Shown here: positions 1 to 64,000 of the stretch, one piece after another
How positions within the stretch are numbered: the first letter of the stretch is position 1
Layout: each line of letters begins with the position of its first letter
NCBI GenBank assembly: GCA_019115485.1
Contig: DXDM01000036.1
Location: 62,001 to 126,000 of the forward strand
Length of the DNA: 64,000 nucleotides
Reading direction: 5' to 3'
Source: Candidatus Barnesiella excrementavium
Lineage (GTDB): Bacteria > Bacteroidota > Bacteroidia > Bacteroidales > Barnesiellaceae
Position numbers and translations under genes: made by a program
Notes under the pieces: model-generated
Database searches by the model: none
Seen by the model: the letters and a program-made list of their open reading frames with translations, nothing else
Told to the model about the DNA's origin: nothing

Positions 1-287
1 TAGGTGTGTTTCAGCTTTCCCTTTGAGGACTCGTTCCAGAAGTTACTGGCTTTGCGGAACAGTTCGTCCATCTTGGTCTTGATGGAGCGCTCGTTGGCAT
101 TCAGGTGTCCTTCGACGCTGGCTCGGTCGATGTAGACCAATACGTTGAATGTCAACGTGTCTTTTGTTGATACGGGAGGATTCGTCCCGCCCGTGCCACC
201 GTTGCCCGACGGCAAATCGAGTTCCGTTTTGGAACAGGCCGACAGGGTGAGAACGGTAATCAGAAGATAAGCAAACAGATTTCTCAT
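1..287 (-). CDS. Lipoprotein, N-terminal part only (runs off the left edge); paralog of the next gene
   Basis: Reverse-strand translation from ATG at 287: MRNLFAYLLITVLTLSACSKTELDLPSG...VLVYIDRASVEGHLNANERSIKTKMDELFRKASNFWNESS; lipobox SAC; aligns with the protein at 408..1556. Confidence 0.8.
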   Translation of the reverse strand, partial: MRNLFAYLLITVLTLSACSKTELDLPSGNGGTGGTNPPVSTKDTLTFNVLVYIDRASVEGHLNANERSIKTKMDELFRKASNFWNESSKGKLKHT

Positions 288-407
288 GCGAATGTCTTTT
301 ATCGTGTCATGTTTTTGGGGGCGTACCCGCCAATCCTGCGGGAGCCTCCGGGAAAAAGCCCCTCTCGAAAGGGAAACTCTTGCGGGGGGAGAGAAGCAGT
401 CCGGTCG

Positions 408-1556
408 TTACAGATCGATCGAGATGGTGTATTCCCTTTCGCCCGTTTCGAGCAGGTGGGTACACATGTCGAGGTCGGAGAGCCACATGTACCGCTTGTT
501 CTCGCCATCGACAATTTCCATCAGGAAGCAGTACCAGCGCGAGAACGGCCATTCGTCTTTGGGCGATTTCGGCGGTGTGTTGGGGGCTCCTTCGCCCGGG
601 AAGAACATCTCGTAGGTGTTGTTGATGACAATCTGTCCCTGGCTGTTGCTCTTTTCCACCAGGTAAGGCGAGTTCCCTTCGGCGTCGTACACGTCGGGAC
701 CGCCGAAATATCCGCCGGCCCGGGTACCGAAGAAGTTGATGACAACCCCCCGTTTGGGCTCTTTGTCCTTGGTCACGTTGATGATTAGCTTGTCGGGATA
801 TATCTTTTTATTCAACTCCCGGTCCAGCTGCTTTTGGTGGGCGGTGTAGTTGAACAGGGCCGAACAATAGTCGCTCCACACCATGTAGCCGGTACCCATG
901 TTACAGGCGGGCGGGTTGTAGGCTTCGCCACTGACGCGGTTGCTCTCGGCCGATATGAGATATTGATACAGGTCTTGGGCTCCGCGCACGTGGCCATACT
1001 CGTGCCCCAGGTTGCTGTAAGTGCCCTGGTTGGGATATTCGGCATCGGCAAAGATGTCTACGCTCCGCGGGAGGAAGGCATTGACCACCGACTGCCCGCT
1101 TGCGCCTCCGCCTCCGCATGACAGTCCCGTCTCTTCGGCGTTCAACGCAAAGAATACGACGAAATCATATTTCTCGGTATTGAGCAGACCGTAGGCCTGG
1201 CTCCTGAACTCTTCGTATCTCGAAGGGTCGTTGCCGGTGTCGTAGATGTGCAACTCCTCGCCCGGGACAAATTCAAAATAGTACTTGAATTTGTTGGGGC
1301 TTTCGTTCCAGAACCGGGTGGTTTTGCGGAACATCTCTTTCAGTTTGATGTTGAAAGTCCTTTCTCCACCGTAATATTCCAGGTCGGCCCGGTCGACCCA
1401 CACCTGTGCGCGATAGGTGATGGTGTCGCCGGTCGATGTTGTGCTGCCTGTTCCCGGGGTAGGTTGGATAGTAGAGAGGTCCAACTCCTGGTTGCCGCAG
1501 GATAGCCCCAGCAAGAGCCACCCTGCGAGTAATGCGATGTTTTGAATCTTATTCAT
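408..1556 (-). CDS. Putative zinc metallopeptidase lipoprotein (HEYGHVRGAQD motif)
   Basis: 382 aa ORF; lipobox GLSC; HExxHxxGxxD-type motif HEYGHVRGAQDLY. Confidence 0.8.
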   Translation of the reverse strand: MNKIQNIALLAGWLLLGLSCGNQELDLSTIQPTPGTGSTTSTGDTITYRAQVWVDRADLEYYGGERTFNIKLKEMFRKTTRFWNESPNKFKYYFEFVPGEELHIYDTGNDPSRYEEFRSQAYGLLNTEKYDFVVFFALNAEETGLSCGGGGASGQSVVNAFLPRSVDIFADAEYPNQGTYSNLGHEYGHVRGAQDLYQYLISAESNRVSGEAYNPPACNMGTGYMVWSDYCSALFNYTAHQKQLDRELNKKIYPDKLIINVTKDKEPKRGVVINFFGTRAGGYFGGPDVYDAEGNSPYLVEKSNSQGQIVINNTYEMFFPGEGAPNTPPKSPKDEWPFSRWYCFLMEIVDGENKRYMWLSDLDMCTHLLETGEREYTISIDL

Positions 1557-1568
1557 TTCGTTTACTGA

Positions 1569-3449
1569 TTAATCGATTGAAATACTGAACTCTCCCATGT
1601 AGGCGTTCTTCCGGTTGTTAATCTTGCTGTCGTCGACGTTCGACAGAATCATCAGGCGCACGTAACGAGCTTTTTGGACGGACGGCAAAAGATAGGTGTA
1701 GGGGTCGCTCCCGTGAGCGATAGCGTCGTCGCTCGAGCTGGACATGCGATATACCCCCAGGTCGGTCCATGAGGCCTTGTCGTTGCTCACCTTGAATTGC
1801 ACGTCGCGCACGTAGCCGTTATCGGCGGTTTGGGTTTGCCATAATGAAATGGTGTTGAACACCTCTTCTTTCCCGAAATCGATGATAAACTCGTAGGGCG
1901 TGTTGGGAAAATCGCTCGATGCTCCGCCATTGACATTCCACTGCCACTGCCAGTGCGTGTTTATATCGTCGTCGATGATGTTGCTGATGGGTTCGTTGGA
2001 GGTGCTGCCGGTCTTGTCGTTACCGGCTTCGATGCTCCATGTCGATTTGTCGATGGCCGCGTATTGGGTCAGTGTGATTTCTTCGGACAGTCTGCCGTTC
2101 GGGTTGGCTATTTTCAGGGTAGCCGTTCGCGGGGTGCTCCCGGTGTAGCTCTCGGCATTTAGCCGGATAACCCCATCAGCCAACTGCACGCTGAGCCAGG
2201 TGTCGCCGCTGGTAACTTCGGCCGTCACATCTTCGTCGGCCGAGGTGTAGCTCCCCAGCGATTTATCGGTGTACCCAATGCCGCCGATAATCAACCCGTT
2301 TTCATACAGGCTGCTCTCGGGCCAATCGATGGTGAGCATTTCGTACAACTGGGTGAAGCTCCATTCTACGGCGGGCTGGTCGCTCAGACTTGCGTCGGCA
2401 GCCTTGACCTGCAACAACCCTTCATGCAGGGTTTCGCCCTCGATATTGGCCCTTAGGGTTAGGGTGAAGGTGTTGCCCGAGGCTTCGAGACTTCCCCACG
2501 AGGCCTCGGCCGAAGTCGTGCGGTCGAGCAACTGGGCCGATAGTTCTACATCGGAGTCGAACACGATGCTGACCGTACGCTCTTTCATGCCATAGGTGAG
2601 GCCCTCCAACTCGCTGGTGTAGGGCTGACCGTCGATGCTGACCAGCAGGTTCTTGTACAACGAGGCCTTTTGTTCCAGATAGTAGGTGGTGGTTTCGAAC
2701 CCGTCGGCTTCGAGGGTAATCATGGCCCGGCGGGGTGCTCCTGTAAAGTTGTGGGTCGTGGAGAAGGTGAGGGTGCGCTCCTCTTCGGAGACTCTGAACC
2801 CCTGAACCCAACTGATGTCCTCGCCCTCATTTTCGGGGCGCACTTGCAACGAGTAGTCTTCGATGTTGGACCAGAAGTCGATAATCTGTTCGCTGGCTTT
2901 ATACCCGACGGTCAACGTTTTGGTGTCGCTGTCGAAGGAACTGTCGTCACCTTCCTGCGGCATAAATTCGATAATCGGTTCCGAATCGGTTTGTATGATT
3001 GTAATTTTTTTCTCAACCGGTACATCGCCTTGCGTGCGAATGGTTACGGCAGCCTTTCTGTACAGGACCGATCTGTTTGCGGCAATCGAGAGGATCAGGG
3101 TTGCCCCGGTCGACTCGACAGTCGAGGGGGTAATCCACTCGTCATCTTCCAGGGTGAAGTATTCGATGGAGACACCCCAGCTTTTGTCGGCCCGGATCTC
3201 GACTTGCAAATCACCGCCGAACTCGGGCTTGATGTTTACGCCCCAGTTTCCGTCGCCGGCTTCAAATGCTTTCCCGTTTTCATTCTCGAATGGTCCCGAG
3301 ACGGAGATGGCCAGCGAGTCGGGGGTCCAGTTCAGGTCATCTTCGGTATTGCATGCCGGCAGGCAGCAGATCGATGCAGCCAGCAGTATCAGGACCTTGC
3401 GCCCGATTTTGAGGGGAGAGACTCCGTGATTTCTATTCTTGTGTATCAT
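1569..3449 (-). CDS. Lipoprotein with several BACON-like repeats and a C-terminal F5/8 type C (discoidin) domain
   Basis: Likely start MIHKNRNHG; lipobox LPAC followed by acidic NTEDD; repeated beta-sandwich segments ending in 'ITxxQ'; C-terminal discoidin-like segment. Confidence 0.8.
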   Translation of the reverse strand: MIHKNRNHGVSPLKIGRKVLILLAASICCLPACNTEDDLNWTPDSLAISVSGPFENENGKAFEAGDGNWGVNIKPEFGGDLQVEIRADKSWGVSIEYFTLEDDEWITPSTVESTGATLILSIAANRSVLYRKAAVTIRTQGDVPVEKKITIIQTDSEPIIEFMPQEGDDSSFDSDTKTLTVGYKASEQIIDFWSNIEDYSLQVRPENEGEDISWVQGFRVSEEERTLTFSTTHNFTGAPRRAMITLEADGFETTTYYLEQKASLYKNLLVSIDGQPYTSELEGLTYGMKERTVSIVFDSDVELSAQLLDRTTSAEASWGSLEASGNTFTLTLRANIEGETLHEGLLQVKAADASLSDQPAVEWSFTQLYEMLTIDWPESSLYENGLIIGGIGYTDKSLGSYTSADEDVTAEVTSGDTWLSVQLADGVIRLNAESYTGSTPRTATLKIANPNGRLSEEITLTQYAAIDKSTWSIEAGNDKTGSTSNEPISNIIDDDINTHWQWQWNVNGGASSDFPNTPYEFIIDFGKEEVFNTISLWQTQTADNGYVRDVQFKVSNDKASWTDLGVYRMSSSSDDAIAHGSDPYTYLLPSVQKARYVRLMILSNVDDSKINNRKNAYMGEFSISID

Positions 3450-3513
3450 AATCTTTGTGTTTTGAAATTGGTGGGTTGGAGCGAGCCTTGTGCTCGCTCC
3501 AACCGGTAAACTG

Positions 3514-5157
3514 TTATTTGAAACTTGCAAAAACCTCTTCTATGCAGACTACATTGCCGCTGTTCCACCACGATTCGTACAACGACAGGCGTATGTACCG
3601 GGCTCTTACGGGCTCTTCAAAGTCGAACCATTTGATGACTCCGTTGTAGAGCAACTCGGGGTATTTGCTGCTGTCGGTCTCGGTATCACCGAATCCGACC
3701 AAGATGCCGTTGGCGTCCTGTCCCTTACCCACGGTTGTCCAGTTTTCGTTGTCGGGGCTGACCTCTATCTTCACCCGTTTGGGCGACGGGCGCAGCCATT
3801 GCTGGCGGGGCATGATGCCGAAGGTGTTGAGGCTTTGCTCCATACCAAGGTTGAAGGTGAGGACAAACGGGTCGGCCGGGTCACGGTCGTTCAATTCGAC
3901 GTAGCTGTCTTTGTCGTTGGCGCTTTTCCGCCACTGGCCGTCATACATTTTGGGAATGTCGTTCAAGTGTTTCGTGCAGTTGTCGCTGTATGCTTCGAGA
4001 GTCCATATCTCTTTGTTCAGCGGGATACCGGCCAGGACGTCGGCCTGAACCACTTCGATGGTTTTGGGCAGGTTGTTGGCCTGGTTGCGTATCGTGAGCG
4101 TGGCCGACCGTTCGGCCCCGGTATTGTTTTCGTCGGTTTCAATCACGATTTTATTGCCGGTGATGTGAGGCCGCAGCCAACTTTCGTCGGCCGTAGCCGT
4201 AGCTGTGATTTGTTCAATCTCGCCTATTTCAAGAGCCGTTTCGGCCGAGCCGGGGATAATGATCTTGTCGCCTTGCAGGTAGGTTGCACTCCAAGTAACT
4301 TCGTTGAGTTCGCCTTTGCTCACGGTGAGCGCAAGCCAGGCGTCGTCGAGCATGCCTATCTTGTCGTTCGAAGAGGACAGTTTGATGGGAATGACCCATT
4401 CGCCATCAGGCATCTCGGCGACTTTGAGTTGCATGTAGTTCTCGGCATACTTCTCGCCTTTGGCCATGAGTACACTTTCGGAGAAGGTGTAATACATCGG
4501 GTCCAGGGCCAGCTCGCCCGGTTCGAGCAGACTCTCGTCCCGGGTGTAGATGACCTGGAAGTCTTCGGGGGCATCGACGTCCATCACGGCCGTGATGTCG
4601 AATTCGTATGAGGACTCGTCGTCGAATTTCTTATATTGTTTCTCTTTCCAGTCGGTATCGATGGTAACCAAGGGCTGTTTGAGCGTAAAAGCCAGCAATA
4701 CGTTCGATTTCTCGTCGTAGATACCGCCTTCGGGGGTTAGGCTTTGTACCGACAGCGGCAGGTAAAAAGTCTGATATCCAAAGTCGTCGAGCATCTGTCT
4801 GACCTTGAAGGTGATGGGAATGGCGCACTCGTTTTCGCCCTCCTTCATGGTAAAGTCGCGTTGAAGGGTATAGTATCGGCTGTCGAGCATTTCGTAGTCG
4901 GTGTTATTGGCCTGGTTGTACTCTACCAGGTAGGCGTATGAGAGCTCTACTTTCCCGACAAACTTTTTCTGAAAATATCCGCCTTTGTGAACCCAAAGGT
5001 CATATACATAGTCGTTGTCGTTGGTGACGGTGAGTTGGTATTCCACCAGTTCGCTGTTGGGAAAATAGGCTGTATCGTCGACCATCTCGTCATACCTGTG
5101 GTCGATGCAGGAAGCGAAGATGAGTATCAGTAATAAGGTGCTTATATACTTTTTCAT
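3514..5157 (-). CDS. DUF1735-type lipoprotein with BACON-like segment and C-terminal F5/8C domain
   Basis: MKKYISTLLLILIFASCIDHRYDE; typical SusCD-associated glycan-binding lipoprotein layout. Confidence 0.8.
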   Translation of the reverse strand: MKKYISTLLLILIFASCIDHRYDEMVDDTAYFPNSELVEYQLTVTNDNDYVYDLWVHKGGYFQKKFVGKVELSYAYLVEYNQANNTDYEMLDSRYYTLQRDFTMKEGENECAIPITFKVRQMLDDFGYQTFYLPLSVQSLTPEGGIYDEKSNVLLAFTLKQPLVTIDTDWKEKQYKKFDDESSYEFDITAVMDVDAPEDFQVIYTRDESLLEPGELALDPMYYTFSESVLMAKGEKYAENYMQLKVAEMPDGEWVIPIKLSSSNDKIGMLDDAWLALTVSKGELNEVTWSATYLQGDKIIIPGSAETALEIGEIEQITATATADESWLRPHITGNKIVIETDENNTGAERSATLTIRNQANNLPKTIEVVQADVLAGIPLNKEIWTLEAYSDNCTKHLNDIPKMYDGQWRKSANDKDSYVELNDRDPADPFVLTFNLGMEQSLNTFGIMPRQQWLRPSPKRVKIEVSPDNENWTTVGKGQDANGILVGFGDTETDSSKYPELLYNGVIKWFDFEEPVRARYIRLSLYESWWNSGNVVCIEEVFASFK

Positions 5158-5171
5158 GGTCATATCGTTTT

Positions 5172-7025
5172 TTACCATTTATAATTTTGTACCAAATCGT
5201 GGTTCTTGTTCAGGGAACTTTGCGGGATAGGGAACAAGTAGAAGCTGGGGTGGAATATGCGAGGGCTCGGCCGGTCGGCATTCAGTGCGCGGGTGAAGAA
5301 TGCATCGGGGTAGAATTGCGAGTCTCTCGTGCCATCGACCTGGGTATCCATTCCGTAGAAGTAGCCCGATTCGGTCTCTTCGCCGGTGAGCCAGCGTCGG
5401 GTGTCGTAGAAGCTCATACCCTCGAAGGCCAGTTCGATTTTGCGCTCCTTGCGCACCAGTTCCAGAAGCAGGTCATGGTTGTTGGCCGCCTCGGGATAGA
5501 CCTTGAAGATACTGGGCAGGCCGGCACGTTCGCGCAGTTCGTCCCAATATTGAATCATGTAGGGGTCGTTCAGCAGACCGGGATTGGTGGCTCCGGCTTC
5601 GATGGTAGCCTCGATGTAGTTCAACAAGATTTCGGCATAGCGCATGAAGGGGAGTTCGCGTTTCACGTTGCGCGTACGGGCCGAATAGTCGGGCATGACA
5701 AATTTTACCAGGGCATATCCCGTGTTGGAGTGGTTGTGGCTGGCATCGTATCCGTTGTTTCCGTTCTTGAACATCTCTACATAGATGCGCTCGTCGGCGG
5801 TACTCGACACGAACCAGCTTAACCCGCCATAGAGTATCGAGGCATAGAAACGGGGTTCCCGGTCGATGAACATCTTGAACGTTTTCCGCTCAATGCCTTC
5901 GAGCGGGTTGGTAAACTGGGCAAATCCCTCTTCGCTGTACCCCGATGAGGCATCGATAATCGGTTTCAAATGGGAGTTGCCTTGATAGCCGGTGATGGGG
6001 TAACGCCCGTTTTTCATGGCATAGAGGTCGACCATCTCCTGGGTGGGACTGAATCCGAATCCCCAGCCGTTTATGCTCTGCGGGGCCAGTCGCTTGTCGA
6101 GGTACGAGTCGGTCTCCATGAAGGGGAATATCATCTCCTTGCTTTGCTCGGTGGTGAAAATGGCCTGGTAGGATTTGTAGGGGTTTATCTTGCCGTCTTC
6201 CATCACCTTTTCCAGGTCATAGATACCCAGGTCGATGACATCTTTGGCGGCCTGGCGGGCCAGTTCCCACTTTTGAGGGTCTTTTTTGCTGGGGAACAAG
6301 GGGGTGCCGTCGGGGTTACGAACGCCGGCGTACATGGGATTTCCGTTGAACAGGTCGCTGGCCGAAGTCAGCAAGATGCGGGCCCGGTAGGCCAGGGCGA
6401 TGCTTTTGCTCATGCGGGCATAGGCGGCACCCGATTGCTGTAACGGGAGGTATTCGTTTTCGGAGAGTTCCAACAGTTCGTTCGACACCCAGTTGACACA
6501 TTCGTCCCAGGTGTTGCGGGGGCGGTTGAGATTGTCGGCGGTAAAGTCGACCAGCTCGTCGTAGAGCAGAACCACCGGGCCGTACATGCGCATCAGTTCC
6601 ACGTAGAGAATGGCCCGCACGCAACGGACTTCGGCCTTGAATTGCTCCCGGGTTTCGTAGGTGATTTCGCCGTCGGGGCATTTATATACGTTTTGCAGGA
6701 AGTAGGTAGCCTCGCGTATGCCTTGGTAATAGGACACCCATTTGTCGTACTGGGCCGAGGAGGCGCTCCACACGCCGAAGTTGAAGGTGTGTACGTTGGT
6801 GTAGGGGATATCGACCTCGGAGGTCGAATAGGTGGCCGGCGTGTTGCAGGGGTTGGTGCGCAAGTAGGAGTACACGCCGAACATGGCATTCTGCGTCGAG
6901 TTGTAGGACTCGAATATCTGGTCGGGCGAGCGCAAGTCCTCGGGGGTTGTATCCAGGTAGGAGTCACACGAGGCCAGTATGATGGTAGAAAAGACAAATA
7001 CTAAAAGTTGCTTTACGGTTTTCAT
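5172..7025 (-). CDS. SusD/RagB family outer membrane lipoprotein
   Basis: 617 aa; lipobox ASC; 'YLDTTPEDL' N-terminus and 'LPFMRYAEILLNYIEA' typical of SusD; directly downstream of SusC. Confidence 0.95.
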   Translation of the reverse strand: MKTVKQLLVFVFSTIILASCDSYLDTTPEDLRSPDQIFESYNSTQNAMFGVYSYLRTNPCNTPATYSTSEVDIPYTNVHTFNFGVWSASSAQYDKWVSYYQGIREATYFLQNVYKCPDGEITYETREQFKAEVRCVRAILYVELMRMYGPVVLLYDELVDFTADNLNRPRNTWDECVNWVSNELLELSENEYLPLQQSGAAYARMSKSIALAYRARILLTSASDLFNGNPMYAGVRNPDGTPLFPSKKDPQKWELARQAAKDVIDLGIYDLEKVMEDGKINPYKSYQAIFTTEQSKEMIFPFMETDSYLDKRLAPQSINGWGFGFSPTQEMVDLYAMKNGRYPITGYQGNSHLKPIIDASSGYSEEGFAQFTNPLEGIERKTFKMFIDREPRFYASILYGGLSWFVSSTADERIYVEMFKNGNNGYDASHNHSNTGYALVKFVMPDYSARTRNVKRELPFMRYAEILLNYIEATIEAGATNPGLLNDPYMIQYWDELRERAGLPSIFKVYPEAANNHDLLLELVRKERKIELAFEGMSFYDTRRWLTGEETESGYFYGMDTQVDGTRDSQFYPDAFFTRALNADRPSPRIFHPSFYLFPIPQSSLNKNHDLVQNYKW

Positions 7026-7046
7026 TTGTATTTTTCCTTTTGAGTG

Positions 7047-10000
7047 TTAGAAATTAATGTTCAACCCGATGTTGAATACGCGGGTAGGCGGGTACTTTTG
7101 TCCGTCGGTGGTACCCAGTTCGGGGTCATACAGGCGCAACTCCTTTGCAAAGGTAAGCACATTGATTCCCGATGCAAAGAGACGCAGGGTCTGCACATGG
7201 AATTTATTGGTCCACACCTTGGGGAAGGTATAACCGATTTCGATATTCTTCAACCGGATATACGAGGCGTCGCGTTGCCAGAAGGTAGAGGTCTTGGTGT
7301 TGTTGTTATTGCTGTATTCCACATTGCTCAATCGGGGGTAGCGGGCATTGGGGTCGGGGTTGCTCTCCGACCAGTAGTTGCCTACGACATCTTTGTGGAA
7401 TCCGTCGTTGTCGGCGTAACCCGAGGTGAAGGGGTTCAGCGTCTGTCCCTGTTCGAAGCAGGTGACGCGTCCCGTCCCTTGGAAGAAGAAGGAGAAGTCG
7501 ATGCCTTTCCACCCCAGCGAGGCTCCTATTCCGTAGGTGATTTCGGGAATGTCGGAGTATCCGATGGGCACGATGTCGTAGTCGTCAATCATGCCGTCGC
7601 CGTTGATATCCTGGTATTTTATGTCGCCGGGTCGCAATGTGCTGTGCATGGCTTCGCTGAATTGGGTGGGGCTGCGGTCAATCTCTTCCTGCGACTCGAA
7701 AAGCCCGAGGGCCACGAATCCCTTGTTCTGGTAGATTTTCTGTCCTTTGGTATTCATGTAGGGATATTTGTTGTCGGGGTCGCCGTTTTCCAGAATCACG
7801 TTCGAGGCATAGGTGAAGGTACCTCGCACCGAGACAAACAGGTCGCCGAACATCTGGTTATATTCCAGCGAGGAGTCGAATCCCCAGCTTTTCATCTTGC
7901 CGACGTTAACCATCGGGACGGTCGACAATCCCACATACGAGGGGATATTGTTGTCGCGCACAAAGATGTGGTCGCGGGTATCGTTGAACCAGTCGGCCTG
8001 AATGTCGATTTTATTGAAGAGTCCCAATTCGATTCCGTAGTTCTGTTTGGTCGAGACCTCCCACGAAACGTTGGGGTTGGGAACCTCGTCAACCCGCTCG
8101 CCGCTCGAACTGGTGTAGTTGGTGCCATACACATACGAGCCGGTACCGGTAACTGTTCCCAGGTAGATGAACCGCACGTCACCACCTATTTTGTCATTAC
8201 CCACTTGACCGATTGAGGCTTTCAGTTTCAGTTTCGAGACCACATCGGTGAGCGGTTGGAAGAACCGCTCGTTCGAAACGTACCAACCGATGGCTCCCGA
8301 GGGGAAGAACCCTACGCGGTGACCCGAGGCAAAGTTCTCGGAGCCGTTGTAACCAAAGTTACCTTCGATGAAGTAGCGGTTGTCGAAGTCGTAGGTGACA
8401 CGACCGGCCAAGCCCTGGGTCTTATAGGGCAGGCTCTTGATAGAGCTGCTGGCCGTTTCGTTGTAGATGCGTTGGTTATAGAGCAACAGGGCGCCTACTC
8501 GGTGTCTCCCGAACAGCCGGTTGTAGTTGATAGACCCTTCGAGATAGGTGGCATTGCTGCCCGACGAGCTGTGTGCAAACCACGGGCCGCCTTTACTGAT
8601 TTCGGGTTTGTCGAAAATCAGAGCTCCGTTCTCGTCGCGTCCCGAAGCAAAGTAGATATCGTCCTGACGGGTGTATTTGTTGTTGTGGTAGCTGTCGGTA
8701 TCGAACGAGAATTTTACATTCATTTTCAATCCCTTGGTGATGATGTTCGAGAAGTCCTGCTCCAAACTGATAACCGAGTTCAAGATGCTTTTCCAGCTTT
8801 TGTTGTAGCCGGCTTGCGTGACGGTGTAATAAGGGTTTCTTATTTCGCTCTTCCCGGCCCAGTATCCGTTGGAGTACTTGATGGGGAATGTATTGGGCGA
8901 AAGCACGAATGCCGTTTTCCAGATGGTGGCCTGGTCGGCCGGAGTGCGTTGTTGCTGCAAGAATCCGCCCAAGGTCAGCGACAGGATTGTACTGGGCGAG
9001 AGGTTTACGTCCAGATTGGAACGGAAATTATATCGCTTGTAGTTGGGGTTGGCGTTGTACGACGAGTTGGGGTCGGTGCGGAAGATACCGTCCTCGTTGT
9101 AGAACGAGCCGGAGATAAAATATCGGGCGATGGAACCGCCACCGGTTACACTGGCCGTGACCCGGTTGTTGATGGCATAGTCCTTGAATACCGCATTTAT
9201 CCAGTTAACATTGGGGTAAAGGTCGGGGTCGGTGCCGTAGCGGTAGGCATCGATGACCTCCTGGCTGTAATAGTTGTAGCCGATCATTTCGTTGTACATC
9301 TCGGCATAGTCGACCGAGTTGGCCATCTCGGGAATTTTGGTCGCTTCCAGGCGTCCCATTTCGGCCTTGACCGAAATCTTGGGCTTTCCTTCCGTACCGC
9401 GGCGGGTCGTGATGAGGATTACACCATTGGCGCCCCGCACACCATACACGGCCGTGGCGGTGGCATCTTTCAAGATGGAAAACGATTCAATCTCTTCGGG
9501 GTCGAGCAGGTCGAGCGAGCGCTCTACACCATCGACCAGGATAAGCGGGGTTTTATTGGCACCGAAGGTGGAGATACCGCGTATCCAGAATTCGGAGGAG
9601 GCTCCGGGCTCTCCGGTGCGCTGTACCGAAACGACGCCGCCCAACTTACCGGCCAGATTGGTCGAAATCGAACCGGTAGGGGCTGAGAGTTCGCTGGGTT
9701 TGATGGTCGATATGGAGCCGATAACACTCTCCTTCCGTTGGGTTCCATAACCGATTACTTGGATTTCATCGAGAACCCCCGAGCCTACCGACAGTATGAT
9801 TTTGATATTCTCGTCCGTCGCATTGACCACCTGCTCTTTCGATTCGTAGCCTATGTAGCTAATCGTGAGGACTACGCTTCGACCGGTGGGAATGTGCAAC
9901 GAGAAGTTTCCGTCAATGTCGGTCACGGTTCCGACGCTGGTCTCGTTGAGCCAGATATTGGCTCCGATTAACGGAAGGTCGGTACCTTCTTCCAACACCT

Positions 10001-10136
10001 GTCCTTTCAGTAACCGGGTCGTCGATGACTGGGCACTCGAATGGAAACTCATGACGGACACAAGGCCTATAATGACCGTGAAGGCACAAATAAATTTCGA
10101 GAGCGGAAATTTAATTTTACGTGTAGTTTCATTCAT
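7047..10136 (-). CDS. SusC/RagA family TonB-linked outer membrane protein
   Basis: 1029 aa; carboxypeptidase-regulatory-like N-terminal domain, 'GYGTQRKESVIGSIS' plug, 'LVDGVER', terminal 'NIGLNINF'. Confidence 0.97.
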   Translation of the reverse strand: MNETTRKIKFPLSKFICAFTVIIGLVSVMSFHSSAQSSTTRLLKGQVLEEGTDLPLIGANIWLNETSVGTVTDIDGNFSLHIPTGRSVVLTISYIGYESKEQVVNATDENIKIILSVGSGVLDEIQVIGYGTQRKESVIGSISTIKPSELSAPTGSISTNLAGKLGGVVSVQRTGEPGASSEFWIRGISTFGANKTPLILVDGVERSLDLLDPEEIESFSILKDATATAVYGVRGANGVILITTRRGTEGKPKISVKAEMGRLEATKIPEMANSVDYAEMYNEMIGYNYYSQEVIDAYRYGTDPDLYPNVNWINAVFKDYAINNRVTASVTGGGSIARYFISGSFYNEDGIFRTDPNSSYNANPNYKRYNFRSNLDVNLSPSTILSLTLGGFLQQQRTPADQATIWKTAFVLSPNTFPIKYSNGYWAGKSEIRNPYYTVTQAGYNKSWKSILNSVISLEQDFSNIITKGLKMNVKFSFDTDSYHNNKYTRQDDIYFASGRDENGALIFDKPEISKGGPWFAHSSSGSNATYLEGSINYNRLFGRHRVGALLLYNQRIYNETASSSIKSLPYKTQGLAGRVTYDFDNRYFIEGNFGYNGSENFASGHRVGFFPSGAIGWYVSNERFFQPLTDVVSKLKLKASIGQVGNDKIGGDVRFIYLGTVTGTGSYVYGTNYTSSSGERVDEVPNPNVSWEVSTKQNYGIELGLFNKIDIQADWFNDTRDHIFVRDNNIPSYVGLSTVPMVNVGKMKSWGFDSSLEYNQMFGDLFVSVRGTFTYASNVILENGDPDNKYPYMNTKGQKIYQNKGFVALGLFESQEEIDRSPTQFSEAMHSTLRPGDIKYQDINGDGMIDDYDIVPIGYSDIPEITYGIGASLGWKGIDFSFFFQGTGRVTCFEQGQTLNPFTSGYADNDGFHKDVVGNYWSESNPDPNARYPRLSNVEYSNNNNTKTSTFWQRDASYIRLKNIEIGYTFPKVWTNKFHVQTLRLFASGINVLTFAKELRLYDPELGTTDGQKYPPTRVFNIGLNINF

Positions 10137-10542
10137 GGTAAACAGTTAGATTTATAGATTTATATAGTCGTTAATTTCTCTCATCAAGTTATCCTCCTTT
10201 ATTCCTGCGCCAAGGAATATCCTTTGTTTCGTCTACAAAAATACTATGAAGCGGCAGGGGTGTTGAAAAAAAATGTACAAAACAACAACAATTTTACCGG
10301 AGGAGGGAGTGAAAAGTGAGGGTGTAGTGGGGCGATAAAGGGCGGTCGATGCTGAAACTGTCCGTCTTTTGAACTATTTTTGCTTTCGGGAAGGATAAAA
10401 TATGCTTTTTTTGTAAATGAGATTCAGGGTACCGGAGGAATCGGGCCGCATGCAGTTTTTGAACAGGCTATCCCGTCGACGTATGAAGACCACGAGCCGG
10501 AGTAGACTTGTGCAAGACCGGGTGGCAGGATTGAGACAATAA

Positions 10543-13500
10543 TTGATAATCGATATGAACAACATGAAAATACACACTCGCCGGATAAACGGCCTGCTTC
10601 TGATTGCGTTTTTGGTCTGGCTTGGAGGTGCAACGGCTTACGGGCAGCGTATCATTTCCAAAAAATATACGATGGAGGAGGGGCTTCCGTCAAACCGGAT
10701 TTACAAGATTCTACAAGACTCGTGTGGATTTATCTGGTTCGGTACCGACGATGGTTTGAGTCGGTTCGACGGAGTCGAGTTCAAGAATTACCGGTTTTCG
10801 CATCGGCCGGGCTCCATACGGAGCAACAGTATCCACAACCTGTTCATAGACAGTCAGCAAAAAATGTGGATAGCCTTGGATAATGGCATTAACATTTATG
10901 ACCCGCTCTCCGATACGTTCAGCCCCTTTGTCACGGCTTCGGGCAAGTCGCTCACCTGCCGGGTGACCGATATTGTGGAGGACCGCGACGGCGAAATGTG
11001 GTTTGCAACCAATGGCCGTGGGGTCTACCGGTATAACCCGGCGACCGATAGCCTTTACTCGTATAGCCGGGATAGCCATAAGTCGATACATTTTTACACG
11101 GCTATGGATATTCATGAAGATAGCCGGGGGTATATCTGGATAGGGACCTATGCCGAAGGGTTGACCTGTTATGACAAGAAAACCGATTCGTTTACCACCT
11201 ATACCCGGGGTGATGGCACGCACAATCTGTCGGACAATTCGATACACAAGATTTATGAGGATTCTTACGGCAACTTGTGGATAGGGACCTTCCAGAATGG
11301 TTTGGATCGGTTCGACTATAAAACCCGGCGGTTTTCCAATTACCGGGACAGGAGCAAGGAGAATCTGCTTTATCACATTCACGATATGATAGAGTATCGG
11401 CCGGGCGAATTGATTGTGGCCTCGGATAACGGGATCGGACTGTTCAAGGTCGAGGAGGGGCGCATAATTCCTACCGCTCAGTCGCCGTTGAAGGCGGCAA
11501 GCATTGCAAACAAGTTTATTTACTGCCTGTTTATCGATGCCGAAGAGAGTATCTGGCTGGGCTCTTATTTCAATGGCGTGGACTTTTATTCCGATTTGCA
11601 GAACAATTTTGAGTATTTCAGTTGTGCGACTTCCGAGGCGTCGAAAGAGGGGAAGGTAATCAATGTCATTAAATGGGACCGCTTTAATGGCCTTTATTGG
11701 ATTGGCACCGACGACAACGGCCTGTTCCGTTTCGACCCGAGAACACAAACCGTTACCCCTTATCGCACGGCCAAGGATATCGGTTCGACCTATTATTGTG
11801 TGCATGACATGTTGTTTGACAATGCCCGGCTGTTTGTCGCCACCTACGAGCGGGGGTTGGAGGTGTTTGATATGCGCACCAAGAAGATAAAGTCGTATTT
11901 GCACAATCCGGCCGACTCGAAGTCTCTCCCTTCTTCGCGCCTTTTTGCCATCTATAAGGCCAGCAACGGACAAATCTACATAGGGACCTCCAAGGGGTTG
12001 TGTTACTATGATCGGGACGATGATAGTTTTGTGCGGATTGGAGCGATTAAAACCCGGGTGTCGTCTATCATTGAGGACGGGAACGGGAAGATATGGATAG
12101 CCACATCGGAGAACGGCCTGTACTCCTACGACCAGCGTACAACCCAGGTTCGGTCCTATCAATACGATGCCGGCGATACTACCTCGCTTTTGCGCAACAC
12201 CTTGACGACGATGGCGATTGACCGCAAGAAACGCCTTTGGATAGGGACTTATGGATATGGAATCTGCCGGTATGACGAGGAGAGCGACGCCTTTATCCAC
12301 TACGAGAATCTCGATTTGCCGAATCATATTATTGCATCTATCATTCCCGACGGGGATAATCTGTGGCTCTCGACCAATAAAGGGTTGGTGTATTGTAATC
12401 CCGATAGCGGGTATGTGAAGACTTACTCCAAATCCAACGGATTGTATAACGAACAGTTTTCACTGGGGGCAGGGCTGAAATCGAACGACGGGAAAATCTT
12501 CCTGGGCTCGGTTGATGGCTTTTGCGTATTCTCGCCGTCGAACCTGGTCGATAATGCCTACAATCCCAACGTGTTGATTACCGATATGACCATCTTTGGC
12601 AAAAGCGTTACGTCGTGTACCGAAAATTCTCCACTCCGGAATTCTATCGAACACACGCGCCAGGTCACTCTCGACAGCCGCCAGTCGGTCATCGGGTTCG
12701 ATTTTGCCGCGTTGAGTTACATCGCTCCCGAGGAGAACCGATACCGGTATAAACTCGAAGGGTTCGACAAAGAGTGGCGCATGGCCAAGGGCAGTAATCC
12801 GCATGCCTCTTATACCAACTTGCCGGCCGGCGAATATACCCTGCATGTGCAAGGAACGAACAGCGAGAAAATATGGAGCCCCCATGAAGTGGTGTTGCAG
12901 ATAACGGTCTTGCCACCTTTCTTCAAGTCGAGGCTGGCCTATGGCCTTTATACGGTCGTGGGGGCCGTGGTGGCTGTCTTGTTGATTTTTTATTCCGTAA
13001 AACGTTCCAACAAGAAACAGCAGGAGAAGATTGCCAAGATTAATGCCGAGAAGGAGAAAGAGTTGTATGACTCGAAGATGGAGTTCTTTACCAACATCGC
13101 TCATGAGATTCGTACCCCGCTGAGCCTGATTATCGGACCTCTTGAAGTCTTGATGAAATCGAAAAGCCTCAATGAGAAATATGGTGATTATCTGAGTATT
13201 ATCGAGCAGAATTACAAGCGCCTGTATAGTCTGGTAAGTGAATTGCTGGATTATCGGAAAATTGACTCGGGCATGTATAAGTTGAGTTATAGCGTGTGCA
13301 ATTTGAGAACTCTGGTCGAGAAGATTATCTCGCGTTTTGAGTGGACTGCCCGGCAGAAGGGGATTACACTTGAAATCGATATTCCTCAGGATTTGAACTG
13401 GGTGCTCGATTGTGAGGCTATGACCAAGATTATCAGTAATTTGATAACGAACGGATTGAAGTATGCCAAGAGTCGGATTACCGTATCGGCCTATGAGGTA

Positions 13501-14682
13501 GGCGATAGCCTGTGTATCGAAGTGACCGATGATGGCGAGGGGATTCCCGACTCCGAGAAGACGCGTGTGTTTGAGGCTTTTTATCAGGTGCGGAATCATA
13601 AAGGTACGGCCAAACTCGGTATAGGCATAGGCCTCCACATGACTTGTTCGTTTGTCAAGATGATGGGGGGTGAAATCAAGGCGCTCGACCGTCGGGACGG
13701 GGAGAGCGGACTGTTAATGTTTATTCGATTGCCGAGGCAGAGCGAATCGGAGGCGGTCGATCGTTCGACGGGCTCCATGGGGGATACTTTTATTTTGAAA
13801 GAGCCTGAGGCGGATACCGGCTCGATTCAGGACAAGATGGACGAAGAGGCTGTGGCTGCCGGCAAGGATAAAAAGTACACGGTATTGATTGTTGACGATA
13901 ATGTCGAGGTGCTTGATTTTCTCTCAAAAATATTGTCGCAGGAGTATTTTGTTATTTCGGCCCTGAATGGGACCGAGGCGTTGAATATCCTCCAAAACAA
14001 CCAGGTTGACATGATTGTGAGCGATGTGATGATGGAGGAGATGGACGGCTTTGAGTTCTGCAAACGAGTGAAGGAGGATTTGAATACGTCGCATATTCCT
14101 ATTGTGCTTTTGACGGCCAAGACCGATACGGCCAGTAAAATAGAGGGGTTGGAGTTGGGTATCGAGGCGTATATCGAAAAGCCCTTCTCGCCCCTCCATC
14201 TGCAAGCCCAGTTGAAAAACTTGTTGAAGAAGCGGAGCGAGTTGAAAGAGAAATATACCTCAACCCCGTTGACCGAGATACATACGGCTGTTCTCAATAA
14301 ACTGGACGAGGAGTTTGTCAACACGTGTACCGCGATAATCACCCAGAACCTGAGCGAACCCGAGTTTACGGTAGATAAATTGGCCAAGGAGTTGGGTATG
14401 AGTCGCACGAATGTCTTCTCCAAGATAAAGGCCATCGTGGGCATGACGCCTAACGATTTTATCAAACTCATTCGTCTGAAAACCGCTTGCAAGATGATGG
14501 TTGAGAGCGATTATCGCATCACCGAAATCGGATTCCTGGTCGGGTTCAGCTCTTCGTCGTATTTTGCCAAATGTTTTCAAAAACAGTTTGGAATGAATCC
14601 TACCGAATTCATGAAGAAATTGAAGAGCGGTGAATTGACCGATGTTTCGGTAAAGTCGTCGCCGGAGAATAAAGAGGAATAG
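10543..14682 (+). CDS. Hybrid two-component system sensor histidine kinase/response regulator (beta-propeller sensor, Y_Y_Y, HisKA, HATPase, REC, AraC HTH)
   Basis: 1379 aa; repeats such as 'GLPSNRIYKILQDSCGFIWFGTDDGLSRFDG'; H-box 'NIAHEIRTPLSLI'; 'VLIVDDN' receiver; AraC-type C-terminus. Confidence 0.97.
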   Translation: MIIDMNNMKIHTRRINGLLLIAFLVWLGGATAYGQRIISKKYTMEEGLPSNRIYKILQDSCGFIWFGTDDGLSRFDGVEFKNYRFSHRPGSIRSNSIHNLFIDSQQKMWIALDNGINIYDPLSDTFSPFVTASGKSLTCRVTDIVEDRDGEMWFATNGRGVYRYNPATDSLYSYSRDSHKSIHFYTAMDIHEDSRGYIWIGTYAEGLTCYDKKTDSFTTYTRGDGTHNLSDNSIHKIYEDSYGNLWIGTFQNGLDRFDYKTRRFSNYRDRSKENLLYHIHDMIEYRPGELIVASDNGIGLFKVEEGRIIPTAQSPLKAASIANKFIYCLFIDAEESIWLGSYFNGVDFYSDLQNNFEYFSCATSEASKEGKVINVIKWDRFNGLYWIGTDDNGLFRFDPRTQTVTPYRTAKDIGSTYYCVHDMLFDNARLFVATYERGLEVFDMRTKKIKSYLHNPADSKSLPSSRLFAIYKASNGQIYIGTSKGLCYYDRDDDSFVRIGAIKTRVSSIIEDGNGKIWIATSENGLYSYDQRTTQVRSYQYDAGDTTSLLRNTLTTMAIDRKKRLWIGTYGYGICRYDEESDAFIHYENLDLPNHIIASIIPDGDNLWLSTNKGLVYCNPDSGYVKTYSKSNGLYNEQFSLGAGLKSNDGKIFLGSVDGFCVFSPSNLVDNAYNPNVLITDMTIFGKSVTSCTENSPLRNSIEHTRQVTLDSRQSVIGFDFAALSYIAPEENRYRYKLEGFDKEWRMAKGSNPHASYTNLPAGEYTLHVQGTNSEKIWSPHEVVLQITVLPPFFKSRLAYGLYTVVGAVVAVLLIFYSVKRSNKKQQEKIAKINAEKEKELYDSKMEFFTNIAHEIRTPLSLIIGPLEVLMKSKSLNEKYGDYLSIIEQNYKRLYSLVSELLDYRKIDSGMYKLSYSVCNLRTLVEKIISRFEWTARQKGITLEIDIPQDLNWVLDCEAMTKIISNLITNGLKYAKSRITVSAYEVGDSLCIEVTDDGEGIPDSEKTRVFEAFYQVRNHKGTAKLGIGIGLHMTCSFVKMMGGEIKALDRRDGESGLLMFIRLPRQSESEAVDRSTGSMGDTFILKEPEADTGSIQDKMDEEAVAAGKDKKYTVLIVDDNVEVLDFLSKILSQEYFVISALNGTEALNILQNNQVDMIVSDVMMEEMDGFEFCKRVKEDLNTSHIPIVLLTAKTDTASKIEGLELGIEAYIEKPFSPLHLQAQLKNLLKKRSELKEKYTSTPLTEIHTAVLNKLDEEFVNTCTAIITQNLSEPEFTVDKLAKELGMSRTNVFSKIKAIVGMTPNDFIKLIRLKTACKMMVESDYRITEIGFLVGFSSSSYFAKCFQKQFGMNPTEFMKKLKSGELTDVSVKSSPENKEE

Positions 14683-14710
14683 ACTTCCGCTGTTTTCATC
14701 GGATAGAGGA

Positions 14711-14738
14711 GAGCCTCGGTCAAAGATGACCGGGGCTC
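14711..14738. terminator. Stem-loop between convergent HTCS and comF genes
   Basis: GAGCCTCGGTC-aaagat-GACCGGGGCTC (one G-U pair); U-tract weak. Confidence 0.5.
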
Positions 14739-14771
14739 GCTGTATTTTGAAGAGTAGGGTTGAATCGTGTT

Positions 14772-15470
14772 TTAGGGTTGGGTAGCTGCAAGGACGAGGC
14801 AGCTGACGCGTGGCGAGCCGTGGGCATGGAGTGCCTGGGCACAGGCCAGCAGGGTGGCTCCGGTAGTCACCACGTCGTCGATGAGCAGGATATGACGGCC
14901 TTCGAGGTCGGGAGCTCCCGGGGCGTTGTAGGCGGTGTGGGTGTCGAGCCAGCGGTCGTACACGCCTTTGCGGGTTTGCGACCGGGTGTCGCGGGTGTGT
15001 TCCAGCCAGTCGGTGTGCAGTGTTATGCCGGTGGCCCGGGATACGCCTCGGGCTATCCATTCGCTCTGGTTGTAGCCCCGGCGCCGCAGTTTGGCGGGGT
15101 GGAGGGGGACGGGCACCAGGGTGTCGATGCCCTCGAAGAATCCGTCGGGGATTAGCTCCCGGGCAAAGATTTCGCCCATGATGAGGCCGCAGTGCTTCCC
15201 TCCATGGTACTTGATGTGGTGTATGAGTTGCCTGGCATCGCCCGGGGTGGTGAAGTGCAGGTAGGCGGCACACCGTTCGACGGGAACCTTCCCGAGAAAG
15301 AGCTGCGCCATGGGGCTGAGCGGGTCGAGGTGGTAGCGGGTGCGGGGCAGCCGGTGCAGACAATTGGTGCAGAGGGCACGCTCGTCGCGGTTCATGGCCC
15401 GTTGGCAGATGGGGCAGAGCCGGGGAAAGAAGAGGTCGAGCAGTTCGTCGAGCGGACGGAACGGTTTCAT
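14772..15470 (-). CDS. comF: ComF family phosphoribosyltransferase
   Basis: Start MKPFRPLDELLDLFFPRLCPICQ; zinc-ribbon cysteines; PRTase motif 'HILLIDDVVTTGATL'. Confidence 0.9.
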   Translation of the reverse strand: MKPFRPLDELLDLFFPRLCPICQRAMNRDERALCTNCLHRLPRTRYHLDPLSPMAQLFLGKVPVERCAAYLHFTTPGDARQLIHHIKYHGGKHCGLIMGEIFARELIPDGFFEGIDTLVPVPLHPAKLRRRGYNQSEWIARGVSRATGITLHTDWLEHTRDTRSQTRKGVYDRWLDTHTAYNAPGAPDLEGRHILLIDDVVTTGATLLACAQALHAHGSPRVSCLVLAATQP

Positions 15471-15934
15471 GGCTCTATCTGTTTCAAGACGTTGAAGATG
15501 AGGTTGCTCTCGAATCCCCGGGAGGTGGCGAAACGGAAGAGTTTGGCCCGGCGGGTTTCGGGGTCGTTGCCGGTGGTCGAACGGGACTTGGCGCGGAGCA
15601 GGTCGAGTAGCCGTTGGGTGTATTGCGTTTCGTCGAGACAGGCCAGGGCCGCGTCGATATCGCTGCCCGCGATACGCTTCTGTTGCAGGGCATAACGCAT
15701 TTTGATGCGACCCCACCCCGAGAAACGGAATTTGTCTTTGACGAAGGCGATGGCGTAGCGTTGCTCGTCGATGAATCGCTCTTGCACGAGGCGGTCGATG
15801 ATGGCCCGGCTGTCGGCGGGGTTGATGCCCCAGCGCACGAGTTTGTCATGGATGTCGGCCTTGCAGTGTTCGGCCGAGGAGCAGAGGGCGGCGGCCCGGT
15901 GCAAGGCTTCGGGGGGAGTCAGAGGTTTAGCCAT
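15467..15934 (-). CDS. recX: Regulatory protein RecX
   Basis: RecX-like repeats, 'RFIDEQRYAIAFVKDKFRFSGWGRIKMRYALQQKRI'. Confidence 0.9.
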   Translation of the reverse strand: MAKPLTPPEALHRAAALCSSAEHCKADIHDKLVRWGINPADSRAIIDRLVQERFIDEQRYAIAFVKDKFRFSGWGRIKMRYALQQKRIAGSDIDAALACLDETQYTQRLLDLLRAKSRSTTGNDPETRRAKLFRFATSRGFESNLIFNVLKQIEP

Positions 15935-16787
15935 GGGCGTGAGGTTTTGTGGCCGAGGCAAATCGGTCTTTGTCGTAGAGGTCTTTGATGATGCGTATCT
16001 GTTCGTAGCCGTAGCCGGTGAGCATGCGGGCGATGGCCTCGCCCTGCGTCTCGTTGATTTCGAAATAGAGGCGGCCGCCGGGCGAGAGCAGCGTGAGGGC
16101 GTCGCGGGCTATCTTGTCGTAGAAAAGGAGTGGCGTCGTGTCGGGGACGAAGAGGGCTTCGTGAGGTTCGTAGTCCAGCACATTCCCGCACATCGACTCA
16201 CGTTCGCTCTGTCGCACATAGGGCGGGTTGCTCACGATGAGGTCGAGCGACCTGGGGGGCACCCGGGAGAGGTCGTAATGAAGGATATCGCGTTGCATGA
16301 AATCGACACGAGCCTGCCACTTCGAGGCGTTGCGTCGGGCAATGGACAGGGCGTCGGGCGACAGCTCCCACGCCTCGACCCGGCTGTGGGGAAGCTCCAA
16401 CGCCAGAGTGACGGCGATGCAGCCGCTGCCGGTACCCAGATCGGCGATGCGTAACTCCCGGCCGCTGTTCTCGCTGATAATCAGCTGCACCAGCTCACTG
16501 GTCTCGGGTCGGGGAATGAGTACCCCGGGGGCGACGTCGAAGCGCCGGTCGCAAAACCAGGCGTAGCCCAAGATGTACTGAATAGGCTCCTGTCGGGCCA
16601 ACCGTCCGGCTATCTCTTCGACTTTTCGATGTATATCCTCAGATAAAATCGTATCTTTGCGAAGCAGTATATCGGTAGGCGTGTAGCCGCACAAGGCCTC
16701 GAAAATCATGCGGGTGAAGGCGGTGATTTCGCGGGGAGGATAAATCTCCCCCAGTTGGTGTCGTAACAGGTCGATACAGGTTTGCAT
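15927..16787 (-). CDS. prmC: Peptide chain release factor N(5)-glutamine methyltransferase
   Basis: 'VLIPRPETSELV', 'IADLGTGSGCIAVTLA', 'DLIVSNPPYV' motifs. Confidence 0.95.
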   Translation of the reverse strand: MQTCIDLLRHQLGEIYPPREITAFTRMIFEALCGYTPTDILLRKDTILSEDIHRKVEEIAGRLARQEPIQYILGYAWFCDRRFDVAPGVLIPRPETSELVQLIISENSGRELRIADLGTGSGCIAVTLALELPHSRVEAWELSPDALSIARRNASKWQARVDFMQRDILHYDLSRVPPRSLDLIVSNPPYVRQSERESMCGNVLDYEPHEALFVPDTTPLLFYDKIARDALTLLSPGGRLYFEINETQGEAIARMLTGYGYEQIRIIKDLYDKDRFASATKPHAHG

Positions 16788-16917
16788 GCGCGTAGTCTCT
16801 TAGGTGCGGATACCGGAGAAGTAGCAGCTCCCGGGCTTTCGGGTCGCATGGACCGGGGCGGGTAGGGCAGACTTTCGCCGGTATATGCAGACAAAGGTAA
16901 ATAAAAAAGTTCAAGAT

Positions 16918-18015
16918 ATGGATAGAGAGATAAATTCTGCTTTCATGCGTCGCTGCTTGCAGCTGGCATCACTGGGGCGCGGACATGTGTCGCCCAACCC
17001 CATGGTGGGGGCGGTGGTCGTGCACGAGGGGCGTATCATCGGCGAGGGGTATCACCGTTGTTACGGAAAGCCGCATGCCGAGGTAAATGCCATTGCCTCG
17101 GTAGCCGACGAGCGGTTGCTCACCGAGTCGACCCTCTATGTTTCGCTCGAACCCTGCTCGCATTACGGCAAGACGCCTCCTTGTGCCGAGTTGATTGTAG
17201 CCAAGCGCATTCCGCGGGTGGTCGTGGGTTGTCTCGACCCCTTTCCGGCCGTTTCGGGGCGGGGCATAGCCCGGTTGCGCGAAGCGGGAGTCGAGGTGGT
17301 CACCGGGGTGTTGGAGGAGGAGTGCCGGGCGTTGAACCGCACGTTCATGACTTTCCAGACCCACCATCGCCCTTTCGTCACCCTCAAATGGGCCCAAAGC
17401 AGTGACGGCTATATCGACCGGTTGCGCGAGCCGTCGGAACCGGCCACCCGCATTTCGGACGAGGTCTCGGCCGTGTGGGTGCATCGCCTCAGGGCCGAGG
17501 CCGACGCCATACTGGTGGGAACGAATACGGCCATTGCCGATAATCCTTCGTTGACGGCCCGGTTGTGGCCCGGACGTTCGCCCCTGCGCGTGGTGCTCGA
17601 CGAGCATGTCCGGGTACCGTCGGGGACGCGACTCTTTACCGACGGGCTGCCAACCCTGCTGGTGACGGGCGAAACGACCGATTATCCGCTGCTCCCCCCG
17701 TCGGTCGAGGTGGTGCGGTTGCCTTTCGGTTCGGCACTGATACCGGCTCTGCTCGACGAGCTGTATCGCCGGCGGTTGCAACACTTGGTTGTCGAGGGAG
17801 GTTCCGCTCTTTTACAGTCGTTTATCGATGGAGGCTATTGGGACGAAGCTCGGGTAGAGACCGGTCCGATGGCGTTGGGCGAAGGCGTTTCCGCTCCGGC
17901 ATGGGTGCAGGTACCCGCGTGGACGGAATGGTGTGGCCGTGCCCGAATCGACTGGTATGAAAATAGAGAAAAAACAACCGTTCACCCGGCGAATCATTCG
18001 GTTGGTCTAAAATAG
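16918..18015 (+). CDS. ribD: Bifunctional riboflavin biosynthesis deaminase/reductase RibD
   Basis: 'VSPNPMVGAVVV', 'HAEVNAI', 'SLEPCSHYGKTPPC' deaminase motifs plus C-terminal reductase domain. Confidence 0.95.
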   Translation: MDREINSAFMRRCLQLASLGRGHVSPNPMVGAVVVHEGRIIGEGYHRCYGKPHAEVNAIASVADERLLTESTLYVSLEPCSHYGKTPPCAELIVAKRIPRVVVGCLDPFPAVSGRGIARLREAGVEVVTGVLEEECRALNRTFMTFQTHHRPFVTLKWAQSSDGYIDRLREPSEPATRISDEVSAVWVHRLRAEADAILVGTNTAIADNPSLTARLWPGRSPLRVVLDEHVRVPSGTRLFTDGLPTLLVTGETTDYPLLPPSVEVVRLPFGSALIPALLDELYRRRLQHLVVEGGSALLQSFIDGGYWDEARVETGPMALGEGVSAPAWVQVPAWTEWCGRARIDWYENREKTTVHPANHSVGLK

Positions 18016-18183
18016 TGCGGGCTATGTGCTTTTTTCGCTATTTTTGGACTCCGGAAAAACGGTCGGCGGGAGCCTCTGTTTTATCCATAAATAATTATAA
18101 TTATTGGAGTTTGTGGTGTGCAAAGAAAAAAATGTTGCTAAATTTGCCGATTGTAACTGCAAACTTGTAACACATATCAGTTG

Positions 18184-19680
18184 ATGAAGACGCAAAAAAT
18201 ATATTTTTTCCTGTGTGTAGCAGCTCTATTTCTATCCGGTATTTCGTGCAACTCCTCTGATGATGAGCAGATAACCTATGCGTTGTCGGAGAGTGTGCGG
18301 GTCTCGGCATTCTCCCTGGAAGCCAATGATTCGGTACTGGCCAATCTCGATACAATATTCTTTACCATCGACTTGAACGGTGGGCAAATTTATAATGCCG
18401 ATTCCCTGCCGAAGGGGACCGATGTTTCGGCCCTGATTGCCAACATCTCGTTCGACAATGTGGGAAAGGCTAAGATTTTGATAGATCGGGGCGACCCCGC
18501 CAAAAACGACACCATCGACTATCTGGCAAGTCCTACCGACTCTATCGACTTTACCTCGAAGGTATCGCTGGTAGTAACCGCTCAAAACGGCATGACCGAG
18601 AAATGGTATTCGGTCAAGGTGAATGTGCACCAAATCGACCCCGACTCACTCTATTGGAATATACCCTTCGGTGTGAAACCCTTGCCGTGTGGCAGTGGTG
18701 TGACTATTGCCACACAAAAGACAGTTCGCTTGAATGACTTGGTTTATACGTTTGTCGAGTCCAATTCGGTCTGCACGGTATATACCACCGACAACCCCTA
18801 TGGTGACGGGTGGACCGCTCAGGAGTTGACGCTGCCCTTTACGCCCAATGTGGAGTCGGTACAGGCCACCGATGATGCTCTCTATATGTTGGCCCAGACG
18901 GGAGAGCTCTATCGCTCGGACGATGGTGTGAACTGGGCAACCACCGGGCAGACTTTCTATTCGCTGGTGGGCACGTGGCAATCGAGAGTGTTGGGTATTG
19001 TCGACGACAACGGCGTGTACAAGCACGACTGCTATCCTCGTCCCGAGGGTTTCACCCCTTATCCGGCACCGGCCGATTTCCCCATCACGGGCAGCAGTCA
19101 GATGGTGACTTTCGTATCGAACTACGATTTGAATACCCCGCAGTCGATTATGGTGGGCGGTCGTTTGGCCGACGGCCGTCTGACGGGAGCCACCTGGGGT
19201 TACGACGGTGAGGCGTGGGCTCAACTCAGTGGATCGATTACACCCAGTGAAGGGGTGGTGCTGTTCCCCTATTTCACCTTTACAACCGATGAGTATTGGA
19301 TTACTACACAATATACTTCGTGGATTGCCATTGGCGGTCGCGATGCCAACGGCGTGAACAACAGCGTCTATGTGTCGATCAACAATGGCAATACTTGGAG
19401 CAAGGCTCCCGCATCGCTGGGTATGCCCTCCTATATCGCCCCCCGGGCATTTGCTTCGGTGCTGGTGGTGGAGAGTGCGGCCGAGGCAGCGAAAGAAACG
19501 TCGAGCCTGTGGCAATGGATGCCTGTGCGCCCGGTACCGCCGATGGCGGTTACCCGTGCCGACGACGGATATAAAGTGCCTTACATCTATCTGTTCGGTG
19601 GCGAGAATGCCGAGGGTACCGTTTACAACCAGATATGGCGAGGCGCGATAGGACGCCTGAGTTATCCCCCTATACCGTAA
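18184..19680 (+). CDS. DUF6242-type lipoprotein
   Basis: Lipobox GISC followed by NSSDDE; Bacteroidales lipoprotein layout. Confidence 0.7.
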   Translation: MKTQKIYFFLCVAALFLSGISCNSSDDEQITYALSESVRVSAFSLEANDSVLANLDTIFFTIDLNGGQIYNADSLPKGTDVSALIANISFDNVGKAKILIDRGDPAKNDTIDYLASPTDSIDFTSKVSLVVTAQNGMTEKWYSVKVNVHQIDPDSLYWNIPFGVKPLPCGSGVTIATQKTVRLNDLVYTFVESNSVCTVYTTDNPYGDGWTAQELTLPFTPNVESVQATDDALYMLAQTGELYRSDDGVNWATTGQTFYSLVGTWQSRVLGIVDDNGVYKHDCYPRPEGFTPYPAPADFPITGSSQMVTFVSNYDLNTPQSIMVGGRLADGRLTGATWGYDGEAWAQLSGSITPSEGVVLFPYFTFTTDEYWITTQYTSWIAIGGRDANGVNNSVYVSINNGNTWSKAPASLGMPSYIAPRAFASVLVVESAAEAAKETSSLWQWMPVRPVPPMAVTRADDGYKVPYIYLFGGENAEGTVYNQIWRGAIGRLSYPPIP

Positions 19681-19764
19681 AGCGATGAGGGGGGCGAACG
19701 ATAGATATACTTTTCGTCGGATTATTTCGTTTTATGTATGTAGACCTGTAAAAATGGCGTGCAC

Positions 19765-20442
19765 ATGAAAAGAATAATCCCGATGATAATGATAGTGATA
19801 AGCAGCTGTGCAGCAACCTTGTCGGCTCAGGAATTTCGCTACGACGGAGGCCTTGCGGGCGGCGTCAGTTGCTACATGGGCGATGCGAACCAGGTTTCGC
19901 CGTGGCATAGGCCGGGAGCGGCGGTGAGCGGGGTGTTCCGCTTTCTGCTCAACTACCGGTGGTCGGTCAAGACCGATTTTTCGGCCATGCAGTTCTCGGG
20001 CGACACGCGCGACTTTGACAACCGGTTCCCCAACGGGAACGACTATTCGTTCGAAAGTTGGCAATACCGGTTGGGCGGCCAGGTGGAGTTCAACTTCTTC
20101 AACTACGGAATGGGTTATTCCTATCAAGGGTTGAAGCGGTTCTCTCCTTATTTGCTGGCCGGTGCCGGCGTGGGATACTCGACCGTCGACGGCGGTTATG
20201 TGAGTGTCGACGGTTCGCTGGGCGTTGGGGTGCGATACAAGATTGCCCCTCGATGGAATATCAGTTTGGAATTCGCCATGCACAAGACGTTGGGCGACAG
20301 CTTCGACGGCAAGTCATTGAGCGACCCTTATAATATAAAAAGTAGCGTGCTGAAAAATACCGACTGGTTCTCGACGACGCTGTTCTCGATTACCTATGAG
20401 TTCGGCCGCAAAAAAGGAATTTGTAACAACGATAATCGTTGA
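19765..20442 (+). CDS. DUF6089-type outer membrane beta-barrel protein
   Basis: Signal peptide; 'YDGGLAGGVSCYMGDAN...' beta-barrel pattern; directly upstream of uppS-bamA. Confidence 0.8.
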   Translation: MKRIIPMIMIVISSCAATLSAQEFRYDGGLAGGVSCYMGDANQVSPWHRPGAAVSGVFRFLLNYRWSVKTDFSAMQFSGDTRDFDNRFPNGNDYSFESWQYRLGGQVEFNFFNYGMGYSYQGLKRFSPYLLAGAGVGYSTVDGGYVSVDGSLGVGVRYKIAPRWNISLEFAMHKTLGDSFDGKSLSDPYNIKSSVLKNTDWFSTTLFSITYEFGRKKGICNNDNR

Positions 20443-20446
20443 AAGA

Positions 20447-21184
20447 ATGACATACGCAGAGCAGATAAATCGTACTCGTGTACCCCGGCACATTGCCATC
20501 ATCATGGACGGGAACGGCCGTTGGGCCAAGGAACGCGGACTGGATCGCTCGGAGGGACACCGCAAAGGCCTCGATGTGGTCCACGAAATGACCGATGCCG
20601 CCGCCGAGGTGGGGGTAGAGTACCTTACGCTATACGCTTTTTCTACCGAAAACTGGAATCGTCCCCAGGCCGAGGTCGACGCCCTCATGGCCCTGGTTGT
20701 CTTTGGTATAGAGCGGGAGACTCCCGGCATGATCGAGAAGGGGGTGCGCCTGTCGGTTATCGGCGACATCGACCGGTTGCCGGCCGATGTGAAGTCCCGT
20801 CTGCTGAAATGTATCAGCGACACGGCGGGGGGCAAGCGCATCGTCTTGAATCTGGCGCTCAGCTATTCGTCGCGGTGGGAGATTACCCGGGCTGCCCGGT
20901 GCATAGCTCGTGAGGTTCAGTCGGGGGCCATGGCTGTCGACGACATCACCGAGTCGACCCTCGACCGTTTCATGACTACGGCCGACATGCCCAACCCCGA
21001 TTTGCTTATTAGAACCGGAGGGGAGATACGGCTCAGCAATTTCCTGTTGTGGCAGTTGTCGTATGCCGAATTCTATTTTACCGATGAGTATTGGCCCGAT
21101 TTCACCGACGAGAGCCTCTATAAGGCCATTGTCGAATACCAGTCGCGGGAACGCCGGTTCGGGAAAACGAGTGAACAACTATAA
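20447..21184 (+). CDS. uppS: Isoprenyl transferase (undecaprenyl diphosphate synthase)
   Basis: 'HIAIIMDGNGRWAKERGL' and 'PDLLIRTGGEIRLSNFLLWQLSYAEFYF' motifs. Confidence 0.96.
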   Translation: MTYAEQINRTRVPRHIAIIMDGNGRWAKERGLDRSEGHRKGLDVVHEMTDAAAEVGVEYLTLYAFSTENWNRPQAEVDALMALVVFGIERETPGMIEKGVRLSVIGDIDRLPADVKSRLLKCISDTAGGKRIVLNLALSYSSRWEITRAARCIAREVQSGAMAVDDITESTLDRFMTTADMPNPDLLIRTGGEIRLSNFLLWQLSYAEFYFTDEYWPDFTDESLYKAIVEYQSRERRFGKTSEQL

Positions 21185-23857
21185 ATGAAGATTTTGAATT
21201 TGAAAATGCAGTATACTATGCCGTTCAGGTATTTGGCCGTCCTTTTGACATTGTCTTTGTGTTCATTGGCGGTAACCGCACAGAATGAAGAAAAACTCGA
21301 TACGATATACAACCCCAAAGTTGTCTACTCGGCCATGCCTCAAAAATATGAGATTGCCGGTATTACCGTGACCGGAGCTCCCAATTATGAAGACTATGTG
21401 CTCATCGGCTACTCGGGGCTCGAAGTGGGGCAGGTTATCGAAATTCCCGGTAATGCCATTACCGATGCGACCAAGAAATTCTGGCGGCAGGGCCTTTTCT
21501 CCGATGTCGTTATCCGGTTGACCAAGGTTTATGGCGACAAGGCGTGGCTCGAAATTCAGCTTAAACAACAACCGCGTATCTCGCAAATCAATTATCACGG
21601 GCTCAAAAAGAGCGAACGCGAGGATTTGGAAACGCGGCTGGGACTGGTAAAGGGTAATCAGATTACCCCCAACATTGTGGACCGGGCTACCTCCATCATC
21701 AAGAAGCATTTCGAGGAGAAGGGCTTTAAGAATGCCGAGGTAAATATCAAACAGACCGACGACCTCACTCACGAAAACGAGGTAATCGTCGACATCTATA
21801 TCGATAAGAAAGAGAAAATCAAAGTCCACAAAATCTACATCGAGGGTAACCAGGTGTTATCGGACCGCAAGATCAAGTGGGCCATGAAGAAGACCAACGA
21901 GAAGGGTAACCTGCTCCATCTGTTCCGCACCAAGAAATTTGTCGAGGAGAACTACGAGAACGATAAGAACCTCATTATCGAAAAATACAACGAGCTGGGC
22001 TATCGCGATGCGGCCATCGTGAGCGACAGCGTGGTACGCTATAACGACAAGACAGTCGACGTCTACCTCACCATCGACGAGGGCGACAAATACTATATCC
22101 GCAATATCGAGTGGGTGGGTAACACGATTTACCCTTCGGACTATCTTTCGGCCGTGCTGGGCATGAAGCCGGGCGATGTCTATAACCAGAAGATGCTCAA
22201 CAAGCGGACAATGGAGGACGAAGATGCCGTGGCCAACCTCTACATGGACCGCGGTTACCTCTTCTTCCAGCTGGTACCCATCGAGGGGAATGTGCAGAAC
22301 GATTCGATTGATTTGGAGATTCGCCTCTTCGAGGGTCCGCAGGCCCGCATCAACAAGGTGGTCATCAACGGAAACGACCGCTTGTACGAACACGTGATAC
22401 GTCGTGAGTTGCGTACGAAACCGGGCGAACTGTTCAGCAAGTCGGACCTCATGCGTTCGGCCCGTGAAATTGCCCAGACCGGTCACTTCGACCCCGAGAC
22501 CATGGATATCAGACCCGAACCCAACGAGGAGAACGGTACGGTCGACCTCATTTACAACCTCGAATCGAAGGCCAACGACCAGATTGAGTTCTCGGCCGGT
22601 TGGGGACAGACGGGTGTGATTGGTAAACTCAGTCTGAAATTTACCAACTTCTCGGTACGGAATCTGTTGAATCCCAAATCGTTCAAGGGTATTATACCGC
22701 AGGGTGACGGACAGACCTTCACCATCAGTGCTCAGACCAATGCCCGCTACTACCAGCAATACAGTATCTCGTTCTACGACCCCTGGTTCGGCGGCAAGCG
22801 ACCCAACTCGTTCCAGTTCTCGGCCTATTACAGCCGGCAGACCGGTATCGAAAGTTCGTTCCTGAGCAATGCCTACAACAGCATCTACAACAGTTCGCTC
22901 TATGGTAACTACTATGGTAATTACTACGGCAACTATTATGGTAACTATTACGACGATTACTACCAGAATGCCTATGAAAATGCCCTCGACCCCAGCAAGT
23001 CGTTGCAGATGGTGGGCGTATCGCTCGGATTCGGTAAACGGTTGGAGTGGCCCGACGACTACTTCACCTTCATGGCCGAGTTGGGTTATCAGGCCTATAT
23101 CCTCAAAAACTGGGAGTACCTCTATTACATGCAGAACGGTACCTCGCACAGCTTCACGCTGGGTCTGACCTTGGGACGTAGCTCGATCGACAACCCCATC
23201 TACACCCGTCGCGGTTCGCAGTTCACTCTGTCGGCTCAACTTACGCCGCCATATTCGCTCTTCTCCAAGACCGACTACAAGAGTCTCTACGAAAGCAACT
23301 CGCAGGCCGACCGCGAGAAACTTTACCGCTGGATTGAATACTACAAGATTAAGTTCAAGAGCCGGGTATATACGCCGCTGAACAACTCCGAAAAGTATAC
23401 GCTGGTGCTCATGGGCCGTGCCGACTTCGGTTTGCTGGGCTCGTACAACAAATACAAACAGACCCCCTTCGAGACCTTCTATGTGGGAGGTGACGGTATG
23501 ACCGGTTCCTACACCTATGCCACCGAGACCATCGGGTTGAGAGGTTACGACAACGGTTCGCTTACGCCCTATTCCGACGGTCGTGCCTATACCCGCTTCT
23601 CGATGGAGCTGCACTTCCCGTTCCTGCTGCAACCCTCGTCGACCATCTACGGTTTGGCCTTTGTCGAGGGCGGTAATGCCTGGACCCAGCTCGAGAATTT
23701 CAACCCCTTCTCGCTGAAACGTTCGGCCGGTGTGGGTGTGCGTATCTTCCTGCCGATGATTGGTCTGATGGGTATCGATTGGGCCTATGGTTTCGACAAG
23801 GTGCAGGGCGAACGAGGTGGAGGCCATTTCCACTTCATCTTGGGTCAAGAATTTTAA
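21185..23857 (+). CDS. bamA: Outer membrane protein assembly factor BamA
   Basis: POTRA repeats and C-terminal Omp85 barrel with 'RGY' element (IGLRGYDNGSLTPY). Confidence 0.96.
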   Translation: MKILNLKMQYTMPFRYLAVLLTLSLCSLAVTAQNEEKLDTIYNPKVVYSAMPQKYEIAGITVTGAPNYEDYVLIGYSGLEVGQVIEIPGNAITDATKKFWRQGLFSDVVIRLTKVYGDKAWLEIQLKQQPRISQINYHGLKKSEREDLETRLGLVKGNQITPNIVDRATSIIKKHFEEKGFKNAEVNIKQTDDLTHENEVIVDIYIDKKEKIKVHKIYIEGNQVLSDRKIKWAMKKTNEKGNLLHLFRTKKFVEENYENDKNLIIEKYNELGYRDAAIVSDSVVRYNDKTVDVYLTIDEGDKYYIRNIEWVGNTIYPSDYLSAVLGMKPGDVYNQKMLNKRTMEDEDAVANLYMDRGYLFFQLVPIEGNVQNDSIDLEIRLFEGPQARINKVVINGNDRLYEHVIRRELRTKPGELFSKSDLMRSAREIAQTGHFDPETMDIRPEPNEENGTVDLIYNLESKANDQIEFSAGWGQTGVIGKLSLKFTNFSVRNLLNPKSFKGIIPQGDGQTFTISAQTNARYYQQYSISFYDPWFGGKRPNSFQFSAYYSRQTGIESSFLSNAYNSIYNSSLYGNYYGNYYGNYYGNYYDDYYQNAYENALDPSKSLQMVGVSLGFGKRLEWPDDYFTFMAELGYQAYILKNWEYLYYMQNGTSHSFTLGLTLGRSSIDNPIYTRRGSQFTLSAQLTPPYSLFSKTDYKSLYESNSQADREKLYRWIEYYKIKFKSRVYTPLNNSEKYTLVLMGRADFGLLGSYNKYKQTPFETFYVGGDGMTGSYTYATETIGLRGYDNGSLTPYSDGRAYTRFSMELHFPFLLQPSSTIYGLAFVEGGNAWTQLENFNPFSLKRSAGVGVRIFLPMIGLMGIDWAYGFDKVQGERGGGHFHFILGQEF
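22901..22948 (+). repeat. Four in-frame 12-bp repeats encoding YGNY inside bamA
   Basis: TATGGTAACTAC TATGGTAATTAC TACGGCAACTAT TATGGTAACTAT, followed by YDDY and YQNA. Confidence 0.95.
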
Positions 23858-23900
23858 TTTGTGAAAAAATAGACACTTTTTGTGTTAAATGCTTTAAAAG

Positions 23901-23938
23901 GATAGCGCGATTTCAGGAGAATCGCGCTATCTTTATTT
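23901..23938 (+). terminator. Intrinsic terminator after bamA
   Basis: GATAGCGCGATT-tcaggag-AATCGCGCTATC followed by TTTATTTT. Confidence 0.9.
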
Positions 23939-24013
23939 TCGGAGACTGTGGTGATTGGTTCGCTCTCTCCCCCCGAGAACGTAGAAATGTATAACTAAAC
24001 CCTGTGATTTGAT

Positions 24014-24529
24014 ATGAAAAGAATAGCCCTTTTGGCGATTGCGGTGATTGCTTTTGCCGCTTCGTCGGTAGCTCAGAAATACGCCTTGATTGACATGGAG
24101 TATATTCTTAAAAACATACCGGCCTACGAGATGGCCAACGAGCAGTTGAACCAGGTGTCGCAACGCTGGCAGAAGGAGTGCGACGACAAGGCGGCCGAGG
24201 CCAAGACGATGTACCAGAATTACCAGTCGGACCTGGTCTTCCTCACCGAGGAGATGAAGGTGAAACGCGAGGAGGAGATTCGCGACAAGGAGACCGAGGT
24301 GGTGGAACTGCGCCGTAAATACTTCGGCCCCGAAGGCGAATTGTTCAAGAAACGCGAGAGCCTCATGAAACCTATTCAGGACGACATTTACAATGCCATC
24401 AAGAAAATTTCGGAGGATAAAGGCTACTCGATGGTCATCGACCGGGCTTCGTCGCCCAACATTATTTTCGCTTCGCCCAAGATCGATATAAGTAATGAAG
24501 TGCTTACAAAGTTAGGATATTCAAAATAA
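24014..24529 (+). CDS. OmpH/Skp family periplasmic chaperone (first copy)
   Basis: Signal peptide, 'KYALIDMEYILKNIPAYE', coiled-coil middle; downstream of bamA. Confidence 0.92.
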   Translation: MKRIALLAIAVIAFAASSVAQKYALIDMEYILKNIPAYEMANEQLNQVSQRWQKECDDKAAEAKTMYQNYQSDLVFLTEEMKVKREEEIRDKETEVVELRRKYFGPEGELFKKRESLMKPIQDDIYNAIKKISEDKGYSMVIDRASSPNIIFASPKIDISNEVLTKLGYSK

Positions 24530-24584
24530 TTGCGTATTTTTGTGCTGTTATTCGTAACTAACAATAAAAACAAAAAATTATAGT

Positions 24585-25100
24585 ATGATCAAGAAACTTC
24601 TTTTTGCTGCCGTGTGCTTCTGCTCGCTGAGCTTTATGGCACAGGCGCAACAGGCCCTTAAATTCGGTACCGTAAACTCTCAGGAAATTTTCATGCTGAT
24701 GCCCGAGAAAGCAACTGCCGAGAAAACTCTTCAAGATATCAATAAAAAATACGAAGACGAATTTGTAAAGATTCAGGAAGAGTTTACCAAGAAATACAAA
24801 GAATACATGGCTTTGGGCGATACGATTCCCGAGACAATCCGCGCCCGTCGTATGCAAGAGGTTCAAGATTCGCAATCGCGCATCGAGAGCTTCCGCGAAA
24901 TGGCCACTCAGGATATTCAAAAACAACAGGAAGCCCTCTTCGCTCCCGTTCAACAAAAACTGATGGACGCCATTAAGGCCGTAGGTGCCGAAGGTAAATA
25001 TACCTATATTTTCGATTTGGCCTATCCCATCGTGATTTATCAAGGAGCTCCCAGCGAAGATGTGACTCCGTTGGTAAAAGCCAAATTGGGCTTGAAATAA
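24585..25100 (+). CDS. OmpH/Skp family periplasmic chaperone (second copy)
   Basis: Signal peptide, 'LKFGTVNSQEIFMLMPEKATAEKTLQDI', coiled-coil middle. Confidence 0.92.
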   Translation: MIKKLLFAAVCFCSLSFMAQAQQALKFGTVNSQEIFMLMPEKATAEKTLQDINKKYEDEFVKIQEEFTKKYKEYMALGDTIPETIRARRMQEVQDSQSRIESFREMATQDIQKQQEALFAPVQQKLMDAIKAVGAEGKYTYIFDLAYPIVIYQGAPSEDVTPLVKAKLGLK

Positions 25101-25124
25101 TCTCCCCTCGTCGAGGAATTTCAT

Positions 25125-25157
25125 AAAAGGGTGATAACGCAACTTATCATCCTTTTT
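25125..25157 (+). terminator. Intrinsic terminator between the second skp gene and murI
   Basis: AAAAGGGTGATAA-cgcaac-TTATCATCCTTTTT. Confidence 0.8.
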
Positions 25158-25165
25158 CCATATTT

Positions 25166-26023
25166 ATGCGATTAATGATGAATGCGAAAAACGAGCATAC
25201 GACAGCAGGCCCTATCGGTATCTTCGACTCGGGATACGGCGGTCTCACCATTCTCGAGCAGGTGCGCAAGGGGTTGCCGCAATATGATTACCTCTATTTG
25301 GGCGACAATGCCCGGGCTCCCTACGGCACAAGGTCGTTCGAGATTGTCTATGAGTTCACCAAACAGGCTGTGCTGCACCTCTTTGACGAAGGCTGTTCGC
25401 TGGTAATCCTGGCCTGTAACACGGCTTCGGCCAAGGCGCTGCGCTCAATCCAGCAGAACGACCTGCCCCGCATTGCTCCCGACAAGCGGGTGCTGGGGGT
25501 TATCCGGCCTACGGTCGAGGCGCTGTCGACGTTGACCCATACGGGACACATCGGCATTCTGGCCACACCGGGTACCATTCAGTCGCGCTCTTACGAGATG
25601 GAAATCAGGAAGATGTATCCCCGGTTCGAGGTTTACGGACAGGCCTGTCCCATGTGGGTGCCGCTGGTCGAGAACAACGAGGCGCAAGGGCCGGGAGCCG
25701 ATTACTTCGTGCAGAAATATATCGACGAACTGTTGGCCCAGTCGCCTGCCATCGATACGGTGGTGCTGGGGTGTACCCATTACCCGCTGTTGCTCGACAA
25801 GATAAGGCGGTATCTGCCCCCGTCGGTTGCCGTGGTGGTGCAGGGCCCCTTGGTTACCGACCGGCTCGACGACTATCTGCACCGTCACCCCGAGATAGAG
25901 AAACGCTGCTCGAAGGGGGGGGGCTGTCGGTACCTTACCACCGAGTCGACGGCCAAATTTTCCGAAGCGGCTACCCTGTTCCTTAACGAACCGGTCGAGG
26001 CCGAACGCATTGTATTGGGATAA
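25166..26023 (+). CDS. murI: Glutamate racemase
   Basis: 'GIFDSGYGGLTILEQV', 'LVILACNTASAKALR', 'VVLGCTHYPLL'; start codon choice uncertain. Confidence 0.95.
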   Translation: MRLMMNAKNEHTTAGPIGIFDSGYGGLTILEQVRKGLPQYDYLYLGDNARAPYGTRSFEIVYEFTKQAVLHLFDEGCSLVILACNTASAKALRSIQQNDLPRIAPDKRVLGVIRPTVEALSTLTHTGHIGILATPGTIQSRSYEMEIRKMYPRFEVYGQACPMWVPLVENNEAQGPGADYFVQKYIDELLAQSPAIDTVVLGCTHYPLLLDKIRRYLPPSVAVVVQGPLVTDRLDDYLHRHPEIEKRCSKGGGCRYLTTESTAKFSEAATLFLNEPVEAERIVLG

Positions 26024-26046
26024 CGATAAAAAATATTTAGTCTGCT

Positions 26047-26619
26047 ATGGCAAAGAAAGAGACATTACCGGGTATCCGGATTAACAAATACATCGGCGAC
26101 TCGGGATTCTGTTCCCGTCGTGAGGCCGATAAACTCATTACCGACGAACGGGTCACCATCAACGGCGAGCTGGCTACGTTGGGCAGTCGGGTCGAAGAGG
26201 GCGACAAGGTAAAGATTGACGGAGAACCGCTGTATTATATCCCCATGGAGCAACGCGAATATAAACTGCGTCGCTATGGAGCCTCTTCGCGCCGGAACGC
26301 CTCGTTTGAGGCCGAAGCGGCCGAGGAGGGGCGCTCTGTCCGCCATACCCCGCGCAGTCGGGCAACGGGACGCGACGAGGAGCCTCAGCATACAGGCCGG
26401 GGGCATCGCGAGGAGGTGCAGTCGGGCGGCCGTCGTGCCCGTCGCTCCGGTCCTGCCGCAGCCCACGAATCGTCCCGCCGGAGCCCCTCTGCCGATAAGG
26501 GACGCTCGGCGGGTCGTTCCGACAGAAAAAGTACGGGTCGGGCCGCATCGTCCGAGCCTGTACGGGGACGTCACTCGGCCCCCAAACCGCGTCCCGACGA
26601 GAAGCGCCGTAGAGGTTGA
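26047..26619 (+). CDS. S4 RNA-binding domain protein with long basic disordered tail
   Basis: 'IRINKYIGDSGFCSRREADKLITDERVTINGELATLGSRVEEGDKVKIDG' S4 fold; Arg/Ser/Gly-rich C-terminus; no pseudouridine synthase catalytic domain. Confidence 0.85.
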   Translation: MAKKETLPGIRINKYIGDSGFCSRREADKLITDERVTINGELATLGSRVEEGDKVKIDGEPLYYIPMEQREYKLRRYGASSRRNASFEAEAAEEGRSVRHTPRSRATGRDEEPQHTGRGHREEVQSGGRRARRSGPAAAHESSRRSPSADKGRSAGRSDRKSTGRAASSEPVRGRHSAPKPRPDEKRRRG

Positions 26620-26740
26620 CCCTTGACTCCCGTCCCGGGGCGGTATACAAAGCGAGGACAAGCATCTGAATAGACTGGGGGGAGGGAGGTTGGCCGTAGA
26701 AACATGGCGCCTTTCTTCCCGCCAAAAACGATAAAAACAG

Positions 26741-26792
26741 CAATCCCTCCTGGTTGAAGCCGATGGCACAACCAGGAGGGATTGCCTTTTTT
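26741..26792. terminator. Bidirectional intrinsic terminator between convergent genes
   Basis: CAATCCCTCCTGGTTG-aagccgatggca-CAACCAGGAGGGATTG, T-run downstream and A-run upstream. Confidence 0.93.
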
Positions 26793-26830
26793 GACCCTAT
26801 ATTTGAGATTCCCTTTTCTGAAATGTTAGA

Positions 26831-27892
26831 TTAGACCAGCCATTTTACCAGCAGGTATCCGCCACCCACCAACCAGATGAAAAGTCCGAAGGCCAAAATG
26901 AAAGGTTTGGCTCCTGCCTGTTTGAACTTCTCGATGCTGGTCTCGGCACCCAGTGCGGTCATGGCCATGGTCAGCATGAAGGTATCGATGTATTCGATGG
27001 CTCCGTTCAGAGGAATGTCTTTCACGGTCGGGGCATCGAAGAGGTACTGAAGCAAGGAATTCAGGCAGATGATGCCGATGAATCCGAATGCAAACCAGGG
27101 AATGGTAATCTTGCTCTTGGCCACTGTGCCGTCGGCTGATACTTTTTTACGTCCGGCAAGTGCGAAGCTCATGATGACCAATACGGGGGCCAGGAGCATG
27201 ACACGAATCATCTTGGTGATGGTGGCTGTACCGGCAATGCCCAGCGTATCGGTGGGGTCCATCGCATTGCCTGCACCGGCAACGTGGGCCACTTCGTGCA
27301 GGGTGCTTCCTGTGTAGATGGCCACCTGAGTATCGGACAGATTGGAGAGCAGTCCTGAGCGGTACATGATGGGGTAGAGGAACATGGCAATGGTTCCGAA
27401 GATAACCACGGTAGACACGGCGATGGCGGTCTTATGGCCTTCGCACTTGATAACCGGCTCGGCACCCAGTACGGCAGCTGCACCACAGATGGCACTGCCG
27501 GTAGAGGTAATCAGGGCGGTGTCTTTGTCTATCTTCAGCAGCTTGCCCAGGAAGATGCCCAGGAAGATGGTGCCGCAAACGATGATGCTGTCTACCACAA
27601 TGGCCGGGAGACCCACGGCAGCTACGTCGGTCAGCGTCAGACGGAAACCGTAGAGCACGATACCGGCGCGCAGAATCTGCTTCGAGCAGTACTTGATACC
27701 CGGTACCCACGTCTCGGGCAACCGGTTGCGCAGGCTGTTGGCATAGAGCATACCCAATATGATACCCACGATGAGCGGACTGAGCGAGAGATTCTTTATG
27801 AATTGAATTTCGGCAATGTAGAAGGCCGAAAACGAAAAGAGCACAATCAGCAGAATGCCGTGGAGTACGTTGCCTTGTTTTTCGCTAAACAT
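26831..27892 (-). CDS. YeiH family putative sulfate export transporter
   Basis: Start MFSEKQGNVLHGILLIVLFSF; multiple TM segments; 'AICGAAAVLGAEPVIK' typical of the family. Confidence 0.9.
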   Translation of the reverse strand: MFSEKQGNVLHGILLIVLFSFSAFYIAEIQFIKNLSLSPLIVGIILGMLYANSLRNRLPETWVPGIKYCSKQILRAGIVLYGFRLTLTDVAAVGLPAIVVDSIIVCGTIFLGIFLGKLLKIDKDTALITSTGSAICGAAAVLGAEPVIKCEGHKTAIAVSTVVIFGTIAMFLYPIMYRSGLLSNLSDTQVAIYTGSTLHEVAHVAGAGNAMDPTDTLGIAGTATITKMIRVMLLAPVLVIMSFALAGRKKVSADGTVAKSKITIPWFAFGFIGIICLNSLLQYLFDAPTVKDIPLNGAIEYIDTFMLTMAMTALGAETSIEKFKQAGAKPFILAFGLFIWLVGGGYLLVKWLV

Positions 27893-28135
27893 AATTGTAA
27901 GAATATTAGAGTGTTTGTTTTTTCTTTCCTTCCCGAACTCACCTCTGTTTGCCTGCCTTTCGGGGGGCGTTTGCCGGTAAACCGTTTGAGCCCGGGGTTC
28001 TGTTTCCTTGGTTTTGCGCCGCAAAGGTAGGCTTTTATTTCCAAAGAAATGATTTCTTTGTGGTTATAACGTATAACCGCAGGTTATGGCTTCGGCCCTT
28101 CCGCTCACGAGGCCGGCCGTTACCCTTTAAACGGC

Positions 28136-28170
28136 CGACGGGGCTGTCTCCGTAAAGGCAGCCCCGTCGG
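28136..28170 (-). terminator. Stem-loop downstream of the gamma carbonic anhydrase-like gene
   Basis: CCGACGGGGCTG ... CAGCCCCGTCGG, 12-bp perfect stem; no clear U-tract. Confidence 0.55.
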
Positions 28171-28192
28171 GTATGGTTAAACATGTAGGAAA

Positions 28193-28711
28193 TTACTCCT
28201 CCTCGTACCAGGTCGAGTACATGAGATAGTTCTTGGCAATCTTCTGGTTAATCTCTTTCGATTGCTCGGGATCGACCATCTTGATGAATTTGGCCGGAGT
28301 CCCGCCCCAGAGTTCGCCCGGCTTGATTACCGTCTTGCTCAGGACCACGGCGCCGGCGGCTACGATAGCCCCTTCGCCTACGACGGCGTGGTCGAGAACC
28401 ACCGAACCCATGCCGATGAGAGCACCGTTGTGTATGGTGGCGCCGTGTATCGTCACGTTGTGGCCTATCGATACATCGTCGCCGATTTCGATGGTCGATT
28501 TCTCATAGAGGGTGTGCAGTACCGCTCCGTCCTGAATGTTCACCCGGTTGCCGATGCGTATCGAGTTGACGTCGCCACGCAGCACGGCTCCGAACCAGAT
28601 GCTGCATTCGTCGCCGAGAACGGTATCGCCGATGAGTACGGCGTTGTCGGCCAGAAAACAATTCTTGCCGACTTTGGGAGTAAATCCCCGTACAGATTTG
28701 ATCAGTGCCAT
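28193..28711 (-). CDS. Gamma carbonic anhydrase family protein (left-handed beta-helix)
   Basis: Hexapeptide repeats; 'VLRGDVNSIRIGNRVNIQDGAVLH', 'SIGHNVTIHGATI'. Confidence 0.93.
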   Translation of the reverse strand: MALIKSVRGFTPKVGKNCFLADNAVLIGDTVLGDECSIWFGAVLRGDVNSIRIGNRVNIQDGAVLHTLYEKSTIEIGDDVSIGHNVTIHGATIHNGALIGMGSVVLDHAVVGEGAIVAAGAVVLSKTVIKPGELWGGTPAKFIKMVDPEQSKEINQKIAKNYLMYSTWYEEE

Positions 28712-28732
28712 ATTGAATATCTTTTTTAGTCG

Positions 28733-30511
28733 TTAAATAGAGGTCGTCTTGCGGTGCAGCCACTGCTGTTCCTCTTCGTTGAGCATGGGGCTGAGCCGGT
28801 CGTATACCATTTCGTGGTAGTTGTTGAGCCATTCGATTTCCTTCTCGGTCATAATCGAGAGGTCGAGGGCCTCGGTGTCGAAGGGGAAGAGGGTGAGGGT
28901 CTCGAAGCGGTAGAACATGCCGAACTCGTTCTGGTAGTCGGGCACGGTGAGAATGAGGTTCTCACAGCGAATACCGTACTCGCCCGTGCGGTAGAGTCCC
29001 GGTTCGTTCGAGGTAATCATGCCCGGCATGAGCGGGGTGGGGTTCTCTTCGAGGCGAATGTTTTGCGGCCCCTCGTGCACGTTGAGGAAGTGCCCCACGC
29101 CGTGTCCCGTGCCGTGCAGGTAGTTGAGGTGGTCGTCCCACAGGAAGTGACGGGCCAGAGCGTCGAGCTGCGAGCCCCGTGTGCCTTGCGGAAAGTGACA
29201 GGTAGCCAGGGCGATGTGCCCCTTCATGACCAGCGTGAAATCGCGTTTCTGGCGAGGCGAGAGGTTGCCCAGCGAGATGGTGCGGGTGATGTCGGTCGTG
29301 CCGTCGAGGTATTGGGCCCCCGAGTCGATGAGCAGGAACCCGTGGGGGGCGATGGTGGCGTTGCTCTCGGGAGTGGCCGAGTAGTGGACAATGGCGCCGT
29401 GTTCGTTGAATCCGGCGATGGTGGCGAAACTCTCGCCCACGTACAGGTTCTGTTGCGAACGGTATTCGCGCAACTTTTCGGCAACGGTTATCTCGGTCAC
29501 CTTGCCGCTGTCGATATTCTGTTCGAGCCAGCGGAAGAAGCGTACGAGGGCGACACCGTCGCGAATCATCGCTTCGCGGGTACCGGCCAGCTGCGTCTCG
29601 TTCTTGATACTCTTCAACAGGGCGATGGGCGATTGTCCCGAAACCGATGTGGCGTTAAGCTTGTTTAATAAGGTGTAGTTGATTTTGTTGGTGTCGACGA
29701 ATACCTTCTTGTTGACGGGCAGGGCGGCCACAAAATCGAAGATGCTTTCGTAGGGCTTGATCTCGACGGCATTCTTGTCCAGATACTGGGCTACCGAATC
29801 GCCTATCTTGTCTTTGTCGATGAAGAGAATGCGGTGTGTGTCGTCGATATAGGCGTAGCAAACCACTACGGGGTTGCATTTCACGTCGTTGCCGCGGATA
29901 TTGAAGGCCCAGGCAATCTCGTCGAGGGCGGCCAGCAGCAAGGCCTCGGCACCAGCCTGGTGTACCTGCTCCATGATGCGGGTCATCTTGTCGGCTACCG
30001 ATTCGCCGCTATATTTCTCTTCGTGGATAAACACCTCGTTTTTGGGAATCGACGGACGATCTTCCCAAATGGAGTCGAACGGCGTGAAGTCGGTGACGAA
30101 GTGCAGCCCGTGTTTCTCGAAATTCTGTTTCATCTCGGCCGCCTTGGACGCGCCGAAGAGAGTCCCGTCGATAGCCACGGTAGCCCCCTGGGGTAACGTG
30201 TTCAAGAGCCATTGTTCGATGGTAGGGGTATCGGGCAGTCCCTCTTTGAAGAGCTCGAAGCCCGAGTCCTCCAACTGTTGAGCCGCTTGCAGGAAGTAAC
30301 GCGAGTCGGTCCACAGTCCGGCCCGGTTGGTGGTTACGACAGCCGTTCCGGCCGACCCGTTGAAGCCCGAAATCCAGGTACGTGCAGCCCAGTGGCTGGC
30401 ATAGTATTCGCTTTGGTGCGGATCGGTCCCCGGTATGATAAACGCGGTAATACCGGCTTTGCCCATCTCTTCGCGCAGGGCTTTCAGTCGGGGTAATGTC
30501 GATTTGCTCAT
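28733..30511 (-). CDS. Aminopeptidase P family protein (M24)
   Basis: Start MSKSTLPRLKALREEM; 'LLIDSGAQYLDGTTDITRT', 'HGTGHGVGHFLNVHEGP'. Confidence 0.95.
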   Translation of the reverse strand: MSKSTLPRLKALREEMGKAGITAFIIPGTDPHQSEYYASHWAARTWISGFNGSAGTAVVTTNRAGLWTDSRYFLQAAQQLEDSGFELFKEGLPDTPTIEQWLLNTLPQGATVAIDGTLFGASKAAEMKQNFEKHGLHFVTDFTPFDSIWEDRPSIPKNEVFIHEEKYSGESVADKMTRIMEQVHQAGAEALLLAALDEIAWAFNIRGNDVKCNPVVVCYAYIDDTHRILFIDKDKIGDSVAQYLDKNAVEIKPYESIFDFVAALPVNKKVFVDTNKINYTLLNKLNATSVSGQSPIALLKSIKNETQLAGTREAMIRDGVALVRFFRWLEQNIDSGKVTEITVAEKLREYRSQQNLYVGESFATIAGFNEHGAIVHYSATPESNATIAPHGFLLIDSGAQYLDGTTDITRTISLGNLSPRQKRDFTLVMKGHIALATCHFPQGTRGSQLDALARHFLWDDHLNYLHGTGHGVGHFLNVHEGPQNIRLEENPTPLMPGMITSNEPGLYRTGEYGIRCENLILTVPDYQNEFGMFYRFETLTLFPFDTEALDLSIMTEKEIEWLNNYHEMVYDRLSPMLNEEEQQWLHRKTTSI

Positions 30512-30687
30512 AATATCTCTATTTTTTGATGTGTATTCTATACTGTTGTATAATTGCTTGTAAAGGTAGTCATATTTGGTTAAATAAGACGATAAAAGGG
30601 TGTGAAAATATCGCAATGAAGATGAATGTCGATTGTGATGAATCGTTGAAAAAAATATCGATGCGATGTATTTTTAGCGGGCGAAAG

Positions 30688-30719
30688 TTTTGCTAATCAC
30701 AAAACAATCTATAATTTTG
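30688..30719 (+). promoter_or_regulatory. Bacteroidetes-type promoter upstream of rpsU
   Basis: -33 TTTTG (30688-30692), 19-nt spacer, -7 TAATTTTG (30712-30719); fits TTTG/TAnnTTTG. Confidence 0.75.
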
Positions 30720-30769
30720 CACCGCAATTATCTAAACAAGGAAATAAATAAACTAATATCTAAATAATT

Positions 30770-30961
30770 ATGATTATTGTTCCAGTAAAAGAAGGCGAAA
30801 ACATCGAAAAGGCTTTGAAGAAATTCAAACGGAAATTTGAAAAAACAGGTGTAATAAAAGAATTGCGCAACCGTCAGGCATTTGAAAAACCGTCGGTAAC
30901 GAACCGTAAAAAGATGATGCGGGCTATCTATATTCAGAAGCTCCATCAAAACGAAGAGTAA
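30770..30961 (+). CDS. rpsU: 30S ribosomal protein S21
   Basis: 63 aa, 'IIVPVKEGENIEKALKKFKRKFEKTGVIKELRNRQAFEKPS'. Confidence 0.97.
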   Translation: MIIVPVKEGENIEKALKKFKRKFEKTGVIKELRNRQAFEKPSVTNRKKMMRAIYIQKLHQNEE

Positions 30962-31038
30962 TTTTTTTTATTCCCGGCAGATATTGGATTTTTCAATAAT
31001 TTCCCTTATATTCGTAGCGTAAGTAAAAGCTACGAGTT

Positions 31039-31920
31039 ATGCTGGTCGAATCGTTTTTAAGATATATCCGGTATGAGAAGAATCTTTCTACTCATACCGT
31101 ATTGTCATATAAAAACGATTTGTTTCAGTTTAAAGAGTTCCTTGAAACCCTGGTTTCGGGGCGCGAATTGCAACAGGTGACGCCCGAAGATGTGAGGGAG
31201 TGGATAGCCTCCTTGTCGGAGGCTGGCATGTCGGCCCGCACCGTTTCGCGCAAGGTCTCCTCGTTGCGGGCGTTCTACCGTTACCTGATGGCGCAGTCGG
31301 TGATTGCCGGCAGTCCGGTAAAAGAGGTGCGGGTGCCCAAGGTGAGGAAGAAGCTGCCGGTCTATCTGCGGCGCGACACGATGGACGAACTGCTCGATGA
31401 TGTGGAGTATGGCAACGATTTTGAAGACGTACGCAACAAGTTGATTATCGAGATGTTCTACAATACAGGTATCCGTCGGGCCGAGCTGATAGGCCTGCAT
31501 GATGACGATGTGCGGGAAGGAGAGATAAAGGTAACCGGCAAGCGAAACAAGCAGCGCCTGGTGCCATACGGCCCGGAATTGGCGTCGCTGATTGCCGATT
31601 ATCGAAAGGCACGGCGGGAGGCCGGGTTTGATCGTTCCGACTATTTCTTTATAAAGAAAGACGGAGAGCCCCTTTATCCGCAACTGGTCTATCGAGTGGT
31701 CAAGCGAGCCCTGTCGCAGGTATGCACGCTGGAGAAAAAAAGTCCGCACGTGTTGCGTCACACCTTTGCCTCGGTCATGCTCAACAACGGGGCCGGCCTC
31801 AATAGCGTCAAGGAGCTGCTAGGGCATCATTCATTGGCTTCAACCGAAGTATATACGCATATAACGTTTGAAGAGCTAAAACAAAGTTATAACCAGGCTT
31901 TCCCCAAAAGGAAGCCATAA
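31039..31920 (+). CDS. XerC-like tyrosine recombinase
   Basis: N-terminal SAM-like domain; 'TGIRRAELIGL', 'HVLRHTFASVMLNNGAGLNSVKELLGHHSLASTEVYTH'. Confidence 0.95.
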   Translation: MLVESFLRYIRYEKNLSTHTVLSYKNDLFQFKEFLETLVSGRELQQVTPEDVREWIASLSEAGMSARTVSRKVSSLRAFYRYLMAQSVIAGSPVKEVRVPKVRKKLPVYLRRDTMDELLDDVEYGNDFEDVRNKLIIEMFYNTGIRRAELIGLHDDDVREGEIKVTGKRNKQRLVPYGPELASLIADYRKARREAGFDRSDYFFIKKDGEPLYPQLVYRVVKRALSQVCTLEKKSPHVLRHTFASVMLNNGAGLNSVKELLGHHSLASTEVYTHITFEELKQSYNQAFPKRKP

Positions 31921-31934
31921 AAAAAGGAGGGAAT

Positions 31935-32237
31935 ATGGAAGTTCGTATTCAAGCTATTCATTTCGACGCATCGGAGAAATTGGAAAAATTCATTCAGAAG
32001 AAGGTGTCCAAACTAGAACAATATTACGACGGCATCATCGCCGTAGAGGTTTCGTTGAAGGTGGTAAAGCCTGAAACCGCACAAAATAAAGAAGCCGGTA
32101 TAAAAGTTCTCATTCCGCGCAACGAGGCCGTATTCTCGAGCAAAGTCGCTGATTCTTTTGAAGAAGCAGTCGATGTTGCTGTCGATGCCTTGGCCAAGCA
32201 GTTGGTGAAGTCCAAAGAAAAGATGAGAGAAAAGTAA
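31935..32237 (+). CDS. hpf: Ribosome hibernation promoting factor/RaiA family
   Basis: 100 aa; 'MEVRIQAIHFDASEKLEKFIQKKVSKLEQYYDGIIAVEVSLKV'. Confidence 0.93.
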   Translation: MEVRIQAIHFDASEKLEKFIQKKVSKLEQYYDGIIAVEVSLKVVKPETAQNKEAGIKVLIPRNEAVFSSKVADSFEEAVDVAVDALAKQLVKSKEKMREK

Positions 32238-32254
32238 AAAAAATGTACTGATAT

Positions 32255-32285
32255 TTTTGTAGTTTAAAATTAATGCCTAAATTTG
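32255..32285 (+). promoter_or_regulatory. Bacteroidetes-type promoter upstream of the tRNA-tuf cluster
   Basis: TTTTG (32255-32259), 18-nt spacer, TAAATTTG (32278-32285). Confidence 0.75.
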
Positions 32286-32328
32286 CACCCGTTTCTCACC
32301 GACACGCAGCGTGACAAGCGGGTGCAAA
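32282..32328 (+). repeat. 10-bp perfect inverted repeat overlapping the -7 element of the tRNA-tuf promoter
   Basis: TTTGCACCCG (32282-32291) and CGGGTGCAAA (32319-32328). Confidence 0.85.
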
Positions 32329-32402
32329 ATTGTCCCGGAAAAAGAAACGGAGCTAGTCGGACGGCAGGGCAGAGGCCTTCGTCGGAGAGGCGAAAAGAAA
32401 AT

Positions 32403-32485
32403 GGGCAAATACCAGAGTGGCCAAATGGGGCAGACTGTAAATCTGCTGGCTTACGCCTTCGGTGGTTCGAATCCATCTTTGCCCA
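32403..32485 (+). tRNA. tRNA-Tyr (GTA)
   Basis: Acceptor GGGCAAA/TTTGCCC; anticodon loop CTGTAAA; long variable arm; TTCGAAT T-loop. Confidence 0.95.
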
Positions 32486-32495
32486 CGTAGAGATT

Positions 32496-32568
32496 GCGGA
32501 AGTAGCTCAGTTGATAGAGCATCAGCCTTCCAAGCTGAGGGTCGCGAGTTTGAGCCTCGTCTTCCGCT
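32496..32568 (+). tRNA. tRNA-Gly (TCC)
   Basis: Acceptor GCGGAAG/CTTCCGC; anticodon loop CTTCCAA. Confidence 0.95.
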
Positions 32569-32584
32569 CGAAAAAGAAATTATT

Positions 32585-32659
<75 letters not shown>

Positions 32660-32701
32660 AGTTTTTAGAAACGCTAATCATTTTATAAAAAATACAAAAC
32701 T

Positions 32702-33886
32702 ATGGCAAAAGAACAGTTTCAACGTACCAAACCCCACGTAAACATTGGTACTATTGGTCACGTAGACCACGGTAAAACGACCTTGACCGCCGCCATTACG
32801 ATGGTTCTTGCAAAGAAAGGTCTTTCGGAAATGCGCTCGTTCGACTCGATCGATAACGCACCTGAAGAGAAAGAACGTGGTATCACAATTAATACTTCGC
32901 ACGTAGAATATGAAACTGCAAACCGTCACTATGCACACGTTGACTGCCCGGGCCACGCCGACTATGTAAAGAACATGGTAACCGGTGCTGCTCAGATGGA
33001 CGGTGCTATTATCGTAGTTGCAGCAACTGATGGTCCTATGCCTCAAACTCGTGAGCACATCTTGTTGGCCCGTCAGGTGAACGTGCCTCGTATCGTTGTG
33101 TTCCTGAACAAATGTGATATGGTAGACGACGAAGAGATGCTCGAACTCGTTGAAATGGAGATGAGAGAGTTGCTCAACGCCTATGAATATGATGGTGACA
33201 ACACGCCTATTATCCGTGGCTCTGCTCTGGGTGCCTTGAACGGCGAACCCAAATGGGAAGAGAAAATCATGGAGTTGATGGATGCCGTAGATACTTGGAT
33301 TCCTCTGCCTCCGCGTGATGTTGATAAACCCTTCTTGATGCCTGTTGAGGACGTATTCTCGATCACTGGTCGTGGTACTGTTGCTACGGGTCGTATTGAA
33401 GCCGGTCGCGTAAAAGTTGGCGACGAGGTACAAATCCTGGGCTTGGGTGCCGACAAGAAATCGGTTGTAACCGGTGTTGAGATGTTCCGTAAGATCCTCG
33501 ACGAAGGTGAAGCTGGTGATAACGTAGGTCTGTTGCTCCGTGGTATCGACAAGAACGAAATCAAACGTGGTATGGTAATCTGCCACCCGGGACAAGTAAA
33601 ACCCCACTCGGAATTCAAAGCTCAAGTTTATATCTTGAAGAAAGAAGAAGGTGGTCGTCACACTCCGTTCCACAACCACTACCGTCCTCAGTTCTACATC
33701 CGTACGCTTGACGTAACGGGCGAAATCACTCTCCCCGAAGGTGTAGAAATGGTAATGCCTGGTGACCACGTAACCATCAACGTGAAACTTATCACGCCGG
33801 TTGCTTGCGACAAAGGTCTGCGTTTCGCAATCCGTGAAGGTGGTCGTACGGTAGGTTCGGGTCAAATCACCGAAATCCTCGACTAA
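32702..33886 (+). CDS. tuf: Elongation factor Tu
   Basis: '[33 protein letters not shown]'. Confidence 0.99.
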
Positions 33887-33920
33887 TATTCCACACGAAT
33901 TTAGTACAGTAAAATCATAG

Positions 33921-33948
33921 AAATCAGCCCTCACGCGGGGCTGATTTT
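33921..33948 (+). terminator. Intrinsic terminator after tuf
   Basis: AATCAGCCC-tcacgc-GGGGCTGATTTT. Confidence 0.9.
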
Positions 33949-33950
33949 AT

Positions 33951-34023
33951 ACGGGTCTAGCTCAGTTGGTAGAGCACTGGTCTCCAAAACCAGGTGTCGG
34001 GAGTTCGAGTCTCTCGACCCGTG
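33951..34023 (+). tRNA. tRNA-Trp (CCA)
   Basis: Acceptor ACGGGTC/GACCCGT; anticodon loop CTCCAAA. Confidence 0.95.
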
Positions 34024-34040
34024 CAAAACTTAATGAAGCA

Positions 34041-34238
34041 ATGAAGAAATTGAAAATACTTGCCGATATCCAGGATTCTTACAATGAACTGGTTCATAAA
34101 GTATCTTGGCCTACCAAATCGGAGTTGGCAAATAGCGCTGTGGTGGTTATGTTCGCTTCCCTTATTATCGCCATCGTGATATTTGCAATGGACCAATGTA
34201 TCGACAAAATCATGCACCTTATTTACGGAGGTTTTTAA
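34041..34238 (+). CDS. secE: Preprotein translocase subunit SecE
   Basis: 'MKKLKILADIQDSYNELVHKVSWPTKSELANSAVVV', single TM; precedes nusG. Confidence 0.95.
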   Translation: MKKLKILADIQDSYNELVHKVSWPTKSELANSAVVVMFASLIIAIVIFAMDQCIDKIMHLIYGGF

Positions 34239-34254
34239 TTAGGGAGGTAAATCA

Positions 34255-34800
34255 ATGTCTGAAGAAAAAAGAGGCTGGTACGTACTGCGTGCCATAAGCG
34301 GAAAAGAGAACAAGGTCAAAGAAGTTCTTGATGCTGAAATCAAGAATACTGATCTTGGCAATTACGTATTTCAGGTCTTGATACCTACCGAAAAAGTCTA
34401 TACCGTACGTAACGGTAAAAAAGTGGTAAAGGAGAAAAACCTTTACTCGGGCTATGTTTTTGTTGAAGCCATCTTAGTAGGCGAGGTGATTCACCACCTG
34501 CGCAACACCACCAACGTGATTGATTTCCTGGGTGGAAAATCCAACCAGCCGGAGCCCTTGCGGCCTTCGGAGGTTAATCGCATGTTGGGGGCTGTGGACG
34601 AAATGCAAGAAGTAGGCGACGAGCCCGCTGTTGTATATCACGTAGGCGAAACGGTAAAAGTAAACTATGGCCCCTTCAACGGGTTCAGTGGAATTATCGA
34701 AGAGGTGAACAACGAGAAGAAGAAGCTCAAAGTGATGGTCAAGATTTTCGGTCGCAAGACTCCGTTGGAACTGGAAAATTCGCAAGTAGAGCGGGAGTAA
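34255..34800 (+). CDS. nusG: Transcription termination/antitermination protein NusG
   Basis: 'RGWYVLRAISGKENKVKEVL', KOW motif 'GPFNGFSGIIEEV'. Confidence 0.97.
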   Translation: MSEEKRGWYVLRAISGKENKVKEVLDAEIKNTDLGNYVFQVLIPTEKVYTVRNGKKVVKEKNLYSGYVFVEAILVGEVIHHLRNTTNVIDFLGGKSNQPEPLRPSEVNRMLGAVDEMQEVGDEPAVVYHVGETVKVNYGPFNGFSGIIEEVNNEKKKLKVMVKIFGRKTPLELENSQVERE

Positions 34801-34861
34801 TACAAGAGGTTACGCGCTTGTATGAATCCTCGGTATTTTAATAATATCAAAATTAAAAACA

Positions 34862-35305
34862 ATGGCTAAAGAAATTGCTGGACAAATCAAATTACAGATT
34901 AAAGGTGGTGCAGCAAACCCCTCTCCTCCCGTAGGACCTGCTCTGGGTTCCAAGGGTATAAACATCATGGAGTTTTGCAAGCAATTTAATGCCCGTACCC
35001 AAGACAAGGCCGGTAAAATTCTGCCGGTTGTCATCACCTATTACAGCGACAAGTCGTTCGACTTCGTCGTTAAGACGCCTCCCGTAGCCATTCAGGTTAT
35101 GGAAGCCGCCAAGGTAAAAGGTGGTTCGGCCGAGCCCAACCGTAAGAAAGTGGGCGAGATTACTTGGGATCAGGTAAAAGCAATCGCCGAGGACAAAATG
35201 GTTGACTTGAACTGTTTTACCGTAGAATCGGCCATGCGCATGGTTGCTGGTACAGCGAGAAGTATGGGTATCACCGTAAAAGGGGAATTCCCGGTAAATA
35301 ACTAA
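34862..35305 (+). CDS. rplK: 50S ribosomal protein L11
   Basis: '[41 protein letters not shown]'. Confidence 0.98.
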
Positions 35306-35320
35306 TAAACTTCAATTGAA

Positions 35321-36019
35321 ATGGGTAAACTGACAAAAAATCAAAAGTTAGCTTTAGCAAAGATTGAAGCAGGGAAGGCCTACTCACTCAGCGAGGCATC
35401 TCAGTTGGTAAAAGATGTTACCTTTACCAAGTTCGACGCATCGCTTGATATTGATGTACGCTTGGGTGTTGACCCTCGTAAAGCCAATCAGATGGTTCGT
35501 GGCGTCGTATCGTTGCCTCACGGAACCGGTAAGCAAGTACGTGTATTGGTGCTCTGTACGCCCGATGCCGAGGCTGCTGCCAAAGAAGCCGGTGCCGACT
35601 ATGTAGGACTCGACGAATATATCGAGAAAATCAAAGGTGGTTGGACCGATATCGACGTAATCATTACGATGCCTGCTATCATGGGTAAAATCGGTGCTCT
35701 GGGTCGTGTTTTGGGCCCCCGTGGCTTGATGCCTAACCCCAAGAGCGGTACGGTTACTACCGATGTGGCTAAAGCTGTAAAAGAAGTAAAACAAGGTAAG
35801 ATCGACTTCAAAGTCGACAAGAACGGTATAGTACATGCCTCTATTGGTAAGATTTCGTTTGCTGCCGAGCAGATTCGCGACAACGCAAAAGAGTTTGTCT
35901 CGACGTTGATCAAATTGAAACCTACTGCTGCTAAGGGTGCTTATATCAAGAGTATTTATCTTTCGAGTACAATGAGCCCGGGTATCAAGATTGATCCCAA
36001 ATCAGTTGACGAGAACTAA
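35321..36019 (+). CDS. rplA: 50S ribosomal protein L1
   Basis: '[26 protein letters not shown]'. Confidence 0.98.
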
Positions 36020-36030
36020 AATTAGGAATT

Positions 36031-36546
36031 ATGAGAAAGGAAGATAAAGGCACTATTATTGCACAAATAGCAGACACTGTAAAGGAGTACAGCTGCTTCT
36101 ACCTCGCTGAAACTGCTACGTTGAATGCCGAAAAGACCAGCAATCTGCGTCGCGCATGTTTCAAAGAAGGTATCAAAATGATGGTTGTAAAGAACGCTTT
36201 GCTGCACAAGGCTCTCGAAGGACTCGATGCCGACTATACGCCTCTGTATGGTGCATTGAAGGGTTCTACAACAATGTTCTTCTCGAATGTAGGTAACGCT
36301 CCGGCCAAACTGATCAAGGAATTCAGAAAAACTTCTGAGGACCTCGTCTTGAAAGCCGCTTATGTAGAAGAAGGTTTCTATCTCGGCGCCGATCAGTTGG
36401 ATACGCTGGTTGCCATCAAGAGCAAAAACGAACTTATTGCTGACGTTATCGCCCTCTTGCAGTCTCCTGCCAAGAACGTGGTATCGGCTCTTCAGTCAGG
36501 CGGTTCGACCCTCCATGGAGTATTGCAGACTCTATCAGAAAGATAA
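36031..36546 (+). CDS. rplJ: 50S ribosomal protein L10
   Basis: Synteny and L10-like 'MMVVKNALLHKALEG'. Confidence 0.96.
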   Translation: MRKEDKGTIIAQIADTVKEYSCFYLAETATLNAEKTSNLRRACFKEGIKMMVVKNALLHKALEGLDADYTPLYGALKGSTTMFFSNVGNAPAKLIKEFRKTSEDLVLKAAYVEEGFYLGADQLDTLVAIKSKNELIADVIALLQSPAKNVVSALQSGGSTLHGVLQTLSER

Positions 36547-36597
36547 CTTTTTATACAAAAACATTATTACGAATAATAACATTTAATTCATACAAAA

Positions 36598-36972
36598 ATG
36601 GCAGATTTGAAAGTTTTTGCAGAACAATTAGTTAACTTGACCGTAAAGGAAGTAAACGAACTTGCTCAAATTTTGAAAGACGAATATGGTATTGAACCTG
36701 CTGCTGCAGCTGTTGCTGTTGCCGCTGCTCCCGCTGCCGGCGGAGCTGCTGCTGAGGAAAAAACATCGTTCGATGTAGTTCTGAAAGCTGCTGGTGCAAA
36801 TAAACTGGCTATCGTTAAATTGGTGAAAGAACTCACCGGCCTTGGTTTGAAAGAGGCCAAAGACCTCGTAGATGGTGCTCCTAACAACATCAAGGAAGGT
36901 CTTGCTAAAGCTGATGCTGAAGCTCTGAAAAAACAACTCGAAGACGCTGGAGCAGAAGTTGAACTTAAATAA
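36598..36972 (+). CDS. rplL: 50S ribosomal protein L7/L12
   Basis: '[43 protein letters not shown]'. Confidence 0.98.
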
Positions 36973-36995
36973 TATATCTGGTAATCAGATAGGTT

Positions 36996-37034
36996 GGTTA
37001 AGAATCATCTTAGTCGGTGATTCTTAACCTTTTT
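36996..37034 (+). terminator. Intrinsic terminator/attenuator between rplL and rpoB
   Basis: GGTTAAGAATCA-tcttagtcgg-TGATTCTTAACC-TTTTT. Confidence 0.9.
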
Positions 37035-37075
37035 GTGTATATATTTTTAATTAAGTTCACTTAATCCATTTTTAA

Positions 37076-40000
37076 ATGTCTTCTACAATAGGTAAACCAC
37101 GCGTAAATTTCGCTTCAATCAAAAATCCGTTGCCTTATCCGGATTTTCTTGAAGTTCAGTTGAAGTCGTTTCAAGACTTTTTGCAACTTGACACTCCGCC
37201 TGAAAAGAGAAAAAACGAAGGTCTTTTCAAGGTATTTGCCGAGAATTTCCCCATTGCTGATACGCGCAACAATTTTGTCCTCGAATTCCTGGACTACTAT
37301 ATCGACCCGCCCAGATACACGATTGAGGAGTGTTTGGAGAGAGGGTTGACATATAGCGTACCCTTAAAGGCCAAGCTGAAACTTTATTGTACCGACCCCG
37401 ATCACGAGGATTTCGCTACGGTAATCCAAGACGTTTATTTGGGCCCGATTCCCTACATGACGGCCAAAGGTACCTTTGTCATCAACGGTGCCGAGCGGGT
37501 AGTGGTATCGCAGCTGCACCGTTCGCCGGGTGTCTTCTTCGGGCAGAGTACGCATGCCAACGGAACGAAACTCTATTCGGCTCGTATCATTCCGTTCCGC
37601 GGTTCGTGGATTGAGTTTGCTACCGACATCAACAACGTAATGTATGCCTATATCGACCGGAAGAAGAAATTGCCCGTGACCACGTTGTTGCGTGCCATTG
37701 GGTTCGAGACCGATAAGGATATTCTCGAAATCTTCGGTTTGGCAGAAGACCTCAAAGTATCCAAGACCAACCTGAAAAAAGCCATCGGTCGTCGTCTGGC
37801 CGGTAATGTGGTGAAGTCGTGGGTAGAAGATTTTGTCGATGAAGATACGGGCGAGGTTGTTTCCATCGAACGTACCGAAATCGTCATTCCCCGTGAAACC
37901 GTCCTGGAAGAGTCGTACATCGCCGACATTCTCGAATCGGGTGTTCAGAATATCCTCCTGCACAAGGAAGGCGGGAATACTTCGGACTATTCGATTATCT
38001 TCAACACCCTCCAAAAAGATTCCAGCAACTCGGAGAAGGAGGCTGTGCTCTATATCTATCGCCAGTTGCGTAACGCCGAGCCGGCCGACGAAGCCAGCGC
38101 GCGCGAGGTCATTACCAACCTCTTCTTCTCGGAGAAACGTTACGACTTGGGTGAAGTAGGACGTTACAGAATAAACAAGAAATTAAACCTCTCCACCTCG
38201 CCCGACGTGAAGGTGCTCACCAAGGAGGACATCATCGAGATTATCAAATATCTCATCGAACTGATCAACTCCAAGACCGATGTCGATGATATCGACCACT
38301 TGAGCAACCGTCGTGTGCGCACCGTAGGAGAGCAATTATACAATCAGTTCGGCGTAGGGTTGGCCCGTATGGCCCGCACCATTCGCGAGCGTATGAACGT
38401 GCGCGACAACGAGGTGTTTACCCCTATCGACCTGATTAACGCCAAGACGATATCGTCGGTCATCAACACCTTCTTCGGTACCAATGCTCTGTCGCAGTTC
38501 ATGGACCAGACCAACCCGTTGGCCGAGATTACCCACAAGCGCCGTATGTCGGCCCTGGGTCCCGGCGGTCTGTCGCGTGAGCGTGCCGGTTTCGAGGTGC
38601 GCGACGTGCACTACACCCACTACGGCCGTCTGTGTCCTATCGAGACGCCCGAGGGTCCTAACATCGGTCTGATTTCGTCCTTGTGCGTATATGCCAAGAT
38701 TAATGATTTAGGTTTCATCGAAACTCCGTACCGCAAGGTAAAAGACGGAAAAGTAGACCTGTCGCCCGAAGGCGTTGTCTACCTGACGGCCGAGGTTGAA
38801 GAGGGTCAGATTATCGCTCAGGGTAATGCCCCGCTCAACGACGACGGTACCTTTATCCGCAACAAGGTAAAAGCCCGTTTGGATGCCGACTTCCCCATCG
38901 TTTCGCCCGACCAGGTGAACCTGATGGACGTGTCGCCTACGCAAATCGCCTCGATTGCCGCATCGCTCATTCCCTTCCTCGAACACGACGATGCCAACCG
39001 TGCGTTGATGGGATCGAACATGATGCGCCAGGCCGTACCTCTGTTGCGCCCCGAGGCTCCTATTGTAGGAACCGGTATCGAGGGTCAGTTGATACGCGAC
39101 TCGCGTACCCAGATTATGGCCGAAGGTGCAGGTGTTGTCGAGTTTGTCGACGCCACCGTAATCCGTATCCGCTACGACCGCACCGAGGACGAAGAGTTCG
39201 TAAGTTTCGAAGATGCCGTTAAAGAGTATAAGCTTCCGAAATTCCGCAAGACCAACCAAAGCACCACAATCGACCTGCGTCCTATCTGCCACAAGGGCGA
39301 CCGTGTGAAAGCCGGCGACATTCTCACCGAAGGTTATTCGACCGAGAACGGCGAGTTGGCTTTGGGCCGCAACCTCAAAGTGGCCTTCATGCCTTGGAAG
39401 GGTTACAACTACGAGGACGCCATCGTGCTGAACGAACGTATGGTTCGTGAGGATATCCTCACCTCGGTTCATGTCGACGAGTATTCGCTCGAAGTACGTG
39501 AGACCAAGCGCGGTATGGAAGAGCTCACCTCCGATATTCCCAACGTGAGCGAAGATGCCACCAAGGACCTCGACGAACGTGGTATTATCCGCGTGGGTGC
39601 GCAGGTGAACCCCGGTGACATCATGATTGGTAAGATTACCCCCAAAGGCGAGTCGGATCCTTCGCCCGAAGAGAAGCTGTTGCGCGCCATCTTTGGCGAC
39701 AAGGCCGGCGATGTGAAAGATGCTTCGTTGAAAGCTACCCCCTCGCTGAAAGGTGTTGTAATCGGTACCAACCTCTTCTCGCGTGCCATCAAGAAGAAAA
39801 AATCGAAACTGAGCGATAAAGCCATTCTGCCCAAACTCGACGAAGAGTATGAAGAGAAGATGAACGGCTTGAAAGCCATTCTCATCGACAAGTTGCTCGT
39901 CCTCACTCAGGGCAAGGTTTCGCAAGGTGTGAAAGATTTCATGGGTACCGACATCGTTCCCAAGGGAACCAAGTTTACCCAGGCCGCTCTTAATAAAATC

Positions 40001-40888
40001 GACTATACTACCGTACAGGTGAGCAAATGGACGACCGATGCCGCCAAGAACGAGTTGATTCGCGCCACCATCATCAACTATTTGAAGAAATACAAAGAGT
40101 ATGATGCCGAGTTGCGCCGCAAGAAATTCGATATCTCGATCGGTGACGAACTCCCCTCGGGTATCGTGCAAATGGCCAAGGTCTACATTGCCAAGAAACG
40201 TAAAATCAGCGTGGGTGACAAGATGGCCGGTCGTCACGGTAACAAAGGTATCGTGTCGCGTATCGTCCGTCAGGAAGACATGCCGTTCCTGGCCGACGGA
40301 ACCCCTGTCGATATCGTGTTGAACCCGCTGGGTGTGCCTTCGCGTATGAACCTGGGGCAGATTTTTGAAACCGTTCTGGGTTGGGCCGGAGCCGAGCTGG
40401 GCGAGAAGTTTGCTACGCCTATCTTCGACGGTGCCAGCCTCGACGACCTCAATGCCTGGACCGACAAGGCCGGTCTGCCTCGCTACGGTAAGACCTACCT
40501 CTACGACGGTGGTACCGGCGAGCGTTTCGACCAACCCGCCACGGTAGGTGTCATCTACATGTTGAAACTGGGTCACATGGTTGAAGACAAGATGCATGCC
40601 CGTTCTATCGGTCCGTACTCACTCATTACGCAACAGCCGTTGGGTGGTAAAGCTCAGTTCGGTGGTCAGCGTTTCGGAGAGATGGAGGTTTGGGCACTCG
40701 AAGCCTTCGGTGCTGCTCACGTGCTGCAAGAGATTCTGACCATCAAGTCGGACGACGTCGTAGGCCGTTCCAAAGCCTACGAGGCCATTGTCAAGGGCGA
40801 GCCCATGCCTACACCCGGTATCCCCGAGTCTTTGAACGTGCTCCTGCACGAGTTGAGAGGTCTCGGTCTTAGCGTCAACTTAGAGTAA
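37076..40888 (+). CDS. rpoB: RNA polymerase subunit beta
   Basis: 1270 aa; '[39 protein letters not shown]'. Confidence 0.99.
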
Positions 40889-40960
40889 AATAAAATCCAA
40901 ACGGTCGGGCCGTCGCCTTGTGCGACGGCCGGCCAATAACTCTTTATACATTAAACATTT

Positions 40961-45235
<4,275 letters not shown>

Positions 45236-45260
45236 TAGAGCGTTAAATCAATGTTATATG

Positions 45261-45294
45261 AAAAGAGCAACCTGTACGGGTTGCTCTTTTTTTA
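45261..45294 (+). terminator. Intrinsic terminator after rpoC
   Basis: AAAAGAGCAACC-tgtac-GGGTTGCTCTTTTTTT. Confidence 0.93.
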
Positions 45295-45507
45295 TCTGCT
45301 TTTCTGTCGCTTGTTTGCGGGGCGGAAATCTCAGAAAGTCGGTGAGCATGGAGCTCATGCCATCGATGTGGATAGCGGCAGGATACGAGATAATGGGGGA
45401 TAGACCGATGCAATAGACCGATGCGTAACGGTCCCACGTGCATTCCAAGGCAAGCAGGCGGGGTGTTGTTGTATTATCGATTGATGTAGTAAGGTAGGGG
45501 TGTATCG

Positions 45508-46167
45508 TTATCGGTCGCCCAACGTGTGGTCGATATAGAGGTTGCGGTTCGACAGGGTGATGAAGGGCTCTATCTCGTGCGATACCATCATGATGGTCGT
45601 ACCCCGGCTCGACAGTTCGCGAAGAATCTCGACCATGCGCCCTTCGAATTGGCGGTCGATATACGAAGAGGGCTCGTCCAGAATAAGCATCTCGGGGTGT
45701 GAGATGAGCGCCCGGCCGAAGAGGGTCCGTTGCAGCTGTCCGCCCGAGAGTACCCCGATAGGTTTCTCGCGCAGCGACGTGATGCCCATGAGGTCGAGCA
45801 TGTAGTCTATTTCGCGTTTCAGCACCGATTGGGGGCGTTTGGCGCTTTTGCCCATGAGACCCGATGCCACCACCTCTTCCACGGTGATGGGGAATTTGCT
45901 GTCGATGCTGTTCTTTTGGGGCAGGTATCCGATGTCGAGCGAGGAGACCTGTTCGCCCTTCTCGAAAAAGTAGATGTTGCCCCGCGTGGGTTTTTGCAGC
46001 CCCAGTATGGTGCGCAGCAGCGAGGTCTTACCCCCGCCGTTTGGACCCGATACCAGAAGAAAATCACCCTCGAAGATATCCAGGTTGATATCTTCGAGTA
46101 CACTCTTGTCGGTGTACGAGAGCCACAGGTTCTCGATGGATATGATTTTATTTTCCTGCGATGGCAT
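45508..46167 (-). CDS. Metal (zinc/manganese type) ABC transporter ATP-binding protein
   Basis: Walker A 'GPNGGGKTSLLR', signature 'LSGGQLQR', Walker B 'MLILDEPSS'. Confidence 0.93.
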   Translation of the reverse strand: MPSQENKIISIENLWLSYTDKSVLEDINLDIFEGDFLLVSGPNGGGKTSLLRTILGLQKPTRGNIYFFEKGEQVSSLDIGYLPQKNSIDSKFPITVEEVVASGLMGKSAKRPQSVLKREIDYMLDLMGITSLREKPIGVLSGGQLQRTLFGRALISHPEMLILDEPSSYIDRQFEGRMVEILRELSSRGTTIMMVSHEIEPFITLSNRNLYIDHTLGDR

Positions 46168-47023
46168 CGGCTATGTGTAAAAGTTCTTCGCTCCAATTGT
46201 AACTGAGCGGGTTGATGGGAACTACTTTGGCGCCGATTTCCTGGGCGAAGGATTCGGCCTGTTTGGCATCAAATTCCTGTTGGATAAAGATAACCTTCAC
46301 GTTTTTCTCCTTAGCCACATCGACCGCCTTTTTCAAATAAAATACCGAAGGCTCTTTCCCGTTGTATTCAAGACTGAGTTGGTGCAGATGGTAGTCCTTG
46401 GCCAAATAGCTGAGCGAGGGGTGGTAGATGGCAAACATGGTACCGCGTACCGGTGTGAGGCGTTGCGTGACAATCGAGTCGACCCGGTTTATCTCGGCAA
46501 GCAGGTTTTCATAATTCTCACGGTATACCTTCTCGCCATTGGGGTCGAGGCTTACAAATGCATCATACATGTTTTTAGCGATGATGCGTGCGTTTTTGGG
46601 CGAACTCCACGTGTGGGGGTCGGCGTCGAAATGGTGATGGTTGTCGCCTTCGTTGTGTTCGTGAGTCCCGGTGAGCAGGTCGATACCCTCCGAGTTGTCA
46701 AATATCTTCATCGTTGGGTTGTTCTGTTCCAGTTTGTCCATCCACGCCAGTTCAAATCCGATGTGGCCTATCTTGAAATAGGCTACGCTCTTGCCCACAT
46801 GAACCAGATGCGACGGCGAGGGGTCGTAGGCCTCGGGGTTGCTGCCCGGCGGTACGATACAGTTGATGCTGAAGCGGTCGCCGGCGATTTTCTCGGCAAA
46901 GTACTTCTGTGGTTGTACGGTTACGGTAACAATCTTTTGTTCCTTATCTCCGGTCGCACACGATACGGTTATGACAGTGAGCAGTATATATGTGCAATAT
47001 TTTAGAAAAGAATGCTTTTTCAT
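46148..47023 (-). CDS. Zinc ABC transporter substrate-binding lipoprotein (ZnuA-like)
   Basis: Start MKKHSFLKYC; lipobox VSC; His-rich 'GTHEHNEGDNHHHFDADPHTWSSP'. Confidence 0.93.
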   Translation of the reverse strand: MKKHSFLKYCTYILLTVITVSCATGDKEQKIVTVTVQPQKYFAEKIAGDRFSINCIVPPGSNPEAYDPSPSHLVHVGKSVAYFKIGHIGFELAWMDKLEQNNPTMKIFDNSEGIDLLTGTHEHNEGDNHHHFDADPHTWSSPKNARIIAKNMYDAFVSLDPNGEKVYRENYENLLAEINRVDSIVTQRLTPVRGTMFAIYHPSLSYLAKDYHLHQLSLEYNGKEPSVFYLKKAVDVAKEKNVKVIFIQQEFDAKQAESFAQEIGAKVVPINPLSYNWSEELLHIADAIAGK

Positions 47024-47182
47024 AATAAAACGGTTTGCCTCACGGCATATTTTTGTACAAAAATAGTATAATAACATTAAGAATCCTTCTATTTGTCTCG
47101 ATTTAATATGTTAAACCGGGCATTTAACATTTGTCCGATAAAGGTTTTCCTCCTGGGGTGGCTTGTCTTTGAAAGCCCGATT

Positions 47183-47716
47183 TTATTCCACGCCATAGAC
47201 CCGGTTGTGAATGCGGGTCACTACCAGTTCGAACGTCTGGTCGAGGTCGATGGCTCCGTATGACATGAGTCGCAGTTCGAGCGGTTGCCGGTCGGCCGAG
47301 TAGGGCGGTTGGGTATAGGGCCGGGACGACAGGACAAAGCCCAGTCGCTGATAGAAGCGTATGCGCCGTCGGCTCAGTTCATCGTCGGGCTTTTCCACTT
47401 CCAGAACGGCCGGTTTCCCAAGCAGGTGCAGCAGACTGGTCATGGCGGTAGCTCCGTATCCGGCACCCCGGCAGCAGCTGTCGATGGCGAAGTGCTCCAT
47501 GTAGGTAAAGTCGCTCCATGGCCAGTAGGAGATAAAGCCCACCGGGGTATCTTCGTCACACAGCAGAGCTATGGCAAAGTCGTCGTTTTCGCGGAGCAGT
47601 CGCACGACTTCATCGAAATCCCGGCGTTCGTCCACGGGGAACGATTCGGTATAAACCCGTTCGATAAAATCGAGGGCCTGCTCGTTATCGGGATAGACAG
47701 GTGAAATTCGTATCAT
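47183..47716 (-). CDS. GNAT family N-acetyltransferase
   Basis: 'YMEHFAIDSCCRGAGYGATAMTSLL' acetyl-CoA binding motif. Confidence 0.88.
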   Translation of the reverse strand: MIRISPVYPDNEQALDFIERVYTESFPVDERRDFDEVVRLLRENDDFAIALLCDEDTPVGFISYWPWSDFTYMEHFAIDSCCRGAGYGATAMTSLLHLLGKPAVLEVEKPDDELSRRRIRFYQRLGFVLSSRPYTQPPYSADRQPLELRLMSYGAIDLDQTFELVVTRIHNRVYGVE

Positions 47717-47983
47717 ATGGGAATGGATTAAACCGATACAAATATAATAGATTTAAATAAATCTTTAAAAAATGTAGCGGTAAAGTTCTATTCAAGTCCC
47801 ATAAACAAGGGTTAGAACCGTTATGTAAAAATGAAAATCAATTGGCAAATTTCTACCTATATATCCTTTTGAGTGGGCAATGTATCCTGCTGTCAAGGAT
47901 ATTGCCTTACGAATTGTAACTTATAAAGCGAAAACGAGAAGATGCGATTTTTTAGTACTTATTTATATCCTGTAAATTTAATA

Positions 47984-48023
47984 TGATAAATAAGTGAAAT
48001 ATATAAATTTATCACTATCTTTG
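47984..48023 (+). promoter_or_regulatory. Putative promoter with overlapping inverted repeat upstream of the Lrp-type regulator
   Basis: TGATAAAT (47984-47991) and ATTTATCA (48007-48014) next to TATCTTTG (48016-48023). Confidence 0.5.
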
Positions 48024-48064
48024 TAATCTATATGATAAAACAGTTGTAAAAATCGAAAAAACAC

Positions 48065-48541
48065 ATGGGACATCATCAATTAGACGAACTGGATTATAAG
48101 ATTCTGAAACTGATAGCTGCAAATGCGCGCATACCTTTCCTCGAAGTGGCACGGGAGTGCAATGTGTCGGGAGCTGCTATTCATCAACGTGTGCAAAAGT
48201 TGACCAATTTGGGTATTCTCAAAGGGTCGGAGTTTATCATGGACTCCAACAAGATAGGTTTTGAAACCTGCGCCTATATGGGTTTCTACCTGAAAAACCC
48301 GGGCGATTTCTCGCATGTGGTCGAGGAGCTTCGCAAAATTCCCGAGGTGGTCGAGTGTCATTTTACGACGGGGCAGTACGATATGTTTATCAAACTGTTT
48401 GCCCGCAACAATCAGCACCTGCTCGAAATTATTCACACCAAGTTGCAGCCGATAGGGTTGTCGCGCACCGAAACGCTCATCTCCTTCCGCGAGATTTTCA
48501 GACGCCAGCTCCCTATCGAAGAGGTGGAGAATATGGACTAA
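48065..48541 (+). CDS. Lrp/AsnC family transcriptional regulator
   Basis: 'LDELDYKILKLIAANARIPFLEVARECNVSGAAIHQRVQKL' HTH and RAM-like C-terminus. Confidence 0.95.
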   Translation: MGHHQLDELDYKILKLIAANARIPFLEVARECNVSGAAIHQRVQKLTNLGILKGSEFIMDSNKIGFETCAYMGFYLKNPGDFSHVVEELRKIPEVVECHFTTGQYDMFIKLFARNNQHLLEIIHTKLQPIGLSRTETLISFREIFRRQLPIEEVENMD

Positions 48542-48572
48542 AAGATACAGTAGGATTGGAAACGAAAAAGTC

Positions 48573-48619
48573 TCCCGGCTTGAATCTCCCTTTGAGGAGA
48601 TGGAGAGCCGGGTTTTAAT
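48573..48619 (+). terminator. Intrinsic terminator after the Lrp-type gene
   Basis: CCCGGCT ... AGCCGGG-TTTT with inner ATCTCC/GGAGAT stem. Confidence 0.75.
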
Positions 48620-48628
48620 TTTTTAGCG

Positions 48629-49435
48629 ATGGATAATAAACCGGATCAAACGACTCAAATGCTCGACTTTGCCCGGGCATGCGCCCGTGAGGCAGGTCGG
48701 ATACAGCTCTCCTATTTTCGGGGAACACACCTCAATGTCGAGACCAAATTCAACCTGCACGATGTGGTCACTGTGGCCGACAAGGAGAGCGAGCGCTATA
48801 TCGTGGGCGCGATTGCCAAAGCCTACCCCGACCATGCCGTGTTGGGCGAGGAGAGCGGCATGCATGCGGGACACAGCGACTACCGTTGGGTAATAGACCC
48901 GCTCGACGGGACGACCAATTACAGCCAGGGCTTGCCCGTCTTTTCGGTCTCCATTGCCTTGCAATACCGGGGCGAGACGCTACTGGGCGTGGTCTATGCC
49001 CCCTATCTCGACGAGTTGTATGAAGCCTGTCGGGGGCGGGGAGCCCGGTTGAACGGCCGTCCCATACGGGTGTCGGACAAGAACGATACCCAGCGTTCGG
49101 TAGTGGCCACGGGATTCCCCATCGACAAAGACCGCAATCCCGACAACAACCTCGACAACCTGTCGCGTGTACTGCCGAGGGTGCGGGGTGTGCGTCGCAT
49201 GGGGTCGGCAGCCTACGACCTGTGTTGTGTGGCGGCCGGTTTCCTTGATGGCTATTGGGAACTCAATCTGCACGAATGGGACGTCTGTGCCGGCATGCTC
49301 ATCGTGACCGAAGCCGGTGGAGAGGTGCGCGCATTTCGCACCGACCGAAACATCTCTATCGTAGCTGGTAACCCGTCCATGGTGGCTCAACTGTCGGCCT
49401 GTCTCTCCGACAAGCCGTGGAATGGCACCTTGTAG
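48629..49435 (+). CDS. Inositol monophosphatase family protein
   Basis: 'VLGEESG', 'WVIDPLDGTTNYSQGLPVFSVSIAL', 'WELNLHEWDVCAGMLIVTEAGG'. Confidence 0.95.
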   Translation: MDNKPDQTTQMLDFARACAREAGRIQLSYFRGTHLNVETKFNLHDVVTVADKESERYIVGAIAKAYPDHAVLGEESGMHAGHSDYRWVIDPLDGTTNYSQGLPVFSVSIALQYRGETLLGVVYAPYLDELYEACRGRGARLNGRPIRVSDKNDTQRSVVATGFPIDKDRNPDNNLDNLSRVLPRVRGVRRMGSAAYDLCCVAAGFLDGYWELNLHEWDVCAGMLIVTEAGGEVRAFRTDRNISIVAGNPSMVAQLSACLSDKPWNGTL

Positions 49436-49606
49436 TCTCGAACGATGTTTTTTTTCGGGGTATGAGATTCTATCTTGTTGCGATTTTTGTACCTTTGCCG
49501 GATATAAAACCGGCATGGGATTCGGGCGATGGATTTTCGCAGGTCCCCACAACGGCCAATGATTGAAGGTAAAAAAGAGAATAGTGAAAGATAAATTTTA
49601 GGATAT

Positions 49607-50668
49607 ATGAAAAAAGAAGTTGTAGTAAGTGGCATACGCTCCACGGGAAATTTACATTTGGGAAATTATTACGGTGCATTGCGCAATTTTGTGAAGATGC
49701 AGGAAGAGGATAAATACAACAGCTATTTTTTCATTGCCGACCTGCACGCCCTCACGACGCACCCCGACCCCAAGATGCTGCACGAGAATGTGCGCGATAT
49801 TCTTTGTGAATATCTGGCCGCCGGGCTCGACCCCGAAAAGTCGACCCTGTTTGTGCAGAGCGATGTACCCGAGATTTCGGAGATGTATCTGCTGATGAAT
49901 ATGCACGTCGGTATCGGCGAACTGATGCGTACCGCTTCGTTCAAGGACAAGGCACGTAAACAGTTGGGTATCAAAACCGACAACGACGGCGACATTGAAC
50001 ACGAGATTATCGGTAACAATACCAACAAACGGGTGAATGCCGGTTTGCTCACATACCCCACGTTGATGGCGGTCGATATCCTTATCCAGCACGGTAACTA
50101 TGTGCCGGTGGGGAAGGACCAGGAACAACACTTGGAACTGACTCGCCGCTTTGCCCGTCGTTTCAACTCGACCTACGGTGTGGAGTATTTTGAAGAACCT
50201 CAAAATTTCAACTTTGGTAGCGAACCCATCAAGATTCCCGGCCTCGACGGCTCGGGCAAGATGGGCAAGTCGGAGGGTAACTGCGTCTACCTCATTGACG
50301 ACGAGAAGACCTTGCGCAAGAAAATCATGCGGGCTGTGACCGACGAGGGGCCCAAAGTTCCCAACTCGCCCAAGGCCGAGTCGGTGGAGAACCTCTTCAC
50401 GTTGCTTCGTGTCGTCTCTTCGCCCGATACGGTAGCCTATTTCGAAGAGAAGTACAACACCTGCGAAATCCGTTATGGCGACTTGAAGAAACAGTTGGCC
50501 GACGATATACTCAAAGTGACACTGCCCATTCGGGAGCGCTTCTTCGAGATACAGAACGACGAGGCCTACCTGGCTCGTGTCGTGAAGATGGGTGCCGAGA
50601 AGGCTCGTGAGACGGCCTCGAAGACCCTGCGCGACGTGCGCGAAATCATGGGATTCAAACCTTTCTAA
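49607..50668 (+). CDS. trpS: Tryptophan--tRNA ligase
   Basis: 'GIRSTGNLHLGNYYGAL' (HIGH-like) and 'GKMGKSEGN' (KMSKS). Confidence 0.97.
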   Translation: MKKEVVVSGIRSTGNLHLGNYYGALRNFVKMQEEDKYNSYFFIADLHALTTHPDPKMLHENVRDILCEYLAAGLDPEKSTLFVQSDVPEISEMYLLMNMHVGIGELMRTASFKDKARKQLGIKTDNDGDIEHEIIGNNTNKRVNAGLLTYPTLMAVDILIQHGNYVPVGKDQEQHLELTRRFARRFNSTYGVEYFEEPQNFNFGSEPIKIPGLDGSGKMGKSEGNCVYLIDDEKTLRKKIMRAVTDEGPKVPNSPKAESVENLFTLLRVVSSPDTVAYFEEKYNTCEIRYGDLKKQLADDILKVTLPIRERFFEIQNDEAYLARVVKMGAEKARETASKTLRDVREIMGFKPF

Positions 50669-50681
50669 AACCAGTGCGACC

Positions 50682-51632
50682 ATGGAGCCCCACCATCACC
50701 ACCACGTACACCCGACGCCCGATTTGCAGAAACTCAACCGGTCGTTCATCATCGGTATCGTACTGAATATTGTCTTTGTGCTGGCCGAGGCCGGTGCCGG
50801 ATTCTATTACGATTCATTGGCCCTGCTCTCCGATGCCGGGCACAACCTGAGCGATGTGGTGAGCCTGGTGCTGGCTCTTTTCGCCCTGCGGCTTTCGTTG
50901 GCGAAACCCTCGTTGCAATATACCTATGGCTACAAGAAGAGTACCGTGCTGGTGTCGCTGCTCAATGCGGCTATCCTCTTTGTGGCGGTAGCCGTGATAC
51001 TCTACGAGAGTATCGACAAGTTGCGCAATCCCGCCCCGCTTGATGGTGGAGCCATTGCCTGGGTGGCCGCGATAGGTATCGTGGTGAATGCCTTTACCGC
51101 CTACCTTTTCTTTGCCGACAAGTCGAAAGACCTGAATGTCAAAGGGGCCTATCTGCACATGGCCGCCGATACGCTGGTGTCGGTGGGTGTGTTGATTTCG
51201 GGTGTCGTGATTAAGTTCACGGGTTGGGATATCATCGACCCCATTATCGGTATCGGGGTGGGATTGGTTATTCTCTACTCCACGTGGCATCTGTTGCAGG
51301 AGAGTCTGCGGCTGGCCCTCGACGGGGTGCCCGAGAATATCGATGTGCAGAAGGTCGAGCAGGTACTCTCGTCCGACCCTGATGTCATCAACGTGCATCA
51401 CCTGCATATCTGGGCCATCAGTACCACGCAGACGGCCTTGACGGCTCACGTGGTCGTGCGCGACATCTTGCGCATGCACGAGGTGAAGCACCGGTTGAAA
51501 CAGGCTTTGCGCGAATTGGGTATCGACCATGCTACCTTTGAGCTCGAAGTGAAAGAGGAGCATTGCGACGGCCATTGCGATTGTTGCGACGAGCACACCG
51601 ATTGCGACGAAGATACGCAACCCTATTTGTAA
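50682..51632 (+). CDS. Cation diffusion facilitator (CDF) transporter
   Basis: 'DSLALLSDAGHNLSDVVSLVLAL' and 'HMAADTLVSVGVLISGVV'; His-rich N-terminus and Cys/His-rich C-terminus. Confidence 0.95.
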   Translation: MEPHHHHHVHPTPDLQKLNRSFIIGIVLNIVFVLAEAGAGFYYDSLALLSDAGHNLSDVVSLVLALFALRLSLAKPSLQYTYGYKKSTVLVSLLNAAILFVAVAVILYESIDKLRNPAPLDGGAIAWVAAIGIVVNAFTAYLFFADKSKDLNVKGAYLHMAADTLVSVGVLISGVVIKFTGWDIIDPIIGIGVGLVILYSTWHLLQESLRLALDGVPENIDVQKVEQVLSSDPDVINVHHLHIWAISTTQTALTAHVVVRDILRMHEVKHRLKQALRELGIDHATFELEVKEEHCDGHCDCCDEHTDCDEDTQPYL

Positions 51633-51663
51633 AAGAGATCGTATAAAATAGAAAAATTCCGGG

Positions 51664-51709
51664 TCGGGAGAAGAACGGGCGGATAGCCTCTTTTCTCCCG
51701 ATTTTTTTG
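51664..51709. terminator. Intrinsic terminator between convergent CDF and dprA genes
   Basis: TCGGGAGAAG ... TTTTCTCCCGA-TTTTTTT. Confidence 0.8.
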
Positions 51710-51718
51710 TGGGGGTGG

Positions 51719-52816
51719 TTACAGTTTGTAGACTCCGCCCGGCAGCGCCTTGACCACCCCTTTGAATTCCAGCTCGACCAGCACCGACAGCAGTTGCGAG
51801 AGCGGTCGGTTCAGCTCGACCGTCATGCGGTTTATCTGCCCTTCGCCCCGCTCTTTCAGATAGTCGACCAGGGTTTGTTCCTCGTCGGTGAGGTCGGGGA
51901 AGAGCGAGCGTTGCACCGCCTCGCGGCGAGGTGCCTTCCAGCACATGGCCTCGATGAGGTCGTCGGCCGAGGTGATGAGAGCCGCCCGGTTGTGGCGAAT
52001 CAGGTGATTGCAGCCTGTCGAGGTCTCGCGGTGAATATCGCCGGGCAGAGCAAAGACATCGCGGTGATAGCTCTCGGCAATACCCGCCGTGATGAGGGCG
52101 CCTCCCTTCTCGCGCGACTCGACGATAACCACGGCGTCGGCCAATCCGGCCACGATGCGGTTGCGGGCCACAAAGAAGGCCGGGTGCATGGGGTGATAGC
52201 CTGGATACTCGGTGAGGAGACCGCCGTGCGAAACCATCTCGATGGCTGTGTTCCGGTGGCTGGCCGGGTAGATGTGGTCGAGTCCGTGGGCCAGGACGGC
52301 CACCGTGTCGAGCCCCTGTTTCAATGCCGCGCGGTGTGCGCAGATGTCGATGCCGTAGGCCAGACCGCTCACGATGATGAGTTGGGGAAAACAGGTTGCC
52401 AGGTCTCGGATCAGCGCTTCGCAGAAACTCCGGCCATACTCCGTGGCCCGTCGGGTCCCCACCACGCTCACCACCTTGGCTGCATTCAGGTCGGCCGATC
52501 CCCGGTAGTAGAGCAGCGGAGGCGCGTCGACACACTCGGTCAGCCGGTGCGGGTAGGCCGGGTCGGTAAAGTAGAGCGGGGTGATGTTACCCTTTTGGAT
52601 AAACTCCATCTCCTGGCGGGCCTTCTGCAAGGCCTCGCGGCGCATGTCGTCCTGAATCATGCGGCCGCTGATTCCGGTCACTTCCCGCAGTTGGTTCTCG
52701 GGAAGATGGAAAAAGAGTTCGAGGCTTTCGACCGTCTCGTGGATATGCTGAGCCAGCGATTTGTTCATTCCCTTGATGCGGGAGAGCGCGATGCGGTATA
52801 GCACCTCTGGTTCCAT
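51719..52816 (-). CDS. dprA: DNA-processing protein DprA
   Basis: 'VVGTRRATEYGRSFCEALIRDL', 'IIVSGLAYGIDICAHRAAL', 'ALPGDIHRETSTGCNHLI'. Confidence 0.96.
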   Translation of the reverse strand: MEPEVLYRIALSRIKGMNKSLAQHIHETVESLELFFHLPENQLREVTGISGRMIQDDMRREALQKARQEMEFIQKGNITPLYFTDPAYPHRLTECVDAPPLLYYRGSADLNAAKVVSVVGTRRATEYGRSFCEALIRDLATCFPQLIIVSGLAYGIDICAHRAALKQGLDTVAVLAHGLDHIYPASHRNTAIEMVSHGGLLTEYPGYHPMHPAFFVARNRIVAGLADAVVIVESREKGGALITAGIAESYHRDVFALPGDIHRETSTGCNHLIRHNRAALITSADDLIEAMCWKAPRREAVQRSLFPDLTDEEQTLVDYLKERGEGQINRMTVELNRPLSQLLSVLVELEFKGVVKALPGGVYKL

Positions 52817-52834
52817 GGTATTGCAGCCGAACGG

Positions 52835-53236
52835 TTATTGCAGGAATTTCTCGAAGAAGGGCAGGAACTCCTCGCCGCGGGTGATGCGTCCGTTCGAGGT
52901 AGCCACCACCTCGACCACCGCTTTGATGCACAGTTCGCCCGACACTTTGTAGATGTCTTGATAGAACACATACTTGATGCCCTCGCGACGCATGTACAGT
53001 TTGCTGATGAATCGGTCGCGGCTGCGCAGCGGAGCCTTGTAGTTGACCTCGATGCGGTTGACAACCGGGTCGACTCCTTGTTGGTGCATTTCGACAAAAG
53101 TGGTTCCTGCGGTCGACAGAAATTCGTGGCGGGTATGTTCGAGGTAATGCAGGTAGATGGCGTTGTTGACGATGCCCTCCATGTCGCATTCGTAGTCGCG
53201 TACCTGCATCTCCATTTCAAAAATATAGGGTGACAT
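52835..53236 (-). CDS. Acyl-CoA thioesterase (4HBT/YbgC type)
   Basis: 'VRDYECDMEGIVNNAIYLHYLEHTRHEFL' hotdog-fold motif. Confidence 0.92.
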   Translation of the reverse strand: MSPYIFEMEMQVRDYECDMEGIVNNAIYLHYLEHTRHEFLSTAGTTFVEMHQQGVDPVVNRIEVNYKAPLRSRDRFISKLYMRREGIKYVFYQDIYKVSGELCIKAVVEVVATSNGRITRGEEFLPFFEKFLQ

Positions 53237-53280
53237 AATCTTTCAGTATTTGTTCTCTGCAAACTTACGGAAAAAATGAA

Positions 53281-53294
53281 GAATTTTCCCTATG
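53281..53294 (+). repeat. Left copy of direct repeat GAATTTTCCCTATG
   Basis: Exact 14-bp match to 55301-55314, at the left boundary of the AT-rich segment. Confidence 0.9.
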
Positions 53295-53347
53295 GTTTGA
53301 AATATATATAATATAGAAGATATTCTTGGATAAATAATTAGGCCCAA

Positions 53348-55033
53348 TTAATCGTTTTGTATAGATAGGAATTCATCCTTATTATATGCAAAAATGAATG
53401 GCTTTATTTCATGTCCATTTATATCTAAGTATCCCCATTCTCCGTTAAGATAGTCTAATGTGCCATTGTAATCTTCTTCAAAACTGCACCCGATATTTGC
53501 TATGATGTAGTTGTCAGAAGAATTATATATATAAGAATATTTGAATGGCGTTATTTCTTTTCCTTTATTTGAAAGAAGCCCCCATTTTTGATTAATTCCA
53601 ACAGCTATTGAAGCTGCAATTACTCCATTATCTAATTCTTTTATATAGGAGTATTTAGGTGGTATAATTTGCTTGAATTTTGTATCCATTATACCCCACT
53701 TTGAATTTTTAATACGATGTTTTTGTCTGTCTATTTGCCCCCCTTCACTGAATAATATTATTCCTCTTTTAGTTATTACAATATTATCAAATTGAGGGGG
53801 AAGTAAATATCCTCCATTTTTATCAATGATTCCCCATTTCCCTCCATATTGAAAATCAACATAAGTGTTGATTTCTGGGAGGTATTCTTCATAAGTTAGT
53901 ACCCCTATTTTTACCGCAGCTATACCATTATTAAAATTTTCAGCTTTGTCAAATTGGGGTTTGATAGCAACCTGTCCTTCTTCATTTATGTAGCCATATT
54001 TCCCATTTCTTTTTACCAAAGCCAAATGATTGTTGAATACATTACCTCCTATATAATGTAATTCTTTTAATTTCCTTAAAATTAATCTTCTCTTAAATTC
54101 TGAACTAAAAGAAATCCTTTCGTTTGCGTTCCTTTCACACCATTTATAATAGTTTTTATCTCCCATATCTGTTCGCTCTCCATGTTTTCCCCACCAAACT
54201 TCTTGATATTGTAGAGACCAAGCATGTTTACAAAGTGTAAACCATGAACTAAAATTGTTATAAGCCCATTCGTTCCATTTAAAAGCATTATTATTTATCC
54301 ATAATTGCATTTTTCTTATTTCTGATAAATCAAACTTAATGACTGTTCTTCCTTGGCATAAGTCGAAACGCTCAATACTGGGATTTTGAGGTATTTGATG
54401 TCCTAAGAAAGATCCCCGTATTTTCTTTATCAAGTAGCCATTGTTCAGTATTCTAATATATTCATTGAAAGCTTTTTTTTGGAAATATTGATAAAAATCC
54501 CACTTTTCAATATTTGGATTAATAGCTTCAAATTCAGCTAAAATGTTTGGATTGCTATTTTTAAATTTTTCAATGACTTGTGTAATTTGCCTAATGGAAC
54601 ATTCCTTGAAAAATTGTTTTACTCCTAAATATATAGTATCAAGTTCTATTAATTTCTTTAGAATAGGAATCTCTTTACTTGCGTTTTCGATTAAAGATTC
54701 TTCTTCTTTTCTTGTGGTATACCATGTATACCATTTTTTTAATCCCATGATAGAGTTATTAATAATATATCCTGTGCTATCTTCCCAAATTCTGACTTCT
54801 ATGGGGTTATTTTTACTCCAAGTTTTATATAATAAGCATATTTTATTTATTTCTTTCCGCTTTTCTTCGCGTTCCATTGCTTCTCCTTTTAAATACTCTA
54901 ATTCAGATTGTGAAAAATTTGAGTTAGAATATTTTTGCCTTTCATACATTCTATCAGCTTCATTATACAAATAATCCATATAATCGTTACCATCGGTAAA
55001 ACCGTATTCAATCATATCATCTTCAAAGCTCAT
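53348..55033 (-). CDS. WG-repeat-containing protein with uncharacterised N-terminal region
   Basis: 561 aa; repeats 'KYGYINEEGQVAIKPQFDKAENFNNGIAAVK', 'KWGIIDKNGGYLLPPQFD', 'KWGIMDTKFKQIIPPKYSYI'; strongly AT-rich codons. Confidence 0.92.
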   Translation of the reverse strand: MSFEDDMIEYGFTDGNDYMDYLYNEADRMYERQKYSNSNFSQSELEYLKGEAMEREEKRKEINKICLLYKTWSKNNPIEVRIWEDSTGYIINNSIMGLKKWYTWYTTRKEEESLIENASKEIPILKKLIELDTIYLGVKQFFKECSIRQITQVIEKFKNSNPNILAEFEAINPNIEKWDFYQYFQKKAFNEYIRILNNGYLIKKIRGSFLGHQIPQNPSIERFDLCQGRTVIKFDLSEIRKMQLWINNNAFKWNEWAYNNFSSWFTLCKHAWSLQYQEVWWGKHGERTDMGDKNYYKWCERNANERISFSSEFKRRLILRKLKELHYIGGNVFNNHLALVKRNGKYGYINEEGQVAIKPQFDKAENFNNGIAAVKIGVLTYEEYLPEINTYVDFQYGGKWGIIDKNGGYLLPPQFDNIVITKRGIILFSEGGQIDRQKHRIKNSKWGIMDTKFKQIIPPKYSYIKELDNGVIAASIAVGINQKWGLLSNKGKEITPFKYSYIYNSSDNYIIANIGCSFEEDYNGTLDYLNGEWGYLDINGHEIKPFIFAYNKDEFLSIQND

Positions 55034-55300
55034 ATTTTTAATAATTAGAAATTGTAAATTAGCAAAATACTCCTATTAAAGGTAAAATTGAGGATATTGT
55101 AGGTATAATAAGATTTATAAACTATTACAAAAGTAGTGAAATTCTGAAATAAATTTTTATTTATTGATAATCCTGTTTATTGAGAATTATATTATCCCTT
55201 TTAGTCGACTTTTAACATAAGTTATTGCTAATACATTTGGAATATTTATTTACTTGTTTTTAATATTGGATTGCCTTCGTTTTAACCGAGGTTATTTCAT

Positions 55301-55314
55301 GAATTTTCCCTATG
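55301..55314 (+). repeat. Right copy of direct repeat GAATTTTCCCTATG
   Basis: Exact 14-bp match to 53281-53294. Confidence 0.9.
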
Positions 55315-55333
55315 TTTGTAAAAAATCAAAGCT

Positions 55334-56536
55334 ATGCGTAGACGGTTGTTTCTCCTGATTCTCTTGTGGCTGGTGGCCGGGGTTTCGGCCTGGGCTTGTA
55401 CCTCGGCAGTTGTATCGGGGCGGGTGACCCCTGACGGACGTCCGCTGTTGTGGAAACATCGCGATTCGTCCGACTTGAACAACCGCATCGTGCGCTTCGA
55501 TGCCGTCAAGGGGCAACTCTCTTTTGTAGGGCTGGTGAACGGGGTCGACACGTTGGCTCGTGAGGTGTGGACCGGTTACAACAGTGCCGGCTTTGCCGTG
55601 ATGAATACCGCCTCGTATAACCTCAAAAACGACACCTCGTCGCTGGCTGATCGCGAGGGGGTGGTGATGAAGCGGGCGTTGGCCGTGTGCCGCACGGTCG
55701 ACGATTTTGAACGTCTGCTTGCGGAGTGGCCCCGGCCCATCGGGGTGGAGGCCAACTTCGGGGTAATTGATGCCGAAGGGGGTGCCGCCTATTTCGAGGT
55801 GAACAACTACGAGGTGTTCCGTTACGATGCGGCCGATAGCCCCGACGGCTATCTGTTGCGCACCAACTACTCGATGGCCGGTCGTCCCGACGGGGGACTC
55901 GGTTATATCCGCTACGACCACGCCGAGGAGCTGTTTGCTCCTGTGGCGGAACAAAAGGCGGTTACGGCCGAGTGGTTGACCGGTGTTTGCTCCCGGTCGT
56001 TCTATCACGCCTTTCTGGGGCGCGATTTTTCGGGCGACAACTGGGTGGTCGATCAGGATTTCATTCCGCGATACAGCACCTCGGCCTCGCTGGTGGTCGA
56101 GGGGGTAAGGCCTGGTGAGTCGCCCGCCTTTACCACGATGTGGACGGTGTTGGGCTATCCGCCCTGTTCGGTCGTGTTGCCGGTATGGCTCGGCTGCAAC
56201 AGCGGGATACCCGCCCTGTTACAGGCTCAGGGCGATGCGGTGCGTTCGCCTCTGTGCGAGTGGTCAAATGCCTTGAAGCAGGAGGTCTTTCCCGTGAAGC
56301 GGGGCAGTGGGTCGCACTATCTGCACATGGCCCGTCTCTTCCGGCCCGATGGTAGCGGCGTTACGCAACGGCTGCTCGGCCTCGAAAAAGAGGTCTATGC
56401 CCGCAGCCGCACGCTGCTCGACGAGGCCCGTCGCTCCGGCTCGTGGAACGACCGCCGGGTAGAGCGCACGCTGGGCGACATCGAGCAACAGGTCTCTGCC
56501 TTTTTTCAGCAGATGCTGAACGACGAGTGCCGATAA
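55334..56536 (+). CDS. C45/isopenicillin-N acyltransferase-like (Ntn hydrolase fold) exported protein
   Basis: Signal sequence then 'ACTSAVVSGRVTPDGRPLLWKHRDSSDLNN'; Cys directly after signal. Confidence 0.85.
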   Translation: MRRRLFLLILLWLVAGVSAWACTSAVVSGRVTPDGRPLLWKHRDSSDLNNRIVRFDAVKGQLSFVGLVNGVDTLAREVWTGYNSAGFAVMNTASYNLKNDTSSLADREGVVMKRALAVCRTVDDFERLLAEWPRPIGVEANFGVIDAEGGAAYFEVNNYEVFRYDAADSPDGYLLRTNYSMAGRPDGGLGYIRYDHAEELFAPVAEQKAVTAEWLTGVCSRSFYHAFLGRDFSGDNWVVDQDFIPRYSTSASLVVEGVRPGESPAFTTMWTVLGYPPCSVVLPVWLGCNSGIPALLQAQGDAVRSPLCEWSNALKQEVFPVKRGSGSHYLHMARLFRPDGSGVTQRLLGLEKEVYARSRTLLDEARRSGSWNDRRVERTLGDIEQQVSAFFQQMLNDECR

Positions 56537-56608
56537 ATCTTTTACTCTCGAAAATCTTTTCCCCGATATGCTTTGGATTCCGCGTTGTGGCGCGGAAGGA
56601 GATGAACA

Positions 56609-56638
56609 GGTCACCCCGCACCTCGGTGCGGGGTGACC
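56609..56638. terminator. Strong palindromic stem-loop between convergent genes
   Basis: GGTCACCCCGCAC-CTCG-GTGCGGGGTGACC, 13-bp perfect stem; no U-tract. Confidence 0.7.
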
Positions 56639-56683
56639 CATGAATACCCTATATGATAAACCGACTTGTCAGATTTTTGTCGA

Positions 56684-58690
56684 TTATTCGTCGGTGGTTT
56701 TATCGATCAACCGGTTAAGCCGTTCGAGCAGTTCGTCGCCCAGGGCCGTTTTCTCCTCGATGTGGCGGCATACCATCTTGACGAAGGGGTCGCTCTCGAA
56801 TTCGCCGCGCACCTGCTCGAAGTCGAAATCGCGTTGGCTGGCCGAGCCGTCGACGCCGAAGCCGATGCGTGAAATCATCGAGAACTCCTTGCGGGCGTCG
56901 TCGTAGAGCATGCGGTCGAGCGATACGACGGCTTCGTTCCATTGCCGCACGATGCCGATGATGTCCTGAGGGGTGAGTTGGTCGATGCTCTTGCCGTACC
57001 AGCGTTGCATCTTCGAGCATACCCAGGTCCACTCCATGTCGTAGTAGCGGCGGTGCAGCGTGCGGAAGAAGGCTTCGGCCGCTTCGAGCGTATAGTCACT
57101 CTGGTGAACGATGCGCTCAATCTCCTCCTGCATGGCCTGCTTGGGAATGATGAGCCCCGCCAGGTCTATCCACTCACCTTCGCCCAGCGGGTCGGTGGGT
57201 TGCAGACGGCTGTGCAGGTCGTCGAGGTCGGCAAAGGGGGCACCTTCGAGCCGTTTGATAATCGAGTTGCCCATGAATTTGTGTACGGCCAGAGTGTAGA
57301 GGTTGATGCCTTTCTCGAGCGAACTGTTTTTGATGGTGGTACTCTGGAACGAGTAGCACTCCGAGGTCTCGCCCGAGGTCTGTTTGAGCCCTTGCAGGGT
57401 GTCGATACCCTGCAACATCTTCTGAATGGTGTAGGGACTCAGCAGGTTGAAGTTGATACAGTCGAGTTTGTCGGGGTCGGTGCGGCGGTCGCGCTTGGGC
57501 CACTTCTGGGCATCACGTATGGTACCCACGCTTTTGAGGTTGGCACCCGGCACGAGGTAGGAGCGGTTGCCGTGCTCGATAAGGTAGGAGAAGGGCATGC
57601 CCGAGGTGTCGGGGTGGGTGACGTGCCGTCCCATGATGAGCGAGAAGGCACCTATCTTGGCGGGCCACAGCATGTAGGAGTCGCTCGTGGTTTTCGATCC
57701 GCGTTCGACGACTCCCTGGTGAATGGGCCCCAGTTTGTACATGTGGTTGCTCTGGTTCGAGCCGCTGCCGGCGTTCAGAAACGAGAACATGCCGGCAATG
57801 AGCAGACTCGACTTGTGCATGGTTACCGTGTAGGGGCCGGCGAAGATGGCGCAGGCCTCGCCGTTCTCGCCCTGGCAGTTGCTGAAAAACAGCGAGTCGT
57901 GAGCCGAGAAGAGGTGGGTGAGGTGGCAGGCTTGCCCGATGAAGCAGCGCGACAGGACCACCCCGTCGCTCACACGGGCTCCCGAGCTGATGATGAAATC
58001 TTCGGCCGTGACGTTGGCCCCGATGTACACGGGAGCCTCGGTGCTGCTGTTGATGGTGCCGTTGTCGAGGCGCGAAGCCCCTTCGATGCGGCAGGCGTCG
58101 CCGATGCAGACGTTGCGTATCGTGCCCGTGTTGACAATATGGACGTCGTTGCCTATCGTGCCGCGGGTGCTCTTGACCGACCGGGCGTAATCGGCTATCA
58201 TTTGGCGCAGCCGGCCGATGAGGTCGGGGCGGTGGCGGTACATGGCCACGATGTAGGCCAGTTGGGCCGAGAGCCGGTTGTAGATGGGTAACTCGCGGCC
58301 GCCCGTCTCGTTGAGCACCGACACCTCGGTGTTGTTGCCGAAACAGCTCTCCCCTTCGGTGAGCAGCAGGTTTACATTCTGTATGTAGCAGTTGTCGCCT
58401 ATCTGATAGTTGGCCACATAGTTGGGAATGTTCTCGATGAGGCTATTGTTGCCAATCGTGCAGTTGTGCAGGGTGACGTGGCGCAACCCGGCGTGTTTCC
58501 TTAATCCTCCCGGCAGCTCGATTTCCTGTTCGAACAGGCCCAGGTAGACCTCACCCGAGAATCGGGTATGGGCGATGTGCGCGGGCGAGAAGCCCTCGGC
58601 TACGTGTACTTGGTTCCAGTCGTCGGCCATGCACTCCTGAGCGGTGAGCCGTTCGATTTCCGTGCGGTTGAGTTTGCGATATTTTGTCAT
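56684..58690 (-). CDS. DUF4954 family protein (left-handed beta-helix)
   Basis: 668 aa; 'YRKLNRTEIERLTAQECMADDWNQVHVAEGF'; hexapeptide-like repeats. Confidence 0.88.
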   Translation of the reverse strand: MTKYRKLNRTEIERLTAQECMADDWNQVHVAEGFSPAHIAHTRFSGEVYLGLFEQEIELPGGLRKHAGLRHVTLHNCTIGNNSLIENIPNYVANYQIGDNCYIQNVNLLLTEGESCFGNNTEVSVLNETGGRELPIYNRLSAQLAYIVAMYRHRPDLIGRLRQMIADYARSVKSTRGTIGNDVHIVNTGTIRNVCIGDACRIEGASRLDNGTINSSTEAPVYIGANVTAEDFIISSGARVSDGVVLSRCFIGQACHLTHLFSAHDSLFFSNCQGENGEACAIFAGPYTVTMHKSSLLIAGMFSFLNAGSGSNQSNHMYKLGPIHQGVVERGSKTTSDSYMLWPAKIGAFSLIMGRHVTHPDTSGMPFSYLIEHGNRSYLVPGANLKSVGTIRDAQKWPKRDRRTDPDKLDCINFNLLSPYTIQKMLQGIDTLQGLKQTSGETSECYSFQSTTIKNSSLEKGINLYTLAVHKFMGNSIIKRLEGAPFADLDDLHSRLQPTDPLGEGEWIDLAGLIIPKQAMQEEIERIVHQSDYTLEAAEAFFRTLHRRYYDMEWTWVCSKMQRWYGKSIDQLTPQDIIGIVRQWNEAVVSLDRMLYDDARKEFSMISRIGFGVDGSASQRDFDFEQVRGEFESDPFVKMVCRHIEEKTALGDELLERLNRLIDKTTDE

Positions 58691-58744
58691 ATGCTCGTTG
58701 TTGAATGAGGCCGGAGGATAGCCCGCAGTGAAACAAATTGATAG

Positions 58745-59989
58745 TTAAGACTCTTCTTTTTCGCCCTCGTCGGTCTCGATTTCGTCGTAGTGCTGGAAAA
58801 GGAAATCGTTGTAGGGGAATCGCGTGGTGTGTATCTCCTTGACCCGTTGGTAGAGCAGCGCTTTCAACTCGTCGATGTTTTTCTTCTCGCGGGCCGAGAT
58901 GAAGATGCAGTTGTCGTGCATCTTGGCCATCCAGGTCTCTTTCAGCTCGTCGAGCGAGATGTTCTCGCGGGTGCGGGGGGTGAGGTCATCGGCCGCTTTC
59001 TCTACATAGGAGAAGGCATCGATTTTGTTGAATACCAGAATCATGGGCTTGTTGGTCGAGTCGCACACCTCTTGAAGCGTTTTGTTTACCACCTCGATTT
59101 GCTCCTCGAAAGCCGGGTGCGAAATGTCGACCACGTGGAGCAGCAGGTCGGCCTCGCGCACCTCGTCGAGGGTCGACTTGAACGAGTCGACCAGGTGGGT
59201 GGGCAGTTTGCGGATAAAGCCTACGGTGTCGGAGAGCAGGAAGGGCAGGTTGTCGACAATCACCTTGCGCACCGTGGTGTCGAGGGTGGCAAAGAGTTTG
59301 TTCTCGGCAAAGACCTCGCTCTTGGCCAGCAGGTTCATGAGGGTCGACTTGCCTACGTTGGTGTATCCCACCAGCGCCACGCGTACCAGTTTGCCGCGGT
59401 TCTTGCGCTGGATACTCTTCTGGCGGTCGATGCTTTTCAGCTCCTCTTTCAGATGCGAAATCTTGTCGAGGATAATACGGCGGTCGGTCTCGATCTGCGT
59501 CTCACCGGGACCACGCATGCCGATACCGCCCCGTTGGCGTTCGAGGTGGGTCCACAGACGGGTCAGTCGGGGAAGCAGGTATTGATATTGAGCCAGCTCG
59601 ACCTGCCGTTTGGCATTGGCCGTCTGGGCCCGTTTGGCAAAGATGTCGAGAATGAGGCTGGTGCGGTCGAGAATCTTCACTTGCAGCTCCTTCTCGATGT
59701 TCTGCACCTGCTTGGCCGAGAGGTCGTCGTCGAAGATGACCATGCCTATCTCGTTCTCGTCGATGTAGCTTTTTATCTCGGCCAGTTTGCCCGCTCCGAC
59801 AAAGGTGCGGGAGTTGGGCATGTCGAGCCGTTGCAGGAATTTCTTCACGGGTTCGGCTCCGGCGGTTTCGGCCAGGAAGGCCAGTTCGTCGAGATATTCG
59901 TTGGCTTTCGCCTCGTTCTGGGTGTTGGTAATCAATCCCACCAGGACGGTGCGTTCGGTTTCTTCTTGGGTTAAGATAAATTCTTTCAT
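58745..59989 (-). CDS. hflX: GTPase HflX
   Basis: 'RRGGIGMRGPGETQIETDRR', 'VALVGYTNVGKSTLMN', 'DTVGFIRKLPTHLVDSFKSTLDE'. Confidence 0.97.
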   Translation of the reverse strand: MKEFILTQEETERTVLVGLITNTQNEAKANEYLDELAFLAETAGAEPVKKFLQRLDMPNSRTFVGAGKLAEIKSYIDENEIGMVIFDDDLSAKQVQNIEKELQVKILDRTSLILDIFAKRAQTANAKRQVELAQYQYLLPRLTRLWTHLERQRGGIGMRGPGETQIETDRRIILDKISHLKEELKSIDRQKSIQRKNRGKLVRVALVGYTNVGKSTLMNLLAKSEVFAENKLFATLDTTVRKVIVDNLPFLLSDTVGFIRKLPTHLVDSFKSTLDEVREADLLLHVVDISHPAFEEQIEVVNKTLQEVCDSTNKPMILVFNKIDAFSYVEKAADDLTPRTRENISLDELKETWMAKMHDNCIFISAREKKNIDELKALLYQRVKEIHTTRFPYNDFLFQHYDEIETDEGEKEES

Positions 59990-60043
59990 GTGTCGTACTC
60001 CAAAGAGGTACCTTGCAGATAATGCTTTTGGCTACCTCTTTGT

Positions 60044-62578
60044 TTAGTTGTTAAATAGTTTTTCAATGTGTATAATCTGATAGTCGTAGAAATCGCGGGT
60101 AGCGCTGTCGGCCGTGGCGGCTCTCTTCTGCTTGTAGAGCGAGAGTATCTTTTTGAGGGCTCCGGTCATGTAGGGCGCCATCTCGTTGGTCGACATCGAG
60201 GGACCCAGCGTGAAGCGGGTGAACGACTGCTCTTCGGCGTGGTGGCACAGGGCGTGGCTGCACGGGAAGGGCGTTTCGTCGAGGTCGATGTCGTCGGTCA
60301 ACCGCGAGGTCGTACTCTTGGCGGCATCTTTCAAGTTGGAGTAGCCGATGAACAGGTTGATGGCCGCACTCTGCATGTCGCGCTCCACGTCGTTCAGCTT
60401 GCGTCCCTGATAGGTTGCCTTGAACACCTCGGCAATCACGTCGTTGAGGTAGGTGGTCACGGTGTAGTTCTTGGCCGGGTCGATAGTGCCTCCCTCCTGG
60501 ATACGGAACAGGGTGGCCGGGTTGACCAGATAGGAGGGGATATTGCGGTGTATACCACTGGCGTAGTTGACGGGGATATCGATGCGTTGCAGCAGGTCGG
60601 CCGGCATGAGCCAGGCGCGGTAGGTGCGAGCCTGGTTGAGCAGCCACTGCAAGGCCCGTTTCTGGGTAGCCTTGTCGAGGTAGGTATAGGGCAGTTCGTT
60701 ATCGCCCTGCCGCACCTCCTGGTAGAGCACGCCGCCCACATAGGGAGCCACGTGGCGCAGGTGACGGTTGTACTGTTGCACAAGAGCCGAGTACTCGTCG
60801 CGTATCGTGCGGTAGTCCTTGCCCTCGTCGAAGAGCCATTTCTCGAAATCCTTCACGATGAGTTTGAGGTTCGAGATGGCCATCTCGCCGGCCCGGAAGT
60901 GGTCGTTACCCAGGTCTTCGGTCTGGTCGGTGGGGTCGTAGGTGGCCGGGTATTGTTGGGCGCCGAAGGTGTACATGGGGTCGTCTTTCTTCTCGGCAAT
61001 CCAGCGGTCGAGGGTAGCTATCTCGTCCTGCGGGGTGGGAGCGTCGGCGATGAGGCGGTAGCCCCAGTTGATGGCATAGATGTCGTATACTCCCAAGATG
61101 GGCGGGGTGAGGCGCACGCCGCGCTCATAGTCGCCGGGCTGGGCCACGAAGTTGTTGCGGGCATAGTCCATGATACTGGGTGTGGTGCCATACTTCTGGG
61201 TGAACGACGGGCTGCGCAGCGAATCGATGGGGAATGAGTAGCTGGCCCCCATGTTGTGCATGAGACCCAGTGTGTGACCTATCTCGTGCGAGGCGACATA
61301 GCGCAGCGATTCGCGCATGACGTCGTTGTCGAAAGTCTCTTTTCTCACCCGCGGGTCAACGGCTCCCGTCTGGGCAAACCGCCAGTCGTGTACCAGTGAG
61401 ATGACGTTGTGATACCAGATGACATCGGCCGTGAGTATCTCGCCGCTGCGGGGGTCGACATAGCTCGGACCCATGGCGTTGGCAATATCGGTGACGGCAT
61501 ATTTCACACAGCTGTATCGCATGTCGTCGGGGTCGAAGTCGGGGTCGTCTTTCGGGTAGTCGCGGGCGATGACGGCGTTTTTGAAACCGGCTGCCTCAAA
61601 GGCGGTGTTCCAATCCTCCACACCCTGTTTCACGATGTCGCGCCATTTGTCGGGGAAGGCACTGTCGACGTAGAAGACAATCGGTTTCCTGGGCTCCACC
61701 AGTTCGCCTCTGAGGTAGGCTTCGCGATCCTCGTCTTTCGGTTCGAGCCGCCAGCGGTGAATGTATTGCGTGCGGTCGATGCGGTCCTTGTCGCTTGTGT
61801 AGATGTTTTTACCGCTCGAGAAGAATCCCACCCGGCGGTCGTAGATGCGGGGACGCATGGGTTGTTCGGGCAGCAGTACCAGCGAGCGGTGCATGGTCAC
61901 GGTGCAGATGTTGTCGCCGGTGAAGCTGAGTACCGAGCGTATCTCGCAGTTCTGCGGGAAGCTCTTGGCACCCAGGATATAGGAGTTGGCAGCCGTGTAG
62001 GTGCCCGTCTTTATCTTGGAGGAGGGGTCGCTGGGCATGGGGCTGATAATCTTCTCGTTGGTCTTGAAGAAGTCGCTCATGTCCACCACCACGTCCTTGC
62101 CGTTTGTGGCCTCAATCTTGAATGCCTTGATGATGGGGTCGCCGAAGTTCCGGTCGAACGAGGCGGCGATGGGGTCCTTGGGGTCGATGATGTTGTCGCT
62201 TTGTACCAGGTGCATGAAGAGCGATTGCTTGTTCTTGCTGAACCGAATCATAAAGGGGTCGGTGGTCATCTCGCCGGCCACGAACAGCTTGGGGTCGGTG
62301 GTGGTGGCCACCCGGCTCGACAGCAGGAAGATGCGGTTCATCAACGAGTCGGGCACCTCGACCAGCAGTTTGTTGTCGGTCGTCAGGTGCAGGGTGAACA
62401 TGCCCTTCTGCGTCTTGGCTCCTTTGATGAGCTTGTCGTATTTCGACTCTTTGGCGGTCGTATCGGCCACCTGCTCTTTCTTGTTCTCTTTCTTGCTTTT
62501 CCGTTTGGCGTAGCAATCAGCGGGACTTGCTCCGGCAATGAGGAGGGCCGCAAGCGTCGCCCATACCAGTTTCTTCAT
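60044..62578 (-). CDS. Zinc-dependent metalloprotease (DUF5117/DUF5118-type)
   Basis: Start MKKLVWATLAALLIAGASPADCYAK; metzincin motif 'HEIGHTLGLMHN'. Confidence 0.92.
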   Translation of the reverse strand: MKKLVWATLAALLIAGASPADCYAKRKSKKENKKEQVADTTAKESKYDKLIKGAKTQKGMFTLHLTTDNKLLVEVPDSLMNRIFLLSSRVATTTDPKLFVAGEMTTDPFMIRFSKNKQSLFMHLVQSDNIIDPKDPIAASFDRNFGDPIIKAFKIEATNGKDVVVDMSDFFKTNEKIISPMPSDPSSKIKTGTYTAANSYILGAKSFPQNCEIRSVLSFTGDNICTVTMHRSLVLLPEQPMRPRIYDRRVGFFSSGKNIYTSDKDRIDRTQYIHRWRLEPKDEDREAYLRGELVEPRKPIVFYVDSAFPDKWRDIVKQGVEDWNTAFEAAGFKNAVIARDYPKDDPDFDPDDMRYSCVKYAVTDIANAMGPSYVDPRSGEILTADVIWYHNVISLVHDWRFAQTGAVDPRVRKETFDNDVMRESLRYVASHEIGHTLGLMHNMGASYSFPIDSLRSPSFTQKYGTTPSIMDYARNNFVAQPGDYERGVRLTPPILGVYDIYAINWGYRLIADAPTPQDEIATLDRWIAEKKDDPMYTFGAQQYPATYDPTDQTEDLGNDHFRAGEMAISNLKLIVKDFEKWLFDEGKDYRTIRDEYSALVQQYNRHLRHVAPYVGGVLYQEVRQGDNELPYTYLDKATQKRALQWLLNQARTYRAWLMPADLLQRIDIPVNYASGIHRNIPSYLVNPATLFRIQEGGTIDPAKNYTVTTYLNDVIAEVFKATYQGRKLNDVERDMQSAAINLFIGYSNLKDAAKSTTSRLTDDIDLDETPFPCSHALCHHAEEQSFTRFTLGPSMSTNEMAPYMTGALKKILSLYKQKRAATADSATRDFYDYQIIHIEKLFNN

Positions 62579-62706
62579 ATCGTTGTTTTTTTGTGTATGC
62601 TTTTTATCAAGGTACAAAAATAGGGCAAACCGATTGCAGAAACAAATGTGCCACCTAAAAAACTGAGCAAACAGGGGCTTGTTTCACTCTTTTTGTGGCA
62701 TTCCGT

Positions 62707-62715
62707 CCCCCCCCC
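62707..62715. repeat. C9 homopolymer upstream of the metalloprotease gene
   Basis: ttccgtCCCCCCCCCggtgc. Confidence 0.9.
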
Positions 62716-62765
62716 GGTGCAACTCGTGTCAACTTGACTGTTGAGTCGTGTTCGCTTGTTTCCGA

Positions 62766-62790
62766 GAGATACGGGTCTCACCCGTATCTC
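62766..62790. repeat. Perfect 11-bp intergenic palindrome
   Basis: GAGATACGGGT-ctc-ACCCGTATCTC. Confidence 0.85.
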
Positions 62791-62907
62791 GATGCGGGGG
62801 CAATTCCCGGGGCGAGGGTGCAGACAGGGCTGCCCGGGTGTCCTCCGGGTTCTGCATCAGGTGGGAAGGAATGACAAGGAGGCGCGGAAGGGCCGGGAGG
62901 CCGTGTG

Positions 62908-63933
62908 TCAACGCAGATAGTTGTCGAGTGGAATGTTGTACTTTTTCAAGAGGGTCTCGGGGTTGTACGACAGCTTGGCTTCGCGCAGACCCGGGTCGCC
63001 GGCATCGTCCTCGCGGTTGATGTATTGCACCTCGGGGTGAGCTTCGGCCATCTGTGCCGAGTAGAAGAAGTTGATGGCCTCGTAGGCGCCCACGATATCT
63101 TTGCGGGCTTTTTCGATGTGTACGACGAGGGTATCGTTCACCACTTCACCCACCGAGAAGGCGGCAATCTCTCCTCCTACCCGCAGGAGTCCGCCCTCGA
63201 ACGGGAGGCGGTCATACTCGCGCAGCACCTGGGCCACCTTGCTCTCTTCGTAGGCGAAGAGTTCGCTGTCCTTGTGGTAGGCCTGCATGTAGCGGTCGAA
63301 GAAGTCCGTCAGCTCGGGCAGATTCTGTGCGGTGACAGGCTCGTATTGGAAGTCGGGATAGGTACTCTTGAACTTGTTCACCCGGTTGCGCTTTTTGTTG
63401 AAGCGGTGTCCCACGAGGGTAGCCAGGTCGGAGGCCCGGTAGAGGTAGTCGCCCCAGTCGGGCAGCTCGGTCACCGGGCAGCCATACAGTTCGGCGATGG
63501 CCTGGGCTGCCGGTTCGGGTACGGCCGAGAGAATCAAGGGCTGTCCATGCTGCCGGCAATAGGCCCCCAGCAGAGGGATAGACTCCTTCAAATCCAGTGC
63601 TCCCACCGGCACGGCAAAGGCGGTGTTCTGCAAGTGGTCCTCTTCGCCGCCCCGGATAAAGAGCGTGTCGCGGCAGATGGCATACTCGTAACCGAAGTAG
63701 TCGACCCACATGTAGATACCACCTATCGAGAAGTCGCAGGTGCGGTAACTCTGTCGGGTCAGATAGGGGGCTATTTCGGACAGCGAGTCGAGGGTGATGG
63801 GTTTGAACACCAAACAGTCGGTCGCTGCCGGTTGTGAGAGTTCGGGGGCGGTATCCAGTAGGGTTGTCTCCATGAGGCTGAATTTTTGGCGTGTGGTCAG
63901 GTTGAAAAAGTCGGGTAAGCGTGCAATACCCAT
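62908..63933 (-). CDS. DUF2156/phosphatidylglycerol lysyltransferase-like domain protein
   Basis: 341 aa; 'LDSLSEIAPYLTRQSYRTCDFSIGGIYMWVDYFGYEYAI'; GNAT-like C-terminal half. Confidence 0.85.
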   Translation of the reverse strand: MGIARLPDFFNLTTRQKFSLMETTLLDTAPELSQPAATDCLVFKPITLDSLSEIAPYLTRQSYRTCDFSIGGIYMWVDYFGYEYAICRDTLFIRGGEEDHLQNTAFAVPVGALDLKESIPLLGAYCRQHGQPLILSAVPEPAAQAIAELYGCPVTELPDWGDYLYRASDLATLVGHRFNKKRNRVNKFKSTYPDFQYEPVTAQNLPELTDFFDRYMQAYHKDSELFAYEESKVAQVLREYDRLPFEGGLLRVGGEIAAFSVGEVVNDTLVVHIEKARKDIVGAYEAINFFYSAQMAEAHPEVQYINREDDAGDPGLREAKLSYNPETLLKKYNIPLDNYLR

Positions 63934-64000
63934 TTTGTCGCATTGCGGCGCTGCTCGTGTTTGTATTTTTTTTTGCGCTGCAAAAATAGATAATTTTTAT

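What the first reader, a model, noticed from the sequence alone, without database searches (positions are those of the whole stretch)
53281..55314. Solitary AT-rich WG-repeat gene inserted between exact 14-bp direct repeats
Seen: GAATTTTCCCTATG occurs at 53281-53294 and again at 55301-55314, and these copies coincide with the edges of a strikingly AT-rich block in a GC-rich neighbourhood. The block holds one gene (WG-repeat protein) and no recombinase. Removing the block plus one repeat leaves a compact ~77-bp divergent spacer between the thioesterase gene and the C45-type gene. A weak 7-bp inverted match (TGAAATA/TATTTCA) lies just inside the repeats. Inference: a single-gene insertion with a target or attachment site duplication, possibly a non-autonomous mobile cargo.
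Basis: partly seen in the sequence, partly recalled or inferred. Interest (0 to 1): 0.72.

Follow-up and report, generated by a model that had tools for sequence, protein, structure and literature searches.

The report
Foreign gene inserted between promoter repeats
A gut Barnesiella bacterium carries one foreign, AT-rich gene of unknown function inserted between two identical 14-letter repeats in a shared promoter; a related species has the same spot without the gene and another carries different genes there, so this looks like a real one-gene insertion at a reused site, but how it moved is unknown.

Summary
GAATTTTCCCTATG occurs only at 53281-53294 and 55301-55314 in the genome. It borders a 2,006-bp block (29% GC, single WG-repeat gene, GC3 0.24) between genes of 52-62% GC. 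The genome is a Barnesiella. Barnesiella sp. An22 has the exact empty site: the same thioesterase and C45 genes, the same 77-bp spacer, one copy of the 14-mer. The block is therefore an insertion with a 14-bp duplication. In An55 a different 1.4-kb insert (CD225/GYF_2 and DUF2752 genes) sits at the same 14-mer, with a degenerate copy at each side (12/14 and 11/14) and the same right-hand end (9 of 10 bases; chance about 1e-4). On the tree An55 groups with An22, so two insertions at one site is the simplest history. The right-hand copy rebuilds the -7 promoter box of the C45 gene. No recombinase lies inside, no related insert was found in the collections searched, and no second island with such repeats appeared in 0.86 Mb of this genome. 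Best explanation: horizontally acquired single-gene islet placed by a recombinase acting in trans or since lost; mechanism unproven. The WG protein's first 325 residues matched nothing convincing. 'Mobile cargo' remains unproven.

The parts
53281..53294 (+). left copy of the 14-bp direct repeat GAATTTTCCCTATG (followed by GTTTG)
   Evidence: matches the single copy in An22
53295..55300 (.). inserted block, 2,006 bp, 28.7% GC, absent from An22 and from every other Barnesiella genome searched
53298..53304 (+). TGAAATA, weak 7-bp inverted match at left end (probably chance)
   Evidence: direct reading
53348..55033 (-). WG-repeat protein gene, 561 aa; residues about 1-325 predicted mainly helical with no recognisable family, five WG repeats after that
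   Evidence: single-sequence model of very low confidence
55128..55135 (-). TACTTTTG, candidate -7 box (TAnnTTTG) of the WG gene's own promoter
   Evidence: consensus in PMC7366714
55293..55299 (+). TATTTCA inverted match; part of right end GTTATTTCAT (55291-55300), shared 9/10 with the An55 insert (GTTGTTTCAT)
55301..55314 (+). right copy of the 14-bp direct repeat
55311..55318 (+). TATGTTTG, candidate -7 box of the C45-type gene; its first half is the end of the right repeat, so the duplication keeps it intact
53260..53267 (-). TAAGTTTG, candidate -7 box of the thioesterase gene, left of the insertion and unbroken
52835..53236 (-). 4HBT-type thioesterase, left flanking gene
55334..56536 (+). 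C45/AAT-type acyltransferase (PF03417), right flanking gene

Best explanation
The block is a horizontally acquired genomic islet: one WG-repeat gene with its own candidate promoter, inserted within the Barnesiella lineage into the 77-bp divergent promoter spacer between a thioesterase and a C45-type gene, with duplication of a 14-bp piece of the spacer. Shown: insertion, duplication, foreign composition, and occupation of the same site by unrelated cargo in An55. Inferred: the join was made by a site-specific recombinase (tyrosine type most likely) supplied in trans or since lost, the 14-mer being the shared attachment core. By rebuilding the TATG half of the C45 -7 box, the duplicated copy lets the insertion sit there without harm, as integrases do when they restore the gene end they enter. 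What the WG protein does is unknown; most likely an intracellular accessory protein whose WG repeats bind a partner (a guess from the repeat type and lack of a visible signal peptide). Likelihood of insertion with target or attachment duplication about 0.9; of the site-specific recombinase step about 0.4.
For: Exact empty site in An22: GCAAACTTACGGAAAAAATGAAGAATTTTCCCTATGTTTGTAAAAAATCAAAGCC, equal (apart from the last bases before the C45 start) to the window's two flanks joined over one 14-mer, in a 77-bp spacer. The WG gene has no orthologue in the other 8 Barnesiella genomes, only WG-repeat matches. GC3 0.24 against 0.68-0.82 in neighbouring genes. An55 holds an unrelated 1.4-kb insert at the same place, copies GAATTTTCCCTAAA and GGATTTTTCCTAAG (12/14 and 11/14 to the 14-mer; no 14-mer inside that insert reaches 11/14), with right end GTTGTTTCAT against GTTATTTCAT (9/10, P about 9e-5). 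Tree: ((window, G008),(An22, G007, An55)), so the empty form is nested between the filled ones. Other indels tested in 126 kb of the contig against relatives show no flanking repeats, so the repeat is not a general feature of indels here. Eight integrase-domain proteins exceed the Pfam cut-off in this genome, so recombinases that could act in trans exist. Tyrosine recombination usually takes place between 8-60 bp direct repeats, and a repeat can restore the target gene (PMC5704250).
Against: No recombinase in or next to either insert; no attachment-site architecture demonstrated; left ends of the two inserts do not match (0 of 10). The sister genome G008 lacks both insert and 14-mer. No second islet with repeats in 0.86 Mb of this genome and no DNA relative of the insert in plasmids or phages. 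All of it rests on one genome with the WG insert and one with the other.
Confidence: 0.45

Rival explanations
1. Transposition: a non-autonomous element inserted through a staggered cut that left a 14-bp target site duplication.
For: Exact 14-bp duplication and empty site; a 7-bp imperfect inverted match just inside the repeats.
Against: 14 bp is longer than the duplication of most bacterial transposase families (general knowledge: mostly 2-12 bp). No significant terminal inverted repeat; the An55 insert shares only the right end. A random target would not be hit twice. No second copy was found in the genus by DNA search with the right end.
Confidence: 0.2
2. Illegitimate recombination (for example during DNA uptake or repair) joined foreign DNA here by chance; selection kept only a form in which a duplicated promoter piece preserved both divergent promoters.
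For: The site is a compact spacer with two -7 boxes where most clean insertions would break a promoter; the right copy restores TATGTTTG. The spacer is variable across the genus: dispersed repeats in G008, G006 and G005, an ABC-transporter block in G002. No recombinase is present.
Against: It does not by itself create a clean 14-bp duplication, nor the shared 9/10 right end in An55; other indels here show no repeats.
Confidence: 0.23
3. One ancestral insertion in the common ancestor of the window species and An55, with later cargo replacement and precise loss in An22 by recombination between the repeats.
For: Same site, near-same repeats and a shared 10-bp right end in both filled sites.
Against: An22 (empty) groups with An55 (filled) with full support in the flank tree, so it needs cargo replacement plus at least one precise loss; the inserts share no significant sequence otherwise.
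Confidence: 0.08
4. Assembly artefact: the block was joined into this contig through the 14-mer.
For: The genome is a 60-contig assembly, 94% complete; no reads are available.
Against: Two false joins at one 14-bp word, with flanks in correct order, would be needed; assemblers use longer words (general knowledge). An55 shows a similar arrangement independently.
Confidence: 0.04

Closest known systems
Integrative and mobilizable elements of Bacteroidales with tyrosine integrases (NBU1, NBU2, Tn4555 type; review PMC5704250)
   Same: Insertion between short direct repeats that come from target and element sharing a core; a repeat can keep the target working.
   Different: They carry integrase and mobilization genes and are far larger; here there is one cargo gene, no integrase, no relaxase, and the target is a promoter spacer.
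Integron gene cassettes
   Same: A site occupied by small, recombinase-free cargo of one or two genes, differing between strains.
   Different: No integron integrase or attC-like site was identified (no GTTRRRY core at the right junction, by eye only); the WG gene carries its own candidate promoter.
Non-autonomous transposons (MITE-like elements with passenger gene)
   Same: Target duplication without a transposase gene.
   Different: No terminal inverted repeats beyond a 7-bp imperfect match, single copy, unusually long duplication.
WG-repeat proteins (Pfam PF14903)
   Same: Five WG repeats in the C-terminal part.
   Different: The N-terminal 325 residues had no convincing relative in the searches made.

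Membership tests
Integrative element with tyrosine-recombinase attachment sites | Direct repeats at both ends and a single copy in the empty site | tested here: met
   14 bp, exact; empty site in An22
Integrative element with tyrosine-recombinase attachment sites | Integrase gene inside the element | tested here: not met
   Only the WG gene inside; integrases exist elsewhere in the genome
Integrative element with tyrosine-recombinase attachment sites | Recurrent use of the same site by different cargo | tested here: met
   An55 insert at the same 14-mer with degenerate copies; one further case only
Integrative element with tyrosine-recombinase attachment sites | Excision to a circle carrying one core | not testable with these tools
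   No reads or cultures
Transposon / MITE | Terminal inverted repeats | tested here: not met
   Only a 7-bp match TGAAATA/TATTTCA at the ends; no longer pair joins the two ends
Transposon / MITE | Copies at more than one site | tested here: inconclusive
   Outside this locus the right end has only short partial matches in 9 Barnesiella genomes; no repeat-flanked AT-rich island in 0.86 Mb of this genome
Integron gene cassette | attC site and neighbouring integron integrase | tested here: inconclusive
   No GTTRRRY core at the right junction by eye; no dedicated attC search was made
WG-repeat protein (PF14903) | Match above Pfam's gathering score | tested here: met
   115.9 bits against 25.6; five repeats

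The most novel reading that the evidence does not exclude
A cassette system in Barnesiella (perhaps other Bacteroidales) in which small recombinase-free units of one or two genes are placed by a trans-acting recombinase at a 14-bp core inside divergent promoters, the duplicated core rebuilding the promoter, so that cargo can be exchanged at one site between species.
Probability: 0.12. Interest if true: 0.72.

Novelty: new member of a known kind. Interest (0 to 1): 0.36.

Why it matters
Single-gene islets are common in bacterial genomes, but the path by which one foreign gene arrives without a recombinase is rarely visible. Here filled, empty and differently filled forms of one site exist in close relatives, giving a clean case to test whether such islets are placed site-specifically in trans. 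If they are, promoter spacers would count as docking sites. If not, it is an ordinary acquisition with an unusually tidy junction.

Tried and rejected
Relatives of the WG protein's N-terminal part: none at E<=0.001 in 393 genomes of the order, only weak matches (best E 0.009) to unlike proteins in 396 of the phylum, none confirmed among the GTDB species contigs (a pattern-based scan), none in viral contigs or phages; plasmids gave WG-repeat matches only. DNA relatives of the insert: none in plasmids or phages. Junction pattern in viral contigs: none. Single-sequence structure model: pLDDT 35, so not used for a fold search. The 34.5-kb block that ends at window 14780 and is absent from three relatives was considered as a source of a recombinase: the part inside the window holds SusC/SusD-type and sensor genes, and its ends showed no repeats. 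A 1-mismatch 14-mer at G000:C11:29029 lies at the start codon of a PHP-type gene: probably chance. Attachment-like palindrome: the empty site folds as an imperfect dyad with a 9-bp centre, but the two opposed -7 boxes account for part of it, so it was not counted as an attachment site. G007 was kept as weak support only: its 14-mer is single, but left of it lies a repeat at a contig end. Papers: nothing found on this islet or on WG-repeat insertions.

Full report
Observation. The 14-mer is at both stated places, and no other exact copy exists in the window or in the 2.68-Mb genome. The composition step coincides with it. Neighbouring genes have GC3 0.68-0.82, the WG gene 0.24. The gene is 53348-55033 on the minus strand, 561 aa, five WG repeats, no other known domain.

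Which organism. Named relatives of the flanking C45 gene are Barnesiella. Nine genomes of the genus are held, and all have the C45 gene.

Empty site. G007 also has a single copy next to C45, but its contig ends about 90 bp further left in a sequence repeated elsewhere in the genus, so it counts less. The other 8 genomes have only WG-repeat matches, no orthologue of the gene.

Second insert. Barnesiella sp. An55 (G004) carries, at the same 14-mer, 1,433 bp (repeat start to repeat start) with a CD225/GYF_2 gene and a DUF2752 gene. Copies at its edges are GAATTTTCCCTAAA and GGATTTTTCCTAAG. The last 10 bases before the right copy are GTTGTTTCAT, in the window GTTATTTCAT; random placement gives 9 of 10 with probability 9e-5. 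I chose the 10-base length after seeing the match, so the real value is somewhat larger. Left ends do not match.

Order of events. Trees of the C45 gene and of the trpS-to-thioesterase region both place the window genome with G008 and An55 with An22 (the second grouping is fully supported in the flank tree, 82/89 in the C45 tree). Two insertions are simpler than one followed by cargo replacement and precise loss. G008, the nearest relative (91-93% DNA identity in the flanks), has neither block nor 14-mer; its spacer holds a dispersed repeat, as do those of G005 and G006. As An22, An55, G007 and the window share the 14-mer, its absence from G008 is best read as later replacement (inference).

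Why here. The spacer holds two opposed -7 boxes of the Bacteroidetes type TAnnTTTG (PMC7366714): TAAGTTTG for the thioesterase and TATGTTTG for C45. The 14-mer ends in the TATG of the latter. Without duplication an insertion here would cut that box; with it, the right copy restores it. The same holds in An55 (TAAG|TTTG). This explains why such inserts are tolerated, not how they were made. Promoter activity was not tested.

Is it a mobile element? For: clean duplication, exact empty site, reuse of the site, integrases in the genome. Against: no recombinase inside, no inverted ends, no other copy, no related element in the collections searched. A survey of 0.86 Mb of this genome found no other AT-rich island with an exact repeat of 14 bp or more at its edges; two islands had 12-13-bp matches away from their edges. 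The other indels examined in the syntenic contig show no edge repeats. It is therefore an islet that looks integrated, with the agent missing.

Cargo. The protein's N-terminal 325 residues had no convincing relative in about 790 genomes of the order and phylum or in the pattern-based scan of GTDB species contigs, which finds close relatives only. The candidate promoter TACTTTTG at 55128-55135 suggests it is expressed on its own (inference).

Verdict. Observation confirmed; insertion and duplication shown by an empty site; reuse of the site shown once; mechanism inferred at about 0.4 for a site-specific recombinase acting in trans or lost. Interest moderate.

Noticed in passing
window 1-14780 (contig C28:42248-76780): 34.5-kb block absent from An22, An55 and G008 with no direct repeats at its ends; the part in the window encodes SusC/SusD-like proteins and a hybrid two-component sensor, so a polysaccharide-utilisation locus gained or lost cleanly.
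   Followed up: partly
L018 (spacer near 3065-3427), L020 (near 8190-8489), L015 (near 9463-9621); G000 samples L103:15098, L109:541, L109:18731, L133:12640, L134:16695, L145:256, L145:4338: Dispersed repeat of about 75 bp (GGATGCGGCTCGGCA...CTCGCCTTTCACTATCTTTG) ending in a TAnnTTTG promoter box, several copies in tandem in one G006 spacer; 7 copies in 0.86 Mb of the window genome. Possibly a mobile promoter repeat.
   Followed up: partly
L022:6415-6516; L120-L124 near 1501-1600: Repeat of about 100 bp, 90-100% alike in six Barnesiella genomes beside different neighbours (twice downstream of an MFS gene), with apparent hairpins by eye; no Rfam match at the gathering score.
   Followed up: partly
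L017:10679-11809: An55 has a further insert of about 1.3 kb after the C45 gene, an Acyl_transf_3 membrane acyltransferase, without edge repeats.
   Followed up: partly
L021:5809-11301: In G002 the thioesterase/C45 spacer holds a TetR-type regulator, two methyltransferase-like genes and two ABC transporters: the spacer is variable across the genus.
   Followed up: partly
G000:C11:29029-29042 (L003:1501-1514): One-mismatch 14-mer preceded by CTTCAT and followed by TTT, much like the right junction, at the start codon of a PHP-type gene; probably chance.
   Followed up: partly
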